A stretch of 64,000 bases of DNA from Massilia soli. Lineage in GTDB: Bacteria; Pseudomonadota; Gammaproteobacteria; Burkholderiales; Burkholderiaceae_D. The DNA is taken from positions 372,001-436,000 of the forward strand of contig NZ_JAFBIL020000004.1 in the NCBI RefSeq assembly GCF_016809835.1, given 5' to 3'. Position 1 is the first letter of the stretch. Each line of letters starts with the position of its first letter. The position numbers and the translations under genes were made by a program. Under the pieces are notes generated by a model. The model saw only the letters and a program-made list of their open reading frames with translations, was not told where the DNA came from and ran no database searches. Shown in pieces: positions 1 through 64,000 of the stretch.

Positions 1-1863
1 CTGGCGCAGACCGCCATCCCGGCCGACAAATCGTACGTGCTGGGGGTCGAGGTCAACGACATCACCGACGCGCGCATCCGCGCCATCGTGAACGGCCTGG
101 CGGCCTCGCGCCAGCCGGCCGGGAGCATCGAGCAGAAGGTCGGCGCGTTCTACGCCGCCTACACGGATACCGCCGCAATCGAGCGCGCCGGCCTTGCCCC
201 GCTCAAGGCAGCGCTACGCGAGGTCGACGCGATCGATTCACCGGCCGCGCTGGCGACATTCCTGGGCCGCTCGCAAGGCGTGATCGACACCCCCTTGTGG
301 CTGCGCGTTTTCCCCGACCTGAAGAACCCGGCCCTGAGCCGCGCGATGATGTGGCAAGGTGGCCTGGGCCTGCCGGACCGCGAGTACTACCTGGCTGCCG
401 GCGATGCGCGCTTCGACGCCGCCCTCGGCGCCTACCGTGCTTACCTTGAAACGCTGGCGCGTCTCTCCGGACTGCCGAACGCCAGCGACGCCGCGCAGCG
501 CGTGATCGCCCTCGAAACAGCCCTCGCGCAAACGCACGCGAAGCGCGAGGAGCTGATGGACCCGGCACGGATGTACAACCCGATGGACGCCGCCGCGCTG
601 AACAAGCACGCGCCGGGATTTGCGTGGGACGCCTACCTGGCCGCCGCCTCCCTGGGCGGCGCGACAACCCTGATGGTCGCCCACCCGGCATCGCTGCAAG
701 CGGCCGCCGGCCTGCTGGCCGAAAGGCCGCTGGCCGACTGGAAGCTGTACATCCGCATGCGTACCCTCGACGCGCATGCCAATGTGCTGCCGCAGGCGTT
801 CCGCGACGCGCGCTTCGCCTTCCGGGGCGTGGCCCTTGGCGGCGCGAAGGCGCCTGAGCCACGCTGGCAGCAAGGCATTGCCGTGCTCAATGGCGCGCTT
901 GGCGAAGCGGTGGGCCAGCTCTATGTGCGCCGCCATTTCCAGCCTGCCCACAAGCGCCAGGTGCAAGCGATGGTCGACAACGTCATGGCCGCGTACCGCG
1001 AATCGATCCAGCAAACCGCGCGCATGACTGCAGCGACCAGGGGTCAGGCGCTCGAGAAGCTGGCCCGCTACCGCACCAAGATCGGCTACCCGTCGGTGTG
1101 GCGCGACTACCGCAAGCTTGAAGTACGGGCCGACGACGCGCTTGGCAACAAGGTGCGCGCCGCGCGCTTCAACTGGCAGCAGCAGGCGGCCAAGGCCGAC
1201 CGCGCGGTCAACCGCGACGAGTGGCATTTCACTCCCCAGACGGTGGACGCGATGTACGACCCGATGCTCAACGAGATCGTCTTCCCGGCAGCGGTGCTGC
1301 AGCCGCCGTTCTTCGACCCTGCTGCCGATGCGGCAATGAACTACGGTGCGATCGGCGTCAACATCGCGCACGAGATCACCCATGGCTTCGACCAGATGGG
1401 CAGCCAGTTCGACGGCGAAGGCAAGCTGCGCAACTGGTGGGCCGACCAGGACCGCCTGGCCTTCGACGCGCTCGGGGCACGCCTGGTTGCGCAGTTCGAC
1501 ACGGTGGAAGCGCTGCCCGGCAAGCGCGTGAACGGCAAGCTGACGCTGACCGAAAACCTGGCCGACCTGGCAGGCGTACAGGTGGCGTACAAGGCCTACA
1601 TCCGCTCACTCGGCGGAAAGGAAGCGCCGGTCATCGACGGGCGCACCGGGCCGCAGCGCTTCTTCTTCGCGGTGGCGCACTTCCGGCGCGTGAAGATGCG
1701 CGACGAGATGATGCTGCAAACGCTCACCTCGGACCCGCACGCGCCGCACGCCAATCGTGCCAACGGCCCCGCCGCCAACACCGATGCCTTCCACGACGCC
1801 TTTGCGACCCGTCCCGGCGACGCCATGTACAAGCCGGCCGCGGAGCGCATCCGCGCCTGGTAG
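1..1863 (+). CDS. M13 family zinc metallopeptidase, 5' end outside window
   Basis: Partial: the reading frame is open from the first base, so the N-terminus (signal peptide and part of the propeller-like N-lobe) lies upstream. The zinc site H-E-I-T-H is visible with its first His at bases 1369-1371, followed downstream by the E-N-L-A-D-L-A-G motif that supplies the third zinc ligand in neprilysin/PepO-type M13 enzymes. The extreme C-terminus (R-P-G-D-x-M and a W shortly before the stop) is also typical. Family members are periplasmic or extracellular endopeptidases that cut small peptides; the substrate cannot be told from sequence. The gene ends 85 bases before the LytS-type kinase and may not be functionally linked to it. 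Confidence 0.93.
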   Translation: MAQTAIPADKSYVLGVEVNDITDARIRAIVNGLAASRQPAGSIEQKVGAFYAAYTDTAAIERAGLAPLKAALREVDAIDSPAALATFLGRSQGVIDTPLWLRVFPDLKNPALSRAMMWQGGLGLPDREYYLAAGDARFDAALGAYRAYLETLARLSGLPNASDAAQRVIALETALAQTHAKREELMDPARMYNPMDAAALNKHAPGFAWDAYLAAASLGGATTLMVAHPASLQAAAGLLAERPLADWKLYIRMRTLDAHANVLPQAFRDARFAFRGVALGGAKAPEPRWQQGIAVLNGALGEAVGQLYVRRHFQPAHKRQVQAMVDNVMAAYRESIQQTARMTAATRGQALEKLARYRTKIGYPSVWRDYRKLEVRADDALGNKVRAARFNWQQQAAKADRAVNRDEWHFTPQTVDAMYDPMLNEIVFPAAVLQPPFFDPAADAAMNYGAIGVNIAHEITHGFDQMGSQFDGEGKLRNWWADQDRLAFDALGARLVAQFDTVEALPGKRVNGKLTLTENLADLAGVQVAYKAYIRSLGGKEAPVIDGRTGPQRFFFAVAHFRRVKMRDEMMLQTLTSDPHAPHANRANGPAANTDAFHDAFATRPGDAMYKPAAERIRAW

Positions 1864-1948
1864 CAGGATCAGGGGGAATGAGCGCTATGCGCCGCCCCTG
1901 CCCATTGCTAGAATGCCTGACCATCCTCATCGAGATCGCACCTGCCAC

Positions 1949-3037
1949 ATGGCCGACCACTTCTTCCCGCGCGCGCGCACGTTCTGGATGTATCACTGCA
2001 GCGCCCTCGCCGTGGGACTGGCTGTCACGGTCGCGATGGCGGCGGCGTGGGGATCGATGAGCGCCTATCAGATTGTCAGCAGCATCGTCTGGATGCCGAT
2101 CTATACGATCGCAGTACTCGCGTTCCGCAAGTGCTACCGCAGCATGGAGGTACATCGCCCTGCGATGGTGACGGTAATCGCCGCGACCGTCGCGTACAGC
2201 GCGGTGGCAGGGGTGCTGATCGCGTTCGTGCTGGTGGCCCTCCTGCTGCCGCTGTTCTGGGAGCAGTTCGCCGCGCGCTACGCCGAGGCGGGCATCGCCA
2301 TGACGGCCGGCCGCGTGCTGCTTGACCGCCTGCTTGACCACGCGCCGCAAAGCCAGCTGTTCGTATGCGTGTGGAGCTTCATCTACATCAGCGTGGCGAC
2401 CGCACGCAAGGCGGCAGCAGCGGAGCTGTTCAACCTGCGCCTGGCGAACAACCTGAAGGACGCGCAGCTGAGCAACCTGTCCAACCAGCTCAATCCCCAT
2501 TTCCTGTTTAACTCCCTGAACAACATCCGCTTCATGATCCATGAGGATGCGCGTAGCGCCGACGCCATGATTACCTCGCTCTCCGAGATCCTGCGCTATT
2601 CGCTGGAAAGCGCGACGCGCGACAAGGTGCGCGTCAGCGACGAGATAGCCATCGTCAGGAAGTATCTGGCGATCGTCGGCACGCAGTACGACGGCCGCCA
2701 CGCTTTTCACCTGCACGTGCCGGCTTCGCTGCAATCGCAGTTGATCCCGCCGATGACGCTGCAGATGCTGGCCGAGAACGCCGTCAAGCACGGGCTGGAC
2801 CAGCTGCGCGATGGCGGCAGCTTGAGTGTCGACATATCCGAACAAGACGAGCGGCTGCTGCTCGATGTGCGCAACGACGCCCCGGCCGACGGCGCCAGGC
2901 AGCCCGGCATGGGCATCGGGCTGCGCAACATCGAGCAGCGCCTGGGGCTGCTGTATGGGACCGGCGCGACGCTGGCGGCTAGCGCGCACCCGGGCGGATT
3001 CCATGTGCGGATCGCGCTGCCGAAGGAGAGCGCATGA
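1949..3037 (+). CDS. LytS/YehU-type sensor histidine kinase
   Basis: 362 residues if translation begins at ATG 1949; ATG 1913 in the same frame is an alternative, and the open frame reaches back into the peptidase gene, which is coincidental. Four hydrophobic segments occupy roughly the first 150 residues. They are followed by the His_kinase (PF06580) phosphoacceptor region with the motif N-P-H-F-L-F-N-S-L, then a HATPase domain with E-N-A-V-K-H-G and a G-I-G-L-R-N glycine box. Such kinases pair with LytTR response regulators, and the partner starts inside this gene's stop codon (ATGA overlap at 3034-3037), which indicates translational coupling. The signal sensed is unknown. Confidence 0.9.
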   Translation: MADHFFPRARTFWMYHCSALAVGLAVTVAMAAAWGSMSAYQIVSSIVWMPIYTIAVLAFRKCYRSMEVHRPAMVTVIAATVAYSAVAGVLIAFVLVALLLPLFWEQFAARYAEAGIAMTAGRVLLDRLLDHAPQSQLFVCVWSFIYISVATARKAAAAELFNLRLANNLKDAQLSNLSNQLNPHFLFNSLNNIRFMIHEDARSADAMITSLSEILRYSLESATRDKVRVSDEIAIVRKYLAIVGTQYDGRHAFHLHVPASLQSQLIPPMTLQMLAENAVKHGLDQLRDGGSLSVDISEQDERLLLDVRNDAPADGARQPGMGIGLRNIEQRLGLLYGTGATLAASAHPGGFHVRIALPKESA

Positions 3038-3741
3038 GAGCCATCGTGGTGGAAGACTCGCGCCTGGCGCGCGAAGGGCTGGTGCGCATGCTCGGCGAGC
3101 ACGCGGCGCTCACGGTAGTGGGCCAGGCTGACCATCCCGACAGCGCGCTGCCGATGATCATGGCGCTGCGGCCGGATGTACTGTTCCTGGACATTCACAT
3201 GCCTGGCGCCAGCGGCTTCGACCTGCTCGCGCAGCTCGACTACCTGCCGCGCATCGTGTTCACGACGGCGTTCAGCGAATACGCGATCCGCTCGTTCGAC
3301 TTCAATACCGTCGATTACCTGCTCAAGCCGATCAGCGCCGAGCGGCTGGCACAGGCGCTGCACAAGCTGCTCGGAGAATCCGATCCGGCCAGGGCGCCGC
3401 GGCGGCTGGACATCGGCAGCAAGATCTTCATCAAGGACGGCGAAAAATGCCACCTGGTCGGGCTCGACGCGATCAAGTACATCGAGAGCTGCAAGAATTA
3501 CGTCCAGGTCTTCTTCGGCGCCGACAAGGCCTACGTGAAGAAGTCGCTCAACAGCGTCGAAGAACGGCTGCCGGCCGGGCACTTCTTCCGCGCCAACCGC
3601 CAGTGCGTGGTGAACCTGCAGGCGATCCGCAGCATTGAAGAGTCGATCAGCCTTGGCTACATGATCACGATGAGCGACGGCCGCATGGTCGAGGTATCGC
3701 GCCGCAACGCGATCGAGCTGAAGGAACTGCTCAGCTTTTAA
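3034..3741 (+). CDS. LytTR-family response regulator
   Basis: 235 residues. The N-terminal receiver domain has the acidic pair E-D near residue 7, the phospho-acceptor Asp in L-F-L-D-I-H-M-P-G, a conserved T in T-T-A-F and the K of the L-L-K-P switch. The C-terminal half is a LytTR DNA-binding domain, recognisable by Y-I-E-S-C-K-N-Y-V and F-F-R-A-N-R-Q-C-V-V-N. It is translationally coupled to the kinase upstream. In this family the DNA target is usually a pair of direct repeats; I could not identify one here. It is paralogous to the regulator at 22567-23316, which has the same architecture. Confidence 0.93.
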   Translation: MRAIVVEDSRLAREGLVRMLGEHAALTVVGQADHPDSALPMIMALRPDVLFLDIHMPGASGFDLLAQLDYLPRIVFTTAFSEYAIRSFDFNTVDYLLKPISAERLAQALHKLLGESDPARAPRRLDIGSKIFIKDGEKCHLVGLDAIKYIESCKNYVQVFFGADKAYVKKSLNSVEERLPAGHFFRANRQCVVNLQAIRSIEESISLGYMITMSDGRMVEVSRRNAIELKELLSF

Positions 3742-3810
3742 GGCGGCGCGCGCACGAATCGCCGCTTGCGCTTAAAATCGTGGCTCACATTACACAGTCA
3801 AGGAGCCGGG

Positions 3811-4239
3811 ATGCGTATCCTGCACACCATGCTGCGGGTCGGCGACCTGCAGCGTTCAATCGATTTCTACACCAAGGTCCTCGGCATGACGTTGCTGCGC
3901 ACCAGTGAGAACCCGGAATACAAGTACACGTTGGCGTTCGTCGGCTACGGCAAGAACCCCGACCACGCGGAGCTCGAGCTGACCTACAACTGGGGCGTCG
4001 ATTCGTACGAGCTCGGCACCGCCTACGGCCACATTGCGATCTCGGCGGACGACATCGTCGCAGCCTGCGACTCGGCGCGCGCCAACGGCGGCAACGTCAC
4101 GCGCGAGCCGGGACCGGTCAAGGGCGGCAGCACCATCATCGCGTTCATCACCGATCCGGACGGCTACAAGATCGAGCTGATCGAACGCAAGGACAACGGC
4201 GCCGGCGCCGGCCTCACCGCACTGAGCGAAATCGCCTGA
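3811..4239 (+). CDS. gloA: lactoylglutathione lyase (glyoxalase I)
   Basis: 142 residues from ATG 3811, chosen because AGGAG sits at 3801-3805; an in-frame upstream extension to 3766 has no such site. The enzyme isomerises the methylglyoxal-glutathione hemithioacetal to S-lactoylglutathione in the cytoplasm. The four metal ligands of the bacterial nickel-type enzyme are all in place at H5, E56, H74 and E122, the same numbering as in E. coli GloA. Length is standard. It is convergent with tolC and separated from it by a palindromic repeat and a bidirectional terminator. Confidence 0.96.
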
Positions 4240-4275
4240 TATCTTTCCCGCCTGCAAACGGTAATAAAAAGCGAT

Positions 4276-4443
4276 GTCACCGTTATGTGTGGAATGGACT
4301 CCGTCCTTCCCGCGCAGGCGGGAATCCATACTGGCGCCGGGTAGCGGATCGGGGTCTCGCGGTTACCGCATCCCTGGCATGGGTGCCCGCCTGCGCGGGC
4401 ACGACGGGATGGGGGCCACTCCGTTTTCCACATTCACGGTGAC
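4276..4443. repeat. large imperfect palindrome containing family A REP-like units
   Basis: The outer ends are near-inverted copies (GTCACCGTTATGTGTGGAA against TTCCACATTCACGGTGAC). Inside lie two inverted units of the type CCGTCcTTCCCGCGCAGGCGGGAATCCAT and its reverse complement, the second more diverged. The same unit recurs at 22481, 37409 and 54293. It lies between convergent gloA and tolC. Confidence 0.8.
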
Positions 4444-4457
4444 ATAGCGAAAAAAAA

Positions 4458-4478
4458 GGCGCCGAAGCGCCGTTTTTT
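4458..4478. terminator. bidirectional rho-independent terminator
   Basis: The stem GGCGC / GCGCC with a CGAA tetraloop is flanked by A7 on the left and T6 on the right, so it can stop transcription from either side. It lies 15 bases past the tolC stop on the minus strand and serves that operon most directly. Confidence 0.85.
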
Positions 4479-4492
4479 GCTTGCCTTGCCGC

Positions 4493-5851
4493 TTATTTCT
4501 GCAGCAGGTTGTTCACCGGGATCAGGTCGTCTTCGCGCAGCGCGCCAGCGGCCGCCTTCAGGCGCAGGCCGTTGACGATGGTGTCGTAACGCGCGCGCGA
4601 CAGGTCGCGGCGGGTCGAGAACAGCTGGCGCTGCGCGTTCAGCACGTCGATGTTGATGCGCACGCCAACCTGGTAGCCCAGCTTGTTCGAATCGAGCGCC
4701 GAAGTGCTCGACACTTCCGCCGCTTCCAGCGCCCTCACCTGCGCCAGCCCGCTGTTGACGCCGAGGTAAGCCTGGCGCGCGAACTGCGCTGCGTTGCGGC
4801 GCGTGGTTTCGAGGTCGCTGCGGGCCTTGTCTTCCAAAGCGATCGATTCACGTACGCGGCTGGTCACGGCAAAACCGTTGAAGAGCGGCACGTTCCATTG
4901 CACGCCAATGGCGTTGTTCTGGGTGGTGCCCGAACCGAGGCTCTGGCCGCTGATTTTGCGGTGGGTCGAGTTGGCGACCAGGTCCAGCGTCGGGTAGTGG
5001 CCGGCGCGGTTTTTCGAGATGTCGCGCTTGGCGGACTCCAGCGACAGCTGGGCGGCAACCACGCCGTAGTTCGAGGTCTCGGCCGATGATACCCATGGCT
5101 CAAGCACGGCAGGCTGGGGCGATGCCAGTGCCACGCCCGGCTTCAGCGGCGCCAGCCCCTGCGGGTCGGTGCCGATGATCGCCTGCAACGCGGTGCGCTT
5201 GACGGCCAGGTCGTTGATGGCGGCGAATTCCTGCGCCACGACCAGGTCATACGCTGCCTGTGCTTCGTGGGTGTCGGTGATGGTCTGGGTGCCGACTTCG
5301 AAATTGCGCTTGGCCGAGGCCAGCTGCTCGGTGGTCGCGGTCTTCTGCGACTGGGTCGATGCCAGCGTGTCTTCCGCCGCCAGCACGTCGAAATACGCCT
5401 GCGCCACGCGGGTGATCAGGTCTTGCTGCGCCTGGGCGAACTGGGCTTCGCTGATGGCCTGCAGCAGCTTGCTTTGCTGGTAGGTCTGCCAGTTGGCCCA
5501 GCGGAACAGCGGCTGGACCAGCGACAGCGTGTAGTCGGTGGTACGCAGGTTGCTGCCGCTGCCCGGAATGGTGCCGACGGTGCCGTTCGGCAGCGTCCCG
5601 AGCGCGCCTTCATTCCATGGCGAGTTGTCGGTATCGTTTTTGACGACCGCGCCGTTTGCGCCTATGGTCGGAAGCAACAGCGAACGCCCTTGCGGAACCC
5701 GCTCCCTGCCTGCCGCCGCCGAGGCGCGCGCGCTCGCGAACACCGCATCATTTGCCAGTGCCTGCTTGTACACGTCGAGGAGGTCGGCCGCCTGTGCGTT
5801 GAGCGAAACAACAGCGCTGGCTATCAGCACGGCGATAAGGGATTTCTGCAT
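4493..5851 (-). CDS. tolC: TolC family outer membrane efflux/secretion channel
   Basis: 452 residues from the ATG at 5851, preferred over an in-frame ATG 24 bases upstream because a GGAG motif precedes it and a clean signal peptide follows, ending A-L-N-A-Q-A-A. The mature part shows the two-fold OEP repeat of TolC: D-L-L-D-V-Y-K-Q-A-L near the N-terminus, long alpha-helical heptad regions, and paired beta-hairpin segments such as Y-T-L-S-L-V-Q-P-L-F. TolC forms the trimeric outer membrane duct for RND, MFS and type I systems. It is last in an apparent operon with the methyltransferase and rhodanese genes upstream; no pump genes are adjacent. Confidence 0.95.
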   Translation of the reverse strand: MQKSLIAVLIASAVVSLNAQAADLLDVYKQALANDAVFASARASAAAGRERVPQGRSLLLPTIGANGAVVKNDTDNSPWNEGALGTLPNGTVGTIPGSGSNLRTTDYTLSLVQPLFRWANWQTYQQSKLLQAISEAQFAQAQQDLITRVAQAYFDVLAAEDTLASTQSQKTATTEQLASAKRNFEVGTQTITDTHEAQAAYDLVVAQEFAAINDLAVKRTALQAIIGTDPQGLAPLKPGVALASPQPAVLEPWVSSAETSNYGVVAAQLSLESAKRDISKNRAGHYPTLDLVANSTHRKISGQSLGSGTTQNNAIGVQWNVPLFNGFAVTSRVRESIALEDKARSDLETTRRNAAQFARQAYLGVNSGLAQVRALEAAEVSSTSALDSNKLGYQVGVRINIDVLNAQRQLFSTRRDLSRARYDTIVNGLRLKAAAGALREDDLIPVNNLLQK

Positions 5852-5932
5852 TGCATTCTCCGTTGGAGTCATCAAAAGGTTTAAATAAATTTGCAGCTGA
5901 CTATCTCCGATTCCGCCGTACTGATGTGATGG

Positions 5933-6256
5933 TCAGTACTTCGGCATCGCGCTGTCGACCTGCACAGCCCAGGCGTGAACGCCGCCCGTCAAATTGCTTA
6001 CATCCGTGAAACCGTTGCGTTCTAAAAAGCTCGCCACCGCCGCGCTGCGCGCGCCGTGATGGCAGATGCAGACGATCGCGGCATCGTCATCGAGTTCCTG
6101 AAGGCGCGCCGGCACGGTATTCATCGGGATCAGCGTCGACCCTTCGATCTTGCAGGTCTCGAATTCCCACCCTTCGCGCACGTCCAGCAGCACCGGACGC
6201 GGGCGCGACGGGTCAGCCAGCCACTCTGCAAGCTCGGGTGCGGTAAGGTGTTTCAT
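5933..6256 (-). CDS. single-domain rhodanese (sulfurtransferase), GlpE-like
   Basis: 107 residues, one rhodanese domain. The active-site loop is C-H-H-G-A-R-S with the catalytic Cys preceded by I-V-C-I, and the N-terminal L-L-D-V-R-E-x-W-E motif is present. Single-domain rhodaneses transfer sulfane sulfur from thiosulfate or persulfides to acceptors such as cyanide or thioredoxin. The gene begins 12 bases after the methyltransferase stop and ends 81 bases before the tolC start, so the three are probably co-transcribed. The physiological sulfur donor is not deducible. Confidence 0.92.
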   Translation of the reverse strand: MKHLTAPELAEWLADPSRPRPVLLDVREGWEFETCKIEGSTLIPMNTVPARLQELDDDAAIVCICHHGARSAAVASFLERNGFTDVSNLTGGVHAWAVQVDSAMPKY

Positions 6257-6268
6257 CGCCGCGCCGCC

Positions 6269-6922
6269 TTAGAACGAGAAGTGCGATACGGCTTTCGCGC
6301 CGCTCAGCTGCTTGACGTTGGTCTCGAAGACCTTGACCGTGTCGTAGGCCGTTTCCGAAACGCGGGTGATGACATTGACCGACATCACCGGCGCCACGCC
6401 GATGACCGCGGCGATGCGTCCGCCGACTTTGACTTGCTTGAGGAACGCTTCCGGCAGCACTTCCAGCGCGCCCGAAATCACGATCACATCGAATGGCGCA
6501 CCGTTGTCCCAGCCTGCCGCGCCATTGCCCTGCTCCACCTTGACGTTGGCGACGCCGGCGCGCGCCAGGTTCGCTTCGGCCATGGCCTTCAGTTCAGGCG
6601 AGATCTCGACGGTCGTCACATGACGTCCCTTGTGCGCCAGCAGTGCCGCCATGTAGCCGGAGCCAGCGCCGATTTCCAGGACAGTTTCGTGCTTCTTGAG
6701 CATAACTTCCTGCAAAATGCGCGCTTCCATCTTCGGCGTAAACATCGCCTCGCCGCCTGGCAGCGGAATTTCGGTATCGACAAACGCCAGTGCCTTGCAA
6801 GCCGCAGGAACAAATTCCTCGCGCTTGACGACTACCAGCAGGTCGAGCACGTCCTGGTCCAGCACGTTCCATGGACGGATCTGCTGTTCAATCATGTTAA
6901 AGCGGGCTTGTTCGATATTCAT
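6269..6922 (-). CDS. protein-L-isoaspartate O-methyltransferase family protein
   Basis: 217 residues. The start region M-N-I-E-Q-A-R-F-N-M-I-E-Q-Q-I-R-P-W is characteristic of the proteobacterial PCMT-like family found next to tolC. The SAM-binding motif I reads V-L-E-I-G-A-G-S-G-Y, and the G-D/N-G motif appears as V-E-Q-G-N-G. Canonical Pcm repairs isoaspartyl residues in aged proteins. This subgroup is shorter in the substrate-recognition part, so its real substrate is uncertain. First gene of the methyltransferase-rhodanese-tolC operon. Confidence 0.85.
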   Translation of the reverse strand: MNIEQARFNMIEQQIRPWNVLDQDVLDLLVVVKREEFVPAACKALAFVDTEIPLPGGEAMFTPKMEARILQEVMLKKHETVLEIGAGSGYMAALLAHKGRHVTTVEISPELKAMAEANLARAGVANVKVEQGNGAAGWDNGAPFDVIVISGALEVLPEAFLKQVKVGGRIAAVIGVAPVMSVNVITRVSETAYDTVKVFETNVKQLSGAKAVSHFSF

Positions 6923-6977
6923 CTCTATGACTCGGTGGAAAAATAATAATCCGATATTTTATCGTTGAACGGCCTCA

Positions 6978-7004
6978 GAACCCACATCTTAGCGACATGG
7001 GTTC
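6978..7004. promoter_or_regulatory. inverted repeat upstream of the methyltransferase-rhodanese-tolC operon
   Basis: GAACCCA at 6978-6984 is mirrored by TGGGTTC at 6998-7004 around a 13-base spacer, 56 bases before the start codon at 6922. It could be an operator or a leader hairpin; no T-tract follows on the minus strand, so it is not a terminator. Confidence 0.4.
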
Positions 7005-7060
7005 GTAGATCGGGAGAAATTGCGACAGTCTGCAGTTTAAAGGGAATGAAGCTGCGAAAA

Positions 7061-7077
7061 CGCCGACTTGGCGCTTT
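7061..7077 (-). terminator. weak terminator after the TetR gene
   Basis: CGCC / GGCG stem with an A/T run on both sides (TTTT on the minus strand after the stem), just past the TetR stop at 7085. The stem is short, hence the low confidence. Confidence 0.4.
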
Positions 7078-7084
7078 TGGCAAC

Positions 7085-7747
7085 TCACGGCTGGACTGCG
7101 GGGGGGACCGGCTGGGGCGGCAGCAGGCCGTTGAGGGCCATGTCGAGGAAGGAATCGATGAAAGCTGCCGGGTCGAGCTGCTCATGGGCGCAAGGACCGA
7201 TCGAATGCTTCCAGGTCATCAGCATCAATACCGGCGCGATCAACACCTGGGTCATGACGTTGATGTCGACATTGCGGAACTCGCCCTTGGCGACTGCGCG
7301 TTCGAGCATCACCGCGATGGCGCGGGTGCCGCGCACGATGACTTCTTCCTGGTAGAAGCAGGCCAGGTCGGGGAAATTCTTCGCTTCGGCCATCACCAGC
7401 TTGATGATGCCCGAGGCGTTCGACTCGCCCATGCGGTCCCACCAGCCGTGCATGACCCGGCGCAGCAGGTCGGCGCTGTGGCCTTCGAACCCGGCTATGT
7501 CCGCTTCGGTCGCGTCAATGGCAGGCACGACGCTGTTGCGTACCACCGCCTTGAACAACTCTTCCTTGTTGGTGAAGTACAGGTACAGCGTGCCCTTCGA
7601 CACGCCGGCGCGCTTGGCGACATCCTCCAGCCGCGTCGTGGCGAAGCCGCGCTCGACGAACAGGTCCAGTGCGGCCGCAAGAAGCTCCTGGGGGCGCGCG
7701 TCCTTGCGGCGCTCCCAGCGCGGTTTCATATTGAAAGAGCAATCCAT
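7085..7747 (-). CDS. TetR/AcrR family transcriptional regulator
   Basis: 220 residues, or 214 if the ATG at 7729 is used. The N-terminal helix-turn-helix is typical of TetR: F-V-E-R-G-F-A-T-T, then V-A-K-R-A-G-V-S-K-G-T-L-Y-L-Y-F-x-N-K-E-E-L. The C-terminal ligand domain resembles the TetR_C class found in regulators of RND exporters. The C-terminus is proline-rich. It probably represses a transport system, possibly one using the neighbouring TolC, but no pump is encoded nearby, so the target is inference. An imperfect inverted repeat lies in its own promoter region. Confidence 0.92.
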   Translation of the reverse strand: MDCSFNMKPRWERRKDARPQELLAAALDLFVERGFATTRLEDVAKRAGVSKGTLYLYFTNKEELFKAVVRNSVVPAIDATEADIAGFEGHSADLLRRVMHGWWDRMGESNASGIIKLVMAEAKNFPDLACFYQEEVIVRGTRAIAVMLERAVAKGEFRNVDINVMTQVLIAPVLMLMTWKHSIGPCAHEQLDPAAFIDSFLDMALNGLLPPQPVPPAVQP

Positions 7748-7762
7748 GTGCTGCCATCCGGG

Positions 7763-7780
7763 TAACTTACTTGCGAGTCA
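7763..7780. promoter_or_regulatory. possible TetR operator in own promoter
   Basis: TAACT (7763-7767) and AGTCA (7776-7780) form an imperfect inverted repeat 16 bases upstream of the regulator's start, in the position expected for autorepression. AT-rich sequence (ATTAATATAGA) beside it may be the -10 region. Confidence 0.3.
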
Positions 7781-7852
7781 TTAATATAGACTGCTGATAA
7801 CGGTCCGTCAAGCTGGGGCCGTCGTCTCTGCCCGGATAACGTGCACCGCCAA

Positions 7853-8476
7853 CTAGCCTGCGTACTTCACCGAGCAGCCGTACGGCTTGGTGTTGGCCTT
7901 CTCGACCGGCTTGCCGGTGCTGATGGCGCTCAGCGCTGCGGACACATAGTTTTCCGCTTTCGCCAGGTCTTCCTTCTTGGCGGTTGGAATGCTGTCGATG
8001 CCGCCCTTGTAGACCAGCTGGCCAGCGGCGTTGACGATGAACATGTGCGGGGTGGTCTGCGCGCCGTACAGCTTGCCGATCTTGCCGTCCGGATCAAGCA
8101 GCGTGAATGCTGGCGCCGCTTTACGGCTGGCGTTGAGCTTCTGCGCGGTCGCGCCGTCCACATGGCCTTGCTTACCCGGGGCCGACGACAAGACCTGCAT
8201 CCACACCACGCCTTTGCCGGCGGCGTCTTTCTGCAGCGTCGGCATGTTGCCGCTGTCATAGTGTTTGGCGACGAATGGGCATTCATGGTTGGTCCACTCC
8301 AGCACCACCGTCTTGCCCTTGAAGTCGGACAGCTTGACCGGCTTGCCGTCCGCCCCGACCGCATCGAAGGACGGCGCTGGCTGGTTCAGGTCGGCAGCGG
8401 CCATCGCGGACGATGCTGCGGCCAGAAAACCCACGGTGACTGCTGCCCTGACCACCTGCTTGATTGTTGTCGACAT
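7853..8476 (-). CDS. periplasmic redoxin / thioredoxin-fold protein
   Basis: 207 residues with an N-terminal signal peptide ending S-A-M-A-A-A. The mature domain has the AhpC-TSA/redoxin fold signatures P-A-P-S-F near residue 33 and D-F-K-G-K-T-V-V-L. The redox motif is H-E-C-P-F-V with a single Cys at residue 66 where TlpA-type proteins have CxxC. A second Cys lies close to the C-terminus. It is 45 bases downstream of the DsbD/ScsB start region on the same strand but separated by that gene's stop, so the reductase gene (10684 to 8522) is read first and this gene next; the reductase could reduce it. The function is inferred from fold only. Confidence 0.88.
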   Translation of the reverse strand: MSTTIKQVVRAAVTVGFLAAASSAMAAADLNQPAPSFDAVGADGKPVKLSDFKGKTVVLEWTNHECPFVAKHYDSGNMPTLQKDAAGKGVVWMQVLSSAPGKQGHVDGATAQKLNASRKAAPAFTLLDPDGKIGKLYGAQTTPHMFIVNAAGQLVYKGGIDSIPTAKKEDLAKAENYVSAALSAISTGKPVEKANTKPYGCSVKYAG

Positions 8477-8521
8477 GTTGTATCTCCTTGAGGTTTCAGT
8501 TCACGTAACGATGATCCGGCG

Positions 8522-10684
8522 CTATTTCGACAGCAACGCCGAGCTGACGATGTCAGGCGTCAGGATCTGCGGCAGCACCGCCGCCTCGGATCCCGTGCCT
8601 GATGGATAAAACAGATACAGCGGAACGCCGCTGCGGCCGTATTGCTTGAGCAAGGCGCTGATCTGGGCATCCTGGTTGGTCCAGTCGCCTTTCATGTACG
8701 TAATGCCTTCCTCCTGCAGCAATGCCTTGAACTCTGGCTGGCTCAACGCGACTTTCTCGTTGACCAGGCAGGTGATGCACCAGGCGGCGGTCAGGTTGAT
8801 GAAAACCGGCTTGCCCTGCTCACGCAGCTCGGCCAGGCGTGGCGGCGAATAGGCTTCCCAGTTCTCCCCCGCGCCCGCTTGCGCCAGTTGGGCAGGTGTC
8901 GCGGCCAGCACGCGCACCGCCTGGAAGCTCAGGCCGACTGTGGCCAGCGTCGCTGCCAGCAGCACGCCGTTCGCGGCCACGCGGGCGCCGCCACTGGTGG
9001 TGCGGGTGCTGTCGAAGATCCAGGCGATCAGCGCCAGCATGATCATGCCGCCCAGCGCCAGCGGCACGGCGTTGACGCCCGCCTGCTGCGCAAGCACCCA
9101 GACCAGCCACACGGCCGCGCCGTACATCGGGAAGGCCAGCGCCTGCTTGAGCCGTTCCATCCACAGGCCGGGCTTGGGCAGTATCCGATGCAGAGCGGGC
9201 CACGCGCTGACCAGCAGGTACGGCAGCGCCAGGCCGAGGCCGAGCGCGAGGAAGACCAGCCACAGCACCAGCGAAGGCTGGGTCAGCGCGAAGCCCAGCG
9301 CGGCGCCCATGAAAGGCGCCGTGCAAGGGGTGGCGACGATGGTGGCCAGCACGCCCGTGAAGAAGCTGCCGCTGTAGCCGCTGCGGCCGGCAAGGCTTGA
9401 ACCCAGGTTGGCCGGGCCGCCCAGCGCAAACACCCCGGACAGGCTGAGTCCGACGACAAAGATCAGGTAAGCCACGCCGAGCACGAAGTACGGCGACTGG
9501 AACTGGAAGCCCCAGCCCACTTGCGCGCCGAGGTTCTTGATGACGATGAGCGCCAGCGCCAGCAGGCTGAAGCTGGCCAATACGCCTGCGGTGTAGGCGA
9601 GGCCTTGCGCGCGCTTCTGCGCGCTGCTCAGATCGGAATGCTTGAGCAATCCGAGGGCCTTGATCGACAACACCGGAAAGACGCAGGGCATCAGGTTGAG
9701 CACGATGCCGCCGATGAAGGCCAGCAGCAGCGCCCGCCATACGGTGATGTTCGGTTCGCTTGCAACCGGCGCCAGTACGGCGGCATTCTTCGGCTTTGGC
9801 GCAGCCGCGCTGGCGCCCAGTTCAACCGCATGGACAATGACGCCATGCCCGCCAGGCGCGGTCTTTTCTTCGGCGACCAGCACGCCGCGCACAGGGGCAC
9901 CTGGCGCGGGAGGCGTCTCGCCGGGGGCCAGTGCGATCGTCAGCTGCCGCCCGTCCAGCTGGAACGCCTGCGGCGCATTGTGGGCTACCGTTCCCCAGTC
10001 GGCCGGGTAAAAGCGCAAGGTATGCTGGCCGACGAAGTCGGCTGCGGATTGACCGGCGATATCGGACGGCATGGCCAGTTTCGCCTGCAGTTTGCCATTC
10101 TCGCGCTGATATGCGGCTTGCCAGCTGACTGCCTGCGGAATTTTTTTCAACGCGGCACCGATGATCTGCGCCTGTTCGCCGTTGCCGGAGGCCGCGGCCG
10201 CCACTGCCAGCGTGATCTTCAAGGTCGCGTCTTGCGGAATACAGCTTTCCTCGCAGACCAGCCAACTGGCTTTTGCCTCGATCGGGATCTGGCTGCCGAT
10301 GGCTTGCGACGCGGGCACGGTGAGCTTCGTCAGCAGGACCACGTGATCGGCGTAGCCGTAGTTGGTGATCGGGCCGATGTCGAAGCGGCCAGGCGCCGGC
10401 CACAAGATGTCACCCGCTGTGACGCCCGCCGGAAGTTGCCACTCGATGCTGGTGCTGGTGCCGGAATCGCCGGGATTTTTCCAGTATGTGTGCCAGTTGG
10501 GAATGATCTTTTGTTCGAGACCCAGGTACACCGTCTGGCCGGGAGCCACGCTTGCGGCATCGCTGATCAGCCTGACCTCGACCTGCTCGGTGCGGGCGCG
10601 GTCGGATGGCAACTGCGCCGCGGCACCGAAGTGCCCGGCGACCAGCGCAGCGGCGGCAAACCAGCGAACCGAATCGAGAAGCAT
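8522..10684 (-). CDS. DsbD/ScsB-type protein-disulfide reductase
   Basis: 720 residues. A signal peptide is followed by an N-terminal periplasmic domain with I-P-N-W-H-T-Y-W-K-N-P-G-D-S-G and a Cys pair in V-C-E-E-S-C, the ScsB-like 'disulfide bond corrector' type rather than the classical DsbD-alpha domain. The membrane domain of about eight helices carries its two redox cysteines in M-P-C-V-F-P and T-P-C-T-A-P-F. The C-terminal thioredoxin domain has W-C-I-T-C. The protein carries electrons from cytoplasmic thioredoxin to periplasmic thiol proteins; ScsB relatives are linked to copper tolerance. The adjacent redoxin is a plausible client. Confidence 0.92.
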   Translation of the reverse strand: MLLDSVRWFAAAALVAGHFGAAAQLPSDRARTEQVEVRLISDAASVAPGQTVYLGLEQKIIPNWHTYWKNPGDSGTSTSIEWQLPAGVTAGDILWPAPGRFDIGPITNYGYADHVVLLTKLTVPASQAIGSQIPIEAKASWLVCEESCIPQDATLKITLAVAAAASGNGEQAQIIGAALKKIPQAVSWQAAYQRENGKLQAKLAMPSDIAGQSAADFVGQHTLRFYPADWGTVAHNAPQAFQLDGRQLTIALAPGETPPAPGAPVRGVLVAEEKTAPGGHGVIVHAVELGASAAAPKPKNAAVLAPVASEPNITVWRALLLAFIGGIVLNLMPCVFPVLSIKALGLLKHSDLSSAQKRAQGLAYTAGVLASFSLLALALIVIKNLGAQVGWGFQFQSPYFVLGVAYLIFVVGLSLSGVFALGGPANLGSSLAGRSGYSGSFFTGVLATIVATPCTAPFMGAALGFALTQPSLVLWLVFLALGLGLALPYLLVSAWPALHRILPKPGLWMERLKQALAFPMYGAAVWLVWVLAQQAGVNAVPLALGGMIMLALIAWIFDSTRTTSGGARVAANGVLLAATLATVGLSFQAVRVLAATPAQLAQAGAGENWEAYSPPRLAELREQGKPVFINLTAAWCITCLVNEKVALSQPEFKALLQEEGITYMKGDWTNQDAQISALLKQYGRSGVPLYLFYPSGTGSEAAVLPQILTPDIVSSALLSK

Positions 10685-10910
10685 CAGGAAACTCCAGGTA
10701 GCTGCGGGGGCGCGGAGGGCGCTGCCAAAAGAACATCGTGACAGCCATGCTAATCAATGTCGGGGTCGGAAGCAACGGATTGGGGCGGGAGAAATGTATC
10801 CACTTTGTACAGTCGCGCGCAGCCTCGATTGAGGCAGCGCAACCGGCGCGCCAAGGTGCTGGCTACGATGGATTGCTGACTACTTGCGGCCAGAGCATGC
10901 ATATAACCGG

Positions 10911-11075
10911 ATGCCCGACATGCACCACTATCCCCAGCCGCTCCCCGACGGCACCGTCTACACCTGCCCGATCCATCCGGAAATACGCCACGCCGGGCCG
11001 GGCGTGTGTCCGCAATGCGGGCGGGTGCTTGAGCCCATGCTCAACGGCGCGGATGTCATCGGCCGCCCGGTTTGA
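10911..11075 (+). CDS. small heavy-metal-binding-domain protein
   Basis: 54 residues from ATG 10911 (ATG 10920 also possible). It contains the short motif [10 protein letters not shown]-x-x-G-P-G-x-C-P-x-C-G-x-x-L-E-P, which is the heavy metal-binding domain found at the N-terminus of copper P-type ATPases and CusB-like proteins. Here it stands alone. The Cys/His pattern suggests copper or zinc binding. No transporter follows. There is no strong ribosome binding site, so expression is uncertain. Confidence 0.7.
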
Positions 11076-11116
11076 CTGCTCCTGTATACTGTCGCATCCT
11101 GTCTTCAATATTGCCG

Positions 11117-11395
11117 ATGTCAGCCAGTGCAAACCAGGTCAGCTGCCGTGCCGGATGCGGAGCGTGCTGCACCGCTCCTTCGATTACCTCCCCGATTCCC
11201 GGCATGCCCGACGGGAAGCCCGCTGGCGTGCGCTGCATCCAGCTGACGGACACGAACGGTTGCGCAATCTTCGGCCACCCGGACCGGCCGGCGTTTTGCG
11301 CCGGCCTTCAAGCGTCGGCAGACATGTGCGGTACGTCGCGCGAACACGCGATCGCATGGCTGACTGACCTTGAACGGGCGACCGCGCCTACTTAG
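11117..11395 (+). CDS. YkgJ family cysteine-cluster protein
   Basis: 92 residues from ATG 11117; an upstream GTG-type extension overlapping the previous gene is less likely. The pattern C-R-x-G-C-G-A-C-C near the N-terminus, then G-V-R-C-x-x-L, G-C-x-I-F and F-C-x-G, is that of the YkgJ/CxxCxxCC family, thought to bind zinc or an iron-sulfur cluster. The function is unknown. Its last 8 bases overlap the end of the convergent small membrane protein gene. Confidence 0.85.
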
Positions 11396-11594
11396 GCGGC
11401 GCCTCATCCAGCGGGACAGGGCCGCTCAGCCCTTTGCGTTTCTTCTTCTTGACCACTTCAGTTTGCTCCTGGGTCGGCCGCAATGCCGGCGGCGGCGCGA
11501 CCGGGAGCGGGAATCCGAGAAACACCATCACGAAGAAAATCGGCAGCAGCAGGTAGAACAGCGGCCGTCTCCAGTTCAGTTTTTGTTTCAGCAT
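11388..11594 (-). CDS. small single-pass membrane protein, unknown function
   Basis: 68 residues from ATG 11594 (a GTG at 11603 is an alternative). One hydrophobic segment, [17 protein letters not shown], is followed by a proline-rich stretch and a basic K-K-K-K-R-K cluster. I do not recognise a family. Convergent with and overlapping the YkgJ gene by 8 bases. Confidence 0.6.
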
Positions 11595-11624
11595 TGCCAA
11601 CACATGGGGGCAATGCCGGACTCA

Positions 11625-12503
11625 TCAAGGCGTGCGCGGCGTCTCGTTGACGAAGCTGTCCACGGCGTCGAGCGTCGGCGCCAGCCCGCGTAACGGCGCC
11701 GCCATCGAGGCCACCAGCGTCGTGTGGGTGACTCCACCGTAATACAACTCGGTGACGGCCACGCCAGTGCTGCGCAGTTTTGCTGCGAGGCGCCCGGTGT
11801 TGTCGGCAGGATTAACCAGGCTGTCGCTGGACGCGGCTATCAGCAGCGCCGGCGGCGAGGTCGTGCCGACATGGTTGACGGGCTGGGAACCCGGCGGCGT
11901 GTTGGGATGATGGAAGACCGGCCGCGTATCCTTGTTGACGATCGGGAGGAAATCATACGGCCCGGCCAGCCCGATCCAGCCGCGCAGCGCGGCGGTCTTC
12001 ATGCCCGACTTTGCCAGGTAGCTCTCGTCCAGCGCCACCATCGCGGCGTTGTACGCGCCGGCGCTGTGTCCCATCACGAACAGGCGCGCCGGGTCGCCGC
12101 CATAACGGGCGATCTCGCGCGCTGCCCACGCCACCGCCAGGGCCGAGTCGTCGAGGAAGTCGGGGTAGCGCACCTCGGGGTACAGCCGGTAATCGGGGAT
12201 CACGGCGACGATGCCGCGCGACGCCAGGGCCCGCCCAACGAAAGCGTAGTCGGCGCGCTCGCCCTTGTTCCAGTTGCCGCCATAGAAGAACACCACCACC
12301 GGCGCGCCAGTTGCCCCGCCATTCGGCACATAGATATCGAGCTTGTTGCGAGGGCCGCTGCCATAGGCGACGCCGGCGGTGGCGGTGGACGCGCCCGCCG
12401 GTGACAGCGCGTTCAGCGCCTTGAGCGGCGAGCACGCCGCCAGTCCGCCTAGCAGCAACACCAGGCCGCCAACCGCATATACAGGAAATCTTCTCGCCAT
12501 CAT
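11625..12503 (-). CDS. alpha/beta hydrolase, putative lipoprotein esterase
   Basis: 292 residues. The N-terminus has a hydrophobic segment ending in a lipobox L-A-A-C, so the protein is probably a lipoprotein. The hydrolase domain has the nucleophile elbow G-H-S-A-G, an oxyanion-type F-F-Y-G-G-N-W in place of H-G-G-x-W, and candidate acid and base residues in the last third (S-S-D-S and T-H-T). It resembles the BD-FAE/carboxylesterase group acting on small acyl esters. The substrate is unknown. It lies 30 bases upstream of the small membrane protein gene on the same strand, and the two may be co-transcribed. Confidence 0.87.
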   Translation of the reverse strand: MMARRFPVYAVGGLVLLLGGLAACSPLKALNALSPAGASTATAGVAYGSGPRNKLDIYVPNGGATGAPVVVFFYGGNWNKGERADYAFVGRALASRGIVAVIPDYRLYPEVRYPDFLDDSALAVAWAAREIARYGGDPARLFVMGHSAGAYNAAMVALDESYLAKSGMKTAALRGWIGLAGPYDFLPIVNKDTRPVFHHPNTPPGSQPVNHVGTTSPPALLIAASSDSLVNPADNTGRLAAKLRSTGVAVTELYYGGVTHTTLVASMAAPLRGLAPTLDAVDSFVNETPRTP

Positions 12504-12778
12504 CAGCCTCGCCGCCTAAAAATCGTGTAATTGATTATATAGATTGCAATAAAACGGCGAGCACAGCACGTCACAAGGCTTCTCCGGCGTTGATTCATCG
12601 TCAATCCCGGGCCGGCGCTTGACCATACAATCACAAGGTTGAGAATGCGGCGGGACATGCGTACCGTTGTTGCCGTTGACCCATAGCCCGGAGGCCAGTC
12701 GTGGTAAGCTTCGACCCCGCACCGTGACGCCTTCCGGTCTTGACTCTCTCAACACAGACGTACGTTTTCGCCGAATAC

Positions 12779-13612
12779 ATGGATATCATCATCGCGGTAA
12801 AAGCCATTCTCATGGGCGTGGTGGAGGGGTTGACAGAATTTCTGCCAATTTCTTCCACCGGCCACCTGATTCTGGCGGGCAGCTTGCTCAACTTTACTGA
12901 TGCCAAGGCGAAAGTGTTTGAAATCGTGATCCAGGCCGGCGCCATCCTCGCCGTGTGCTGGGAGTACAGGGCCCGTATCGTGTCGATTTTCAGCGGCATC
13001 ACCCATGATCGGCAGGCACAGCGATTCGTGCTGAATGTCTTTGTGGCTTTCCTGCCCCTGGCGCTGCTCGGCCTGATCTTCGGCAGCGCAATCAAGGCCG
13101 CCCTGTTTTCGCCGGTGCCGGTCGCACTGGCCTTCATCATCGGCGGCCTCATCATCTTGTGGGTAGAGCGCCACCACAAGCACAATCCGCCGGCGGTGCG
13201 CTTCGAGAGCGTGGACGACATGAGCATGGCCGACGCCCTCAAGGTCGGCATTGCGCAGGCGGCCGCGCTGATTCCGGGCACCAGCCGCTCTGGCGCGACC
13301 ATCATCGGCGCGATGGCGTTCGGCCTGCCGCGCCGCGTCGCTACCGAGTTCTCGTTCTTCCTCGCGATTCCCACCCTGATGCTGGCGACCGTGTACTCGC
13401 TGATCAAGGAGCGCGGCATCCTCACGCTGGACGACCTGCCGATGTTCACGCTCGGCTCGATCTCGGCCTTCATTTCCGCATTCATGTGCGTTCGCTGGCT
13501 GCTGCGCTACATCAGCACCCATGACTTCACGGTGTTCGCCTGGTACCGCATCGTGTTCGGGCTGATCGTGCTCGCCAGCTCGCATTACGGGTGGATCGTT
13601 TGGGTGCACTAG
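12779..13612 (+). CDS. uppP: undecaprenyl-diphosphate phosphatase
   Basis: 277 residues from ATG 12779, close to the 273 of E. coli. The two family signatures are [14 protein letters not shown] near the N-terminus and P-G-T-S-R-S-G-A-T in the second half. Multiple hydrophobic helices span the inner membrane. The enzyme recycles the undecaprenyl lipid carrier for peptidoglycan and O-antigen synthesis and gives bacitracin tolerance. The recQ start codon follows its stop by only two bases, so recQ is probably co-transcribed. Confidence 0.97.
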
Positions 13613-13614
13613 AC

Positions 13615-15435
13615 ATGAATCCTGCCATCAGCGCACGCGCCCTCGAACAGCTGCAAACCGTTTTCGGCTACCCTGCCTTCCGCGGCCAGCAGGCCGAGAT
13701 CGTCGAACACGTCAGCAGCGGCGGCGACGCGCTGGTGCTGATGCCTACCGGCGGCGGCAAGTCGCTGTGCTACCAGATTCCCGCACTGCTGCGCGACGGC
13801 GTCGGCGTCGTGGTGTCCCCGCTGATCGCGCTGATGCAGGACCAGGTCGACGCGCTGGCCGAAGTCGGCGTGCGCGCCGCCTTCCTGAACTCGACCCAGA
13901 CGTTTGAAGAATCGATGCGCATCGAACGGCTGGTGCGCACCGGCGAGATTGACCTGGTCTACGTTGCGCCAGAGCGCCTCATGACGCAGCGCTGCCTCGA
14001 CCTGTTCGACGCGTCGAAGATCGCGCTGTTCGCGATCGATGAAGCGCACTGCGTATCGCAATGGGGCCATGACTTCCGCCCCGAGTACATCCGCCTGTCG
14101 ATCCTGCACGAACGCTTCCCGGACGTGCCGCGCATCGCGCTGACCGCCACCGCCGACCCGCAAACCCGAGCCGAAATCGCGATGCGGCTGCAGCTCGACG
14201 ACGCGCGCCAGTTCGTCTCGTCGTTCGACCGTCCGAACATCCGCTACCAGATCGTCGAGAAGGACAACGGCCGCAAGCAGCTGCTCGACTTCATCACCGC
14301 CGAACATGGCGGCGACTGCGGCATTGTCTACTGCCTGTCGCGCAAGAAGGTCGAAGAGACCGCCGAATTCCTGAACGAGAACGGGGTACGCGCGATGCCG
14401 TACCACGCCGGCATGGACCACACGAAGCGCGCCGCCAACCAGGCCAAGTTCCTGCGCGAAGAGAACATGGTGATGGTCGCGACCATCGCTTTCGGCATGG
14501 GCATCGACAAGCCGGACGTGCGCTTCGTCTGCCACCTTGACCTCCCGAAAAGCATCGAAGGCTACTACCAGGAGACCGGGCGCGGAGGCCGCGACGGCAT
14601 GCCGGCCAGCGCCTGGATGGCGTACGGCTTGCAGGACGTGGTGCTGCAGCGCCGGATGATCGACGAATCCGAAGCCGACGAAACGTTCAAGCGGGTGCTG
14701 TCGATGAAGCTCGACGCCATGCTCGGACTGTGCGAAACGCTAACCTGCCGGCGCGTGCGCCTGCTCGACTACTTCGGCGAACCTTCCGGCCCGTGCGGCA
14801 ATTGCGACACCTGCCTGATACCGCCGGTGTCGTTCGACGGCACGGTGCCGGTGCAAAAGCTGCTGTCGACGATCTACCGGGTCGACCAGCGGTTCGCAGG
14901 CGGCCACGTCATCGACGTGCTGCGCGGGGTGGAGTCGGACCGCATCAAGCAGTGGCACCACGACTCGCTGTCGGTGTACGGCATCGGCAGCGAACGCACC
15001 GAAGCGGAGTGGCGAGCGATCCTGCGCCAGGCGATCGCGCTCGGGCTGATCACGGTCGACCATGACTCATACAGCTCGCTCAAGCTCACCGACGCCGCGC
15101 GTCCGGTGCTCAAGGGCGGGCAGAAGGTGCAGCTGCGCCAATACGTCAAGCCTGCCAAGCAAAAGCGCGCGCCATCGGCCTCGAAAGGCTACGTCGAAAG
15201 CGAGCTGTCGAAATCGGAACAAGAGATTTTCGACCGCCTGCGCTCGTGGCGCATGGGTACGGCGCGCGAGCACAACGTGCCGGCGTACGTGATCTTTGTG
15301 GATGCGACCTTGCGCGAGATCGCCAAGGCCAAACCGCGCTCGCTGGACGACCTGCGCGGCGTCAGCGGCGTGGGCGAGAAGAAGCTCGCGTCGTATGGTG
15401 AAGAGATTGTCGCCTTGATTGGCGAGATGATGTAA
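13615..15435 (+). CDS. recQ: ATP-dependent DNA helicase RecQ
   Basis: 606 residues from ATG 13615. Helicase motif I is T-G-G-G-K-S, motif II is D-E-A-H with the following aromatic-rich C-V-S-Q-W-G-H-D-F-R-P loop, and motif VI is Q-E-T-G-R-G-G-R-D-G. The zinc site includes C-G-N-C-D-T-C, and the winged-helix (RQC) and C-terminal HRDC domains (L-R-G-V-S-G-V-G-E-K-K) are complete. RecQ unwinds DNA in a 3' to 5' direction in RecF-type recombination and at stalled forks. Length matches the family. Confidence 0.97.
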   Translation: MNPAISARALEQLQTVFGYPAFRGQQAEIVEHVSSGGDALVLMPTGGGKSLCYQIPALLRDGVGVVVSPLIALMQDQVDALAEVGVRAAFLNSTQTFEESMRIERLVRTGEIDLVYVAPERLMTQRCLDLFDASKIALFAIDEAHCVSQWGHDFRPEYIRLSILHERFPDVPRIALTATADPQTRAEIAMRLQLDDARQFVSSFDRPNIRYQIVEKDNGRKQLLDFITAEHGGDCGIVYCLSRKKVEETAEFLNENGVRAMPYHAGMDHTKRAANQAKFLREENMVMVATIAFGMGIDKPDVRFVCHLDLPKSIEGYYQETGRGGRDGMPASAWMAYGLQDVVLQRRMIDESEADETFKRVLSMKLDAMLGLCETLTCRRVRLLDYFGEPSGPCGNCDTCLIPPVSFDGTVPVQKLLSTIYRVDQRFAGGHVIDVLRGVESDRIKQWHHDSLSVYGIGSERTEAEWRAILRQAIALGLITVDHDSYSSLKLTDAARPVLKGGQKVQLRQYVKPAKQKRAPSASKGYVESELSKSEQEIFDRLRSWRMGTAREHNVPAYVIFVDATLREIAKAKPRSLDDLRGVSGVGEKKLASYGEEIVALIGEMM

Positions 15436-15550
15436 TTCGGCGGATGACGCGCTTCGCGCTCTTCCGCCCTACGAAACCCGCGGTCGATTTCGCAAAAAAA
15501 AACCACTGGCGACTGCGTAGGGCGGACAAGCGCGAAGCGCGCCTCCGCGC
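15436..15550. repeat. family B palindromic repeat pair between recQ and trmB
   Basis: A unit starting TTCGGCGGATGACGCGCTTC and ending CCGCCCTACG (15436-15473) faces an inverted, slightly diverged copy (CGTAGGGCGG... at 15516-15548). The first unit is identical over 38 bases to that at 45072. It may help terminate both convergent genes. Confidence 0.85.
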
Positions 15551-15566
15551 GACACGCGGCCGCGAT

Positions 15567-16286
15567 CTACTTTTTAACGAACACCAAATCCCACACCCCG
15601 TGCCCCAGCTTCAGGCCACGGTTCTCAAACTTGGTTAGCGGACGATACGCCGGCTGCGGCGCATACCCTTCGGCGGTATTCTGCAGCAGCTGCTCGGCGC
15701 CCAGCACCTCCAGCATCTGAACCGCATAGTCTTCCCAGTCGGTCGCGCAGTGCAGATAACCGCCCGGCGCCAGCTTCTGCGCCAGCAGCGTCACAAACGG
15801 CCCCTGGATCAAACGGCGCTTGTTATGCCGCGCCTTGTGCCACGGATCCGGGAAGAACACGTGCACGCCTGCCAGCGAACCGTCAGGGATCATCTGGTTC
15901 AGCACCTCCACCGCATCGTGCTGGATCAGGCGCAGGTTGGTGATGCCCTGCTCGCCGATCTGCTTGAGCAGGCTGCCCACGCCAGGCGTGTGCACTTCAA
16001 CACCGATAAAATCCTTCTCCGGCATCGCACGCGCGATATGCGACGTGGTGTCGCCCATGCCGAAGCCAATCTCCAGCACCACTGGCGCCTTGCGGCCAAA
16101 CGCCTGCTCGTAATCGAGCGGCGCCTTGGCGTACTCGATCAGGAACTTCGGGCCCAGTTCTTCCAGCGCGCGCGCCTGTGCCACCGACAGGCGGCCAGCA
16201 CGTGTGACGAAGCTGCGGATGCGGTGTTCGGTTGGGTCGTAGAGCATCGGCCGGTTTGGGCCGGTTGGTGGGGTATCAGAGGACAT
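15567..16286 (-). CDS. trmB: tRNA (guanine-46-N7)-methyltransferase
   Basis: 239 residues from ATG 16286 (a TTG nine bases upstream is possible). SAM motif I is [10 protein letters not shown], and the TrmB signature F-F-P-D-P-W-H-K-x-R-H-x-K-R-R-L is intact, as are the C-terminal T-x-F-E residues. The enzyme makes m7G46 in the tRNA variable loop. It begins 33 bases after the CHAT gene's stop on the same strand; whether it is read from that operon is unclear. Confidence 0.97.
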
Positions 16287-16319
16287 GGGATGCAAAATTG
16301 ACGGACTGCGGAAGCGGCA

Positions 16320-18410
16320 TTATAGCTTACCCAAACAGTCGGGCAGGTCGGCCGCGGCCGACGACCCGGCCCGCGCCGTGAGCAGTTCGCCCAGCTGCTT
16401 CGCCGCCCGCAGCGTGGCGGTGCCATCCTCCGCGCACACCGCCTTCTGGTACCACTCGATTGCCTTGTCGTCGTATCCTGCACCCGCGTAGGCGTAGCCG
16501 AAGCCGTCGGCAATCGAACCGATGCCTCCCCACAGTGGCCCGAATTCGCGGTCGAGATACTGCAGCCTGGCCAGCAGCACCTCGCGCTGGACGCTACCGA
16601 TTTTGCTCTGCACTGCCAGGGTTTCGAGCGCGATGGCGAGCGATACTGGCGAGGCGAGGTCGCTGAACTCTTCGTTCAACGGCACCGCCAGGCGCGATGC
16701 CGTGTCGTTCCGGCGCATCGCGCGCCAGCGCCAGTCCGGGTCGCCGTAGCACTGATACGCGGCCCAGGTTGTCGATTCAGGGTGGGCATTCCAGGCAGCG
16801 GCGCGGGCGATGCCGACCGCCTCGATAAAGCGCGAGCCGTTCAGCAGCGCGACGTAGAAAGCGGTTGCAAACACTTCGGCCGCATCGTCAGTGACCGCCC
16901 AGCCCGCGGCAACCACGCACCGCACGCCGATCCGGATCAGCGACTCGGCGACATTCGCGGCGAACTGGGTGCGGTCGTAGGGCTGCAAGATGGCGGCGGG
17001 ATCGGCGCTCGCGGTATGGCAGCAGTTGAGGAACACCAGGTCGGGAATGCTGCGCATGGCGTTGATCTCGTTCGCGCCGAGGAAGGTGTTGTCGCCCGAT
17101 AGGACCACGCCGCCGTGCGGTCCCGGCTCGCCGTGGCCGGCGACATGCACGATGCGGTACGGGTCCTTGAGCAGCGCGATCAGGATCGCCTGCGCGTCAT
17201 TCTCCTCGGCGCGCAGAGTGACCTGCCCGGGTTCGAGGCCGCTGCCGGGCCGGGTCAGCGTCTGCGCGACCGCGATCGCCTCGCGCCGTGCCCCCGGCAG
17301 CGGCGGATACAGCGGCGACGATGTTTGCGGATCGCCGATGATCAGCACCTTGTCGCCGACGCTGGCCGGCCGCAGGCTGGCGCGAAATTCCTCCAGCTGC
17401 ATCTTGCGGACCAGTTTGCTGCGGACGGCCCAGGGGCGCTTGTCGGCGGCATCGCTTTCCAGGCTCGTATCAAGCAGTTCCCACGGAATGCCGGCGGTAG
17501 TGGCATCGAGTTCCATGACCAGTTCAATGGAGCCGCTCAGGAAGGGTTCCATGTCGATCGGGATCAGCAGATCGAACAGCGTGCGCCCGATGTCGGGATC
17601 GATTGCCGGGTCGTTCGACGCCTTCGACACCAGTTCCCTGACCAGGGTGGCCTGTGCGCGGTGCGCGTGTACCTCCGCACGCGCGCGCCGGGTGTCGAGC
17701 GTATAGGCGATACCCGGGTGATCCGCGTCGGGGCCGGCCTGCCGCAGCGCGCTGATGAAATCATAGCTGGTGCCGCGGTAGCCGGAATCGGGCGTGCGCC
17801 GCAACGCCCCCGGTCCGAACTGGATTTTGCCAACCAGCTGCAGCAACGTGCGGTCGGCCTGCTGCTGCATCTGCAGCGCATGCCACGCGTCGGTTGCGCG
17901 CTCGAGATACAGTTCGACCAGCGTCAGCTGGCGCAGCCTGGGCCAGCCGTCGACGTGCTCCAGCTTGGTGTTCGCCTCGTGCGCGGCCTGCACGATGGCC
18001 AGCGCCGCGCTGCCGGCACTGATGCCGCTGCCCCCGCTGCCGACCAGCGTGGCCGAAAGCGAAAAATCGGCGGGCGGCTTGCCTGCGGACCGTTCGGACA
18101 GGCGCTGTGCGTACGCCAGGATGGCCTGGCGAATGGTGTAGACAAGATCAGCGGTGCGCATGTCGCCTTCGTCGCCGAGGCCTGCGACGACCACTGCCGA
18201 CAGGCACGCGCCTGCGCACGTGTTCTGGAAAACCTGATGCGACCCCGTTGCGCTGGGATACAACCCGGCATTCAGGCTTCGGCTCATCCGTTCGTCGAGC
18301 AGCGCATCGACGGCCGCTTCCGCGCCGGTCAGCGTGGTTGAGCGGTAATGTCCGACCAGCAGGGCTTGCCCGGTAAAGCGCAGGTCGGCGTTGAGGACGA
18401 TGACTTCCAT
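16320..18410 (-). CDS. CHAT-domain caspase-like protease with macro-like N-terminus and TPR tail
   Basis: 696 residues. The CHAT (caspase-HetF associated with TPR) protease core covers about residues 280-565. The predicted catalytic dyad is His426 in V-H-V-A-G-H-G and Cys464 in F-L-N-C-C-H-T, and the domain ends in the usual Y-G-D-P-D-W-R. Residues 1 to about 150 (V-V-V-A-G-L-G-D then a helix) recall the N-terminal macro-like domain of M17 aminopeptidases; this is my reading of the fold, not a search result. Residues around 630-660 form one TPR-like hairpin. It starts 12 bases after the alpha/beta hydrolase stop, making a tight operon. No signal peptide. The target is unknown; a role in conflict or programmed response is inference. 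Confidence 0.88.
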   Translation of the reverse strand: MEVIVLNADLRFTGQALLVGHYRSTTLTGAEAAVDALLDERMSRSLNAGLYPSATGSHQVFQNTCAGACLSAVVVAGLGDEGDMRTADLVYTIRQAILAYAQRLSERSAGKPPADFSLSATLVGSGGSGISAGSAALAIVQAAHEANTKLEHVDGWPRLRQLTLVELYLERATDAWHALQMQQQADRTLLQLVGKIQFGPGALRRTPDSGYRGTSYDFISALRQAGPDADHPGIAYTLDTRRARAEVHAHRAQATLVRELVSKASNDPAIDPDIGRTLFDLLIPIDMEPFLSGSIELVMELDATTAGIPWELLDTSLESDAADKRPWAVRSKLVRKMQLEEFRASLRPASVGDKVLIIGDPQTSSPLYPPLPGARREAIAVAQTLTRPGSGLEPGQVTLRAEENDAQAILIALLKDPYRIVHVAGHGEPGPHGGVVLSGDNTFLGANEINAMRSIPDLVFLNCCHTASADPAAILQPYDRTQFAANVAESLIRIGVRCVVAAGWAVTDDAAEVFATAFYVALLNGSRFIEAVGIARAAAWNAHPESTTWAAYQCYGDPDWRWRAMRRNDTASRLAVPLNEEFSDLASPVSLAIALETLAVQSKIGSVQREVLLARLQYLDREFGPLWGGIGSIADGFGYAYAGAGYDDKAIEWYQKAVCAEDGTATLRAAKQLGELLTARAGSSAAADLPDCLGKL

Positions 18411-18422
18411 TGGTTTCCCTGT

Positions 18423-19277
18423 TTAGGGCGCAATCAGCGCATCATGAATCCGCCTGGCGACTTCCTTATCGCTCAGGTAGCCAGCGATACCATGACGGTT
18501 TTCGGTGAAATTTTCCACGGAGGTCATGTTCTCGATGGGCGGGAACACGGCGAAGTGCTCTGATGTAAGCGGATACAGCGCAACAACGTCGCGCTCATCC
18601 ATGGCATTAAACCAGCGCGCTGCCGCCGCCGGATGCGACACCGGCTGCAATTTGCGCTTGACCGCGCGAATCGCCAATGGCGACCCGAGCGTGACAAAAA
18701 GCGGCACCCTCAGCTGGGCGCTCTGCAGCACGTTGTAGGCGATGACGGTGCCCAGCGAATGGCTGACGACCACCGCCTCGCTGCCCGGCACAAAGGCCGC
18801 GCGCACGCCGTCGTCCATTACGTTGCGCAGGTCCTTGCGGTACAGGTACTGGAAGACGTCGTTGGTAAATAACGCCACGCCGGCGGCGCTGGCAAACGGA
18901 ACGGTCTTGTCGAGGACGCTTAGGAAGGCCTGGACCCAGCCCCAGTTCAGCGGTCCCCTCTGCCTGCCAGGGTCATCCGGCATGCCAATGGCGGCTTTTA
19001 GTTCGGCAAGGTACTCGGTGAAGAATTCTTCTTCAGGCGAGGACGGCGCGACGCCACGCACGACGATGTCAACCGCGTCGTCAAGGCTCGATCCTTTGAC
19101 GATCTGGTCAAGCGTGTCGCCGTAGTATGGAAACCTGATCTCGTCGTCGGCGACAGGCAAGGTCAGGCCACTTTTCGCCAGCCCTGCTTTCAGCGCGATG
19201 ATCCACTCTTGTTTCAGCGCGGCGGCATCTTTGCCGTGCTGCGCGCGACCGTGGACGAACACCAGATGTCGTTTCAT
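18423..19277 (-). CDS. alpha/beta hydrolase partnered with CHAT protease
   Basis: 284 residues from ATG 19277, chosen because M-K-R-H-L-V-F-V-H-G starts the first strand and oxyanion H-G motif of the fold directly. The nucleophile is predicted as Ser174 in S-H-S-L-G (a variant of G-x-S-x-G), with Asp227 or Asp230 and His262 as candidate triad partners. There is no signal peptide. A hydrophobic stretch around residues 125-140 could be a lid or membrane-contacting helix. Lipase or esterase activity is likely but unproven. It lies 13 bases after the DUF4019 stop and 12 bases before the CHAT start, so all three are almost certainly one transcript. Confidence 0.85.
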   Translation of the reverse strand: MKRHLVFVHGRAQHGKDAAALKQEWIIALKAGLAKSGLTLPVADDEIRFPYYGDTLDQIVKGSSLDDAVDIVVRGVAPSSPEEEFFTEYLAELKAAIGMPDDPGRQRGPLNWGWVQAFLSVLDKTVPFASAAGVALFTNDVFQYLYRKDLRNVMDDGVRAAFVPGSEAVVVSHSLGTVIAYNVLQSAQLRVPLFVTLGSPLAIRAVKRKLQPVSHPAAAARWFNAMDERDVVALYPLTSEHFAVFPPIENMTSVENFTENRHGIAGYLSDKEVARRIHDALIAP

Positions 19278-19290
19278 TGAGTGCCTTTTG

Positions 19291-19710
19291 TCAACGGATG
19301 CTGTATGCACCCACTTTCCAACTGCCCTGCGCATCCTTGATCGGCGTGACCGTTTCGACCGCGCTTACCTTGTTTTCAAACCGCGTCTCATACTCAAGTA
19401 CAACTGTTTGCCCGGCGACCAGCTCCGGAAGGGTTTCCGTGTAGCTGGCCAGCTTTAATCTCCGCGCAAGCACGGCGCCAAGCGGCGCGCGCAGCGCACG
19501 GGTGCGCGCCTCCCAGGTCTGCCGGGGAACGGCGCGCTGTAGCTGCACAGCAGCCTGGTCCCAGCTGGCGCCGTACTGAGCGGAGTCGAGCAGGTCAAGC
19601 CAGGCGACTGCGGCCTCCTGGCCTTTGTGCACGGCACTGGCGCGCTCTGCGCTGGCAACGGGAACGATCGACATGCTGGCAACGAGGATGGCTGCATGGA
19701 TAGTGCGCAT
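19291..19710 (-). CDS. DUF4019 secreted protein
   Basis: 139 residues with a signal peptide ending S-V-A-S-A in the first 22 residues or so. The pattern A-V-x-W-L-x-L-L-D followed by Y-x-x-S-W-D-Q-A-A and the C-terminal W-K-V-G-A-Y is that of DUF4019, a small exported domain of unknown function. A good ribosome binding site (GGGAGG) precedes the ATG at 19710. It is the first gene of the operon that continues into the alpha/beta hydrolase and CHAT genes; its export sets it apart from the two cytosolic-looking partners. Confidence 0.82.
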   Translation of the reverse strand: MRTIHAAILVASMSIVPVASAERASAVHKGQEAAVAWLDLLDSAQYGASWDQAAVQLQRAVPRQTWEARTRALRAPLGAVLARRLKLASYTETLPELVAGQTVVLEYETRFENKVSAVETVTPIKDAQGSWKVGAYSIR

Positions 19711-19745
19711 ATCGGTTGCCTCCCATTGAAAAGCAGGACGTTTTA

Positions 19746-19751
19746 ATTATA
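19746..19751 (-). promoter_or_regulatory. -10 element of the DUF4019-hydrolase-CHAT operon
   Basis: A perfect TATAAT on the minus strand 36 bases upstream of the DUF4019 start. No good -35 is seen at the usual spacing, so an activator may be needed. Confidence 0.4.
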
Positions 19752-19912
19752 GTCCGGGCAATTCCAAGGCGCCGTTCAGCTCCAGGGGCCCCATGTCTTC
19801 CCAGGGCCGGCCAGCGGCCGGCCTGAAGGCGCAAGCTTCGGAACCGGGTCTTTTCACATGAGGATCTGCGCTGCGGGAATGACACTGAAACGTCTTGAAT
19901 GCCGGAACCGGC

Positions 19913-19986
19913 TGGAGCGGGTGAAGGGAATCGAACCCTCGTCGTAAGCTTGGGAAGCTTCTGCTCTACCATTGAGCTACACCCGC
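19913..19986 (-). tRNA. tRNA-Gly (CCC anticodon)
   Basis: On the minus strand the 74-base gene folds as a cloverleaf. The acceptor stem starts GCGGGTG and pairs with CACCCGC, the D arm is GCTC/GAGC, and the anticodon loop is TTCCCAA giving anticodon CCC. The T arm contains GGTTCGATTCC and CCA is encoded at the 3' end. The outermost anticodon-stem pair (G27-A43) is mismatched. CCC with the acceptor sequence identifies glycine. Confidence 0.95.
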
Positions 19987-20106
19987 GGACACCGCATTCT
20001 ACTTGGGTTCGGCCACCTGATACAAATTTCAACGCATCCGCGGCTGAGCCGGCCGCTCCATGCCTTTCGGCAACCTGGTCATAGCTTTTTCAATCACACC
20101 GATTAA

Positions 20107-20140
20107 TACAACCAATGAGGAGTCGGCTCGGATTGGTGTA
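20107..20140. promoter_or_regulatory. inverted repeat upstream of ahpC, possible redox-regulator site
   Basis: TACAACCAAT (20107-20116) is mirrored with one extra base by ATTGGTGTA (20132-20140), 70 bases before the ahpC start. The position fits an activator site such as OxyR, but the ATAG-N7-CTAT pattern of OxyR sites is not clearly present, so the regulator is unassigned. Confidence 0.35.
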
Positions 20141-20210
20141 TCATGTTTTCAATGAGTTCTTCTCATTCGATAGTTTTTATTAACCGACACACAGCTACGA
20201 GGACCTTCCC

Positions 20211-20774
20211 ATGTCTCTGATCAACACTCAAGTTCCAGCTTTCAAAACCCAAGCTTTCCACAACGGCAAATTCGTCGAAGTCTCGGACGAAAACCTCAAA
20301 GGCAAGTGGTCGGTCATCATCTTCATGCCTGCCGCGTTCACCTTCAACTGCCCAACCGAAGTCGAAGATGCAGCTGACAACTATGCAGAGTTCCAGAAGG
20401 CCGGTGCCGAGGTGTACATCGTTACCACCGACACCCACTTCTCGCACAAAGTCTGGCACGAGACCTCGCCAGCCGTTGGCAAAGCCCAGTTCCCGCTGGT
20501 CGGCGACCCAACCCACGCACTGACCCGCGCATTCGGCGTGCACATCGAAGAAGAAGGCCTGGCACTGCGCGGCACCTTCATCGTCAACCCGGACGGCGTC
20601 ATCAAGACCATGGAAGTCCATGACAACGCCATCGCGCGCGACGTCAAGGAAACCCTGCGCAAGCTGAAGGCTGCCCAGTTCGTTGCTGCGAACCCAGGCC
20701 AGGTTTGCCCTGCCAAGTGGAACGAAGGCCAGAAGACCCTGACCCCATCGCTCGACCTGGTCGGCAAGATCTAA
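20211..20774 (+). CDS. ahpC: alkyl hydroperoxide reductase subunit C (peroxiredoxin)
   Basis: 187 residues, the same length and numbering as E. coli AhpC. The peroxidatic Cys47 lies in F-N-C-P-T-E (F-V-C-P-T-E is more usual) and the resolving Cys166 in V-C-P-A-K-W. It reduces hydrogen peroxide, organic peroxides and peroxynitrite and is re-reduced by AhpF. The ribosome binding site CGAGGA at 20198-20203 fits the start. ahpF follows 102 bases downstream. Codon use is strongly biased, as expected for an abundant protein. Confidence 0.97.
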   Translation: MSLINTQVPAFKTQAFHNGKFVEVSDENLKGKWSVIIFMPAAFTFNCPTEVEDAADNYAEFQKAGAEVYIVTTDTHFSHKVWHETSPAVGKAQFPLVGDPTHALTRAFGVHIEEEGLALRGTFIVNPDGVIKTMEVHDNAIARDVKETLRKLKAAQFVAANPGQVCPAKWNEGQKTLTPSLDLVGKI

Positions 20775-20876
20775 ATTGTGACTGCTGAAGGGCGCGCGCC
20801 TTGCCGCCCTTCATCGCCGGGCCGCTCAGCGGCCCAGCAGTTGAAACTGCAAGGCGCTTACTTTACGGATATCGAC

Positions 20877-22472
20877 ATGCTTGACGCCACCTTAAAAACG
20901 CAATTGCAGGCCTATTTGCAGAACCTGCGCGCACCGATCACGCTCATCGCAACGCTGGACGACAGCGCCAAGAGCGCAGAGCTGCGTGAGCTGTTGGCCG
21001 AGATCGCCAGCCTGTCCGACAAAGTCAGCGTTGACGAATCGGGTACCGACGCCCGTTCGCCGTCGTTCGTGATCGCCAAGCAAGGCGAGACCCGCGGCGT
21101 GCGCTTTGCCGCGATTCCACTGGGCCACGAGTTCACCTCACTGGTGCTGGCCCTGCTGTGGACCGGCGGCCATCCGCCAAAAGTGGAAGCCGACGTGCTT
21201 GAACAGATCATGTCCCTGGACGGAGGCAATTTTGAGGTGTACATGTCCCTCTCTTGCCATAACTGCCCGGACGTCGTTCAGGCTGCCTCGCTGATGGCAA
21301 TCTACAACCCGAATATCAATACCGTGATCATCGATGGCGGTATGTATCAAGACGAAGTTGAAACCCGCCAGGTGATGGCGGTGCCGATGGTGTTCAAGGA
21401 CGACACCCTGTTCGGTTCCGGCCGCATGACGCTGGAAGAAATCGTCGCCAAGCTGGACGTCAACTCGGCCGACCGCGAAGCGACCAAGCTGAACGAGAAG
21501 GCGCCGTTCGACGTGCTGATCGTCGGCGGCGGCCCTGCCGGCGCGGCGGCTGCGGTATACGCGGCGCGCAAAGGCATCCGTGTCGGTGTGGCGGCAGAGC
21601 GCTTCGGCGGCCAGACCAATGACACCATGGCGATCGAGAACTACATCTCGGTGCTGGAGACCGACGGCCCGAAATTCGCCATGGCGCTGGAAGCCCAGGT
21701 GCGCCATTACGATGTCGACATCATGAACATGCAGCGTGCTTCGCGCATCGTTCCGGCACCAACGCCGGGCGGCCTGGTCGCCGTGCACATGGAAAACGGC
21801 GGCGTGCTGCATTCGCGCAGCGTGATCGTCTCCACCGGCGCGCGCTGGAGGAATGTCAACGTGCCGGGCGAGGCGGAGTACAAGAACAAGGGCGTGGCGT
21901 ACTGCCCTCACTGCGACGGCCCGCTGTTCAAGGGCAAGCGCGTTGCGGTAATTGGTGGCGGTAACTCCGGCATCGAAGCCGCGATCGACCTGGCCGGCCT
22001 CGTCCAGCATGTCACGGTGATCGAATTTGCCGATGCGCTCAAGGCCGACGCGGTGCTGGTAAACAAGCTGCGCAGCCTGAACAACGTGACGGTGCACGTC
22101 AATGCGCAGACCACGGAAATCACCGGCGACGGCCAGAAGGTCAATGGCATCAGCTACAAAGACCGCGTGAGCAACGAGATTCACCACGTGGGCCTGGAAG
22201 GCGTGTTCGTGCAAATCGGCCTGGTGCCAAACACCGAGTTCCTGAAGGGGACCTTGGAGCTGAGCAAATTCGGCGAAATCGTCGTCGATGCCAAGTGCCA
22301 CACCAACCTGCCGGGCGTGTTTGCAGCCGGTGACGTGACGACCGTGCCTTACAAGCAGATCGTGATCGCTGCGGGCGAGGGTTCCAAGGCTGCGCTGAGC
22401 GCGTTCGATTATCTGATCCGCCAGCCGGTCGACGTGCCGGCCGAGTCGGTCGAAGAAGCAGTAGCGGCGTAG
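20877..22472 (+). CDS. ahpF: alkyl hydroperoxide reductase subunit F
   Basis: 531 residues from ATG 20877; the frame is open further upstream but [10 protein letters not shown] aligns with the known AhpF N-terminus. The N-terminal double-thioredoxin domain carries the C-H-N-C disulfide (Cys127/Cys130). The flavoprotein part has the FAD glycine motif G-G-G-P-A-G, the NADH motif G-G-G-N-S-G and the redox pair C-P-H-C (Cys343/Cys346). AhpF passes electrons from NADH to AhpC. It ends just before a family A palindrome that separates it from the convergent LytTR regulator gene. Confidence 0.97.
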
Positions 22473-22480
22473 TTCTTCCA

Positions 22481-22553
22481 CGTCGTTCCCGCGCAGGCGG
22501 GAATCCATGCTGAGCATACACGCTATGGGTTCCCGCTTTCGCGGGAACGACGG
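22481..22553. repeat. family A REP-like inverted pair
   Basis: CGTCGTTCCCGCGCAGGCGG at 22481-22500 faces CGCGGGAACGACGG ending at 22553. The whole forms a long hairpin between the convergent ahpF and response regulator genes. Confidence 0.88.
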
Positions 22554-22566
22554 TTATTGCCGCCGT

Positions 22567-23316
22567 TTAGTCCCGGAACAGGTGGTTGAAGGTCCGGCTC
22601 ACTGGCAGTTTTTCGTCACTGCCGCGCAGCAGCACCTGGAGCCGCTCGGCGTCGATGCGTTCAGCGGCGGCGATGGCGCTGACATTGACCATCGTACAGC
22701 GATGGATCTGCCAGAACTGCGCCGGGTCCAGGCCGCTCATCAAATCCTTCAGGGGAATCCGTACCAGCGCCTCCGAGCCCGCCAGCACGACCCGCGTGTA
22801 CTTGGCGTCCGACTGGAAAAACAGCACCTCGTCGACATCGATCAGGCGAATCTGCTTGCCAACCGTCGCTTTGATCCATTTCATCCTCTCGCGTTTCGGC
22901 TCCGGGATCGCGGTCTTCAGCTGGCGCAGGATATCGCCCAAGTCGACCGGCGCCGCACCGAGCTTGCCGCGCAGCCGCGCGATGGCGCGTGCCAGCCGGT
23001 CCGCTTGCACCGGTTTGAGCAGGTAATCGACGACGCCCGCATCGAACGCGTCGACCGCGTACTGGTCGTAGGCAGTCACAAAAACGATATGCGCCACTTT
23101 GCCGATGCGCTCGGCCACTTCCAGGCCGGACATGCCCGGCATGCGGATATCGAGGAACACGACCTCGGGTTCATGTTCCAGAAAACCATCCCATGCGTCA
23201 TTGCCGTTCTCCGCCACCAGCACCACCTCGGCTTCAGGCCAGGCCTCCCCAAGCATCCCCAGCAGCCGTTCGCGCATCAGCGGTTCATCTTCCGCAATCA
23301 TGATTCTTGTTTTCAT
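22567..23316 (-). CDS. LytTR-family response regulator
   Basis: 249 residues. The receiver domain has E-D-E-P at the N-terminus, the phospho-acceptor Asp in V-F-L-D-I-R-M-P-G-M, and the L-L-K-P switch lysine. The C-terminal LytTR domain shows I-D-V-D-E-V-L-F-F-Q-S-D-A-K-Y and F-W-Q-I-H-R-C-T-M-V-N-V. Its start overlaps the stop of the kinase gene by four bases, so the pair is translationally coupled. Paralogous to the regulator at 3034-3741. The DNA target is unknown. Confidence 0.93.
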   Translation of the reverse strand: MKTRIMIAEDEPLMRERLLGMLGEAWPEAEVVLVAENGNDAWDGFLEHEPEVVFLDIRMPGMSGLEVAERIGKVAHIVFVTAYDQYAVDAFDAGVVDYLLKPVQADRLARAIARLRGKLGAAPVDLGDILRQLKTAIPEPKRERMKWIKATVGKQIRLIDVDEVLFFQSDAKYTRVVLAGSEALVRIPLKDLMSGLDPAQFWQIHRCTMVNVSAIAAAERIDAERLQVLLRGSDEKLPVSRTFNHLFRD

Positions 23317-24542
23317 GCTGTTTTCTGTTCGGGTGGGTGGGGGATGACAATTTCCGCCGTAATGCCAGCGCCATCGAGATTGTCGGAGAGCGTCAAGCTG
23401 GCCGCTTCCCCGTGCACCAGCTGCAAGCGGTGCCGCACGTTCTCGAGCCCGACACCGGCGCCCGGCGAGCTGCTCATGCCGGCGCCGCTATCGACAACGC
23501 GGATCACCACATTGGCGCCTGCTTGCACCGCCGACACGTGCACGTCGCCGCCGCGCAGAGTCGGTTCGATGCCATGCTTGATCGCATTTTCGACCAGCGT
23601 GAGCAGGATCATGCTTGGCATGCTGACCGCTTCCAGCGCCTCGGGCAGGTCCAGCCTGTAGCGCAGGCGGGCGCCAAGGCGCGGCTGCATGACTTGCAGG
23701 TAGGCGTCGGCCAGCTTGAACTCCTCGCTCAAGCGCGCTTGATCGCTGCGCATCTCGGTCAGGCTGGCGCGCAGGAAGGCGATCAGGTTGGCCGTCAGGC
23801 TGGCGGCCTCGGGTGCGCGGTGTTCGGCCAGCTGCTGCACGGCGCCGAGCGTATTAAACAGAAAATGCGGTTCGATCTGCGCGCGCAGCAGGCGCAGCTG
23901 CGATTCGCTCAACTCGCGCGCCATCCGCTCGCGTTCAGCTTCAAGCTGTAACTGCAGTGTCAGGGCTTCGTAATGGCGGTTTTGGAAAGCACCAATGATA
24001 ACCAGCGGAACACCGACCAGCATCATCGCGCCGAGCGTTGCCAGTACAAGCCTGCGCGGGAGATCGCCGAGAATGACATCGAGCGACTTGTCGCCATCCG
24101 CATACGAGAGGACCGCACCGGCCACGATACCGGCCATCGCCCACAGGACAATGCGCAGAAGGACCCGCGGTTTGTTGCTTGCAATCTTGCGGTAGTTGAA
24201 CCAGACCGAGATCAGGGTCATCGCGACCGTGAATCCGATCAGGTTGGCCATGATCACAATGTACGGCAACGATCTTGGGGATGGAAACAGCACATGCACC
24301 AGCAGACCAGCGGCGCTGAAAGCGAGCATCAGCTTGGCCAGCGCAATCCACAGACGGCGGCCGCGGAAGGTGACGGAAAAGTCGCGCAGCTGCTGGCGCT
24401 CGATTTGTGACAATTCCCCGATCTTCTGGGCGGCATAGCGGCGATATCCCGGCGCCAACGTATCGGCGACCCTCGGATCGTCGAGTACATTAATTTGTTC
24501 CTGTTCCCAGTCCGTCCACCACCGCGCGATTCGTTTCAGCAT
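23313..24542 (-). CDS. LytS/YehU-type sensor histidine kinase
   Basis: 409 residues. The first 80 residues are soluble and polar. Then come four hydrophobic segments between roughly residues 75 and 190, a short coiled coil (L-Q-L-E-A-E-R-E-R-M-A), and the phosphoacceptor motif I-E-P-H-F-L-F-N-T-L. The HATPase part contains E-N-A-I-K-H-G, D-S-G-A-G and G-V-G-L-E-N-V. There is no recognisable periplasmic ligand domain, so sensing is probably by the membrane region. It forms a two-gene operon with the LytTR regulator. Confidence 0.93.
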   Translation of the reverse strand: MLKRIARWWTDWEQEQINVLDDPRVADTLAPGYRRYAAQKIGELSQIERQQLRDFSVTFRGRRLWIALAKLMLAFSAAGLLVHVLFPSPRSLPYIVIMANLIGFTVAMTLISVWFNYRKIASNKPRVLLRIVLWAMAGIVAGAVLSYADGDKSLDVILGDLPRRLVLATLGAMMLVGVPLVIIGAFQNRHYEALTLQLQLEAERERMARELSESQLRLLRAQIEPHFLFNTLGAVQQLAEHRAPEAASLTANLIAFLRASLTEMRSDQARLSEEFKLADAYLQVMQPRLGARLRYRLDLPEALEAVSMPSMILLTLVENAIKHGIEPTLRGGDVHVSAVQAGANVVIRVVDSGAGMSSSPGAGVGLENVRHRLQLVHGEAASLTLSDNLDGAGITAEIVIPHPPEQKTA

Positions 24543-24661
24543 GCCGCTCCCCTGTGGCCTTTAATATAAGGCAATGAGGGAAGTCTAGGGTAGTGCTGGC
24601 GGTCAAAAAAGAGAAAGGTGACGAAGCACGAGTCCAGGGATGCGAAATACGAATCGCGGTA

Positions 24662-26179
24662 TCAGGCGGCCGGCGGGGCAGCGGACAACAGGGCCACGGC
24701 CTGCCGGAATCCGGCCACCATCGCCGCGAAGGCCTGGGCCTTGGCGTCGTCACCGGGAACCCGCAGCACGTAACTTGGATGATAGATGGCGACGATCCAC
24801 CTGCCCTCGTGCATGAACGGCTCGGCCATCGCGTCCTTCAGCGTCGCATGGGCGTCGCCCGTGACCGCCTTGAGCGCGGTACTGCCCATGGCGACGATGA
24901 CGTCGGGGCCAACCAGCCTCAGTTCGCGTTCGAGCCAGTAGCTGCACGCCTCGACCTCGCGCTGCGCCGGGGTTTTGTGGAGGCGGCGCTTGCCGCGCGG
25001 TTCCCATTTAAAGTGTTTGACGGCATTGGTGAGATACACCTTGCGCCGGTCGAGTTCCGCATCCGCCATCGCAAGGTCGAGGAGCTTGCCGGCCGGGCCG
25101 ACAAACGGTTCGCCGGCCAGGTCTTCCTGGTCGCCGGGCTGTTCGCCGACCAGCATGATGCGGGCGCGCTTCGGCCCGGCGCCATCGACCGCCTGGGTGG
25201 CGTTCTTCCACAAGTCGCAGCGGCGGCACTGGTCGAGCGACGTCGGCGCGTCGCGCTGCGGCTGCGCCTTGCTGGCGGCAATCGGGATCGCGGTGCCGGC
25301 GCGCTGCCCCACGCTGTGGGTCTGGCCGACCTTGCGCGCGCCGGCGGCCGCCTGCGTCACCATCTCCGGAACGATCGCGCCTTCCGGCAAGTTTTTCCAG
25401 AAACGTGAGGGGATATGCGAATGCAGCAGGTCGGCGTTGAGCCGTGCCGGGTTGAAGATGCTGCGGTAATAGGTCAGCCACAAGGCTTCGCCGGCGTCAT
25501 CGATGTCTTCCGGGCCGCGCATCAGCGGGCCGGTGGTGTGCAGGTTGGCGCCGTCCCACATGACACTGGCATCGGGGGTGGCGATCATCCAGCTCACCCG
25601 GCCCATGCGGCTGGCGAAGTGGCGTGCAACTTGCGGCAGCACATCGTGGCTCGGCTCGAACCAGGCCACAAATCGCGGCGGGCCAGCATCTTCGCGACGT
25701 TCGCGGAACCGGATGTAGGCGTGCATGTCGTGTTCTTCGCGGTGCACCGCCTTGACCATTGAATGCAGTTTCGCGCCGTCCTGGTCGGCTGCCGAGATCA
25801 CGTCCTTTTCGCCCTGGCTCCAGCGCCACAGCACCAGGTACAGGAATGCCCAGCGGTTCGGCACGCGGCAGCAGGCCGCGGTTTGCAGCATGTCCATCAG
25901 CTCGCGCGAGACCCTGACCGTGCTGGCCGCATCGCCGTGCGGCGCCTCGCCGGCCTGGCCCGTGCCCGCCGGTTCCTCGTCGTCGTCAAGGCACGCGACC
26001 GGGTTCGAAAACAGGTCGGCGTCATCCTTGCTGGTGACCCATTGAACCGCGTGCGGTTCGACCTTGTGCGCCAGCAGGTCGCGCGCCGCATCGCGCCACT
26101 GGCCGAAGGAGTTGACCAGCACCGGTTGGCCGGCCGCCACCGCGGCCGCCGCGCTTACGCGGCCTGGAGTTCCGTCCAT
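24662..26179 (-). CDS. UdgX family uracil-DNA-binding protein with N-terminal DUF4130 domain
   Basis: 505 residues from ATG 26179; the longer open frame upstream is only the shadow of the radical SAM gene. Residues 1 to about 270 form the DUF4130-type domain usually fused to or beside UdgX. The uracil-DNA glycosylase fold follows, with C-x-x-C at 318-321, motif G-E-Q-P-G-D-Q-E-D at 345-353, the UdgX-specific basic loop K-R-R-L-H at 397-401 and H-P-S-Y at 467-470. In mycobacterial UdgX the His of this loop (K-R-R-I-H there) bonds covalently to the abasic sugar after uracil removal; His401 is the equivalent. It overlaps the radical SAM gene by 25 bases and shares its SOS promoter. Confidence 0.93.
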   Translation of the reverse strand: MDGTPGRVSAAAAVAAGQPVLVNSFGQWRDAARDLLAHKVEPHAVQWVTSKDDADLFSNPVACLDDDEEPAGTGQAGEAPHGDAASTVRVSRELMDMLQTAACCRVPNRWAFLYLVLWRWSQGEKDVISAADQDGAKLHSMVKAVHREEHDMHAYIRFRERREDAGPPRFVAWFEPSHDVLPQVARHFASRMGRVSWMIATPDASVMWDGANLHTTGPLMRGPEDIDDAGEALWLTYYRSIFNPARLNADLLHSHIPSRFWKNLPEGAIVPEMVTQAAAGARKVGQTHSVGQRAGTAIPIAASKAQPQRDAPTSLDQCRRCDLWKNATQAVDGAGPKRARIMLVGEQPGDQEDLAGEPFVGPAGKLLDLAMADAELDRRKVYLTNAVKHFKWEPRGKRRLHKTPAQREVEACSYWLERELRLVGPDVIVAMGSTALKAVTGDAHATLKDAMAEPFMHEGRWIVAIYHPSYVLRVPGDDAKAQAFAAMVAGFRQAVALLSAAPPAA

Positions 26180-27387
26180 AGGTCCAGCTGCCTTGGCTGC
26201 TCGGCCATTGACCGGCGCAGCACTTCCGATGCGGCGGCGCCCTGCGCAGGCTTGTAATCGGCCGCGACGATGAACGGGGCGATTTTTTTCATGCTGCAGC
26301 GCAGCCGCACCAGGTCGGCATAGCGGATACGGCGCAGGCGCCGCAGCTCGACCAGCCGGCGCGCGTTGCGCAATCCGATACCGGGCACGCGCGAGATCAT
26401 GCTTTCTTCGGCCATGTTCAGGTCGAGCGGGAAATGCTCGCGGTGCGCCAGCGCCCACGCCAGCTTGGGGTCGATGTCGAGCGCCAGGTTGCCGGCTGCC
26501 GGCAGCAGCTCATTGGCCTGGAAGCCATAGCTGCGCAGTAAAAAATCGGCCTGGTACAGCCGGTGTTCGCGCTGCATCGGCGGCGGCGCCAGCGGCACGC
26601 TGCCCGGGCTTTGCGGGATCGGGCTGAACGCGGAGTAATACACGCGCTTGAGCTTGTAGCTGCCGTACAGCGTTTCGGCGGTGGACAGGATGGTCTGGTC
26701 GTCGCTGGCGTCGGCGCCGACGATCATCTGCGTGCTCTGCCCTGCCGGCGCGAACTTCGGCGACCTCGGCTCCTCGGCCTTCTCGTCGAGCTTGCGGCGG
26801 ATCGAACCCATCGCCAGCTTGATGGTGTGCACGCTCTTTTCCGGCGCCAGGCGTTCGACCGCGGCCTCGGTCGGCAATTCGATATTGACGCTGAGGCGGT
26901 CGGCATACAGACCGGCAGCCGCGATCAGCGCCGGGTCGGCGTCCGGAATGGTTTTGAGGTGGATGTAGCCACGGAACTGATGCACTTCGCGCAGCTCGCG
27001 TGCGATGGCCACCAGCTGCTCCATCGTGTAGTCGGCCGACTGGATGATGCCGGAGCTGAGGAACAGCCCATCGATGTAATTACGCAGGTAAAAATCGGTG
27101 GTCAGCTTGACGACTTCCGCCACGGAGAAGCGCGCGCGGGGCACGTTGGACGTGCGGCGGTTGACGCAGTACTGGCAATCGTAGACGCAGAAGTTGGTGA
27201 GCAGGATCTTGAGCAGCGAGACGCAGCGCCCGTCTGGCGTATAGCTGTGGCAAATGCCCATGCCGCTGGTGGCGCCGAAGCCGTCCTTGCCTTCGGACGA
27301 GCGCTTGGGCGCGCCGCTGCTGGCGCAGGACGCATCGTACTTGGCCGCATCGGCCAAAATTTCCAGTTTGTCCGTCAGTTCCATCAT
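26155..27387 (-). CDS. putative DNA modification/repair radical SAM protein
   Basis: 410 residues. The iron-sulfur motif is C-V-Y-D-C-Q-Y-C (Cys67, 71, 74), preceded by L-L-T-N-F, and the C-terminus has a helix-hairpin-helix, V-P-G-I-G-L-R-N-A, suited to DNA binding. It belongs to the family consistently paired with UdgX/DUF4130 genes, as here. The chemistry is unknown; repair or modification of DNA bases is proposed for the family. Two ATGs (27387 and 27384) are possible. A near-consensus LexA site ends 11 bases upstream of the start, so the operon should be damage-induced. Confidence 0.92.
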   Translation of the reverse strand: MMELTDKLEILADAAKYDASCASSGAPKRSSEGKDGFGATSGMGICHSYTPDGRCVSLLKILLTNFCVYDCQYCVNRRTSNVPRARFSVAEVVKLTTDFYLRNYIDGLFLSSGIIQSADYTMEQLVAIARELREVHQFRGYIHLKTIPDADPALIAAAGLYADRLSVNIELPTEAAVERLAPEKSVHTIKLAMGSIRRKLDEKAEEPRSPKFAPAGQSTQMIVGADASDDQTILSTAETLYGSYKLKRVYYSAFSPIPQSPGSVPLAPPPMQREHRLYQADFLLRSYGFQANELLPAAGNLALDIDPKLAWALAHREHFPLDLNMAEESMISRVPGIGLRNARRLVELRRLRRIRYADLVRLRCSMKKIAPFIVAADYKPAQGAAASEVLRRSMAEQPRQLDLWTELQAA

Positions 27388-27395
27388 GCGCCATT

Positions 27396-27415
27396 AACTG
27401 TATATATGTACAGTA
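27396..27415. promoter_or_regulatory. LexA (SOS) box
   Basis: AACTGTATATATGTACAGTA contains the LexA core CTG-N10-CAG at 27398-27413 and differs from the E. coli consensus at only two positions of the twenty. It overlaps the likely -10 region of the radical SAM-udgX operon on the minus strand, where bound LexA would block transcription. Confidence 0.93.
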
Positions 27416-27492
27416 TATTAGCATAGTGGACGGGCTGCTCACTGTTCGGGCGCGCACGAATTGCGGGTCGCTGCCTGCGCCTGTCCCGCTGT

Positions 27493-28479
27493 TTACTCCG
27501 GCTTCTCCACCGCATAGCCGCGCGCCGCCATGGCTGCGACCAGCCCATTCGGATCGAGTACGTCCTTCATACTGAGCATGGCGAAGGTGGACTTGTTGGT
27601 CGACAGCGATTTCTCCGCAGCCGCAAGCCATTTTTCGCGTACCTGCGCCTTGAGGGTGCGGATCTCGGGCTGGATGTCGGCGATGACGCTGTTCATGATC
27701 GCTTCGGAACAGGCCTCGTCGCGGTCGGCAAATGTCAGGCTCTGGATGACGGCAATGTCACCAATCGCCCAGGCGTTGGCGCGCACGCGCATGGCATCGA
27801 GGTCGGTTTCCAGGCGTTCGATGGCGCGGGTAAAACACGCCACATCGTTCAGCGTCGATTTCTTGAACGCGCGGATTGCCTTGACCGGGGAAGCGATGCT
27901 GACAGACATTCCGGTCCAGTTGATCTTGACCTGGTGTTTCTTTGCAATCTCGAACAGCTTCTTGTCGATGCCATTGTTCCCCGACAATCCAGCGTGCGCC
28001 AGGCCTTTGCTGAACAGTTCATCCGAAGCAAAGATCGGCCGCTCGCGCTCAATGCCGTCGTTATCGCCAATGTACTTCGCCTTCAGCGGAAGCCAGCGCG
28101 CATACACGTCGGCTGGCAGTACGTCCTGGAGCCGGGCGCCATCCGGATTGTTCTTGAAACCGACCATGAACGGCACTGCGGTCACCGCGCTGTAACCGAC
28201 CCGGATGCCGGTCGACGGCAGCGGCAGGAACTCCTGTGACTGCGACAGCTTCGCTTCGACCTCATGCGAACGCCATTCCATCCTTTCGGGCAGCGGCGAA
28301 TACGTGGCAAATACCCACAGCGTGTTGTCGCCCTTGCTGATTTTCCATAGGCCAGGCCCCGGCCGTTGTCCGACCACCAGGATTCTTTCGGCGACCGGTT
28401 CTTGCTCAGGTTCGGACTGGGCCGATGCAGCACCGGCGAGCAGGCTCAGGCACAGCAGCGACAGGCAAAGTTTTGGCAT
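27493..28479 (-). CDS. TraB/GumN family protein, exported
   Basis: 328 residues from ATG 28479, which gives a clean signal peptide ending G-A-A-S-A-Q. The motif L-W-K-I-S-K-G-D-N-T-L-W-V-F-A-T-Y-S-P-L-P is the TraB/GumN family signature, though the conserved G-T is replaced by A-T here. Family members include the TIKI proteases of animals, where metal-dependent proteolysis was shown; bacterial roles are mostly unknown. Residues near the C-terminus (T-F-A-M-L-S-M-K-D-V-L) match the family's second conserved block. It begins 17 bases after the Sel1 gene stop on the same strand and may be the last gene of that operon. Confidence 0.85.
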   Translation of the reverse strand: MPKLCLSLLCLSLLAGAASAQSEPEQEPVAERILVVGQRPGPGLWKISKGDNTLWVFATYSPLPERMEWRSHEVEAKLSQSQEFLPLPSTGIRVGYSAVTAVPFMVGFKNNPDGARLQDVLPADVYARWLPLKAKYIGDNDGIERERPIFASDELFSKGLAHAGLSGNNGIDKKLFEIAKKHQVKINWTGMSVSIASPVKAIRAFKKSTLNDVACFTRAIERLETDLDAMRVRANAWAIGDIAVIQSLTFADRDEACSEAIMNSVIADIQPEIRTLKAQVREKWLAAAEKSLSTNKSTFAMLSMKDVLDPNGLVAAMAARGYAVEKPE

Positions 28480-28496
28480 GATTGGTATAAGGAGGG

Positions 28497-30092
28497 TTAA
28501 GCCGCCACGTCGCCGCCCACGGCCAGGCACTGGGCCTGCGCCAGCTGGGCGGGATTCATTTTCGCGGCGGTGGCCTTGACGTATCTGGTGGCGGCGGCGA
28601 CCCCTGCCTGCTCGGCCTGCTGCAGCCAGGTCAGCGCCTGCACCAGGTCGGGAACCGCGCCGTGGCCCGACGCGTGCATCAGGCCGAGGTTGAACTGGGC
28701 GCGGGCGTGTCCCTGGCGCGCAGCCTGCAGGTACCAGAAATAAGCGGCTTCATAGTCGCGCTGGACGCCTTGCCCGCTGTCGTGGCGCAGCCCGAGCGCG
28801 AACTGCGCGCGTGCGTAGCCCTGTTCGGCCGCCTTGCGGTACCAGCTGTAGGCTTCGCGGCTATCGAGCATGCCGGCGTCGTCGCTGTCGAACAGCGCGC
28901 CGACCATGAACTGGGCGGGGGCGTAATCGTGATCGGCGGCGCGCCGGTACCATGCCATCGCGCGCACGTAATCGCGCGGCACGTCGATGCCGCCTTCAAA
29001 GCGCAGGCCAAGCTCGAACTGGGCGCGCACGTGGCTTTGTTCGGCCGCCTTGCGGAACCAGCCGATCGCCTCGAGCGTGTCGCGCTCGAGGCCGCTGCCG
29101 GCATCGTAGAGCAGCCCTAGGTGATACTGGGCGCTGGCGAAGCCCTGCTCGGCCGCCTTGCGGTACCAGGCCTGCGCCTGTTCGAAGTCCTGGCCGACGC
29201 CCTGCCCATGCTCGTAGCGCAGGCCGATATTGTCCTGCGCGCCCGCGTGGCCCTGGTTTGCCGCCTTCAGGTACCACTCCAATGCCAGCGCTTCATCGCG
29301 CGGCACGCCATGGCCACTGTCGTACATCAGCGCCAGGTTGAACTGCGAACTGGCATGGCCTTGGTCGGCGGCGCGGCGGTACCAGCTGATCGCCTTCTGG
29401 CTGTTCTGCGGCACGCCCTGGCCCTTGTCGAAACGCAGGCCGAGGTTGAACTGGGCCGGCGCGTAACCCTGCTCGGCCGCCTTGCGGAACCACAGGATCG
29501 CCTGCGGCCGGTCGAGCGGCACGCCCTGCGCATTATCGTAGCGTAGCGCCAGGTTGAACTGGGCGCGCGCATAGCCCTGCTCGGCGGCCTTGCGGTACCA
29601 GAAAATCGCTTGCTTGAAGTCTTGCGGAACGCCCTTGCCGGTCTCGTACATCATGCCGAGGTTGTTCTGCGCGCCGGCGTCGCCCTGCTCGGCGGCCTTG
29701 CTGAACCAGTGCATGGCCTGCTCGACGTCGTGGCCGATGCCCTGCCCTTTTGCATACAGCCAGCCCAGGTTGTACTGCGCGGCGGCATAGCCCTGCACGG
29801 CGGCGCGCTCGTACCAGATCGCCGCCTGGGTGTAATCCTGCTCCACGCCCTGGCCCTTCTGGTACATCACGCCGAGATTGTATTGCGCATGTTCGAGGCC
29901 GGAGTTGGCGGCCTTGCGATACCACTCCACCGCCAGCGCGAAATCCTGGGCGACGTTCTGGCCGTTCACGTACATGAAGCCGAGGCTGTGCTGTGCATTG
30001 GCGACGCCCCTTTCCGCCAGCGCTTTCACGCGCAGGTATTCGGCCGTGTGCCCACGGGCGGCGTCAGGCTGGCGCACGCTCGCGTTCTGCAC
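28497..30092 (-). CDS. Sel1-repeat protein
   Basis: 531 residues if translation begins at GTG 30092, six bases past the stop of the GGDEF-EAL gene. The open frame continues to an ATG at 30686, but that part is antisense-like shadow of the upstream gene and lacks repeats. The protein is almost wholly built of about 13 tandem 36-residue Sel1-like repeats with the pattern A-x-x-W-Y-R-K-A-A-E-Q-G-x-A-x-A-Q-x-N-L-G. Such solenoids act as scaffolds in signalling. No signal peptide is seen with this start. Its placement suggests it is an adaptor or output of the c-di-GMP signalling operon. Confidence 0.85.
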   Translation of the reverse strand: MQNASVRQPDAARGHTAEYLRVKALAERGVANAQHSLGFMYVNGQNVAQDFALAVEWYRKAANSGLEHAQYNLGVMYQKGQGVEQDYTQAAIWYERAAVQGYAAAQYNLGWLYAKGQGIGHDVEQAMHWFSKAAEQGDAGAQNNLGMMYETGKGVPQDFKQAIFWYRKAAEQGYARAQFNLALRYDNAQGVPLDRPQAILWFRKAAEQGYAPAQFNLGLRFDKGQGVPQNSQKAISWYRRAADQGHASSQFNLALMYDSGHGVPRDEALALEWYLKAANQGHAGAQDNIGLRYEHGQGVGQDFEQAQAWYRKAAEQGFASAQYHLGLLYDAGSGLERDTLEAIGWFRKAAEQSHVRAQFELGLRFEGGIDVPRDYVRAMAWYRRAADHDYAPAQFMVGALFDSDDAGMLDSREAYSWYRKAAEQGYARAQFALGLRHDSGQGVQRDYEAAYFWYLQAARQGHARAQFNLGLMHASGHGAVPDLVQALTWLQQAEQAGVAAATRYVKATAAKMNPAQLAQAQCLAVGGDVAA

Positions 30093-30097
30093 CGGCG

Positions 30098-32341
30098 TCA
30101 GGCCTGGATGGCCGCAGGTGTCGTCTGCGCAGCGTCGTCGCGCGCGTCCTGCGCCTGCAGCACCGTAATGAAGTTTGGCAGCGAAATCGGACGGTGGAAC
30201 AGGTAGCCCTGCATCGTCAGGCAGCCGTTGGCTTTCAGGTAGCGCGCCTGGATGTCGGTCTCGACGCCTTCGGCGATCAGGTGCAGGCCCAGTCCGCGCG
30301 CAATCGAGATGATCGCCAGGATCACCGGATAGTGGCCGTTCTCTTCGTGGATTTCCTTGACGAAGGACTGGTCGATCTTGATCGTGTGGATCGGGAAGCG
30401 ATGCAGGTACGACAGCGACGAGTAGCCGGTGCCGAAGTCGTCGATCGCCACCGACACGCCCAGCTGGCACAGTTTGTTGAGCTGTTCGATCGCGTATTGC
30501 GGATTGCGGATACAGATGTTCTCGGTGATCTCGCACTCGATCTGGGCTGGCGATATCCCGTAGCGCACCAGCGCGCCGCGCATCTTCTCGAAGAAGTCGC
30601 CGCGGTCGAGGTATTGCGGCGACAGGTTCAGCGACAGGCGGATGTTCTCGCCGCCGGCGGCATTCCAGAGCAGCATGTCGCGGCACAGCGCGCCGATCAT
30701 CCAGTCGGAGATCGGCAGCATCAGGCCATTCTCTTCGGCGAACGGCAGGAACTCGCCGGCGGTCAGCAGGCCGCGCTGCGGATGGTTCCAGCGCATCAGG
30801 CCTTCAGCGCCGACGATGCGGCCCGTGATCACGTCCATCTGCGGCTGGTAGTACATCTCCAGCTCGTTCTGTTCGAGCGCCTTGCGCAGGCTCTGTTCCA
30901 GCGCGATCTTTTGGTGCGACACGTCCAGCATCGAGTTGTGATAGAAGCTGTGGCCGTTCTTGCCAAGCGCCTTGACCTGGTACATGGCGATGTCGGCATG
31001 GCGCAGCAGCTCGTCGATCGACTCGCCATCGCCCGGGTAAATCGCGATGCCGATACTGGCCGAGATGTGCACTTCGTGGCCGTCCAGGTTGAACGGCATT
31101 TGCAGGCATTCGAGGAATTTGTCGGCGATTAGCTTGGCGTCTTCGCGGTCGCGCAGCTCCGGCAGCACGATGGTGAATTCGTCGCCGCCCTGGCGCGCCA
31201 GCGTGTCGCCGCGGCGCAGGCATTCCTTCAGGCGCAGCGCTACCTGCTGCAGCAGTTCGTCGCCCTTGACGTGGCCAAGGGTGTCGTTGACCAGCTTGAA
31301 GCGGTCAAGGTCGATGAACATGACAGCCAGTTCGGTCAGCTTGCGCTTGGCCTGGATCACGGCCAGGCCCAGCCGGTCCTTGAACAGCATGCGGTTCGGC
31401 AGGTCGGTCAGGATGTCGTGGTAGGCCTGGTACGAAATGACTTCCTCGGCGCGCTTGCGGTCGGTGATGTCGCGCGCCACGCCGTAGGTGCCGAAGAATT
31501 CGAGCTTCTTCACTTCCTGGTCGGGCACGTGCATGCCGACGGAATTGAGCGAGATCGTCATCAGGGTATTGTTGAAGGTGCGGTCCTGGCCGCCGCCGCT
31601 GTGGCACTTCAGGCGCAGTTCGACGTTGCGCGATGCGCGTTCGTCGACGCGGCGCTCGTTGAAGACATAGCGCGCGCGCTCGAGGTCTTCTTCGTGCACC
31701 AGGATCGAGTAGTGCTTGCCGATCAGTTCATCGCGCGAGAAACCAAGCAGCTGGTAGGCGCGATCGTTGATGAAGGTGAATTTGCCTTCGTGGTTCAGCG
31801 TGTAGATGATGTCGGGCGAGCTGTCGACCAGGTAGCGGTACAGCTTTTCGGAGGTTTCAAGCTGCGAGGCGATGCGGCGGTTGGCGGTCTCGAGGCGGCG
31901 CCGCTGCAGCGCGTTGGCCACGGTCTTGAGCAGTTCTTCGCGGCTGTACGGCTTGCGCAGGTAATCGTAGGCGCCGCGCTTAAGCGCGCCGATGGCCGCG
32001 TCGATGCCGACCTCGCCGCTCATCACGATGACATCGGCGTCGATGCCCTTGTCGTTGATGAAGTCCATGATCTGATGCCCGCTGACGTCCGGCAGGCGCA
32101 GGTCAAGCAGCACCAGGTCGAAGCGCATCTTCGACAGGTGCGCCAGCGCTTCGCTGCCGCAGGTGGCGGTGACGAGATTGTAGTCGCGCCCGCGCAGCAG
32201 TTCGTACAGCGATGACAGAAGCCTTGGTTCGTCATCAACCAGCAGAATACGCGGAAGTGCCGCCGACTCCGACTTGGAGATCTGGGTTGGCTCGCCTGCC
32301 TGGTTCATTGCCGTAGCGCCGGCAGTGTTCGCGTTCATCAT
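30098..32341 (-). CDS. response regulator with REC-PAS-GGDEF-EAL domains
   Basis: 747 residues. A receiver domain at about 30-150 (phospho-acceptor Asp in V-L-L-D-L-R-L-P-D) is followed by a PAS domain at about 165-285, a GGDEF domain with an intact G-G-D-E-F and an EAL domain. In the EAL domain the signature reads E-G-L instead of E-A-L, but the metal-binding Glu, E-x-T-E, D-D-F-G-T-G-Y-S-S and K-I-D-Q are kept, so c-di-GMP phosphodiesterase activity is still plausible. Both synthesis and breakdown may be controlled by phosphorylation. It starts four bases after the HDOD kinase stop. Confidence 0.95.
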   Translation of the reverse strand: MMNANTAGATAMNQAGEPTQISKSESAALPRILLVDDEPRLLSSLYELLRGRDYNLVTATCGSEALAHLSKMRFDLVLLDLRLPDVSGHQIMDFINDKGIDADVIVMSGEVGIDAAIGALKRGAYDYLRKPYSREELLKTVANALQRRRLETANRRIASQLETSEKLYRYLVDSSPDIIYTLNHEGKFTFINDRAYQLLGFSRDELIGKHYSILVHEEDLERARYVFNERRVDERASRNVELRLKCHSGGGQDRTFNNTLMTISLNSVGMHVPDQEVKKLEFFGTYGVARDITDRKRAEEVISYQAYHDILTDLPNRMLFKDRLGLAVIQAKRKLTELAVMFIDLDRFKLVNDTLGHVKGDELLQQVALRLKECLRRGDTLARQGGDEFTIVLPELRDREDAKLIADKFLECLQMPFNLDGHEVHISASIGIAIYPGDGESIDELLRHADIAMYQVKALGKNGHSFYHNSMLDVSHQKIALEQSLRKALEQNELEMYYQPQMDVITGRIVGAEGLMRWNHPQRGLLTAGEFLPFAEENGLMLPISDWMIGALCRDMLLWNAAGGENIRLSLNLSPQYLDRGDFFEKMRGALVRYGISPAQIECEITENICIRNPQYAIEQLNKLCQLGVSVAIDDFGTGYSSLSYLHRFPIHTIKIDQSFVKEIHEENGHYPVILAIISIARGLGLHLIAEGVETDIQARYLKANGCLTMQGYLFHRPISLPNFITVLQAQDARDDAAQTTPAAIQA

Positions 32342-32345
32342 GGCC

Positions 32346-34493
32346 TTAAACTGAGTCTACCGCCCGCGCTGGCGCGCTGGCGATCATGTTCGCACTGCTG
32401 CGCGCGGGCAGCAGGATTTCAAATGTGGTTCCACCGCTGCCGCTGCGGCAGCTGATCAATCCGCCGAGCTGCTTGACCAGCCCGTGAACGATCGACAGGC
32501 CGAGGCCATGGTGCGGGCCTTCCTTGGTGCTGCGCACGGGTGAGAACAGGTTAGCCAGCACCTCTTGCGACATGCCGGGCCCAGTATCGCTGACAACCAG
32601 CTCAAGGTACAGCTTTCGTTCAAGATTTACATTACCGCGATTGGAGATGTCAATACGCCCCCTGCCGCCGAGCGCTTCGACGGCGTTCTTCACGAGGTTC
32701 ACGAGAATCTGCTTGAGGATGTCGGCGTCGCCGTCGATCTCGGAAGGCGCCCCGTGCATGTCGACACTCATGTGCACACCGGCCGGAATGAAATCGGTGG
32801 CGCGGAAAAGGCGCAGCACGTCTTCGACAACCTTGGCCGCGTCGGTGGTGCGGTTCACCGGCGCCGGCTTCAGGTCCGCCAGTCCGTTGATCAGCTGGCC
32901 CACGCGGTCGATTTCTTCGTTCAGGATCGACATCTCGCCGACCACCGGCTCGCGCTTGGCCAGCTTGTCGTCCAGGACCGACAGGTAGTTCTTGATGATC
33001 GAGAGCGGATTGTTGACTTCGTGGACCACGCGGCGCGAGGCCTCGCGATATTCTTCGGCCACGTGGGCGATCTGGCGGCGCGCGTAACCGCGTTCGGCCA
33101 GCGCGGTCTCGAGCGCCGTGGCGGCCTGCGTGCCGAACGACTGCATGAAGCGTTCACGCTTCTGGCAGCCCGGCACCTGCCACGCGGCCAGGCCGCCGAT
33201 CATCACGCCGAGGCAGCGCGAACCCGATACCAGCGGCACGCACACCAGGCTGTCGGTGCCGAGCATGCGGAACAGCTGTTCTTCGGCCAGGCCGAGCGAG
33301 GGCTGTTCGCGGCTCAGGAAAGCCAGGCGCCGGTCGATCGCGGCGTCGGCAACCGCATTGCCTTTTTCAAGCGGGATCGAGAACTCGGCGATGCGCTGCT
33401 GTTCGCCGGTCGGCATGCCCACCAGCGCGTGGCCGGTCGGGTTCTCAAGCAGGATGACGGTGTTATCGAAGTCGAACAGGATGCGCGCCGAGCGCGTCAT
33501 CGATTCAAGCAGCCCGGATTCGCCTTGTTGGCGCGCGAAGGTCTGGCCTACTTCGGAGACCAGCACCAGGTTGCGCACTTCTTCGGACAGGCGCTGCTGG
33601 ACCGGGTCCTGCATGACCGGCGGCGCGTAGGCCGGCGGCTGATCGATATCGTCGGCCCCGCTCAGGTCGATGCCGAGATGGGCGGCCGATTTGTCGACCT
33701 GGCGCGCGGCCAGCGTCAGCAGGCGGCCGACATCGTCCTCGTCCAGGCCGCACAAGCCCAGCGCGCCGAGCACTTCGTCGTGGTCGATGTCGCGCGTGGA
33801 CAGCAGGTGCGCCACGCGTACGATGCGGATCAATGGATGGGCTTGCGCCAGGCGGCTGCTTGGCTCGTGGTGGTACAGCACCGAATCGGCCAGGAAGGAG
33901 TCGAGGTGCCAGCGCTCGATCAGCCAGGCGCCCGCTTCCGAGTGGGTAATTTGCAGCGTGCGCTGTTCGACCGCGCACAAATCTTCGTCGTCGCGCGCGC
34001 AGAAATTGAATGCATATTCCTTGGGCGCGGTCGCCAGCAGCGCCAGCCGTCCGACGTTATGCAGCAGGCCGGCCAGGTAGGCTTCTTCGACCTGGGGGTA
34101 GTCCATTTTCTTGGCCAGCTCGCGCGCGATGACCGCCGCCGTCAGCGAGCTTTTCCAGAACGCGCGCAGGTCGGTGGTGCCCGAGTGCGGGAAGTTATTG
34201 AAGGTCTGGAAAACCGATTCGCTGATGACCAGCGTCTTGATCATGTCGGTGCCGAGGGTGACGAGCGACTGCTCAAGTCCCACGCTGCGGCCGTTGCGGT
34301 GATAGGCGGAGCTGTTCGAGACGGCCAGGATCTTGGCCGTCATCCCCGCATCCTTGGCGATCAATGCAGCGAGCTCCTGCATGCCCAGATCATCGGCTTG
34401 CAGGTGCTCGATCAACTTGATTAGTATCTGCGGCATAGCCGGCAGACGGGCAATCAGCAAGCGGTTACGAATATCGTGGTCTGATTGATGCAT
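32346..34493 (-). CDS. HDOD-GAF histidine kinase
   Basis: 715 residues, cytoplasmic. An HDOD domain covers about residues 8-215 (P-x-M-P-Q-I-L near the start, H-N-V-G-R-L at 145-150 and Y-H-H-E-P later). A GAF-like domain lies at about 310-460. The dimerisation/phosphotransfer region has V-V-H-E-V-N-N-P-L with His491, and the HATPase domain has N-L-V-K-N-A-V-E-A, D-T-G-P-G-M and G-L-G-L-S-I. It most likely phosphorylates the REC-GGDEF-EAL protein encoded next. The signal is unknown. Confidence 0.93.
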   Translation of the reverse strand: MHQSDHDIRNRLLIARLPAMPQILIKLIEHLQADDLGMQELAALIAKDAGMTAKILAVSNSSAYHRNGRSVGLEQSLVTLGTDMIKTLVISESVFQTFNNFPHSGTTDLRAFWKSSLTAAVIARELAKKMDYPQVEEAYLAGLLHNVGRLALLATAPKEYAFNFCARDDEDLCAVEQRTLQITHSEAGAWLIERWHLDSFLADSVLYHHEPSSRLAQAHPLIRIVRVAHLLSTRDIDHDEVLGALGLCGLDEDDVGRLLTLAARQVDKSAAHLGIDLSGADDIDQPPAYAPPVMQDPVQQRLSEEVRNLVLVSEVGQTFARQQGESGLLESMTRSARILFDFDNTVILLENPTGHALVGMPTGEQQRIAEFSIPLEKGNAVADAAIDRRLAFLSREQPSLGLAEEQLFRMLGTDSLVCVPLVSGSRCLGVMIGGLAAWQVPGCQKRERFMQSFGTQAATALETALAERGYARRQIAHVAEEYREASRRVVHEVNNPLSIIKNYLSVLDDKLAKREPVVGEMSILNEEIDRVGQLINGLADLKPAPVNRTTDAAKVVEDVLRLFRATDFIPAGVHMSVDMHGAPSEIDGDADILKQILVNLVKNAVEALGGRGRIDISNRGNVNLERKLYLELVVSDTGPGMSQEVLANLFSPVRSTKEGPHHGLGLSIVHGLVKQLGGLISCRSGSGGTTFEILLPARSSANMIASAPARAVDSV

Positions 34494-34894
34494 GTCTCAG
34501 GGAACAGCCCGCCAATTGTCGATGGATTCGGGGTGGCGCTAAAGGGCGAAGCTGCCACAACGTCTATTTTTAGTTTTATAGAACAAGGCAGGTTTTAGGC
34601 CGATGTTCCATTCTTAAAAAAACTTATCTTAGCATATATACACGAAAGTTGACTGGAAGAACATTACTTTCGGAAATAAGTCGCTAGTTTGCCACGGTCC
34701 GCCATGGCAAACAACGATGCATTCACGTTGGGACTTTAAATAGCAGGGCCGTGAACAACCAAAACTGCAAAAACCACAGTAACAGAGTTTATTTGATCAT
34801 TTCGGACCTGAACCCGGCGGCGATGAAGCGATGCGACCCCGCCCTGGCTTCGACCGTCGCATCGGCCAGCGGGCCCCGCTGGCATACCGTTTAA
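34494..34894. other. 401-base intergenic region, no gene seen
   Basis: An unusually AT-rich stretch (34555-34800) for this genome lies upstream of the HDOD kinase operon and downstream of the MFS gene stop. It presumably holds the operon's promoter (TTATCTTAGCATATATAC around 34620-34640) and a perfect-looking hairpin or operator described separately. I see no coding signal in it. Confidence 0.6.
34687..34712. promoter_or_regulatory. 11-bp inverted repeat upstream of the HDOD kinase operon
   Basis: GTTTGCCACGG at 34687-34697 faces CCATGGCAAAC at 34702-34712 around TCCG; only one of the 11 pairs is a C/T mismatch position. No T-run follows, so it looks like an operator for a dimeric regulator or an RNA hairpin rather than a terminator. 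Confidence 0.55.
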
Positions 34895-36163
34895 CTAGGC
34901 CGGACGCAGGCGCCGGTAGTGCCTCGATGCGGTCCAGAGTGCGAGCGAAAAAACGGCAAACGCCAGCTGCCCGCTGGCGAGCCACAGCACCGAATGCGAC
35001 AGGAACGGCGCGATCACGCCGGCCACCAGCGCGCCAAGCAGCGTCACCGCGAACGACTGGCAGGAGGCGACAGTGCCGCGGATATGCGGGAACATGTCAA
35101 GCGCCAGCAAGGTGACGGCAGGCGCCATCAGCGAGCTGCCGAAGGTATAGAAGAACATCGGCGCCACCGACCATGGCACCGCGGGCGGCATGAACACGTG
35201 ATACAGCACGTTGGCGCCGGCGGCCGACAGCATGAAGCAGAACCCCAGCGCGACCTGGCGGCCGAAGTGCGATTTGCCGGCCATGCGGTTGGCCGCAAGC
35301 GAGCCAAGGAACAAGCCGCTGACGGTCGGGATGAACAGCCACGCAAACTGGTCCGGCCCGAGCTTCAGGTGCTCAGGCACCATCACGGGCGCCGCCGCGA
35401 TGTACAGGAACATGCCGGCGAAGTTAAGCGCGACCACGCCTGCCTTCATGTGGAACAGCGGCGAGCTGAAAATCGCCCAGTAGTTCTGCGCCAGGTAGCC
35501 CGGGTTGAACGGCTGGCGTTTTTCTTTCGGCAGCGTCTCGGGCAGGCGCTTGTAGCAGAACCAGCCCAGCACGATGGTGTAGCCGAGCAGCGCCAGGAAG
35601 ATGGTGCGCCAGTCGAAGAACTTGACGATCCAGCCGCCCAGCACCGGCGCGATCGCGGGCGCGATCGAGAAAATCATCGTCACCAGCGACAGCAGGCGCG
35701 CCGCCGGCGCATCGGAATACAGGTCGCGGATAATCGCGCGTCCGACCACCACCCCGGCGCCCGCCGACACGCCCTGCATGATGCGGAACACCCACAGGTA
35801 ATGCACCGAGTGGGCCGATGCGCATCCCAGCGTACCGACCGCGAACACCACCAGCGACACCAGGATCACGTTGCGGCGCCCGAAGGTATCGGCCAGCGCG
35901 CCATGCCACAGCACCATAGCGGCAAATGCCAGCATGTAGGCGGTCAGCGTCTGCTGCACTTCGATCTGGGTGGCGCCCAGCGCCGCCTGGATGTTCGGGA
36001 AGGCAGGCAGGTAGGCGTCGATGGAAAACGGCCCTAGCATCGACAGCGCGGCCAGCATCACCGCCAGCCCGGTTGCGCCCAGCATCACAATCTTGTGCGC
36101 GGGCGGCAGCGGCACCGGCGTGACCGGATCTGGCGGAAGGTCTGGCGGCGGTGTCGGGAACAT
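34895..36163 (-). CDS. Bcr/CflA family MFS drug exporter
   Basis: 422 residues from ATG 36163, which is one base past the methyltransferase stop. About 12 hydrophobic helices are seen. The first carries the Bcr/CflA signature (D-A-Y-L-P-A-F-P), and the loop between helices 2 and 3 has G-A-L-A-D-T-F-G-R-R, the MFS motif A. The family exports bicyclomycin, sulfonamides, chloramphenicol or other small molecules by proton antiport; the substrate here is unknown. The N-terminus is proline-rich. Confidence 0.93.
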   Translation of the reverse strand: MFPTPPPDLPPDPVTPVPLPPAHKIVMLGATGLAVMLAALSMLGPFSIDAYLPAFPNIQAALGATQIEVQQTLTAYMLAFAAMVLWHGALADTFGRRNVILVSLVVFAVGTLGCASAHSVHYLWVFRIMQGVSAGAGVVVGRAIIRDLYSDAPAARLLSLVTMIFSIAPAIAPVLGGWIVKFFDWRTIFLALLGYTIVLGWFCYKRLPETLPKEKRQPFNPGYLAQNYWAIFSSPLFHMKAGVVALNFAGMFLYIAAAPVMVPEHLKLGPDQFAWLFIPTVSGLFLGSLAANRMAGKSHFGRQVALGFCFMLSAAGANVLYHVFMPPAVPWSVAPMFFYTFGSSLMAPAVTLLALDMFPHIRGTVASCQSFAVTLLGALVAGVIAPFLSHSVLWLASGQLAFAVFSLALWTASRHYRRLRPA

Positions 36164-36164
36164 G

Positions 36165-37367
36165 TCAGTCTTGTTTCGGCTTTGCCTCTTCGCGGCGGTT
36201 GTAGCCGGCCACCATGTCAAACCTGAACAGGCGGCACTCCAGCGCACCGTTGAAGAACGGCGTCTTGCGCGCCTCCTTCAGGCGCAGCAGCTTTGGCAGC
36301 GACAGGTCGGCGGTAAACAGGAACACGGTCCAGCCGGCGAAGCGCTGCTTGAGCGTGGTGCCAAGCGCGGAGTAGAAGCCGACGGCCATCTCGTCGGCCG
36401 GAATGGTGCTGTCGCCGCGCACGCCGATACGCTCGCCGTACGGCGGGTTGGTCAGCAGGATGCCTGGCTGTTCGGTCGGCGGCTTGACTTCCTGCGCTTC
36501 GATCTGCTTGAGCGGCACGTCGAACATGATGCCGGCCATTTTCAGGTTATGGCGCGTCATCGCCACCATGTCGCCCGAAATGTCGGAACCGAAGATGGTC
36601 GGCGATTCCGGCAGCGGATTGGCCTTGATGGCGCTCTTCATCGCCTGCCATGGAGCCGGGTCGAAAGTATGGAACTTCTCGAACGCGAACTTGCGGCGCG
36701 CGCCCGACGGGATTCCCTGCACCTGCTGGGCCGCTTCGATCAGGATGGTGCCCGACCCGCACATCGGATCGAACAGCACCGTGCCCGGCTTCCAGCCCGA
36801 CACGCGCAGCATGCCGGCGGCCAGGTTCTCGCGCAACGGCGCGTCGCCGGTCTCTTCGCGCCAGCCGCGCTTGAATAGCGCCTCGCCCGAGGTGTCGAGG
36901 TAAATCGTGAAGTTGCGCTGGTCGAGGAAGCCGACGATGCGCATGTCCGGCTCGCGGGTGTTGACCGACGGGCGCTTGTTGAACTGGTCGCGGAAGCGGT
37001 CGCACACGGCGTCCTTGATCTTCAGCGTGGTGAATTCGAGGCTGCGCAGCGGCGACTTGACCGCGGTGACGTCGACCCGGATGGTGTGGTCGACATCGAA
37101 CCAGTCTTCCCACGGCTGCGCCAGCACCAGGTCATAGATATCGTTTTCGTTCGAGTAGCTCGAATGCCCCATGCGCATCAACACGCGCGAAGCGATGCGC
37201 GAATGCAGGTTGATGCGGTAGGAGTCAGTCAGGTCGCCCGAACAGTGCACACCGCCTGGTACCTGGTTATGCACCTTCATGGTGGTGCTTTGCTGGGCGA
37301 TATCGCCCAGTTCCTCGGCCAGCGCCGCTTCCATGCCGCGCGGGCATGGGCAAAAATATGAAGCCAT
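36165..37367 (-). CDS. THUMP-domain 23S rRNA guanine-N2 methyltransferase (RlmL-like)
   Basis: 400 residues. An N-terminal THUMP domain (to about residue 160) precedes a UPF0020/Rossmann methyltransferase domain with D-P-M-C-G-S-G-T-I-L-I-E-A-A and the catalytic N-P-P-Y-G-E-R-I. It corresponds to the N-terminal half of E. coli RlmL (m2G2445); the C-terminal RlmK part (m7G2069) is absent, as in many betaproteobacteria and firmicutes. It is co-directional and almost overlapping with the MFS gene, so the two are probably co-transcribed. Confidence 0.92.
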   Translation of the reverse strand: MASYFCPCPRGMEAALAEELGDIAQQSTTMKVHNQVPGGVHCSGDLTDSYRINLHSRIASRVLMRMGHSSYSNENDIYDLVLAQPWEDWFDVDHTIRVDVTAVKSPLRSLEFTTLKIKDAVCDRFRDQFNKRPSVNTREPDMRIVGFLDQRNFTIYLDTSGEALFKRGWREETGDAPLRENLAAGMLRVSGWKPGTVLFDPMCGSGTILIEAAQQVQGIPSGARRKFAFEKFHTFDPAPWQAMKSAIKANPLPESPTIFGSDISGDMVAMTRHNLKMAGIMFDVPLKQIEAQEVKPPTEQPGILLTNPPYGERIGVRGDSTIPADEMAVGFYSALGTTLKQRFAGWTVFLFTADLSLPKLLRLKEARKTPFFNGALECRLFRFDMVAGYNRREEAKPKQD

Positions 37368-37408
37368 GGTGTACCCTTTATCCGTTATAAAAAATTCTTT
37401 TGCACGCC

Positions 37409-37498
37409 CGTCGTTCCCGCGCAGGCGGGAACCTATAGCATCCCTGAACGGGCGCTAAGGATTCCCGCAGGGCCGCCGAGGCTCTAGCGCGAACGACG
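37409..37498. repeat. family A REP-like unit, degenerate second arm
   Basis: CGTCGTTCCCGCGCAGGCGG at about 37409 is paired with a decayed inverted arm (GCGCGAACGACG, two G missing) ending at 37498. Unlike the other copies it sits between two co-directional genes. Confidence 0.75.
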
Positions 37499-37518
37499 AA
37501 ACCGCAGTGCTGCGTCGC

Positions 37519-38118
37519 TTATTCCAGCGCGCGCCTGACGAAGTCAAGGCGATCCTGCCCCCAGTAACCCTCGCCATCGACGACGTACCAGGGCACGCCG
37601 AAGACGTTGGCCGCGATGGCTTCTTCGGTATTGCGTTCATACTGTTCCTGCACGCCCGGCGTCTGGGCCGACTTGAGCAGCATGCGGCCGTCGAAGCCGC
37701 ACAGGTTGGCGATCTGCGCCAGCGTGTCCTCGTCGGCGATGTTCTTCTCTTCCGCCCACAGCGCGCGCATGATCGCGCCCGACAGCGCAAGCGCCGCGTC
37801 GGCGCCAAGGCTGGTACGCGCGGCGATGATCAGGGTAGACGCCGCATCGGGCGACACCGGAAAGAACTGCGGCTGGGTATTCATCGGCAAGCCGAGGTGC
37901 TTCGCCCAGCGCTCCAGCTCCACCAGGCGGTAGGTCTGGCGCTGCGGCGCGCGCTTGGCCAGCGGCAGCCCGCCCGACACGCTGAATACCTTGCCGAGGT
38001 CGAAAGGCTTCAGCTCGACCTGGGCGCCGGTCTCGCGCACGATATCGACCAGGCGCTGATGGCCCAGGTAGCACCACGGCGACTGCGGCGACAGGAAATA
38101 CTCGACAGTTTTGCTCAT
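37519..38118 (-). CDS. DsbA-fold 2-hydroxychromene-2-carboxylate isomerase family protein
   Basis: 199 residues. It has the kappa-GST/DsbA fold markers S-P-Q-S-P-W-C-Y-L-G near the N-terminus and F-G-V-P-W-Y-V-V (cis-proline) near the C-terminus. In the family the catalytic Ser replaces the DsbA cysteine pair and glutathione is a cofactor. The characterised reaction is the isomerisation of hydroxychromene carboxylate in naphthalene breakdown, but no other catabolic genes are here, so the true substrate is probably a different glutathione-dependent one. It starts 12 bases after the HemJ-like gene stop. Confidence 0.88.
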   Translation of the reverse strand: MSKTVEYFLSPQSPWCYLGHQRLVDIVRETGAQVELKPFDLGKVFSVSGGLPLAKRAPQRQTYRLVELERWAKHLGLPMNTQPQFFPVSPDAASTLIIAARTSLGADAALALSGAIMRALWAEEKNIADEDTLAQIANLCGFDGRMLLKSAQTPGVQEQYERNTEEAIAANVFGVPWYVVDGEGYWGQDRLDFVRRALE

Positions 38119-38130
38119 TCCATCACCTCA

Positions 38131-38541
38131 TCAAAATGGCTTGACCACTACCAGGATGACAATCGCCAGCAGCAGTACGACAGGGACTTCGTTAAACCAG
38201 CGGTACCAGGTGTGGCTGCGCTTGTTGGCGGCGTTCTCGAACTTCTTGAGCAGCGATCCGCACGCATGATGGTAGCCGATCGCCAGCACCACCAGCGCCA
38301 GCTTCGCGTGCATCCAGCCGCCCCGGAAGCCGTAGCCAAGCCACAGCCAGACGCCGAACACCAGCGCCGGAATCATCAGGATCGTGGTGAAGCGATACAG
38401 CTTGCGCGCCATCAGCAGCAGGCGCGCATGTGCCACAGTCTCGCTTTCCATCGCCAGGTTCACGAAAATGCGCGGCAAGTAGAACAGGCCGGCGAACCAC
38501 GAGATCACGAAAACGATGTGCAGTGCTTTAATCCAGAGCAT
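38131..38541 (-). CDS. HemJ-like membrane protein (protoporphyrinogen oxidase candidate)
   Basis: 136 residues with four hydrophobic helices. M-L-W-I-K-A-L-H-I-V near the N-terminus and G-W-M-H-A-K-L-A-L in the third helix carry the conserved His and Lys of the HemJ (UPF0093) family. HemJ oxidises protoporphyrinogen IX to protoporphyrin in many proteobacteria lacking HemG/HemY. CopD-type naming also exists for this fold. Length is typical. It is the middle gene of a run from leuS to the DsbA-like gene. Confidence 0.85.
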   Translation of the reverse strand: MLWIKALHIVFVISWFAGLFYLPRIFVNLAMESETVAHARLLLMARKLYRFTTILMIPALVFGVWLWLGYGFRGGWMHAKLALVVLAIGYHHACGSLLKKFENAANKRSHTWYRWFNEVPVVLLLAIVILVVVKPF

Positions 38542-38558
38542 AAAAATCCAGTCTTTAT

Positions 38559-39824
38559 CTAGTTACGTACTTCGCCGTGTCCGAACACGACGTACTTGAG
38601 GGAAGTGAGTCCTTCCAGTCCAACCGGGCCGCGTGCATGCAGCTTGTCGTTGGAGATGCCGATTTCCGCGCCCAGGCCATATTCGAAGCCGTCGGCGAAG
38701 CGCGTCGATGCGTTCACCATCACCGACGCCGAATCGACTTCGCGCAGGAAGCGCATCGCCGCGCTGTAGTCTTCGGTGATGATCGATTCGGTGTGCTTCG
38801 ACGAATAGGCGGCGATATGATCCATCGCCTCGTCGATGCCACCGACCACCTTGACGGCCAGGATCGGCGCCAGGTATTCGGTCTTCCAGTCTTCTTCTGC
38901 CGCTGCCGCCAGGTGCGGGTAGCCGGCCAGCAGCGCGAACGATTCGGGATCGGCGCGCAGCTCGACCTGCCGGGATGCATAGAGCTCGGCAAGCCTCGGC
39001 AGCACGGCCGGGGCGATGCTGCGCTCGACCAGCAGCGTCTCCATCGTGTTGCAAGTGCCGTAGCGGTGGCACTTGGCGTTGAACGCCACTGGCACCGCCT
39101 TCTCAATGTCGGCCTTGGCGTCGATGTAGACGTGGCAAATGCCGTCGAGGTGCTTGATCATCGGTACCGTCGCCTCGGCCATCAGGCGCGCGATCAGGCC
39201 TTTGCCGCCGCGCGGGACGATCACGTCCACGTACTCCGGCATCGTGATCAATGCACCCACCGCGGCGCGGTCGGTGGTGTCGATGATTTGCACGCCGTGC
39301 GCGGGCAGGCCTGCGCCCGACAAGCCTTCGGCGACGATCTTCGCCAGCGCGCGGTTGCAGTTGATGGCCTCGGACCCGCCGCGCAGGATCGTGGCGTTGC
39401 CGCTCTTGATGCACAGGCCAGCCGCGTCGACAGTGACGTTCGGGCGCGCTTCGTAGATGATGCCGATGACGCCGAGCGGCACGCGCATCTGGCCCACCTG
39501 GATGCCGCTCGGGCGCACCTTCATGTTCGAGATTTCGCCAACCGGATCGGGCAGCGCGACGATCTGGCGCAGGCCTTCGACCATCGTGGCGATCGCCGCC
39601 TCGGACAGGGTCAGGCGGTCGATCATGGCGGGATCGAGGCCGGCCGCTTTGGCGGCGTCGAGGTCGAGCTGGTTGGCGGTGCGCAGCAGGGCGCTATCGC
39701 GCACGATGGCGTCGGCGATCAGCAGCAAGGCGCGGTTGCGGGTTGCGGTGTCGGCCCTGGCCATCGCGCGCGATGCGGCGCGGGCCTGGCGGCCGGTGGT
39801 TTGCATGTAGTCGGTGATGTTCAT
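38559..39824 (-). CDS. proA: gamma-glutamyl phosphate reductase
   Basis: 421 residues, the second enzyme of proline synthesis, reducing gamma-glutamyl phosphate to glutamate semialdehyde with NADPH. The catalytic Cys lies in G-T-C-N-T-M-E-T-L, and the NADP-binding P-R-G-G-K-G-L-I and the substrate motif S-S-K-H-T-E-S-I are present. Length and start (M-N-I-T-D-Y-M) agree with the family. No proB gene is adjacent. A family B repeat separates it from holA upstream. Confidence 0.97.
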
Positions 39825-39850
39825 AGTGTGCGGTTTCTGTGTGCAGCTAT

Positions 39851-39933
39851 TCGGCGGATGCGCGCTTTGCGCTTATCCGCCCTACGGTCGTGGGCTTCGC
39901 AGGGCGGATAAGCACGCAGTGCGCATCCGCCGT
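39851..39933. repeat. family B palindromic pair between holA and proA
   Basis: TCGGCGGATGCGCGC... and ...GCGCATCCGCCG form inverted arms around a second nested palindrome (TTATCCGCCCTACGG / AGGGCGGATAA). The unit resembles those at 15436 and 45072. It could reduce read-through from holA into proA. Confidence 0.8.
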
Positions 39934-39939
39934 TTTCGC

Positions 39940-40956
39940 TCAGCCCCTGGCCACCTTCAAAGCCAGCTGCAGCATCGCATCCCACGCGTCGCCCGCAAAT
40001 GCCTTGGCGCGCAGTCCCTTGACCATCTTGTCGACCTGCGCCGCTTCGCGCATCGCCGCTTCCAGCGTCGCAAGGCTGATGCGCCGCAGCGCCGGTTCCA
40101 TCATGCGCTCCTTCGGCCCCCAGATACGGTACTCCTTGAGCAGCACGCCGAGCGGCCTGCCCTGCGCCATCCCGGATTTCAATTTTAACAGCGTGCGGAT
40201 TTCTTCGGCGACGGCCCATAAGACCAGCGGCAGCGCCTCGCCTTCGCCCTTGAGCCCTTCCAGCATGCGCGCCAGCCGCGCCGCATCGCCCGACAGCATC
40301 GCTTCGCTGAGCTTGAACACGTCATAGCGCGCCACATTCAGCACCGCGTCGTGAATCTGCTCGAAGGTCAGCTTGCCCGGTTCATGCAGCAGCCCGAGCT
40401 TCTGGATCTCCTGGTGCGCCGCCAGCAGGTTGCCTTCGACCCGGTCGGCGATGAAATCCAGCCCCTGACGATCGGCGCTCTGGCCTTGCGCTGCCAGCCG
40501 CGTGCCGATCCAGCCAGGCAGTTGCGCGCGTTCGATCGTCGGTATCTCGATGTACACCGCGGCTTGCTGCAAGCTTCCTACCCACGCCGCCTTGGCGGTC
40601 TGCCAGTCCAGCTTCGGCAGGGTGATCAGGGTCAGGTTGTCGGGGTTCAGGTCCTTGGCATAGCTTTGCAGCGCCGCCCCGCCGTCCTTGCCCGGCTTGC
40701 CGGTCGGGATGCGCAGTTCGATCAGCTTCTTATCGCCGAACAGCGACATCGCGTTGTTCGCCGCCAGCAGTTCGCCCCACTTGAAGGTGCGTTCCACCGT
40801 CAGCACGTCGCGCTCCGAGTAGCCATTGGCGCGCGCGGCCTTGCGGATCTTGTCGGCAGCTTCCAGCGCCAGAAGGTGCTCGTCGCTGCTGATCACATAC
40901 AGCGGCGCGAGCGACTTGGCCAGGTGTCCTTCGAGCGCGTCGACCCTCAATTGCAT
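39940..40956 (-). CDS. holA: DNA polymerase III delta subunit
   Basis: 338 residues. The N-terminal domain contains F-x-x-G-E-L-L-A and L-F-G-D-K-K-L-I-E-L-R, and the middle contains E-G-N-L-L-A-A-x-Q-E-I-x-K-L, the conserved sensor region of HolA. The delta subunit opens the beta clamp in the clamp loader. It starts 9 bases after the lptE stop and follows leuS-lptE in the order seen throughout proteobacteria. Confidence 0.96.
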   Translation of the reverse strand: MQLRVDALEGHLAKSLAPLYVISSDEHLLALEAADKIRKAARANGYSERDVLTVERTFKWGELLAANNAMSLFGDKKLIELRIPTGKPGKDGGAALQSYAKDLNPDNLTLITLPKLDWQTAKAAWVGSLQQAAVYIEIPTIERAQLPGWIGTRLAAQGQSADRQGLDFIADRVEGNLLAAHQEIQKLGLLHEPGKLTFEQIHDAVLNVARYDVFKLSEAMLSGDAARLARMLEGLKGEGEALPLVLWAVAEEIRTLLKLKSGMAQGRPLGVLLKEYRIWGPKERMMEPALRRISLATLEAAMREAAQVDKMVKGLRAKAFAGDAWDAMLQLALKVARG

Positions 40957-40965
40957 CGTTTGTCC

Positions 40966-41478
40966 TCAGGCCGGCTTGATCGCGGCCAGGCGGCGCAGGA
41001 TCTGCTGCACCAGGTCGGTCTGCATGTCGCGGTACAGCAGCGCTTCTTCGCTTTCCTTGGCCAGCACTTCGGTCTCGTTGAAGGTGATCGAGCGTTTCAG
41101 GCTGATCTCGGTCGGGCCAAGCAGCTCGGCGCCGGCGGTGTCGCGCACGCGGAACACCAGGGTGTAGGTCAGCAGGTATTCGCGCACCCGGCCCTGGCTG
41201 TTGAGCGACAGGATCGCCTTGCCGCGCGATTCTGAGAGCACGTCGAAGCGCGCCTGCGCCTGCTCCGGCTCCGTCACCACCTTGGTATCGCCGCCGCGCA
41301 GGTTGCGCTTGAGCTCAATACCGAGCGGCGAAGTCTCGGGGAAGGCCAGGTAGATGCTCTGGAACGGCATATTGAAGCGGCCGTCCGACCCGCGCAGGTG
41401 GAACCCGCAGGCGGACAGCGCCGCCGCAAGGACGATCAGGGCGACGGCGCGCGGCAGCGCAAGGCGCAGGGCGGTCAT
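40966..41478 (-). CDS. lptE: LPS-assembly lipoprotein LptE
   Basis: 170 residues. The signal peptide ends with a lipobox L-S-A-C, followed at once by the family motif G-F-H-L-R-G. The remainder is the alpha/beta LptE fold. LptE is the plug of the LptD barrel in the outer membrane and completes LPS export; lptD itself is encoded at 57662-59884. It starts three bases after the leuS stop, as is usual. Confidence 0.95.
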   Translation of the reverse strand: MTALRLALPRAVALIVLAAALSACGFHLRGSDGRFNMPFQSIYLAFPETSPLGIELKRNLRGGDTKVVTEPEQAQARFDVLSESRGKAILSLNSQGRVREYLLTYTLVFRVRDTAGAELLGPTEISLKRSITFNETEVLAKESEEALLYRDMQTDLVQQILRRLAAIKPA

Positions 41479-41481
41479 CGC

Positions 41482-44151
<2,670 letters not shown>

Positions 44152-44262
44152 CTAGAAGTTGGTGGATATGAACAGGACATTATACTGGTTCGGCATTGCC
44201 TGCGGCGGGGCGGCGGCCTGGTGGGGTGAACTAGGGCCGCGTTGCGCTGTCCAACTTCTGCC

Positions 44263-44632
44263 ATGGCCGAATACGACTGCGTCAAATACGCAAAACGGCT
44301 GGAAGACGCCGGAGTGTCTAAAGACCAGGCAACCGTTCATGCGTCTGCGCTTGGCGAGGTGCTCAGCAACGTAGTGTTTGCAAAGCAACTAGAGGAGAAG
44401 ACAAGTCAGATTCGAACCGAAATGCAGAATATGGAAGCCCGCCTGACTGCGCGGATTGACTTGCTCCAGCACAGAGGTTCACGCCCGAACCGACACACTG
44501 CAGGCATCGCTGCGCGGGGAAATCGCACGGGTCGAGGCTTCGCCGGGCGGGGAAATCACGAGACTGCATTGGATGTTAGCGACGGTCGTCGTCACGAACC
44601 TCGCTATTGTCGGAAAGATATTCTTTTCTTAA
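44263..44632 (+). pseudogene. small coiled-coil/membrane protein gene with one-base frameshift
   Basis: From ATG 44263 the frame reads M-A-E-Y-D-C-V-K-Y-A-K-R-L-E-D-A-G-V-S and a coiled coil to about base 44472. It then loses sense while the +1 frame takes over at GAG 44474: E-V-H-A-R-T-D-T-L-Q and a C-terminal hydrophobic helix (M-L-A-T-V-V-V-T-N-L-A-I-V-G) ending at TAA 44632. Joined, the two halves give about 122 residues with the layout of DUF1640-like coiled-coil proteins that end in one membrane helix. A single inserted base near 44467-44473 explains it. If unrepaired, the first frame runs on to 44649. Mutation or sequencing error cannot be told apart. Confidence 0.75.
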
Positions 44633-44680
44633 TTGCTTTCTCGAATTAGGATAGAGGTTTTCTGATTTTGGAGACCGGCC

Positions 44681-45046
44681 ATGATTCACGGAATGCGCAC
44701 CACCATCTACCCGGTTGGCGACCTCACGAAGGCCAAGGCATGGTTCACTGAGGTATTCGGCAAAGCCCCTTATTTTGACCAGCCGTTCTATGTCGGCTTT
44801 GAAATCGGCGGCTTCGAATTAGGACTGGTGCCGGATGGCCAGCCAGGGACGCATGGCGCAATCGTATACTGGGGCGTGGATGATATCGAGGCCGAGGCGG
44901 CGCGGATTGTCGGACTGGGCGCGACCGTGCATTCGGCCATTCAGGATGTGGGCGATGCGATTCGGGTGGTCGAGCTGGCGGATCCGTTTGGGAATCTGCT
45001 GGGGCTGATTTACAACCCGCATTTTGATTTGAAGGCGGTGCGGTAA
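44681..45046 (+). CDS. VOC family protein (glyoxalase/dioxygenase-like)
   Basis: 121 residues with a GGAG site before the ATG. One vicinal-oxygen-chelate module: I-Y-P-V-G-D-L-T-K-A-K-A-W-F-T-E-V-F-G near the start, and V-V-E-L-A-D-P-F-G-N-L-L-G-L-I-Y near the end. The metal ligands are not clearly those of GloA, so activity is uncertain. It is a stand-alone small protein of unknown function. Confidence 0.88.
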   Translation: MIHGMRTTIYPVGDLTKAKAWFTEVFGKAPYFDQPFYVGFEIGGFELGLVPDGQPGTHGAIVYWGVDDIEAEAARIVGLGATVHSAIQDVGDAIRVVELADPFGNLLGLIYNPHFDLKAVR

Positions 45047-45071
45047 ATCGGCGGTCTCGCGGCTGGCCTGA

Positions 45072-45110
45072 TTCGGCGGATGACGCGCTTCGCGCTCTTC
45101 CGCCCTACGC
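45072..45110. repeat. family B palindrome, single unit
   Basis: Its first 38 bases are identical to the copy at 15436 (TTCGGCGGATGACGCGCTTC... to ...CCGCCCTACG). It lies between the convergent VOC and barstar genes. Confidence 0.88.
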
Positions 45111-45123
45111 AAACCTTGGCTGG

Positions 45124-45453
45124 CTAATCGCGCAGTACCAGCGCCAGCGCCGGCTTCTCGCCGTAATCTTCATAACGCTCGTTGATGCCGCCGACGCAGA
45201 ATGCCAGCTCTTCCAGCAGCTCGGGCACTTTGGCGCGCATCGCGGCCGCGTCCTTCACCACGATCTCCAGCTTTTCGTTCGGGAAGAGCTTGAACTTCGT
45301 CATGCCGTCTTCGTCGCGCAGGTAGCTCAGGCAATCCACCCAGGCATCCATGCTGTCGCTGTATGAATCGGGAAAGCCGAACGCGCGCCGGCATTCGGCG
45401 TGAAAGGCTTGTTCGCTGTCGATTACCGCGCCGTTGAGTTCTACGCTTGCCAT
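45124..45453 (-). CDS. barstar family protein
   Basis: 109 residues. The segment F-H-A-E-C-R-R-A-F-G-F-P-D-S-Y followed by M-D-A-W-V-D-C-L is the barstar helix-loop pattern that in the Bacillus inhibitor contacts the barnase active site (Asp in place of the key acidic residue is seen). No barnase-type ribonuclease is adjacent, so it may be an orphan immunity protein or have another role. The start codon ATG at 45453 touches the exbD stop, so it is probably the last gene of the exbB-exbD run. Confidence 0.8.
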   Translation of the reverse strand: MASVELNGAVIDSEQAFHAECRRAFGFPDSYSDSMDAWVDCLSYLRDEDGMTKFKLFPNEKLEIVVKDAAAMRAKVPELLEELAFCVGGINERYEDYGEKPALALVLRD

Positions 45454-45878
45454 TATTTTTTCTCCTTGACGGGGTCGGTGACGAAACCAAGCTTCGTCAA
45501 CCCCTTCGACTGCGCGGCCGCCATCACCTGGGCGACCACTTCATATCGGGTGTTCCTGTCGGCGCGCAGCTGGAGTTCCGGCTGCGGGTCCATCAGCGCA
45601 GCTTCCATCATCAGCTCGCCGAGCCCCGCTTCGCCTACCGCGTCGTCGTTCCAGTAAATGACGCCTTGGGCGTCGATGGCGATGCTGACCGCCTCAAGCG
45701 GCTGCACGCTCGCCTCGGCCTGCGCCTGCGGCAAATCCAGCTTGACCGACTGCGTCAGCATCGGCGCGGTGATGATGAAGATGATGAGCAGTACCAGCAT
45801 CACGTCCACCATCGGCGTGACGTTAATGTCGCTCATCATCGACGGCTGCCGCTGCGGATTGAAGGAACCGAACGCCAT
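45453..45878 (-). CDS. ExbD/TolR family biopolymer transport protein
   Basis: 141 residues with one N-terminal transmembrane helix, preceded by the family signature I-N-V-T-P-M-V-D-V-M-L-V-L-L-I-I-F in which the Asp is the proton-binding residue. The periplasmic domain follows. It works with the ExbB/TolQ protein encoded 6 bases upstream to couple the proton gradient to the outer membrane, either in TonB- or Tol-type systems; without tonB, tolA or tolB nearby the choice is open. Confidence 0.93.
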   Translation of the reverse strand: MAFGSFNPQRQPSMMSDINVTPMVDVMLVLLIIFIITAPMLTQSVKLDLPQAQAEASVQPLEAVSIAIDAQGVIYWNDDAVGEAGLGELMMEAALMDPQPELQLRADRNTRYEVVAQVMAAAQSKGLTKLGFVTDPVKEKK

Positions 45879-45884
45879 GCTGGC

Positions 45885-46550
45885 CTACCTGCCGGTGAAG
45901 TAGGACTGCAGATCGTGCGCGAAGCCGTCAAGCTCGGCGAGCGTGACGCGATTGAAGCGGTTGAAGGCGTTGTAGGCCAGGACGGCGGGTATCGCCACCA
46001 CCAGCCCGAAGCCGGTCATGATCAAGGCTTCGCCTACCGGACCTGCCACTTTATCGATTTGCACGGTGCCGCTGGCCGAGACATTGGCCAGCGCGTGATA
46101 GATGCCCCAGACGGTGCCGAGCAGGCCGACGAAAGGCGCGGTGGCGCCGATCGATGCGAGCAAGGTCAGGCCGCCTTCGACGCGGTGGGTGGCGCGGGTG
46201 ATCTGCTGGCGCAGGATGCGGATGATCTGTTCGTCGCGGCTCATTTCCCCGGCCAGCGTGGCGCCGGCGCTGGCGTGCGCGCGGCCCTGCACCGGCAGCG
46301 GCGAGTACACGCCTTCGCGGTCGGCCAATGTGAGCAGCAGGATGCCGTCGTCGAGCGTCGGCGCGGCCCAGAATGCGTCAACCGCGCCGGCGGCACGCCG
46401 AACGCGCCAGGTGCTGTAGGCCTTGGCGAGGATGCAGAACCAGCTTACCAGCGACATCGCCAGCAGCAGGTAGGCGACGCCGTGGCCGATGGCGTCGCCC
46501 TGCTCCCAATATCGGGCCAGGCTGAACGGATTATCGACGGGCGGCGTCAT
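45885..46550 (-). CDS. MotA/TolQ/ExbB proton channel family protein
   Basis: 221 residues with three transmembrane helices. The conserved block A-T-A-P-F-V-G-L-L-G-T-V-W-G-I and, in the last helix, I-P-A-V-L-A-Y-N identify the proton channel family. It is the partner of the ExbD-like protein. It starts 9 bases after the dapB stop and keeps the order bamE-dapB-exbB-exbD seen in related betaproteobacteria. Confidence 0.93.
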   Translation of the reverse strand: MTPPVDNPFSLARYWEQGDAIGHGVAYLLLAMSLVSWFCILAKAYSTWRVRRAAGAVDAFWAAPTLDDGILLLTLADREGVYSPLPVQGRAHASAGATLAGEMSRDEQIIRILRQQITRATHRVEGGLTLLASIGATAPFVGLLGTVWGIYHALANVSASGTVQIDKVAGPVGEALIMTGFGLVVAIPAVLAYNAFNRFNRVTLAELDGFAHDLQSYFTGR

Positions 46551-46559
46551 CGCGCTGAA

Positions 46560-47369
46560 TCAGCGCGGCAGCGCCAGCACGTCCTGCATGTCGTACAGGC
46601 CGGTGGCCTTGTCGGCCAGGAAGCGCGCGGCGCGCAATGCGCCGTGGGCGTAAGTCACGCGGCTGCTCGATTTGTGGCTGATCTCGATGCGCTCGCCAAT
46701 CCCGGCAAACAGCACGGTATGGTCGCCCACGATATCGCCGCCGCGGATGGTGGCGAAGCCGATGGTCGATGGATCTCGCTCGCCGGTCACGCCTTCGCGG
46801 CCGTAAACGGCGCAGTCCTTCAGGTCGCGGCCCAGCGCGTCGGCAATCACTTCGCCCATCTTCAGCGCAGTGCCGGACGGCGCGTCCACCTTGTGGCGGT
46901 GGTGCGCTTCGACGATCTCGATGTCGTAGCCTTCGGACAGGCTCTTTGCCGCCATCTCAAGCAGCTTGAGCGTGACATTCACGCCCACGCTCATGTTGGG
47001 CGCGAACACGATGGCGGTCTTTTCGGCCGCCGCGCGAATGGCCGCCTTGCCGGCGTCGTCGAATCCGGTGGTGCCGATGATCACCTTGATGCCGTGGGCG
47101 GCGCAGTACTCGAGGTGCTTGAGGGTGCCTTCAGGACGGGTGAAGTCGATCAGGTAGGCGGCGTCGGCCAGGCCTGCCGCCAGGTCCGACTCGATCGCGA
47201 CACCAGCCGGCTGGCCCGAGAACGCGGCGGCGTCGGTGCCGACCGCCGGCGAACCGGCGACGTCCAGCGCGCCGGCCAGTACCGTGTCGGGCGCGGCGGC
47301 AATCGCCTCCACCAGCATCCGGCCCATGCGCCCGCTGGCGCCTGCAACTGCAATCTTCAACTCGTTCAT
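46560..47369 (-). CDS. dapB: 4-hydroxy-tetrahydrodipicolinate reductase
   Basis: 269 residues. The NAD(P)H-binding motif G-A-S-G-R-M-G-R-M and the active-site motif [15 protein letters not shown] are both intact. The enzyme acts in lysine and diaminopimelate synthesis, feeding peptidoglycan. It starts 9 bases after the bamE stop. Confidence 0.97.
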
Positions 47370-47378
47370 CGCGCCTGC

Positions 47379-47966
47379 TTATTGTTTGACCTGGATGCTC
47401 ATCGAGCCGGCTTCTTCTTTTTTCTTCACGTCGGCGTCCGGCTTCTTCTTGGCCTTGCCGGCGATGCGCTCGATGTATTCGCGCTCGGTCGGCAGGTTGC
47501 CGCCGTCAAACTTCTCGATCTTGTTGTCCTTGAAGTAGATGGTCACGCGGCTGGTGGTCAGCTCGCCATCGCCACGGGCGAGGTAGAACGGGTAGTCCCA
47601 GCGGTCGGCGTGGAACATATCGGTCAGCAGCGGGGTGCCGAGGATGAACATGACCTGCTCGCGGGTCTGGCCAACCTTGAGCTGGGACAGCATTTCCTGC
47701 GATACGAAGTTACCTTGCTGGATGTCCGGGCGATACGGCGAGAACACCCACAGGAATTTCTGCAGACGGCTCGACTGGGTGGTCTGGGCGCCGGCGCTGG
47801 CCGCATCGGCGCTGCCGCTGGCCTTGGCCGCGTCAACCGGGGCGGCAGGGCCGGTCAGGTCGCGCCAGACTGCGCAACCGGACAGGGTCAGGCTGGCGCA
47901 CACGAGTGCCGCCACGAGCGGGGCGCGAACGGAAAAACGGTACGAAACAGCATTATTGACGCGCAT
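47379..47966 (-). CDS. bamE: outer membrane assembly lipoprotein BamE
   Basis: 195 residues, longer than E. coli BamE (113) because of an alanine-rich linker after the lipobox (L-S-G-C) and a charged, lysine-rich C-terminal tail. The SmpA/OmlA domain shows Q-G-N-F-V-S, the G-T-P-L-L-x-D-x-F-H core and W-D-Y-P-F-Y. It belongs to the BAM complex that inserts beta-barrels such as LptD and TolC. Divergent from fur with an 89-base shared region. Confidence 0.94.
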   Translation of the reverse strand: MRVNNAVSYRFSVRAPLVAALVCASLTLSGCAVWRDLTGPAAPVDAAKASGSADAASAGAQTTQSSRLQKFLWVFSPYRPDIQQGNFVSQEMLSQLKVGQTREQVMFILGTPLLTDMFHADRWDYPFYLARGDGELTTSRVTIYFKDNKIEKFDGGNLPTEREYIERIAGKAKKKPDADVKKKEEAGSMSIQVKQ

Positions 47967-48055
47967 AAGTGACCTCGATACGTGAAACAGGAGCTAGGCA
48001 CCCCCGTATAAAACGCTATATGATAAAGCACTAAGCCATTTAGCGAGTAACAAAC

Positions 48056-48484
48056 ATGAGTTCGAACCCAACCGACCTGAAGGCCAGCGGCCTGAAAGCC
48101 ACCCTGCCGCGCCTGAAAATCCTTGAAATCTTCCAGAACAGCGAGGTCAGGCACCTGACCGCCGAGGACGTCTACAAGATCCTGCTCTCGGAGAACATGG
48201 ATGTGGGCCTGGCGACGGTCTACCGGGTGCTGACGCAGTTCGAGCAGGCAGGCCTGCTCAACCGCAACCATTTTGAGACCGGCAAGGCCATTTTCGAGCT
48301 CAACGCCGGTTCGCACCACGATCACCTGGTCTGCCTCGATTGCGGCAGGGTGGAAGAATTTTTCGACGAAGAAATCGAATCGCGCCAGAACAACGTTGCC
48401 GCCGAACGCGGCTTCAAGATCGCCGAGCACGCGCTGGCCATCTACGGCAACTGCATCAAGCCAGCCTGCCCGCACCGCCACTAA
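48056..48484 (+). CDS. fur: ferric uptake regulator Fur
   Basis: 142 residues. The N-terminal winged helix contains [11 protein letters not shown] and [11 protein letters not shown]. The metal sites include H-H-D-H, then C-L-D-C (structural zinc) and a second C-x4-C near the C-terminus. Fur represses iron uptake genes when iron is sufficient. I did not find a convincing Fur box in the bamE-fur intergenic region, so autoregulation is not shown. Confidence 0.97.
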
Positions 48485-48496
48485 CGCGGCGCGGCC

Positions 48497-49510
48497 TTAC
48501 TGATTGCTGAGCGCGTTTGACAGCAGCTTGGCGGTAATGTCGACAATCGGGATGACGCGCTCGTAAGCCATGCGCGTCGGCCCGATCACTCCCAGCGTAC
48601 CGACGATCTTTCCGTTCACTTCGTATGGCGCGGTGACCACGCTCATCTCGTCCATCGGCACCAGCTTCGACTCGCCGCCAATGAAGATCTGCACGCCGGT
48701 GGCCTTGCTCGACACGTCGAGCAGCTGCATCAGGCCGGTCTTCTGCTCGAACATGTCGAACATCTGGCGCAGCGAATTCATGTTCGACGACAGGTCCGAC
48801 ACGCCCAGCAGGTTGCGTTCGCCCGAAATGACCATGTCTTCCGATTCCGCCATCGCCTCGCTGCCCACCTCGACCGCCGCTTGCATCAGGCGGCCCATGT
48901 CGTCGCGCAGCTGGTTCAGCTCGCCCGTCAGGCGCGAGCGCACCTGGTCGAACGACAGGCCGGCGAAATTCTGGTTGATGTAATTGGCCGACTGCACCAG
49001 TTGCGACGGCGAGTAGTCGACATCGGTCAGCAGCATGCGGTTCTGGACGTCGCCGCGCGGATCGACGATGACCAGCAGGATGCGCTTTTCGGACAGGCGC
49101 AAGAATTCGATCTGCTGGAATACCGATTCGCGCCGCGGGCTCATCACCACGCCGGCGAAGGTCGACAGCGACGACAGCATCTGCGCGGCGTTGGCGATGA
49201 TTTTCTGCGGCTGCTGGGCCGGGAAATGCATGCGCGATTCGACGGAATGCTCGTCGAGATGCTGCACGGTCAGCAAGGTATCGACAAAAATACGGTAGCC
49301 GCGCGGGGTCGGAATCCGGCCTGCCGAGGTATGCGGGCTCGACACATAGCCCATCTCTTCGAGGTCCGACATGATGTTGCGGATCGTCGCGGGCGACAGG
49401 TCGAGGCCGGATATTTTCGACAGCGCGCGCGAGCCGACCGGCTGGCCGTCGGCGATATAACGCTCGACCAGGGCTTTCAGCAGGGTTTGGGCACGATTAT
49501 CGAGTTGCAT
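48497..49510 (-). CDS. hrcA: heat-inducible transcription repressor HrcA
   Basis: 337 residues from ATG 49510 ([11 protein letters not shown]). The N-terminal winged helix with G-S-R-A-L-S-K and [17 protein letters not shown] is diagnostic, and the GAF-like core ends normally. HrcA represses groESL and dnaK operons by binding CIRCE elements with GroEL help. No CIRCE palindrome is seen in this window; its targets lie elsewhere. Convergent with fur, 12 bases apart. Confidence 0.96.
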
Positions 49511-49601
49511 GGGGGTTCTTGCAAAAGCGCTGACTATGGACACGCCTATTATGCACTTTCGTCAGGCGCCGGTGTGCGCTAATCCATCGGGCGCGGCGGC
49601 T

Positions 49602-50324
49602 TCAAGTATCGCCATGCTCGCGCCTGAGCCAGTCGATCAGCTGGTCGAAGCTGGAACAGATCGCATCGGGCACCACGCCGTGCTCCAGGTGCGACGCGCT
49701 GCCGCTGCGGTTCATCCAGACTGCGCGCAAGCCGGCCTGCTGCGCGCCCCGGACGTCGAGCAGCACATCGTCGCCGACATACACGGCATCCTGCGGCGCC
49801 ACGCCCAGCAGCCGGCAGGCCTCGTGGAAAATCGCCGCGTCCGGTTTCGCGTAGCCAAGCTCGTGCGCGGCCACCGAGACCTTGAAGTGATGCGACAGCC
49901 CGATCGCCGCCAGGTCGGCATTGCCGTTCGAAATAGACCCGATGGCGACGCGCGCCTTCAGGCGCAGCAGGCCGGGCACCACATCGTCGTAAGGCACCAC
50001 CGCATTGCGCGCGGCGAAAAACTTGACCATCGCCAGCTCGACCTTGTCGAGATCCTCGCCGGTTTCCTCGAAGGCCGACTTCAGGCCGGCACGGCGCAGC
50101 TCGCCGAGGTTCAGGCTGAACTCGGGCTGCTTTGCCAGCAGCGCCAGCCTTGCCTGGCGCAGGTTCTCGATCGAAAAACGCTCGGCCACGCGCGGCGCGT
50201 GCTCTTGCAGCCAGGCATGCAGGGTTTGCTCGGCCTGCACGATGACAGGGGATATCGGCCACAGCGTATCGTCGAGGTCGAACAGGATGGCCTTCGGCCA
50301 GGCGCGGCGGATCAGGGGATTCAT
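49602..50324 (-). CDS. HAD-IA family hydrolase
   Basis: 240 residues. HAD motif I is F-D-L-D-D-T-L-W, motif II is S-I-S-N-G-N, motif III includes the Lys of Y-A-K-P-D, and motif IV is V-G-D-D-V. The cap domain is of the small helical type. Likely a phosphatase on nucleotides or small phosphosugars (YjjG/haloacid dehalogenase-like). No linked pathway genes point to the substrate. Confidence 0.92.
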   Translation of the reverse strand: MNPLIRRAWPKAILFDLDDTLWPISPVIVQAEQTLHAWLQEHAPRVAERFSIENLRQARLALLAKQPEFSLNLGELRRAGLKSAFEETGEDLDKVELAMVKFFAARNAVVPYDDVVPGLLRLKARVAIGSISNGNADLAAIGLSHHFKVSVAAHELGYAKPDAAIFHEACRLLGVAPQDAVYVGDDVLLDVRGAQQAGLRAVWMNRSGSASHLEHGVVPDAICSSFDQLIDWLRREHGDT

Positions 50325-50508
50325 ACAGCAAGCATAGCCACGCCAGCCTTAAAAATCAAACGCCGCGCCACCACTGCTAGTTACACCCGGATACAAAGGG
50401 GAATCAGCCTTCTGGATGGCAAATGCACTAAAATGACGAGCAAACAATATCACCACCCCATGGCGCCGGCTTGATGCCCGCCCGTATCTGACCGTTTTTG
50501 GAGAATTT

Positions 50509-51120
50509 ATGAAAAGTTTGTACCTGCGTTCCAGCATCGCGCTGGCGTGCATGCTGGGCCTGGCGTCTTGCGGCGGCGGTGACGACAACCTCGTGCTCGG
50601 CGGTAATGTATACGGCCTGCTCAAGGATGGCCTGGTGATTCAGAACAACGGCGGTCCGGACCTGGCGATCACGGCTGGCGCATCAAACTTCGTTTTCCAG
50701 CAACTGATCAGCAGCGACAGCGACTTCAACGTGACGATCAAGACCTTACCGGCCAGCACCACCTGCGACGTGGTCAATGGCAAGGGCAAGTCCGGCGCCT
50801 ACAGCGTGTACTCGGTCGAGATCCGCTGCATCACCGCGAGCTATGACCTGGGCGGCACCATCAGCGGCCTCAACTCGGAAGGCCTGGTATTGATCAACGG
50901 CAGCGCGCAGCAGATCATCCCGGCCGGCGCGACCAGCTTCAAGATGACCAAATACAACAACGCCGTGCCACCGGTCGCAGTGAGCGGCCAGGTTCCCGAC
51001 GGCCAGCCATACGGCATCACCATCCTCAAGCAGCCAGCCAGCGGCACCTGCAGCGTCGCCAACGGCACCGGGCGGATGGGCAGCGGCCCCGTGACCAGCG
51101 TCGTGGTCACCTGCGGCTAA
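50509..51120 (+). CDS. lipoprotein made of two repeated beta modules
   Basis: 203 residues. The signal peptide ends in a lipobox, L-A-S-C, followed by G-G-G-D-D. The mature part consists of two copies of a roughly 85-residue module with the pattern G-L-x-x-x-G-L-V-I/L-x-N-x-x, then T-S-F-x-F and the cysteine-bearing ends T-C-D-V-V-N-G and C. These are like tandem repeats found in large secreted proteins of proteobacteria. Each module has a paired Cys that could form a disulfide. The function is unknown; surface binding is a guess. Paralogue of the next gene. Confidence 0.85.
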   Translation: MKSLYLRSSIALACMLGLASCGGGDDNLVLGGNVYGLLKDGLVIQNNGGPDLAITAGASNFVFQQLISSDSDFNVTIKTLPASTTCDVVNGKGKSGAYSVYSVEIRCITASYDLGGTISGLNSEGLVLINGSAQQIIPAGATSFKMTKYNNAVPPVAVSGQVPDGQPYGITILKQPASGTCSVANGTGRMGSGPVTSVVVTCG

Positions 51121-51158
51121 GCGCGGGTACCGGCAAACATACCTTACTGGAGAATTCA

Positions 51159-51755
51159 ATGAAGTCATCTTTCCTGCGCCCAGCGCTGGCACTCGCGCTG
51201 GCGGCCGGACTGGCAGCATGCGGCGGCACCGCCACCTTTGGCATTAATGGCACTGTTGCCGGCCAGGCCTATCCTGGCCTCGTGCTGACCAACAATGGGG
51301 TCGACCTGCCGATCGCGGTCGGCACGACCAGTTTCAGCTTCCCTGGCTCGCTTGAGTATGGCGACGCCTACAAGGTGCTGGTCAAGACCAATCCGCCTCA
51401 CCAGACCTGCGAAGCCGATCCTCGCTACAACGAAGGCACGGCCGGCCGCACCGCGGCGATCAATGTGCCAGTGCAGTGCATCGTCAATGCATTTAGCGTT
51501 GGCGGCAAAATTACGGGGCTGGCCGCCGAAGGCCTGGTACTGACCAATGGCACCACCGGCGGCACCATCAACGTGGTCAAGGACGCGACCGTATTCGTGT
51601 TCGCCAACCGTGTTGCCTTCGATCAGAGCTATGGCGTGACGATCCTGGCGCAACCAACCGGCCAGACCTGCAGCGTGACCAACGGCGTGGGCCTGATGGG
51701 CGACGCCCCGGTCGAAAACATCCTGGTCAACTGCACCGCGTCGATCGGCGGATGA
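51159..51755 (+). CDS. paralogous two-module lipoprotein
   Basis: 198 residues, about 39 bases after the first lipoprotein and built the same way: lipobox L-A-A-C, then two modules with G-L-V-L-T-N-x-G/T and Cys-containing ends (T-C-E-A-D... and T-C-S-V-T-N-G). Sequence similarity to the first is modest but the layout is the same, so tandem duplication followed by divergence is likely. A strong terminator follows at 51868. Function unknown. Confidence 0.85.
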   Translation: MKSSFLRPALALALAAGLAACGGTATFGINGTVAGQAYPGLVLTNNGVDLPIAVGTTSFSFPGSLEYGDAYKVLVKTNPPHQTCEADPRYNEGTAGRTAAINVPVQCIVNAFSVGGKITGLAAEGLVLTNGTTGGTINVVKDATVFVFANRVAFDQSYGVTILAQPTGQTCSVTNGVGLMGDAPVENILVNCTASIGG

Positions 51756-51867
51756 GATATGTAATTTGCGCATATCGGATATTGGAAAGATAAATTAGCC
51801 ATATATTCCGTGCTGCAGCATAATTGCACCTGTCTCCTCCAACTCTCCTCAGAAAAGAATTGGATTT

Positions 51868-51897
51868 AAGCCCGCCTTCAACAGCGGGCTTTTTTTT
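51868..51897 (+). terminator. rho-independent terminator after the lipoprotein pair
   Basis: AGCCCGC (51869-51875) pairs with GCGGGCT (51884-51890) around an 8-base loop and is followed by an uninterrupted run of eight T. Confidence 0.93.
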
Positions 51898-51938
51898 GTC
51901 CGAAATTTCGTTACCCGCCGTTTGGGGGGGGGCAACGC

Positions 51939-51978
51939 GTGTCACACGGCGGTCATTCCAGCGTCACGGCGTGGTCAT
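51939..51978 (+). promoter_or_regulatory. tandem PHO box upstream of phoX
   Basis: Four seven-base repeats of the CTGTCAT type lie at exact 11-base steps: GTGTCAC (51939), CGGTCAT (51950), GCGTCAC (51961), TGGTCAT (51972). Two such repeats make one PhoB site, so this is two sites in a row. A -10-like TAGAAT follows at 51989-51994, 10 bases after the last repeat, the spacing of activated PHO promoters. Confidence 0.8.
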
Positions 51979-52032
51979 TTGCGGTCGATAGAATCGTTTG
52001 GCTTGATTAACCTACAACGCCAAGGACCCAGC

Positions 52033-54291
52033 ATGAACAAGCCGAATGATCTGTTTTGCCACGTCGATGCCGACGATGTTGACTGCAACGATTCGCCAAA
52101 CGAACATTTCAACACGATCCTCAATGCACGGCTGAGCCGCCGGAGCCTGCTGCGTGGCAGCTTCGCGTCGGCCGCAACAGCGGTCCTGGGCGCTACGGGC
52201 TTGTCCGCATGCGGTAGCGACAACGGTCCAGTTGAACCTGTCGCCCCGGTCACCCCAGTCACCCCGGCGCCGCCGCCGGAAAAGCTGCTGTCGTTTAGCG
52301 CCGTCTCGAAGAGCCTGGCCGACGTCGTCGTGGTGCCGGCCGGTTACACAGCCTCCGTGCTGTACGCCCTCGGCGATCCGCTCTCGGCCGCCACCCCGGC
52401 CTTCAAGAACGACGGCACCGACAACGACTTCGAGCAGCGCGCCGGCGACCACCACGACGGCATGGAGTTCTTCGGCCTGTCGGCGACCGGCACGGTGGCG
52501 GCAGGCAGTTCGGACCGCGGCCTGCTGGCGATCAACCATGAAGCCACCACCGACCAGCAGCTGTCGTCGTTCTTCCTTCACGCCAATGGCGGCACCACCA
52601 CCCTGCCGCGCCCGGCCGCCGAAGTCGACAAGGAAGTGGCGCTGCACGGCGTGGCCGTGGTCGAGGTCAAAAAGACCGGCAGCGCCTGGCAATACGTGAA
52701 GGAGTCGTCGTTCAACCGCCGCCTGACCGCACTGTCGGACATTGAGTTGTCGGGCCCTGCGCGCGGCAACGCGCTGATGGTGACGAAATTCTCGCCAACC
52801 GGCGTGCGCACCCGCGGCACCCTGAACAACTGCGGCACCGGCAAAACCCCATGGGGCACCTTCCTGACCGGCGAAGAGAACTGGTCCGGCTACTTCGCGC
52901 GCGGCGCCGCCGACGATGCGGCGCGCGGCAACGACAAGAGCGTCGCCTCGCTCAAGCGCTACGGCCGCAGCCAGGGCGCCGCCTCGCGCCACGGCTGGGA
53001 AACCGGCGGCAGCGACGACAAGTACGCACGCTGGAACAACAGCAAACTCGGCACCTCGGCCAACGGCAGCGACGACTATCGCAACGAGATGAACGGCATG
53101 GGCTACATCGTCGAAATCGACCCGTACGACAAGGCACGGGCGGCCCGCAAGCGCACCGGCCTTGGCCGCTTCGCCCACGAAAGCGCGGCGTTCTCGGTGC
53201 CGGCGGCCGGACAGCCGCTGGCGGTCTACATGGGTGACGACTCGCGTAACGAATACATTTACAAGTGGGTGTCGAGCGCCGCATGGTCGGCGGCCGACGC
53301 CACCCCGGCCGACCGCATGGCCACCGGCGACAAGTACCTCGACAACGGCAAGCTGTATGTCGCCAAGCTCAATGCCGACGGCAGCGGCCAGTGGATCGAA
53401 CTGTCGCTCGCCAACGCCGCCATCGCCGCCCTGGCGACGTACAAGTTCGCCGACCAGGCCGACATCGTGGTCAACGCGCGCCTGGCGGCAGACGCTGTCG
53501 GCGCGACCAAGATGGACCGTCCGGAATGGTGCTCGGTCAACCCGAAGAACGGCGAGATCTACTACACCCTGACGAACAATTCGAACCGCAACGTCAACCC
53601 GAGCGGCTCGTCGCAGCTGACGCCGGACAGCGCCAACCCGCGCGCCTACACCGACATGAAAGGCACCTCGGCGCAGAACGGCAACCCGAACGGCCATATC
53701 GTGCGCTTCAAGGAAGGCGCCGGCGCATCAACGGCAACGGCGTTCACGTGGGATGTGTACCTGTTCGGCGCGGAAGCAACGGCCGATTCGGGCAAGGTCA
53801 ACCTGTCGAACCTGACGGCCGAGCAGGACTTCTCCAGCCCGGACGGCCTGGCGTTCAGCCCGTACACCGGCATCTGCTGGATCCAGACCGACGACGGCGC
53901 CTACACCGATGTCACCAATTGCATGATGCTGGCGGCGATGCCTGGACAGGTCGGCGACGGCGGCAAGGTCACGCTGAGCTATCCACAAGCCTCGGGCGCC
54001 ACCTTGGCGGTCGATACGTTCATCGGCAAGAAGGCGGCGCCGGACACGCTCAAGCGCTTCCTGGTCGGTCCTGTGGGATCGGAGATTACCGGCATCGCCG
54101 AAACGCCGGACGGGAAGACGATGTTCGTCAACATCCAGCATCCGGGCGAGAACACCTCGCAAGCGAACCTGGGCGATCCGAGCAAGTACACCAGCCAGTG
54201 GCCGAGCAATGCGGGTTATGGCGCCGGCAAGCGTCCGCGCTCGGCGACGATCGTGATCACCAAGAACGACGGCGGCAGGATCGGCAGCTAA
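52033..54291 (+). CDS. phoX: PhoX family alkaline phosphatase, Tat-exported
   Basis: 752 residues from ATG 52033 (CAAGGA precedes it). The N-terminus has a twin-arginine signal, S-R-R-S-L-L-R-G at 35-42, followed by a hydrophobic stretch and L-S-A-C that could also be a lipobox. The body is a DUF839/PhoX beta-propeller with A-I-N-H-E-A, G-T-F-L-T-G-E-E-N-W, D-P-Y-D-K and P-E-W-C-S-V-N-P. Characterised PhoX enzymes are calcium- and iron-dependent phosphomonoesterases made on phosphate starvation. The upstream tandem PHO box supports this control. Confidence 0.93.
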   Translation: MNKPNDLFCHVDADDVDCNDSPNEHFNTILNARLSRRSLLRGSFASAATAVLGATGLSACGSDNGPVEPVAPVTPVTPAPPPEKLLSFSAVSKSLADVVVVPAGYTASVLYALGDPLSAATPAFKNDGTDNDFEQRAGDHHDGMEFFGLSATGTVAAGSSDRGLLAINHEATTDQQLSSFFLHANGGTTTLPRPAAEVDKEVALHGVAVVEVKKTGSAWQYVKESSFNRRLTALSDIELSGPARGNALMVTKFSPTGVRTRGTLNNCGTGKTPWGTFLTGEENWSGYFARGAADDAARGNDKSVASLKRYGRSQGAASRHGWETGGSDDKYARWNNSKLGTSANGSDDYRNEMNGMGYIVEIDPYDKARAARKRTGLGRFAHESAAFSVPAAGQPLAVYMGDDSRNEYIYKWVSSAAWSAADATPADRMATGDKYLDNGKLYVAKLNADGSGQWIELSLANAAIAALATYKFADQADIVVNARLAADAVGATKMDRPEWCSVNPKNGEIYYTLTNNSNRNVNPSGSSQLTPDSANPRAYTDMKGTSAQNGNPNGHIVRFKEGAGASTATAFTWDVYLFGAEATADSGKVNLSNLTAEQDFSSPDGLAFSPYTGICWIQTDDGAYTDVTNCMMLAAMPGQVGDGGKVTLSYPQASGATLAVDTFIGKKAAPDTLKRFLVGPVGSEITGIAETPDGKTMFVNIQHPGENTSQANLGDPSKYTSQWPSNAGYGAGKRPRSATIVITKNDGGRIGS

Positions 54292-54292
54292 A

Positions 54293-54375
54293 CCGTCGTT
54301 CCCGCGCATGCGGGAATCCATGCTGCGCGTCCGAATTTGGCGAGCCATGGATTCCCGCTGGCGCGGGAACGACGG
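54293..54375. repeat. family A REP-like inverted pair, well preserved
   Basis: The outer 15 bases are perfectly inverted (CCGTCGTTCCCGCGC against GCGCGGGAACGACGG) and the inner parts GGGAATCCATG / CATGGATTCCC also match. It lies between the convergent phoX and rsmA genes and may act as a terminator for both. Confidence 0.93.
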
Positions 54376-54391
54376 TGGATGACAGGTTGTG

Positions 54392-55171
54392 TTATTCCGG
54401 CTTTTTCAGCGAATTCGCCAGCGCGACATACTGCTCCAGGCTGACCGTCTCCGGCCTGGTCGACGGATCGATCCCCGCCTCCACCAGCTGCGCTTCGGTG
54501 AACATCCCGGCAACGCAGTTGCGGATCACCTTGCGGCGCTGCGAGAACGCCTTGGTCACCACCGCTTCGAGCGTCTTGCCGTCGCATTCCAGTTTGCGCC
54601 TGGTCGGGATCATGCGCACGATCGCCGACTCCACCTTTGGCGGCGGGTCGAACGCGGTCGGCGGCACGATGAACAGCAGCGACATATCGTAGCGCCACTG
54701 CAGCATCACCGACAGGCGCCCATACACCTTGCTGCCCGGTTCCGCGACCATGCGCTCGACGACTTCCTTCTGCAGCATGAAGTGCTGGTCTTCGATCAGG
54801 TGCGCGAAGTCGGCCAGGTGGAACAGCAGCGGGCTCGAAATGTTGTATGGCAGGTTGCCCACCACGCGCAGCTTCTGGCCTTCCGGTACCGGGATCTGGC
54901 CGAAATCGAACTTGAGCGCGTCGCCCGAATGAATCGTCAGCTTCTCGCGCGGGAATGCCTTCTCGAGGCGCACCACCAGGTCGCGGTCCAGTTCAACCAC
55001 GTGCATGTGGTCCATGCGCTTGAGGATCAGCGCCGTCATCGCAGCCAGTCCCGGCCCGATTTCAACCATCGCCTGCCCGCTGACCGGGTCAATCGCTTCA
55101 ATGATGGCGTCGAGGACGAATTTGTCGGTCAAAAAATTCTGGCCGAAGCGCTTGCGTGCGATGTGTTTCAT
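54392..55171 (-). CDS. rsmA: 16S rRNA (adenine-1518/1519-N6)-dimethyltransferase
   Basis: 259 residues. Starts M-K-H-I-A-R-K-R-F-G-Q-N-F-L, with the SAM motif E-I-G-P-G and the catalytic motif N-L-P-Y-N-I-S. It dimethylates two adenines in 16S helix 45 late in 30S assembly; loss gives kasugamycin resistance. Last gene of lptD-surA-pdxA-rsmA, 15 bases after the pdxA stop. Confidence 0.97.
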   Translation of the reverse strand: MKHIARKRFGQNFLTDKFVLDAIIEAIDPVSGQAMVEIGPGLAAMTALILKRMDHMHVVELDRDLVVRLEKAFPREKLTIHSGDALKFDFGQIPVPEGQKLRVVGNLPYNISSPLLFHLADFAHLIEDQHFMLQKEVVERMVAEPGSKVYGRLSVMLQWRYDMSLLFIVPPTAFDPPPKVESAIVRMIPTRRKLECDGKTLEAVVTKAFSQRRKVIRNCVAGMFTEAQLVEAGIDPSTRPETVSLEQYVALANSLKKPE

Positions 55172-55186
55172 GGATTTCTTTTCGTG

Positions 55187-56227
55187 TTAGTGATTGCCTG
55201 CGCGGCGTGCGCGGGCCATGTGCAGCGCGCTGCGGATCGCTTCGATCATGCTGCCGCAGTCGGCCAGGCCCAAGCCTTGCGCCGCGATGTCGAGCGCGGT
55301 GCCGTGATCGACCGAGGTGCGCACCAGCGGCAGCCCGAGCGTGATGTTGACGCCGCGCCCGAAGGTGGCGTACTTCAGCACCGGGAGCCCCTGGTCGTGG
55401 TACATCGCCAGCACGCAGTCGGCGTCCTTCAGGTAGCGCGGCTGGAATAGCGTATCGGCAGGATACGGGCCGCTGCAGTCGATGCCGCGAGCGCGCGCCG
55501 CGTCGATGGCCGGCGCAATGGTGTCGATTTCTTCGCGCCCCAGGTAGCCGCCCTCGCCCGCGTGCGGGTTCAGCCCTGCCGCCAGTATGCGCGGCGACTT
55601 GATGCCGAACTTGGTTTTCAGGTCGCTGTCGATGATATCGAGCACCTGCGCCAGGCCGTCCTGGGTAATCGCCGCCGATACGTCCTTGAGCGGCAAATGG
55701 GTGGTGGCCAGCGCCACCCGCAGCGGCGGCTGGCCTTCGCCCGGCACGCCGGCCAGCATCATCACGACCTTTGGGGTCGCTGTCTTTTCGGCGAGGTATT
55801 CGGTGTGGCCGGAGAACGCGACGCCGGCGTCGTTGATGGTCGACTTTTGCAGCGGCGCTGTGACGATGCCGTCGAACCAGCCTGCCAGCACGCCTTCGAC
55901 CGCGAGGTCGAGCGTGGCCAGCACGGCGCGGCCGTTGGCGGCGTCCAGCGTTCCCGGCACCACATGCGCGTCGAGCGGCACATCGATGACGGCGATGCGC
56001 CCGGCGCCAAACTGCGGCAGGCCGCTGTTGCGCAGCGCCTGCACCGACAGTGCCGCCAGCTTGATGGAAGGGTCGATGTAGCTGGCGGTCATCGCCAGGA
56101 AGGCGGCGTCGCCGATCAGGACGCAATTGGCGTCGTGCCGCATGTCCCATGCGGCACGGATCGAGATTTCAGGGCCGATGCCCGCAGGCTCGCCTGTGGT
56201 GACGGCGAGCGCCGGCCTAAGAATCAT
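55187..56227 (-). CDS. pdxA: 4-hydroxythreonine-4-phosphate dehydrogenase
   Basis: 346 residues from ATG 56227, which lies two bases after the surA stop. Signatures are T[10 protein letters not shown] at the N-terminus, G-H-T-E-Y-L-A in the middle and M-Y-H-D-Q-G, whose His is a metal ligand. The enzyme oxidises 4-phosphohydroxy-L-threonine in the DXP-dependent pyridoxal phosphate pathway. Confidence 0.96.
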
Positions 56228-56229
56228 GC

Positions 56230-57630
56230 TTACTGCTCGTCGCGGAACTCGACGTAGGCGCGGTCGCGCACCTGGCGCGCCCACTCTTCGGCCGCTTCGG
56301 ATACTTTCTGTTCGCGGATCGCCTGGCGTGCCGCGTTGCGCTCGCGCTCTTTCGACTTGTCGTCGCTCTTGCGCTCCAGGACTTCGATCAGGTGGAAGCC
56401 GTACGGCGTTTCCACCACGCCGCTGAGTTCACCCGGCTTCAGGTCGTTCATGACGTTCTCGAATTCAGGCACGACATCGCCCGGGTACAGCCAACCGAGG
56501 TCGCCGCCCTTGCTGGCCGAGCCGTCGTTGGAGAACAGTCGCGCCAGTTCCTCGAACTTGGCGGCCTTGTTGTCGAGGCGCTCCTTGAGTTCGACCAGCT
56601 TGCGCTTGGCGTCGTCCGCGGTCATGGTCGGGGTGACCTTGAGCAGGATGTGGCGTGCGCGGGTCTGCTGCACGACAGCCTCGCCGGCAGCTTCGGTCGG
56701 GGTGCGCTTGTCGACCAGCTTGAGGATGTGGAATGCGGTCGCCGACTTGATGATCGGGGTAACCTGGCCCGGCTTGAGCGGCGCCAGCGCCCTGGCGAAA
56801 GCTTCCGGCAGGCGCTGCGCGTCGAGCCAGCCGATTTCGCCGCCCTTGAGCGCGTCGCCGGAGTCCGAATAGGTCGCGGCGATCTTGGCGAAGTCGGCGC
56901 CGGTGCGCAGCTGGCGCGCGATTTCTTCGGCGCGCGCGCGACGCGCGGCGATCTGCTCGGGCGATGCGTTTTCCGGAATGCGTACCCGGATCTGCGCCAG
57001 GTTCATTTCGACGCGTTCAGCTGCCGCGGCCTTGCGCGCGGCGATGAAGGTGTCGACTTCGGCGTCCGATACCTGGACCTTGTTGTCGACTTCGTGCTGG
57101 CGCAGGCGCTGCAGCATCATCTCGTTGCGGATCTCTTCACGGAAGGCGACGAAGGTGGTGCCTTCCTTTTCGAGCGCGTCGCGCAGCTGCTGCACGTTCA
57201 TCTTCTGCTGCTCGGCGATGCCGCCGATGGCGCGGTCGAGCTGGGCGTCGTCGACGCGCACGCCCATCTCCTTGGCCAGCTGGACCTGGGCGCGCTCGAC
57301 GATCATCGATTCGATCACCTGGCGCTGCAGGTCGGCCTGGTCAGGAATCTGCGCGTTCGCCGCGCGCATGCGCTGCACCACCGATTCGACCCGCTTGGCC
57401 ACTTCGTTCTTGGTGATGACCTCGTCGTTGACCACGACCGCGATCGAATCGATCACGTTGGCCGAGCTCGACGCCGGCGGCAAGAAGCCGGACGACGGCT
57501 TGGCCGCAGGCGCGGCCGCCGGCGTGGTGGCTTGCGCCGCTACCTGGCCGGCGGACAGGGCGCACAGCAGGACAGCTGCGATCTTGAGTTGGTGCATACT
57601 GGCTTTACGCATAATCTGGGAAGCACTCAT
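56230..57630 (-). CDS. surA: periplasmic chaperone and peptidyl-prolyl isomerase SurA
   Basis: 466 residues (later in-frame ATGs at 57612 and 57597 are possible starts). A signal peptide is followed by the SurA N-terminal chaperone region ([12 protein letters not shown]) and two parvulin domains, the second with G-G-D-L-G-W and F-H-L-I-E-V. SurA delivers unfolded beta-barrel proteins, including LptD, to the BAM complex. It starts 31 bases after the lptD stop. Confidence 0.95.
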
Positions 57631-57661
57631 GTTCAGGTGAATGAAAAAATCGTTGTGCTGC

Positions 57662-59884
57662 TTAGCGGCCGTAGCCAGGGTTTAGCCTGCTGTAGCCGGG
57701 GATACTCTTGTAGAACGATTCAAGCGGATTGCCGAAGCCAAGCTTCGACAGGCCGTTCAGCTCAAGCTGGAAGAAGATCGGCGTCGAGGTATTGCGCAAG
57801 GTGGTCACGAAGCGCTGCGCGCCCATCCGGAACACCCAGCAGTCCGCACGATACTCCAGCCCGAGCAGGCTCTCAAGGACCTTGTGATCCTTGACAGAAT
57901 AACTTACCCGGCCCACGCCATACCAGCGCATCGACAGCGGCCATTGCGACGACAGGTCGACGTTCTTGAACGTTTCGCGCAGGTAGCGGTACTCGGCGTT
58001 GATCACTTTCTTGTCGCCCGGGCGCCATTGCAGGCCGTAGTTCGAACTGAAGGTCTGCTTGGCGCTGGCGTCGTATTGTACTGCGCTGTCGAAGGTCCAG
58101 TTATCGTCGATGCGCCCGGACGCCGCCACCAGCAGGTCGGAGCGGCTGTCCTTGCGCAGCTGGCTCGGGTCGAGCTGCACGCGCTGGTCGCTCAGGTAGA
58201 AGCGCTGGCCGATCGCCAGGCGCAGGCGCTCGGCGCCGTTTTCTTCGATGAAGCGCGAGGTGATCGCCGCCGTCACCTGGTTGGCGTCGGCCACCCTGTC
58301 GGCGCCGATGAAGCGGTTCTCGCTGAAGATCTGGGCGAAGCTGAAGCCCGCTTCGGCGGTGTCGAACAGCGGGAATTCGCTCTGGTCCTTGTACGGCGTG
58401 TAGACGTAGAACAGGCGCGGCTCCAGCGTTTGGGTCATGCTCTTGCCAAGCAGGGTCGCATCGCGTTCGTAGATCAGGCCACTGTCGAGCGAGAAGGTCG
58501 GCAAGGTGCGCGTCAGGGTGCGCGCGCTGCCGCCGACGGTGTCGACATCGTATTTGCTGCTATGGACCATCAGCTTCGGCGTGACGAAATAGCCCGGGCG
58601 GATGAACGGATAGCTGACCTGCGGGATCGCGACGGCGCGGTTGCCGGTCTGGAAATCAGGATGCGAGAAACGCACCAGTTCGGCGTCCAGCGCCCAGTCG
58701 AAACCGTTGACGTCGTAGCGGCCGGCGTGGAAGTTAATCTGCGGCAGGCGGTCGTAGGGGCGCACCACCGTGAGGCTCGGGTCGGTGGCGGCGGCCGGGT
58801 CCTGCAGGATCTGGTAGTTCTGCGCGCGCGCCGTCAGGCTCCAGTACTGGCTGACGTAATCGGTGCGCACTTCGCGCAGCAGCTGGCGTTCGGCGCTGGT
58901 CGAAATCGACTTCGAAAAGTCGCTCGGATATTCGTCGTCGGACGCGGCGCGGATGTTCCAGCCGAACGACAGTCCCCTGGCCAGCGCCTGCGAGTGGTTC
59001 GAGTTGACCAGCCAGCGGTCGGTCCTGGTTTCCTTGTCGTTGAGCAGGAACTCAAGGTGGGTCTCGCCGCCGTACCAGCCAGCGCCGGTCTCGCCGATGT
59101 AGCGGCCGGTGGCGCCCAGCTGCAGGCCGCGGTCGAGCATCAGGCGCGGGTACACGGTCAGGTCGCGGTTCGGCGCGATGTTGAAATAGTAAGGCACCAT
59201 CACCTCGGCGGCGCCCTTGGAGCCGAAGCCGACGCTTGGCGGCAGCCAGCCGGAGCGGCGCGCGCCCGATAGCGAGAACGACAGCGCCGGGGTGCCCAGG
59301 ATCGGCACGCCCTTGAAGTACACCACGGTACCGCTGGCGACGCCGACATCGCGGCCCGCATCGAGGCGCAGCGTGTTGGCCTTCAAATACCAGTCCGGGT
59401 TCAGGCCTTCGCAGGTGCTGTAGGTGGCGTTGGTAACGACCGCTTCTTCCTGGCTGATGAAGTCGAGCCGCGCCGCGCCGCCCTGCGCATTATTGGCCTG
59501 CAGCTTGTAGGTCGGGTTGAGCAGGTAGCCCTTGCCCGAACTGAGGTTCAGCTGCAGCGAATCGCCGGTGTAGCGGTCGCCGAAGCGCTGCATGAAGACA
59601 TTGCCTTGCGCCGACACCCGATCTTCGACCTGCTGGTAGCAGGCGCTGTCGGCGGTCATGCGGGTCTGGCCGCGTATCAGTTCGACATCGCGGTTGAGGT
59701 TGACTTCGCGGTCAGGGCGTCCGGTGATCTCTTCGGCCTCCACGATCACGGGGGCATTGGACTCTTCAGCGTTCGATTGGGGGGCGACGCTTTGGGCGTG
59801 CGCAGGCACCGCGGTGGCGGTGACGATCGCCGTCAGGGCGAATACCCAACGTTGCGAGGGAGGCGGAGCCGGAAACAAGCTCAT
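57662..59884 (-). CDS. lptD: LPS-assembly protein LptD
   Basis: 740 residues with a signal peptide ending V-P-A-H-A-Q. The N-terminal beta-jellyroll (OstA) domain includes R-G-Q-T-R-M-T-A-D. The C-terminal barrel has the usual alternating strands and ends on an aromatic-poor tail. LptD with LptE places LPS in the outer leaflet. Heads the operon lptD-surA-pdxA-rsmA and is divergent from amgK. Confidence 0.94.
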   Translation of the reverse strand: MSLFPAPPPSQRWVFALTAIVTATAVPAHAQSVAPQSNAEESNAPVIVEAEEITGRPDREVNLNRDVELIRGQTRMTADSACYQQVEDRVSAQGNVFMQRFGDRYTGDSLQLNLSSGKGYLLNPTYKLQANNAQGGAARLDFISQEEAVVTNATYSTCEGLNPDWYLKANTLRLDAGRDVGVASGTVVYFKGVPILGTPALSFSLSGARRSGWLPPSVGFGSKGAAEVMVPYYFNIAPNRDLTVYPRLMLDRGLQLGATGRYIGETGAGWYGGETHLEFLLNDKETRTDRWLVNSNHSQALARGLSFGWNIRAASDDEYPSDFSKSISTSAERQLLREVRTDYVSQYWSLTARAQNYQILQDPAAATDPSLTVVRPYDRLPQINFHAGRYDVNGFDWALDAELVRFSHPDFQTGNRAVAIPQVSYPFIRPGYFVTPKLMVHSSKYDVDTVGGSARTLTRTLPTFSLDSGLIYERDATLLGKSMTQTLEPRLFYVYTPYKDQSEFPLFDTAEAGFSFAQIFSENRFIGADRVADANQVTAAITSRFIEENGAERLRLAIGQRFYLSDQRVQLDPSQLRKDSRSDLLVAASGRIDDNWTFDSAVQYDASAKQTFSSNYGLQWRPGDKKVINAEYRYLRETFKNVDLSSQWPLSMRWYGVGRVSYSVKDHKVLESLLGLEYRADCWVFRMGAQRFVTTLRNTSTPIFFQLELNGLSKLGFGNPLESFYKSIPGYSRLNPGYGR

Positions 59885-59981
59885 GAAAAGATGCGTTCAA
59901 ACACCATGAGAGGCGCTTTTTTGAGTTTAATCCCTTATTATATGGGATTGTCTCACTCAACCGGATTCCACAGGCTGCTTC
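59885..59981. promoter_or_regulatory. divergent promoter region between lptD and amgK
   Basis: A 97-base AT-rich gap. AATCCC (59929-59934) and GGGATT (59944-59949) form a short inverted repeat around TTATTATAT, which also offers -10-like sequence on both strands. Separate promoters presumably overlap here. Confidence 0.4.
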
Positions 59982-61037
59982 ATGTCTTTATTGTCATCAA
60001 ATACTCCCGCACTCAAGCCAGACGCCCGCCTGGAACAGCTTTCCGCCTGGCTCGGCACGCTCAACCTGGTGCAGGTCGACACCAAGCGCCCCGCCTCGTC
60101 CGACGCCAGCTTCCGCCGCTACTTCCGGATCGATGTCATTCCGGAATTACGTGAAAAACTTGGCAACACCCTGATCGCGATGGATGCCCCGCCCGAGCGC
60201 GAGAACGTGCCGGCGTTTATCCATGTACAAGGCCTGCTGCTTGAAGCCGGCGTCACCGTGCCGGCCATCGTCGCCCAGGATGTCGCCAGCGGCTTCCTGC
60301 TGCTGTCGGACCTCGGCACCACCACCTACCTGCAGCGCCTCGACGTCGACAATGCCCCGTTCATGTATTCGGACGCGGTCGACGCGCTGATCCAGTTCCA
60401 GCTGCATTCCCGGCCCGACGTGCTGGCCAACTACGACCGCGCCTTCATCGAGCGCGAGCTGAACCTGTTCCCGGAATGGTTCGTCGGCAAACACCTCGGC
60501 ATCGAGATGACACCGGAGCAAAGCGCCCAGCTGGCCGGCGTGTTCGAAGCGATCATCGCCAATGTGCTGGCGCAGCCCCAGGTGTTCATGCACCGTGATT
60601 TCCATTCGCGCAACCTGATGTTCCTCGACCAGGGCAACCCGGGCGTGCTCGATTTCCAGGACGCCGTGTTCGGCCCTGTGACCTACGACCTCGGCTCGCT
60701 GCTGCGCGACGCCTACATCCAGTGGGACGAAGAAGTGGTGCTGGACTGGGTCGTGCGCTACTGGCAGCGCGCCAAGCAGGTCGGCCTGCCGGTCAATCCG
60801 GACATCGACGCGTTCTACCGCGACTTCGAGTTCATGGCCCTGCAGCGCCACCTGAAAATCCTCGGCATCTTCTGCCGCCTGAACTACCGCGATGGCAAAT
60901 CGATCTACATGGGCGATTTGCCAACCGTGACAGACTACGTGCGCAAGACCGCCAACCGCTACACTGTGCTCAAACCGCTGGTGCGCCTGCTCGACGCGTT
61001 CGAGGACAAGGCGCCGCAGGTCGGCTACACCTTCTGA
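59982..61037 (+). CDS. amgK: N-acetylmuramate/N-acetylglucosamine kinase AmgK
   Basis: 351 residues of the aminoglycoside phosphotransferase fold. The catalytic loop is M-H-R-D-F-H-S-R-N-L-M and the metal motif L-D-F-Q-D-A follows. In Pseudomonas this gene and murU lie together opposite lptD and phosphorylate MurNAc in the anhydro-muramic acid recycling route that bypasses the de novo pathway. The position here is the same, so the assignment is strong. Confidence 0.92.
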   Translation: MSLLSSNTPALKPDARLEQLSAWLGTLNLVQVDTKRPASSDASFRRYFRIDVIPELREKLGNTLIAMDAPPERENVPAFIHVQGLLLEAGVTVPAIVAQDVASGFLLLSDLGTTTYLQRLDVDNAPFMYSDAVDALIQFQLHSRPDVLANYDRAFIERELNLFPEWFVGKHLGIEMTPEQSAQLAGVFEAIIANVLAQPQVFMHRDFHSRNLMFLDQGNPGVLDFQDAVFGPVTYDLGSLLRDAYIQWDEEVVLDWVVRYWQRAKQVGLPVNPDIDAFYRDFEFMALQRHLKILGIFCRLNYRDGKSIYMGDLPTVTDYVRKTANRYTVLKPLVRLLDAFEDKAPQVGYTF

Positions 61038-61050
61038 TAGCAAGGCATCG

Positions 61051-61770
61051 ATGAAAGCCATGATTTTTGCCGCCGGTCGCGGCGAGCGTATGCGTCCGCT
61101 GACCGACACCTGCCCGAAACCGCTGCTCAAGGTCCGCGGCCGCCCCCTCATTACCTGGCACGTGCTCAACCTGGTGCGCGCCGGGATCACCGAGATCGTC
61201 ATCAACCACGCCCACCTCGGCCACATGATCGAGGAAGAACTGGGCGACGGCAGCAAGTTCGGCGCGCGCATCGTCTACTCGCGCGAAGAAACCGCGCTCG
61301 AGACGGCGGGCGGCATCGCCAACGCGCTGCACCTGCTGGGCGACGAGCCATTCGTCGCGGTGTCGGGCGATATCTACTGCCCCTACTTCGACTTCGCGCA
61401 CGTCAAGGACGTGTTGGCCGAGAAGGACGCGCTGGGCAATCCATATCCGGTTGAAGAGCGCGACGCGTGCTGGCTGTACCTGACGCCGAACCCGTGGCAC
61501 AACCTCGAAGGCGACTTCGCCCTGACCATGTACTCGGTGGCCAATGAAGGCACGCCGAAGTGGAACTTCGCGAACATCGGCGTCTATCGCCCGGAGATGT
61601 TCGCGCACATCAAGCCAGGCGAGAAGGCACGCTTGGGCAACCTGATGCGCGACTACGCGGACCGCGGGCTGGCTGGCGGCGAGATCTACATGGGCGAGTG
61701 GGTCAACGTTGGCACCGTGGGCCAGCTGGAAGAACTCAACGCGCCGCTGGCGAAGAAGGCAAGCGCGTGA
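61051..61770 (+). CDS. murU: N-acetylmuramate-1-phosphate uridylyltransferase MurU
   Basis: 239 residues. The nucleotidyltransferase signature M-K-A-M-I-F-A-A-G-R-G-E-R-M-R-P-L-T and the V-S-G-D-I loop are intact. It turns MurNAc-1-phosphate into UDP-MurNAc after AmgK. The gene starts 13 bases after amgK and its stop overlaps the pepP start. Confidence 0.94.
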   Translation: MKAMIFAAGRGERMRPLTDTCPKPLLKVRGRPLITWHVLNLVRAGITEIVINHAHLGHMIEEELGDGSKFGARIVYSREETALETAGGIANALHLLGDEPFVAVSGDIYCPYFDFAHVKDVLAEKDALGNPYPVEERDACWLYLTPNPWHNLEGDFALTMYSVANEGTPKWNFANIGVYRPEMFAHIKPGEKARLGNLMRDYADRGLAGGEIYMGEWVNVGTVGQLEELNAPLAKKASA

Positions 61771-63098
61771 AACACCATGCTGCGCGGCGAGCACGTGTCT
61801 GCGAGCAGATGCCTGCCGGCGCGGTGGCAGTCCTGGCCACCGCGCCGGAAGTGCCGCGCAACGCCGACAGCGACTACCCCTACCGCCACGACAGCTACTT
61901 CTACTACCTGACTGGCTTCGCGGAGCCGGAAAGCGTGGTGGTGCTGGCGGCCGCGCACGGCGGCAAGCCTGCCCGCTCGATCCTGTTCTGCAGGCAGAAA
62001 AACGCCGAGCGCGAAATCTGGGACGGTTTCCGCTACGGCCCCGAGGCGGCGCGCGCGGCCTTCGGCTTCGACGAAGCGTACCCGATCGACGACATCGACA
62101 GCGAGCTGCCCAAGCTGCTGGCCAACGCGCCAGCGCTGTACTGCCCGGTGGCGCACAGCGCCGCGTTCGACGCGCGCATCAAGGGCTGGCTCGACAAGGT
62201 GCGCAGCCAGTCGCGCACCGGCGTCACCGCGCCCGCCAGCGTGCACGACCTGCTGGCGCTGCTCGATGAGATGCGGCTGTTCAAGGACGACCACGAACAG
62301 GCGCTGATGCAGCGCGCCGCCGACATCTCCGGCCGCGCACACGAGCGCGCGATGCGCATCGCCCGCCCCGGCATGTTCGAATACGAAATCGAAGCCGAAC
62401 TGCTGCACGAGTTTCGCCGCAGCGGCGCGCAGTCGCCTGCCTACCCGTCGATCGTGGCCTCCGGCGCCAACGCCTGCGTCCTGCACTACGGCGCCAACAA
62501 CGCGCAGGCGCGCGACGGCGACCTGGTGCTGATCGACGCCGGTTGCGAATTCGACAGCTATGCATCGGACATCACGCGTACCTGGCCCGTCAACGGGCGC
62601 TTCAGCGAACCGCAAAAGCAGCTCTATGAACTGGTGCTGGCGGCGCAATCGGCCGCGCTGGCCGCGATTGTGCCGGGGCAGCGCTACAGCGCAATCCATG
62701 ACGCCGCGCTCAAGGTGCTGGCGCAGGGCATGCTGGACTTCGGCCTGCTCGACAAGGCAAAATTCGGCAACGCCGACGAGGTGATCGGCGAACGCGCCTT
62801 CGCGCAGTTCTACATGCACGGCACCGGACACTGGCTGGGGCTCGACGTCCACGATGCGGGCGCTTACCGCGACGTGACGCAGGACGAGCGGCCATCGCGC
62901 ATGCTGCAGCCAGGGATGGCGCTGACGGTGGAGCCGGGCATCTACGTGCGCCCGGCGCCGGGCGTACCGGAGCAGTTCTGGAACATCGGCATCCGCATCG
63001 AAGACGACGTGGTCGTTACCGATGCCGGCTACAAGATCCTCAGCGCCGCCGCCCCCAAGCTGGTGGCCGATATCGAAAAAGTGATGCAACACGGATGA
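61767..63098 (+). CDS. pepP: Xaa-Pro aminopeptidase
   Basis: 443 residues from a GTG start at 61767 that overlaps the murU stop (GTGA), giving the E. coli PepP length of about 441. The pita-bread metal ligands appear in L-I-D-A-G-C-E-F, D-I-T-R-T-W, H-G-T-G-H-W-L-G-L-D-V-H and the late E residues of T-V-E-P-G and I-E-D-D. It removes N-terminal residues preceding proline. Its own stop overlaps the next start (ATGA at 63095). Confidence 0.95.
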   Translation: MKHHAARRARVCEQMPAGAVAVLATAPEVPRNADSDYPYRHDSYFYYLTGFAEPESVVVLAAAHGGKPARSILFCRQKNAEREIWDGFRYGPEAARAAFGFDEAYPIDDIDSELPKLLANAPALYCPVAHSAAFDARIKGWLDKVRSQSRTGVTAPASVHDLLALLDEMRLFKDDHEQALMQRAADISGRAHERAMRIARPGMFEYEIEAELLHEFRRSGAQSPAYPSIVASGANACVLHYGANNAQARDGDLVLIDAGCEFDSYASDITRTWPVNGRFSEPQKQLYELVLAAQSAALAAIVPGQRYSAIHDAALKVLAQGMLDFGLLDKAKFGNADEVIGERAFAQFYMHGTGHWLGLDVHDAGAYRDVTQDERPSRMLQPGMALTVEPGIYVRPAPGVPEQFWNIGIRIEDDVVVTDAGYKILSAAAPKLVADIEKVMQHG

Positions 63099-64000
63099 TT
63101 GAAGCAACAGACACCAAGTTCGATGTCGCGATCTGCGGCGCAGGCCCGGTCGGCATGGCACTGGCCGCCCTGCTGGTCAAGCGCGGCATGGCGCCGCACA
63201 CAGTCGGCCTGCTCGACGCCAAGCCGCTCGCGCTGGCGCTGGCAGATCCACGCTCGATCGCGCTGTCGTACGGCAGCCGCCAGCTGCTCGAGGCGATCGG
63301 CGCCTGGCCGTTGCCCGCGACGCCGATCCACGAAATCCATGTGTCGCGGCGCGGCCACTTCGGCCGCAGCATGATCGATCGTGACGACCATCAGGTACCG
63401 GCGCTCGGCTACGTGGCGCGCTACGGCGACCTGGCCGGCGTGCTGGCGGCGCTGTGCGAAAGCCTCGGCATCGCAATTACCCGCCCTGCGCGGGTGTCAG
63501 GCATTGACGAGAACGATGCCGGTGTCGTGCTGCGCCTCGACGATGGCCGCGAGGTCGGCGCCGCGCTGGCCGTGCAGGCCGAAGGCGGCGTGTTCGGCGC
63601 GCAGGAAGCGCGCGCGCGCCAGCGCGACTACGGCCAGACCGCCGTGATCGCGCGCGTCAGCACCAACGCGCCGATCGCGCATCGCGCTTACGAGCGCTTC
63701 ACCGCCGAAGGTCCGCTGGCGTTGCTGCCGCAAGACGGCGTCGACGGCCAGCAGTACGCGCTTGTATGGTGCGTCAGTCCGCAGCGCGCGGAAGCGCTGC
63801 TGGCATTTGACGATGCGGAATTTTTGTCCCAGCTGGGCCAGGAGTTCGGTACGCGGCTCGGGCGCTTTGTCGGTGCCACGCGCCGCGTCTGTTACCCGCT
63901 CGGCCTGAATGCCGACGCACCTTCTACAGCGCGCACGGTTGCCATCGGCAACGCCGCGCAGACCTTGCACCCAGTGGCTGGCCAGGGCCTGAACCTGGGC
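63095..64000 (+). CDS. UbiH/UbiF-like FAD-dependent hydroxylase, 3' end outside window
   Basis: The first 302 codons are present; the gene runs off the window end. The FAD glycine motif I-C-G-A-G-P-V-G-M-A-L-A lies near the N-terminus, and the sequence closes with N-A-A-Q-T-L-H-P-V-A-G-Q-G-L-N-L-G, the conserved second FAD motif of ubiquinone-synthesis hydroxylases. It hydroxylates the ubiquinone ring; which position cannot be decided from this family alone. Translationally coupled to pepP. Confidence 0.9.
   Translation, partial: MIEATDTKFDVAICGAGPVGMALAALLVKRGMAPHTVGLLDAKPLALALADPRSIALSYGSRQLLEAIGAWPLPATPIHEIHVSRRGHFGRSMIDRDDHQVPALGYVARYGDLAGVLAALCESLGIAITRPARVSGIDENDAGVVLRLDDGREVGAALAVQAEGGVFGAQEARARQRDYGQTAVIARVSTNAPIAHRAYERFTAEGPLALLPQDGVDGQQYALVWCVSPQRAEALLAFDDAEFLSQLGQEFGTRLGRFVGATRRVCYPLGLNADAPSTARTVAIGNAAQTLHPVAGQGLNLG

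Follow-up and report, generated by a model that had tools for sequence, protein, structure and literature searches.

A candidate protease-effector module pairing a CHAT protease with a lipase-like hydrolase in Massilia soli

Introduction

In the VMAP systems, as described by Kaur et al. 2020 (PMC7159879), the caspase-family domains always have an alpha/beta-hydrolase as a neighbour. The locus reported here, found in a window of 64,000 nucleotides from Massilia soli, resembles the VMAP-MoxR-vWA ternary systems of that work in that a caspase-superfamily protease stands beside an alpha/beta-hydrolase, and a hydrolase of the same family as ours adjoins, in locus L164, a protein matching VMAP-M2 (1.4e-48) and VMAP-C (6.7e-10), followed by an annotated AAA family ATPase. 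It differs from them in having as its protease a CHAT protein, whose N-terminus is predicted to adopt a macro fold; the word CHAT has no occurrence in the accessible portion of Kaur et al. 2020, and no MoxR, vWA or VMAP gene was recognised on reading the gene list of positions 10001-28000 of the window. The initial annotation had proposed an undescribed protease-effector system. This wording is too strong, because the pairing of caspase-like proteases with alpha/beta-hydrolases is in print in PMC7159879 and because the hydrolase family occurs beside the VMAP protein of L164. For the combination of CHAT, hydrolase and NADase, no description was found in the open-licence literature, a body of text that leaves most subscription papers outside and is therefore weak evidence of absence.

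Craspase, of type III-E CRISPR (Csx29/TPR-CHAT), shares with this locus the CHAT fold (residues 211-567 of our model, best Z 19.6, rmsd 3.7, 288 aligned) and the arrangement of a protease with a partner encoded alongside. The partner here is a hydrolase, however, the N-terminal domain differs, and the TPR helices of the window protein come after the CHAT domain, whereas those of Craspase come before it. No Cas7-11/gRAMP, Csx30 or CRISPR effector gene was recognised in the gene list of the same 18 kb.

Thoeris combines TIR with TM-macro in type II and TIR with a caspase-like protease in type IV (PMC12847820 and PMC11204291). The likeness lies in those relatives of our locus that place TIR or SIR2 genes beside a macro-fold caspase-like protease; here, however, a single protein holds both the macro-like domain and the protease, there is a hydrolase in addition, the signal is hypothetical, and the window gene list holds no TIR gene beside the pair. 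Borvo, which PMC10952713 counts among the defence systems with CHAT, is likened to our locus by description only, as a CHAT protease in defence. In the bacterial CARD-NLR/LypABC systems (PMC13236601), a protease and an NLR-like ATPase lead to lysis, which may be compared with the hydrolase-CHAT-SIR2-NB-ARC order of L092 and L083; the proteases there are trypsin-like, however, and the words "hydrolase" and "CHAT" have no occurrence in that main text.

Organization of the locus

The three tightly spaced same-strand genes of the initial annotation are confirmed as complete minus-strand frames, DUF4019, hydrolase and CHAT, lying 13 and 12 bases apart. The features are as follows.

19913..19986, minus strand: tRNA-Gly(ccc), landmark of the insertion locus
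19746..19751, minus strand: TATAAT upstream of the DUF4019 gene, unsupported by the consensus scan
19291..19710, minus strand: gene of a DUF4019 exported protein, 139 aa, Pfam DUF4019 3.3e-28, judged to lie outside the module
18423..19277, minus strand: stand-alone lipase-like alpha/beta-hydrolase, 284 aa
18756..18758, minus strand: codon of the nucleophile Ser174, Ser in 42/42 rows with a residue there
16320..18410, minus strand: CHAT-domain caspase-fold protease, 696 aa, Pfam CHAT 5.6e-31
17850..18410, minus strand: N-terminal domain of the CHAT protein, residues 1-187, predicted leucyl-aminopeptidase-N (LAP-N)/macrodomain fold
17133..17135, minus strand: codon of the catalytic His426, His in 66/66 CHAT relatives
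17019..17021, minus strand: codon of the catalytic Cys464 in an NCC motif, Cys in 66/66 CHAT relatives
16326..16679, minus strand: C-terminal helices, residues 578-695, start of the TPR region by AF2 secondary structure
15567..16247, minus strand: trmB-type gene, housekeeping neighbour; PADLOC mad2 match (1.6e-12) only

The longest frame of the hydrolase begins at 19334, and the internal ATG at 19277 was taken as its start, a choice backed by alignment to relatives. Against the nearest relative, L002/L091, the dN/dS is about 0.08 for the hydrolase (dS 1.3) and about 0.13 for CHAT (dS 0.7), which indicates purifying selection between two genomes that both lack the adjacent SIR2 gene described below; the two frames are therefore more than chance. 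A promoter and ribosome binding site had also been proposed: the TATAAT and a GGGAGG ahead of the DUF4019 start are indeed present, but the promoter is weak evidence, since the consensus scan reported no minus-strand promoter at this TATAAT and its sole match, on the plus strand, is near the shuffle mean of 0.7.

The DUF4019 gene does not belong with the other two. It is present in L089, where the hydrolase-CHAT pair is absent, trmB stands between it and the pair in L092, and in L083 the pair occupies another site in a genome with no DUF4019 match at 1e-5. The proposal of a three-gene operon was dropped on these grounds. That the exported protein is nonetheless a functional component, as its strand and tight spacing in the window and in L002 might suggest, is very improbable indeed, and we grade that reading as largely refuted. 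The tRNA-Gly(ccc) is also found in L084, L089, L091 and L092, and we judge DUF4019 to be a resident of the tRNA-Gly(ccc)/trmB locus; the real unit is the two-gene pair of hydrolase and CHAT.

The CHAT protease and the hydrolase

The CHAT assignment is firm (PF12770, 108.5 bits against a curated cut-off of 24), and the His426/Cys464 dyad predicted initially is intact in all 66 relatives. In the AF2 model (pLDDT 85.6, pTM 0.62), residues 211-567 resemble separase (Z 21.6, rmsd 4.2, 295 aligned) as well as Csx29. The N-terminal domain resembles the leucyl aminopeptidase (LAP) 7y1s (Z 18.4, rmsd 2.5, 163 aligned; other LAP rows Z 16.3-17.1) and macroH2A1.1, 1zr3 (Z 16.7, rmsd 2.8, 165 aligned); in Pfam, Peptidase_M17_N matches the protein at only 0.034 and Macro gives no match up to E 1. 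Its loops GHY 20-22 and GLG 77-79 are kept in 41/41 rows and GSGG 124-127 in 38-40/41. The CHAT profile matches consensus TPR chains, and this TPR region is longer in most relatives, the window protein being shorter, with its final codons and stop formed by the DNA in front of trmB, where the stop codon sits within a TATAAT.

The hydrolase has sub-threshold alpha/beta-hydrolase matches only in Pfam (best 0.018), and its Ser174, in a GxSxG-type elbow (SHSLG), is conserved together with Asp230 and His262 in 42/42, 42/42 and 41/41 occupied rows of a 43-row alignment. The AF2 model, built from 9 sequences (pLDDT 80.3), finds lysosomal phospholipase A2 as its best fold match (Z 12.8), followed at Z 11.4-12.1 by the Nir1/Nir2 DDHD domains, the TesA thioesterase, LCAT and a Bacillus lipase. 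By predicted fold and Ser-Asp-His triad the protein is assigned to the alpha/beta-hydrolase superfamily, and the initial description as a lipase-like hydrolase with Ser174 is upheld by the triad and by lipases and phospholipases coming first among the matches. PADLOC 2.0 matches the CHAT protein to SAVED_CHAT only (5.5e-6), and the hydrolase and DUF4019 proteins to nothing up to E 1.

Pairing and fusion among relatives

Relatives of the CHAT protein are encoded at 64 loci of genome contigs. More than 800 aa precede the matched CHAT region in 44 of the 66 aligned proteins, and these long extensions carry DUF7379 and LCAT-type domains, two other members of the alpha/beta-hydrolase fold class, in 5/5 scanned; of 44 proteins longer than 1,700 aa, 37 show both GxSxG-type elbows. 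Eight proteins are intermediate (300-800 aa before the region) and 14 have fewer than 300 aa; 6 of the 14 begin at a contig end, which leaves 8. Among these 8, the stand-alone hydrolase adjoins the short CHAT in four (the window, L002, L003 and L083). The neighbour is another hydrolase, of DUF900 type, in L024, and in L039 an overlapping upstream frame belongs to the fused family, possibly through a frameshift. In L046 and L057 the neighbour is hydrolase-like by a GHSFG motif only; as it ends in a CHAT-like region after this hydrolase-like start, their description as a lipase half plus a CHAT half was dropped.

Seen from the hydrolase side, 35 of the 43 loci examined have a protease adjacent or fused to the family member (CHAT 5, caspase-like 25, trypsin-like 5), and 8 have none; 21 of the 43 are plasmid loci chosen by hand, some after the listing had already named a protease. 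In 23 of the 43 the pairing rests on Pfam, record annotation or close identity, and in 12 (L085, L086, L087, L129, L149, L150, L161, L163, L164, L165, L168 and L170) on profiles built here, one of them seeded by L086/L087, or on motifs judged by eye; Pfam C14 at 0.01 was not found in L087, L129, L149, L161, L164 or L171. Seven of the 22 genome loci have no adjoining protease, all with weaker profile scores.

When the stand-alone hydrolase is compared by profile with the fused hydrolase domains, the alignment is limited to the nucleophile elbow (40 and 18 columns, with probabilities of 21% and 72%). By these profiles it is not a close homologue of the fused domains, and the idea that it broke off from the fused protein is unsupported; the fusion therefore backs functional pairing, not identity. 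That hydrolase and CHAT belong together is nevertheless borne out by recurrent adjacency and fusion.

Distribution and genomic context

The pair is patchy and mobile (4/17 genus genomes, 9/392 family genomes, 56 plasmid records, different chromosomal sites), so that it is not confined to a core genome. CHAT relatives occur in 8 plasmid records at 29-33% identity, with one region read. A distant form, counted in 25 genomes of genus g6 (24 at 31-33% identity, a count and not a fraction), could be widespread in that genus and is not necessarily a defence gene. In viral contigs, relatives of the hydrolase were found at 10 loci, six of which entered the structure alignment, and a pattern scan found none of CHAT; a phage collection holds 2 distant hydrolase records.

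The expectation of a defence island holds in part: relatives lie among conflict-type genes, but no island is evident at the window, where PADLOC matches two of ten flanking proteins. A RecQ-type helicase is matched by DpdF and further helicase models, and the TrmB-type protein by mad2; both matches are read as domain kinship. Among the relatives, TIR_2 occurs in 8/40 close neighbours. A SIR2-NB-ARC gene follows the pair in 2 of the 4 genus genomes that have it, 52 bp after CHAT in L003/L092 and overlapping it by 11 bp in L083; it is absent in the window and in L002/L091, and tblastn with the SIR2-NB-ARC protein (E 1) found no SIR2 relic in the window. This protein carries GAGIS, TTNFD, KLHG and Walker A motifs, with ThsA as best PADLOC match (8.3e-41).

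At 11/31 loci the same-strand gene that comes next downstream, within 300 bp, is of an NADase type, against 8/536 other genes at the same set of 65 loci; once homologous clusters are collapsed the figures are 6/24 against 7/381 (Fisher p 3e-5). This enrichment is partly circular, because the neighbours themselves supplied the TIR and SIR2 profiles and the DUF4062 gene was a manual addition. The types vary between TIR, six cases of which share one cluster (mostly Hydrogenophaga), SIR2-NB-ARC and DUF4062, a TIR-like NADase family according to PMC13174449. The DUF4062 case is L045, in which a below-cut-off NADase_NGA match within the TPR stretch was not counted; L083 is one more downstream case, outside the 11/31.

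Discussion

The model we favour, with a confidence slightly better than even, is that of a two-gene mobile conflict module in which the CHAT protease would serve as the switch, with the lipase-like hydrolase as partner enzyme. Pairing and fusion recur, the catalytic residues are intact, the distribution is patchy and mobile, and the relatives have conflict-type neighbours; the recurrent pairing and fusion, together with the NAD-destroying immune-type genes often found beside the relatives, suggest that the locus is an anti-virus or self-destruct switch and not an ordinary operon of metabolism. The hydrolase and macro-fold/CHAT pair would have moved in horizontally between the resident DUF4019 gene and trmB, and would probably be transcribed by read-through from DUF4019. 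Activation of the protease would be triggered, probably by a phage infection or some other invader, and the protease would then, in the direction we presume, unleash the hydrolase by cleavage or by rearrangement of a complex. The hydrolase would then attack membrane lipids, resulting in the arrest or death of the cell. In fuller relatives the pair is joined by an NLR-like SIR2-NB-ARC protein or by an NADase-type gene (TIR/DUF4062), and the window copy would be a reduced form.

A different role for the hydrolase, modelled on the peptidase pairings of the VMAP systems, would make it a regulatory, peptidase or deacylase/thioesterase partner in a proteolytic cascade, upstream of or beside the protease, and not a lipase. 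The hydrolase does stay the same as its protease partners change between CHAT, C14 and trypsin, and its fold matches include a thioesterase and acyl-protein thioesterases; we regard this as unlikely, however, as lipases and phospholipases come first (though Z 10-13 leaves the substrate unfixed), fused relatives have LCAT-type domains and L062 has a patatin phospholipase as neighbour. It is quite improbable that the window pair is a non-working leftover of hydrolase-CHAT-SIR2-NB-ARC which lost its sensor and the CHAT C-terminus: the SIR2-NB-ARC gene of L003/L092 and L083 is indeed missing from the window and L002/L091, and the window CHAT is shortened and closed by DNA before trmB, but hydrolase and CHAT are full-length, their catalytic residues are intact and the dN/dS is about 0.08-0.13 against the other SIR2-less genome.

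The activation of the protease by an NAD-derived signal, as in Thoeris, is possible, if on balance improbable. A SIR2 or TIR NADase would make an ADP-ribose-type signal, the macro-fold N-terminus would bind it and the CHAT protease would be turned on, the NADase of the window organism being encoded elsewhere or lost. The predicted macro/LAP-N fold with its conserved glycine loops points this way, as do the downstream enrichment that persists after collapsing and, in the organism's own genome beyond the window, one TIR_2 match (on another contig) and two SIR2_2 matches. On the other hand, the best LAP-N match outscores the best macrodomain by 1.7, and the LAP N-domain is not known to bind ADP-ribose; the Pfam Macro match is lacking, no NADase stands beside the window pair, 20/31 downstream genes are not NADases, the circularity and the shared TIR cluster weigh on the enrichment, and the NADases may be parallel effectors instead of signal makers. 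Precedents exist in the His-ADPR/TM-macro effector of Thoeris II and the N7-cADPR/caspase-like effector of Thoeris IV, both described in PMC12847820. A complete circuit of the Thoeris kind, in which an interchangeable NADase (TIR, DUF4062 or SIR2-NB-ARC) would signal to the macro-fold/CHAT protease, and this would free a lipase that is either part of its own chain or encoded by the adjacent gene, is doubtful.

If the proposed two-gene module is correct, it would join caspase-fold proteases, membrane lipases and NAD-based signalling, which are usually studied apart. It would provide a clean two-gene system for asking whether a CHAT protease activates a lipase, together with a natural series of fused and split forms, with and without NADase, for testing the mechanism. 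Furthermore, it would hint at what the alpha/beta-hydrolase found with caspase-like proteases does in the VMAP conflict systems.

Insertion of a hydrolase-CHAT pair at a tRNA-Gly locus

The open frames bear out the initial annotation in that three complete genes lie on one strand of the window (19710-16320, minus strand), separated by 13 and 12 bases and flanked by tRNA-Gly(ccc) on one side and a trmB-type gene on the other:

DUF4019 protein, minus strand, 139 aa (Pfam DUF4019, 3.3e-28)
alpha/beta-hydrolase, minus strand, 284 aa (Pfam matches sub-threshold only)
CHAT protein, minus strand, 696 aa (Pfam CHAT, 5.6e-31)

The flanking genes are taken, from their sequences, to be trmB, recQ, ahpC and ahpF.

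The proposal that DUF4019 forms a three-gene unit with the other two does not survive comparison with the relatives. CHAT is present in 4 of 17 genomes of the genus. The order is DUF4019-hydrolase-CHAT-trmB in the window and in M. agrisoli (L002/L091), DUF4019-trmB-hydrolase-CHAT-SIR2/NB-ARC-recQ in M. polaris (L003/L092), and hydrolase-CHAT-SIR2/NB-ARC amid other genes in locus L083 (genome G012). DUF4019 adjoins tRNA-Gly with the pair absent in L089 (genome G005), is separated from the pair by trmB in L092, and has no match in the genome of L083; on these arrangements, it was rejected as a component. In the window, only 13 bases separate the end of DUF4019 from the hydrolase start, and at the other end the stop codon of CHAT falls inside the TATAAT preceding trmB. 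Since an identical TATAAT precedes trmB in L092, with no insert between DUF4019 and trmB, the pair was inserted behind DUF4019, from which it is probably read through. The tRNA-Gly(ccc) region looks like an insertion hotspot, because the same tRNA adjoins a caspase-C14 and hydrolase pair in another genus (L084). The low dN/dS between the window and L091 (~0.08 for the hydrolase, dS 1.3; ~0.13 for CHAT, dS 0.7) means that the two-gene form is maintained without an adjacent SIR2 gene.

Three other features of this region were observed. A 635-aa gene of unknown type in M. polaris (L092 5454-7361), between an ahpC-type gene and tRNA-Gly, is perhaps another insert. In the trmB-recQ interval, 33 bases (window 15516-15548), perhaps a REP-like repeat, also match in inverted orientation at two more places in that interval of L091. 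Finally, genes clustering with the putative ahpC and ahpF of the window (20211-22472) occur, in two different arrangements, in the fetched CHAT flanks of 11 of the 65 gene-called loci (L002, L003, L009, L011, L016, L021, L025, L037, L040, L042 and L060), the flank of L001 being too short.

The CHAT family and its fused form

A pattern-seeded search of genome contigs found CHAT relatives encoded by 64 loci, which together with the window and L083 give 66 aligned proteins; the CHAT protein has one match in its own genome. The His426/Cys464 dyad predicted at the outset is kept in all 66. The sequence before the matched region exceeds 800 aa in 44 of them, measures 300-800 aa in 8 and is shorter than 300 aa in 14, six of which begin at a contig end and eight of which are uncut. 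The five long proteins scanned all match DUF7379, an LCAT-type hydrolase, CHAT and TPR-S (the last below its cut-off in L019 and L008), and both nucleophile-elbow motifs occur in 37 of the 44 proteins longer than 1,700 aa. Among the uncut short proteins, those of the window, L002, L003 and L083 have a stand-alone hydrolase adjacent; L024 has a DUF900-type hydrolase, the neighbour in L046 and L057 resembles a hydrolase solely in its motif and has a CHAT end of its own, and in L039 an overlapping upstream frame belongs to the fused family.

Association of the hydrolase family with proteases

The hydrolase family is rare: it was found in 9/392 family genomes at 1e-8, 14/397 phylum genomes at 1e-15, 56 plasmid records at 1e-5 and 2 phage records. 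Ser174, Asp230 and His262 are kept at every aligned residue. The survey of its surroundings took in every one of the 22 loci in genomes and 21 of the 56 plasmid records, the latter hand-chosen, partly after the listing had already shown a protease. Of these 43 loci, 35 (15/22 genome loci, 20/21 plasmid records) have a protease next to the hydrolase or fused with it, caspase-like in 25, CHAT in 5 and trypsin-like in 5; within the caspase-like set, the partner lies on the opposite strand in L087 and 391 bp away in L129. The eight hydrolases with no protease partner have weaker hydrolase-profile scores. Of the 35 pairings, 23 stand on Pfam, record annotation (L127, L130, L169, L171) or close sequence identity with the CHAT protein of the window (L002, L003, L083), and the other 12 on profiles made in this analysis or motifs judged by eye. 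Pfam C14 at 0.01 gave no match in L087, L129, L149, L161, L164 and L171; L149 and L153 are broken copies. Protease-profile matches occur in 29/83 adjacent called genes versus 2/331 non-adjacent ones, a control that is partly circular because the profiles derived from the partners.

On a Streptomyces plasmid (L127 4921-6909), a hydrolase-family domain is fused behind a serine-protease region of the trypsin-like class in one annotated protein. The trypsin-type partners at L088 7027-8652 and L152 4286-5977 carry TPR-S, the domain that also ends fused CHAT proteins.

NADase-type neighbours of CHAT relatives

Forty close same-strand neighbours of CHAT relatives were scanned, giving TIR_2 (8), amidase_2 (7), C14 (4), lytic transglycosylase-type (2), CHAT (2), and DUF4062, patatin and GH19 (1 each); several resemble housekeeping (MIOX, P450, HDOD) or transposase genes. 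A NADase-type gene stands next downstream within 300 bp in 11/31 loci versus 8/536 other genes, and in 6/24 versus 7/381 after cluster collapsing (p 3e-5), a test that is partly circular because those neighbours had served to train the TIR and SIR2 profiles and the DUF4062 gene was a manual addition; the Pfam counts are free of this circularity. Six TIR cases form one cluster, mostly Hydrogenophaga, and L083 adds one further SIR2-NB-ARC. The window pair has no NADase-type neighbour.

One TIR_2 and two SIR2_2 matches lie in the same genome outside the window (G000:C35:316648-317037, G000:C33:77685-78110, G000:C34:65575-65973). The SIR2-NB-ARC protein finds no match in this genome at 1e-10. The Hydrogenophaga loci (L009, L011, L016, L021, L025, L037, L040, L060) share a metacaspase, an amidase_2-SH3 protein and a fused hydrolase-CHAT, to which some add a TIR protein plus a protease of astacin-like type.

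Predicted structures

For the hydrolase, modelled from nine sequences (pLDDT 80), the best fold match is lysosomal phospholipase A2 (Z 12.8, rmsd 3.5, 182 aligned), followed by Nir1/Nir2 DDHD domains, TesA thioesterase, LCAT and a Bacillus lipase (Z 11.4-12.1); these predicted fold matches leave the substrate unfixed. In the CHAT model (pLDDT 85.6), residues ~211-580 resemble separase, Csx29 and gingipain, and residues 1-189 resemble the N-domain of leucyl aminopeptidase (Z 18.4, rmsd 2.5, 163 aligned) as well as macrodomains (macroH2A1.1, Z 16.7, rmsd 2.8, 165 aligned). Within this N-terminus, GHY 20-22 and GLG 77-79 are kept in 41/41 rows and GSGG 124-127 in 38-40/41.

Discussion

Each component of the pair was known before, and for VMAP systems an association of caspases with hydrolases has been published: Kaur et al. 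2020 (PMC7159879) noted that a caspase-family domain there always neighbours an alpha/beta-hydrolase. One Streptomyces plasmid shows the hydrolase in such a setting, ahead of a VMAP protein (VMAP-M2, 1.4e-48) and an annotated AAA ATPase. Our searches of open-licence literature turned up no description of the predicted macro-fold-CHAT architecture, of its fusion to two hydrolases, of a trans version with SIR2-NB-ARC or of the NADase linkage.

That caspase-fold proteases and alpha/beta-hydrolases have come together several times, through fusion as well as adjacency, finds its best explanation in a putative lipase of a conflict system, which the protease would control or to which it would be coupled. 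Given the predicted macro-fold domain, and the NADase genes next to relatives, an NAD-derived signal is an attractive but unproven trigger of this module. A role of the pair in immunity or programmed death is favoured over one in metabolism by its mobility, its occurrence on plasmids and the presence of TIR, NB-ARC, patatin and similar neighbours. Against a conflict role stand the window, where no defence island is evident, and the distant fused form of one genus (g6), which occurs in 24 of its genomes and may be ordinary there.
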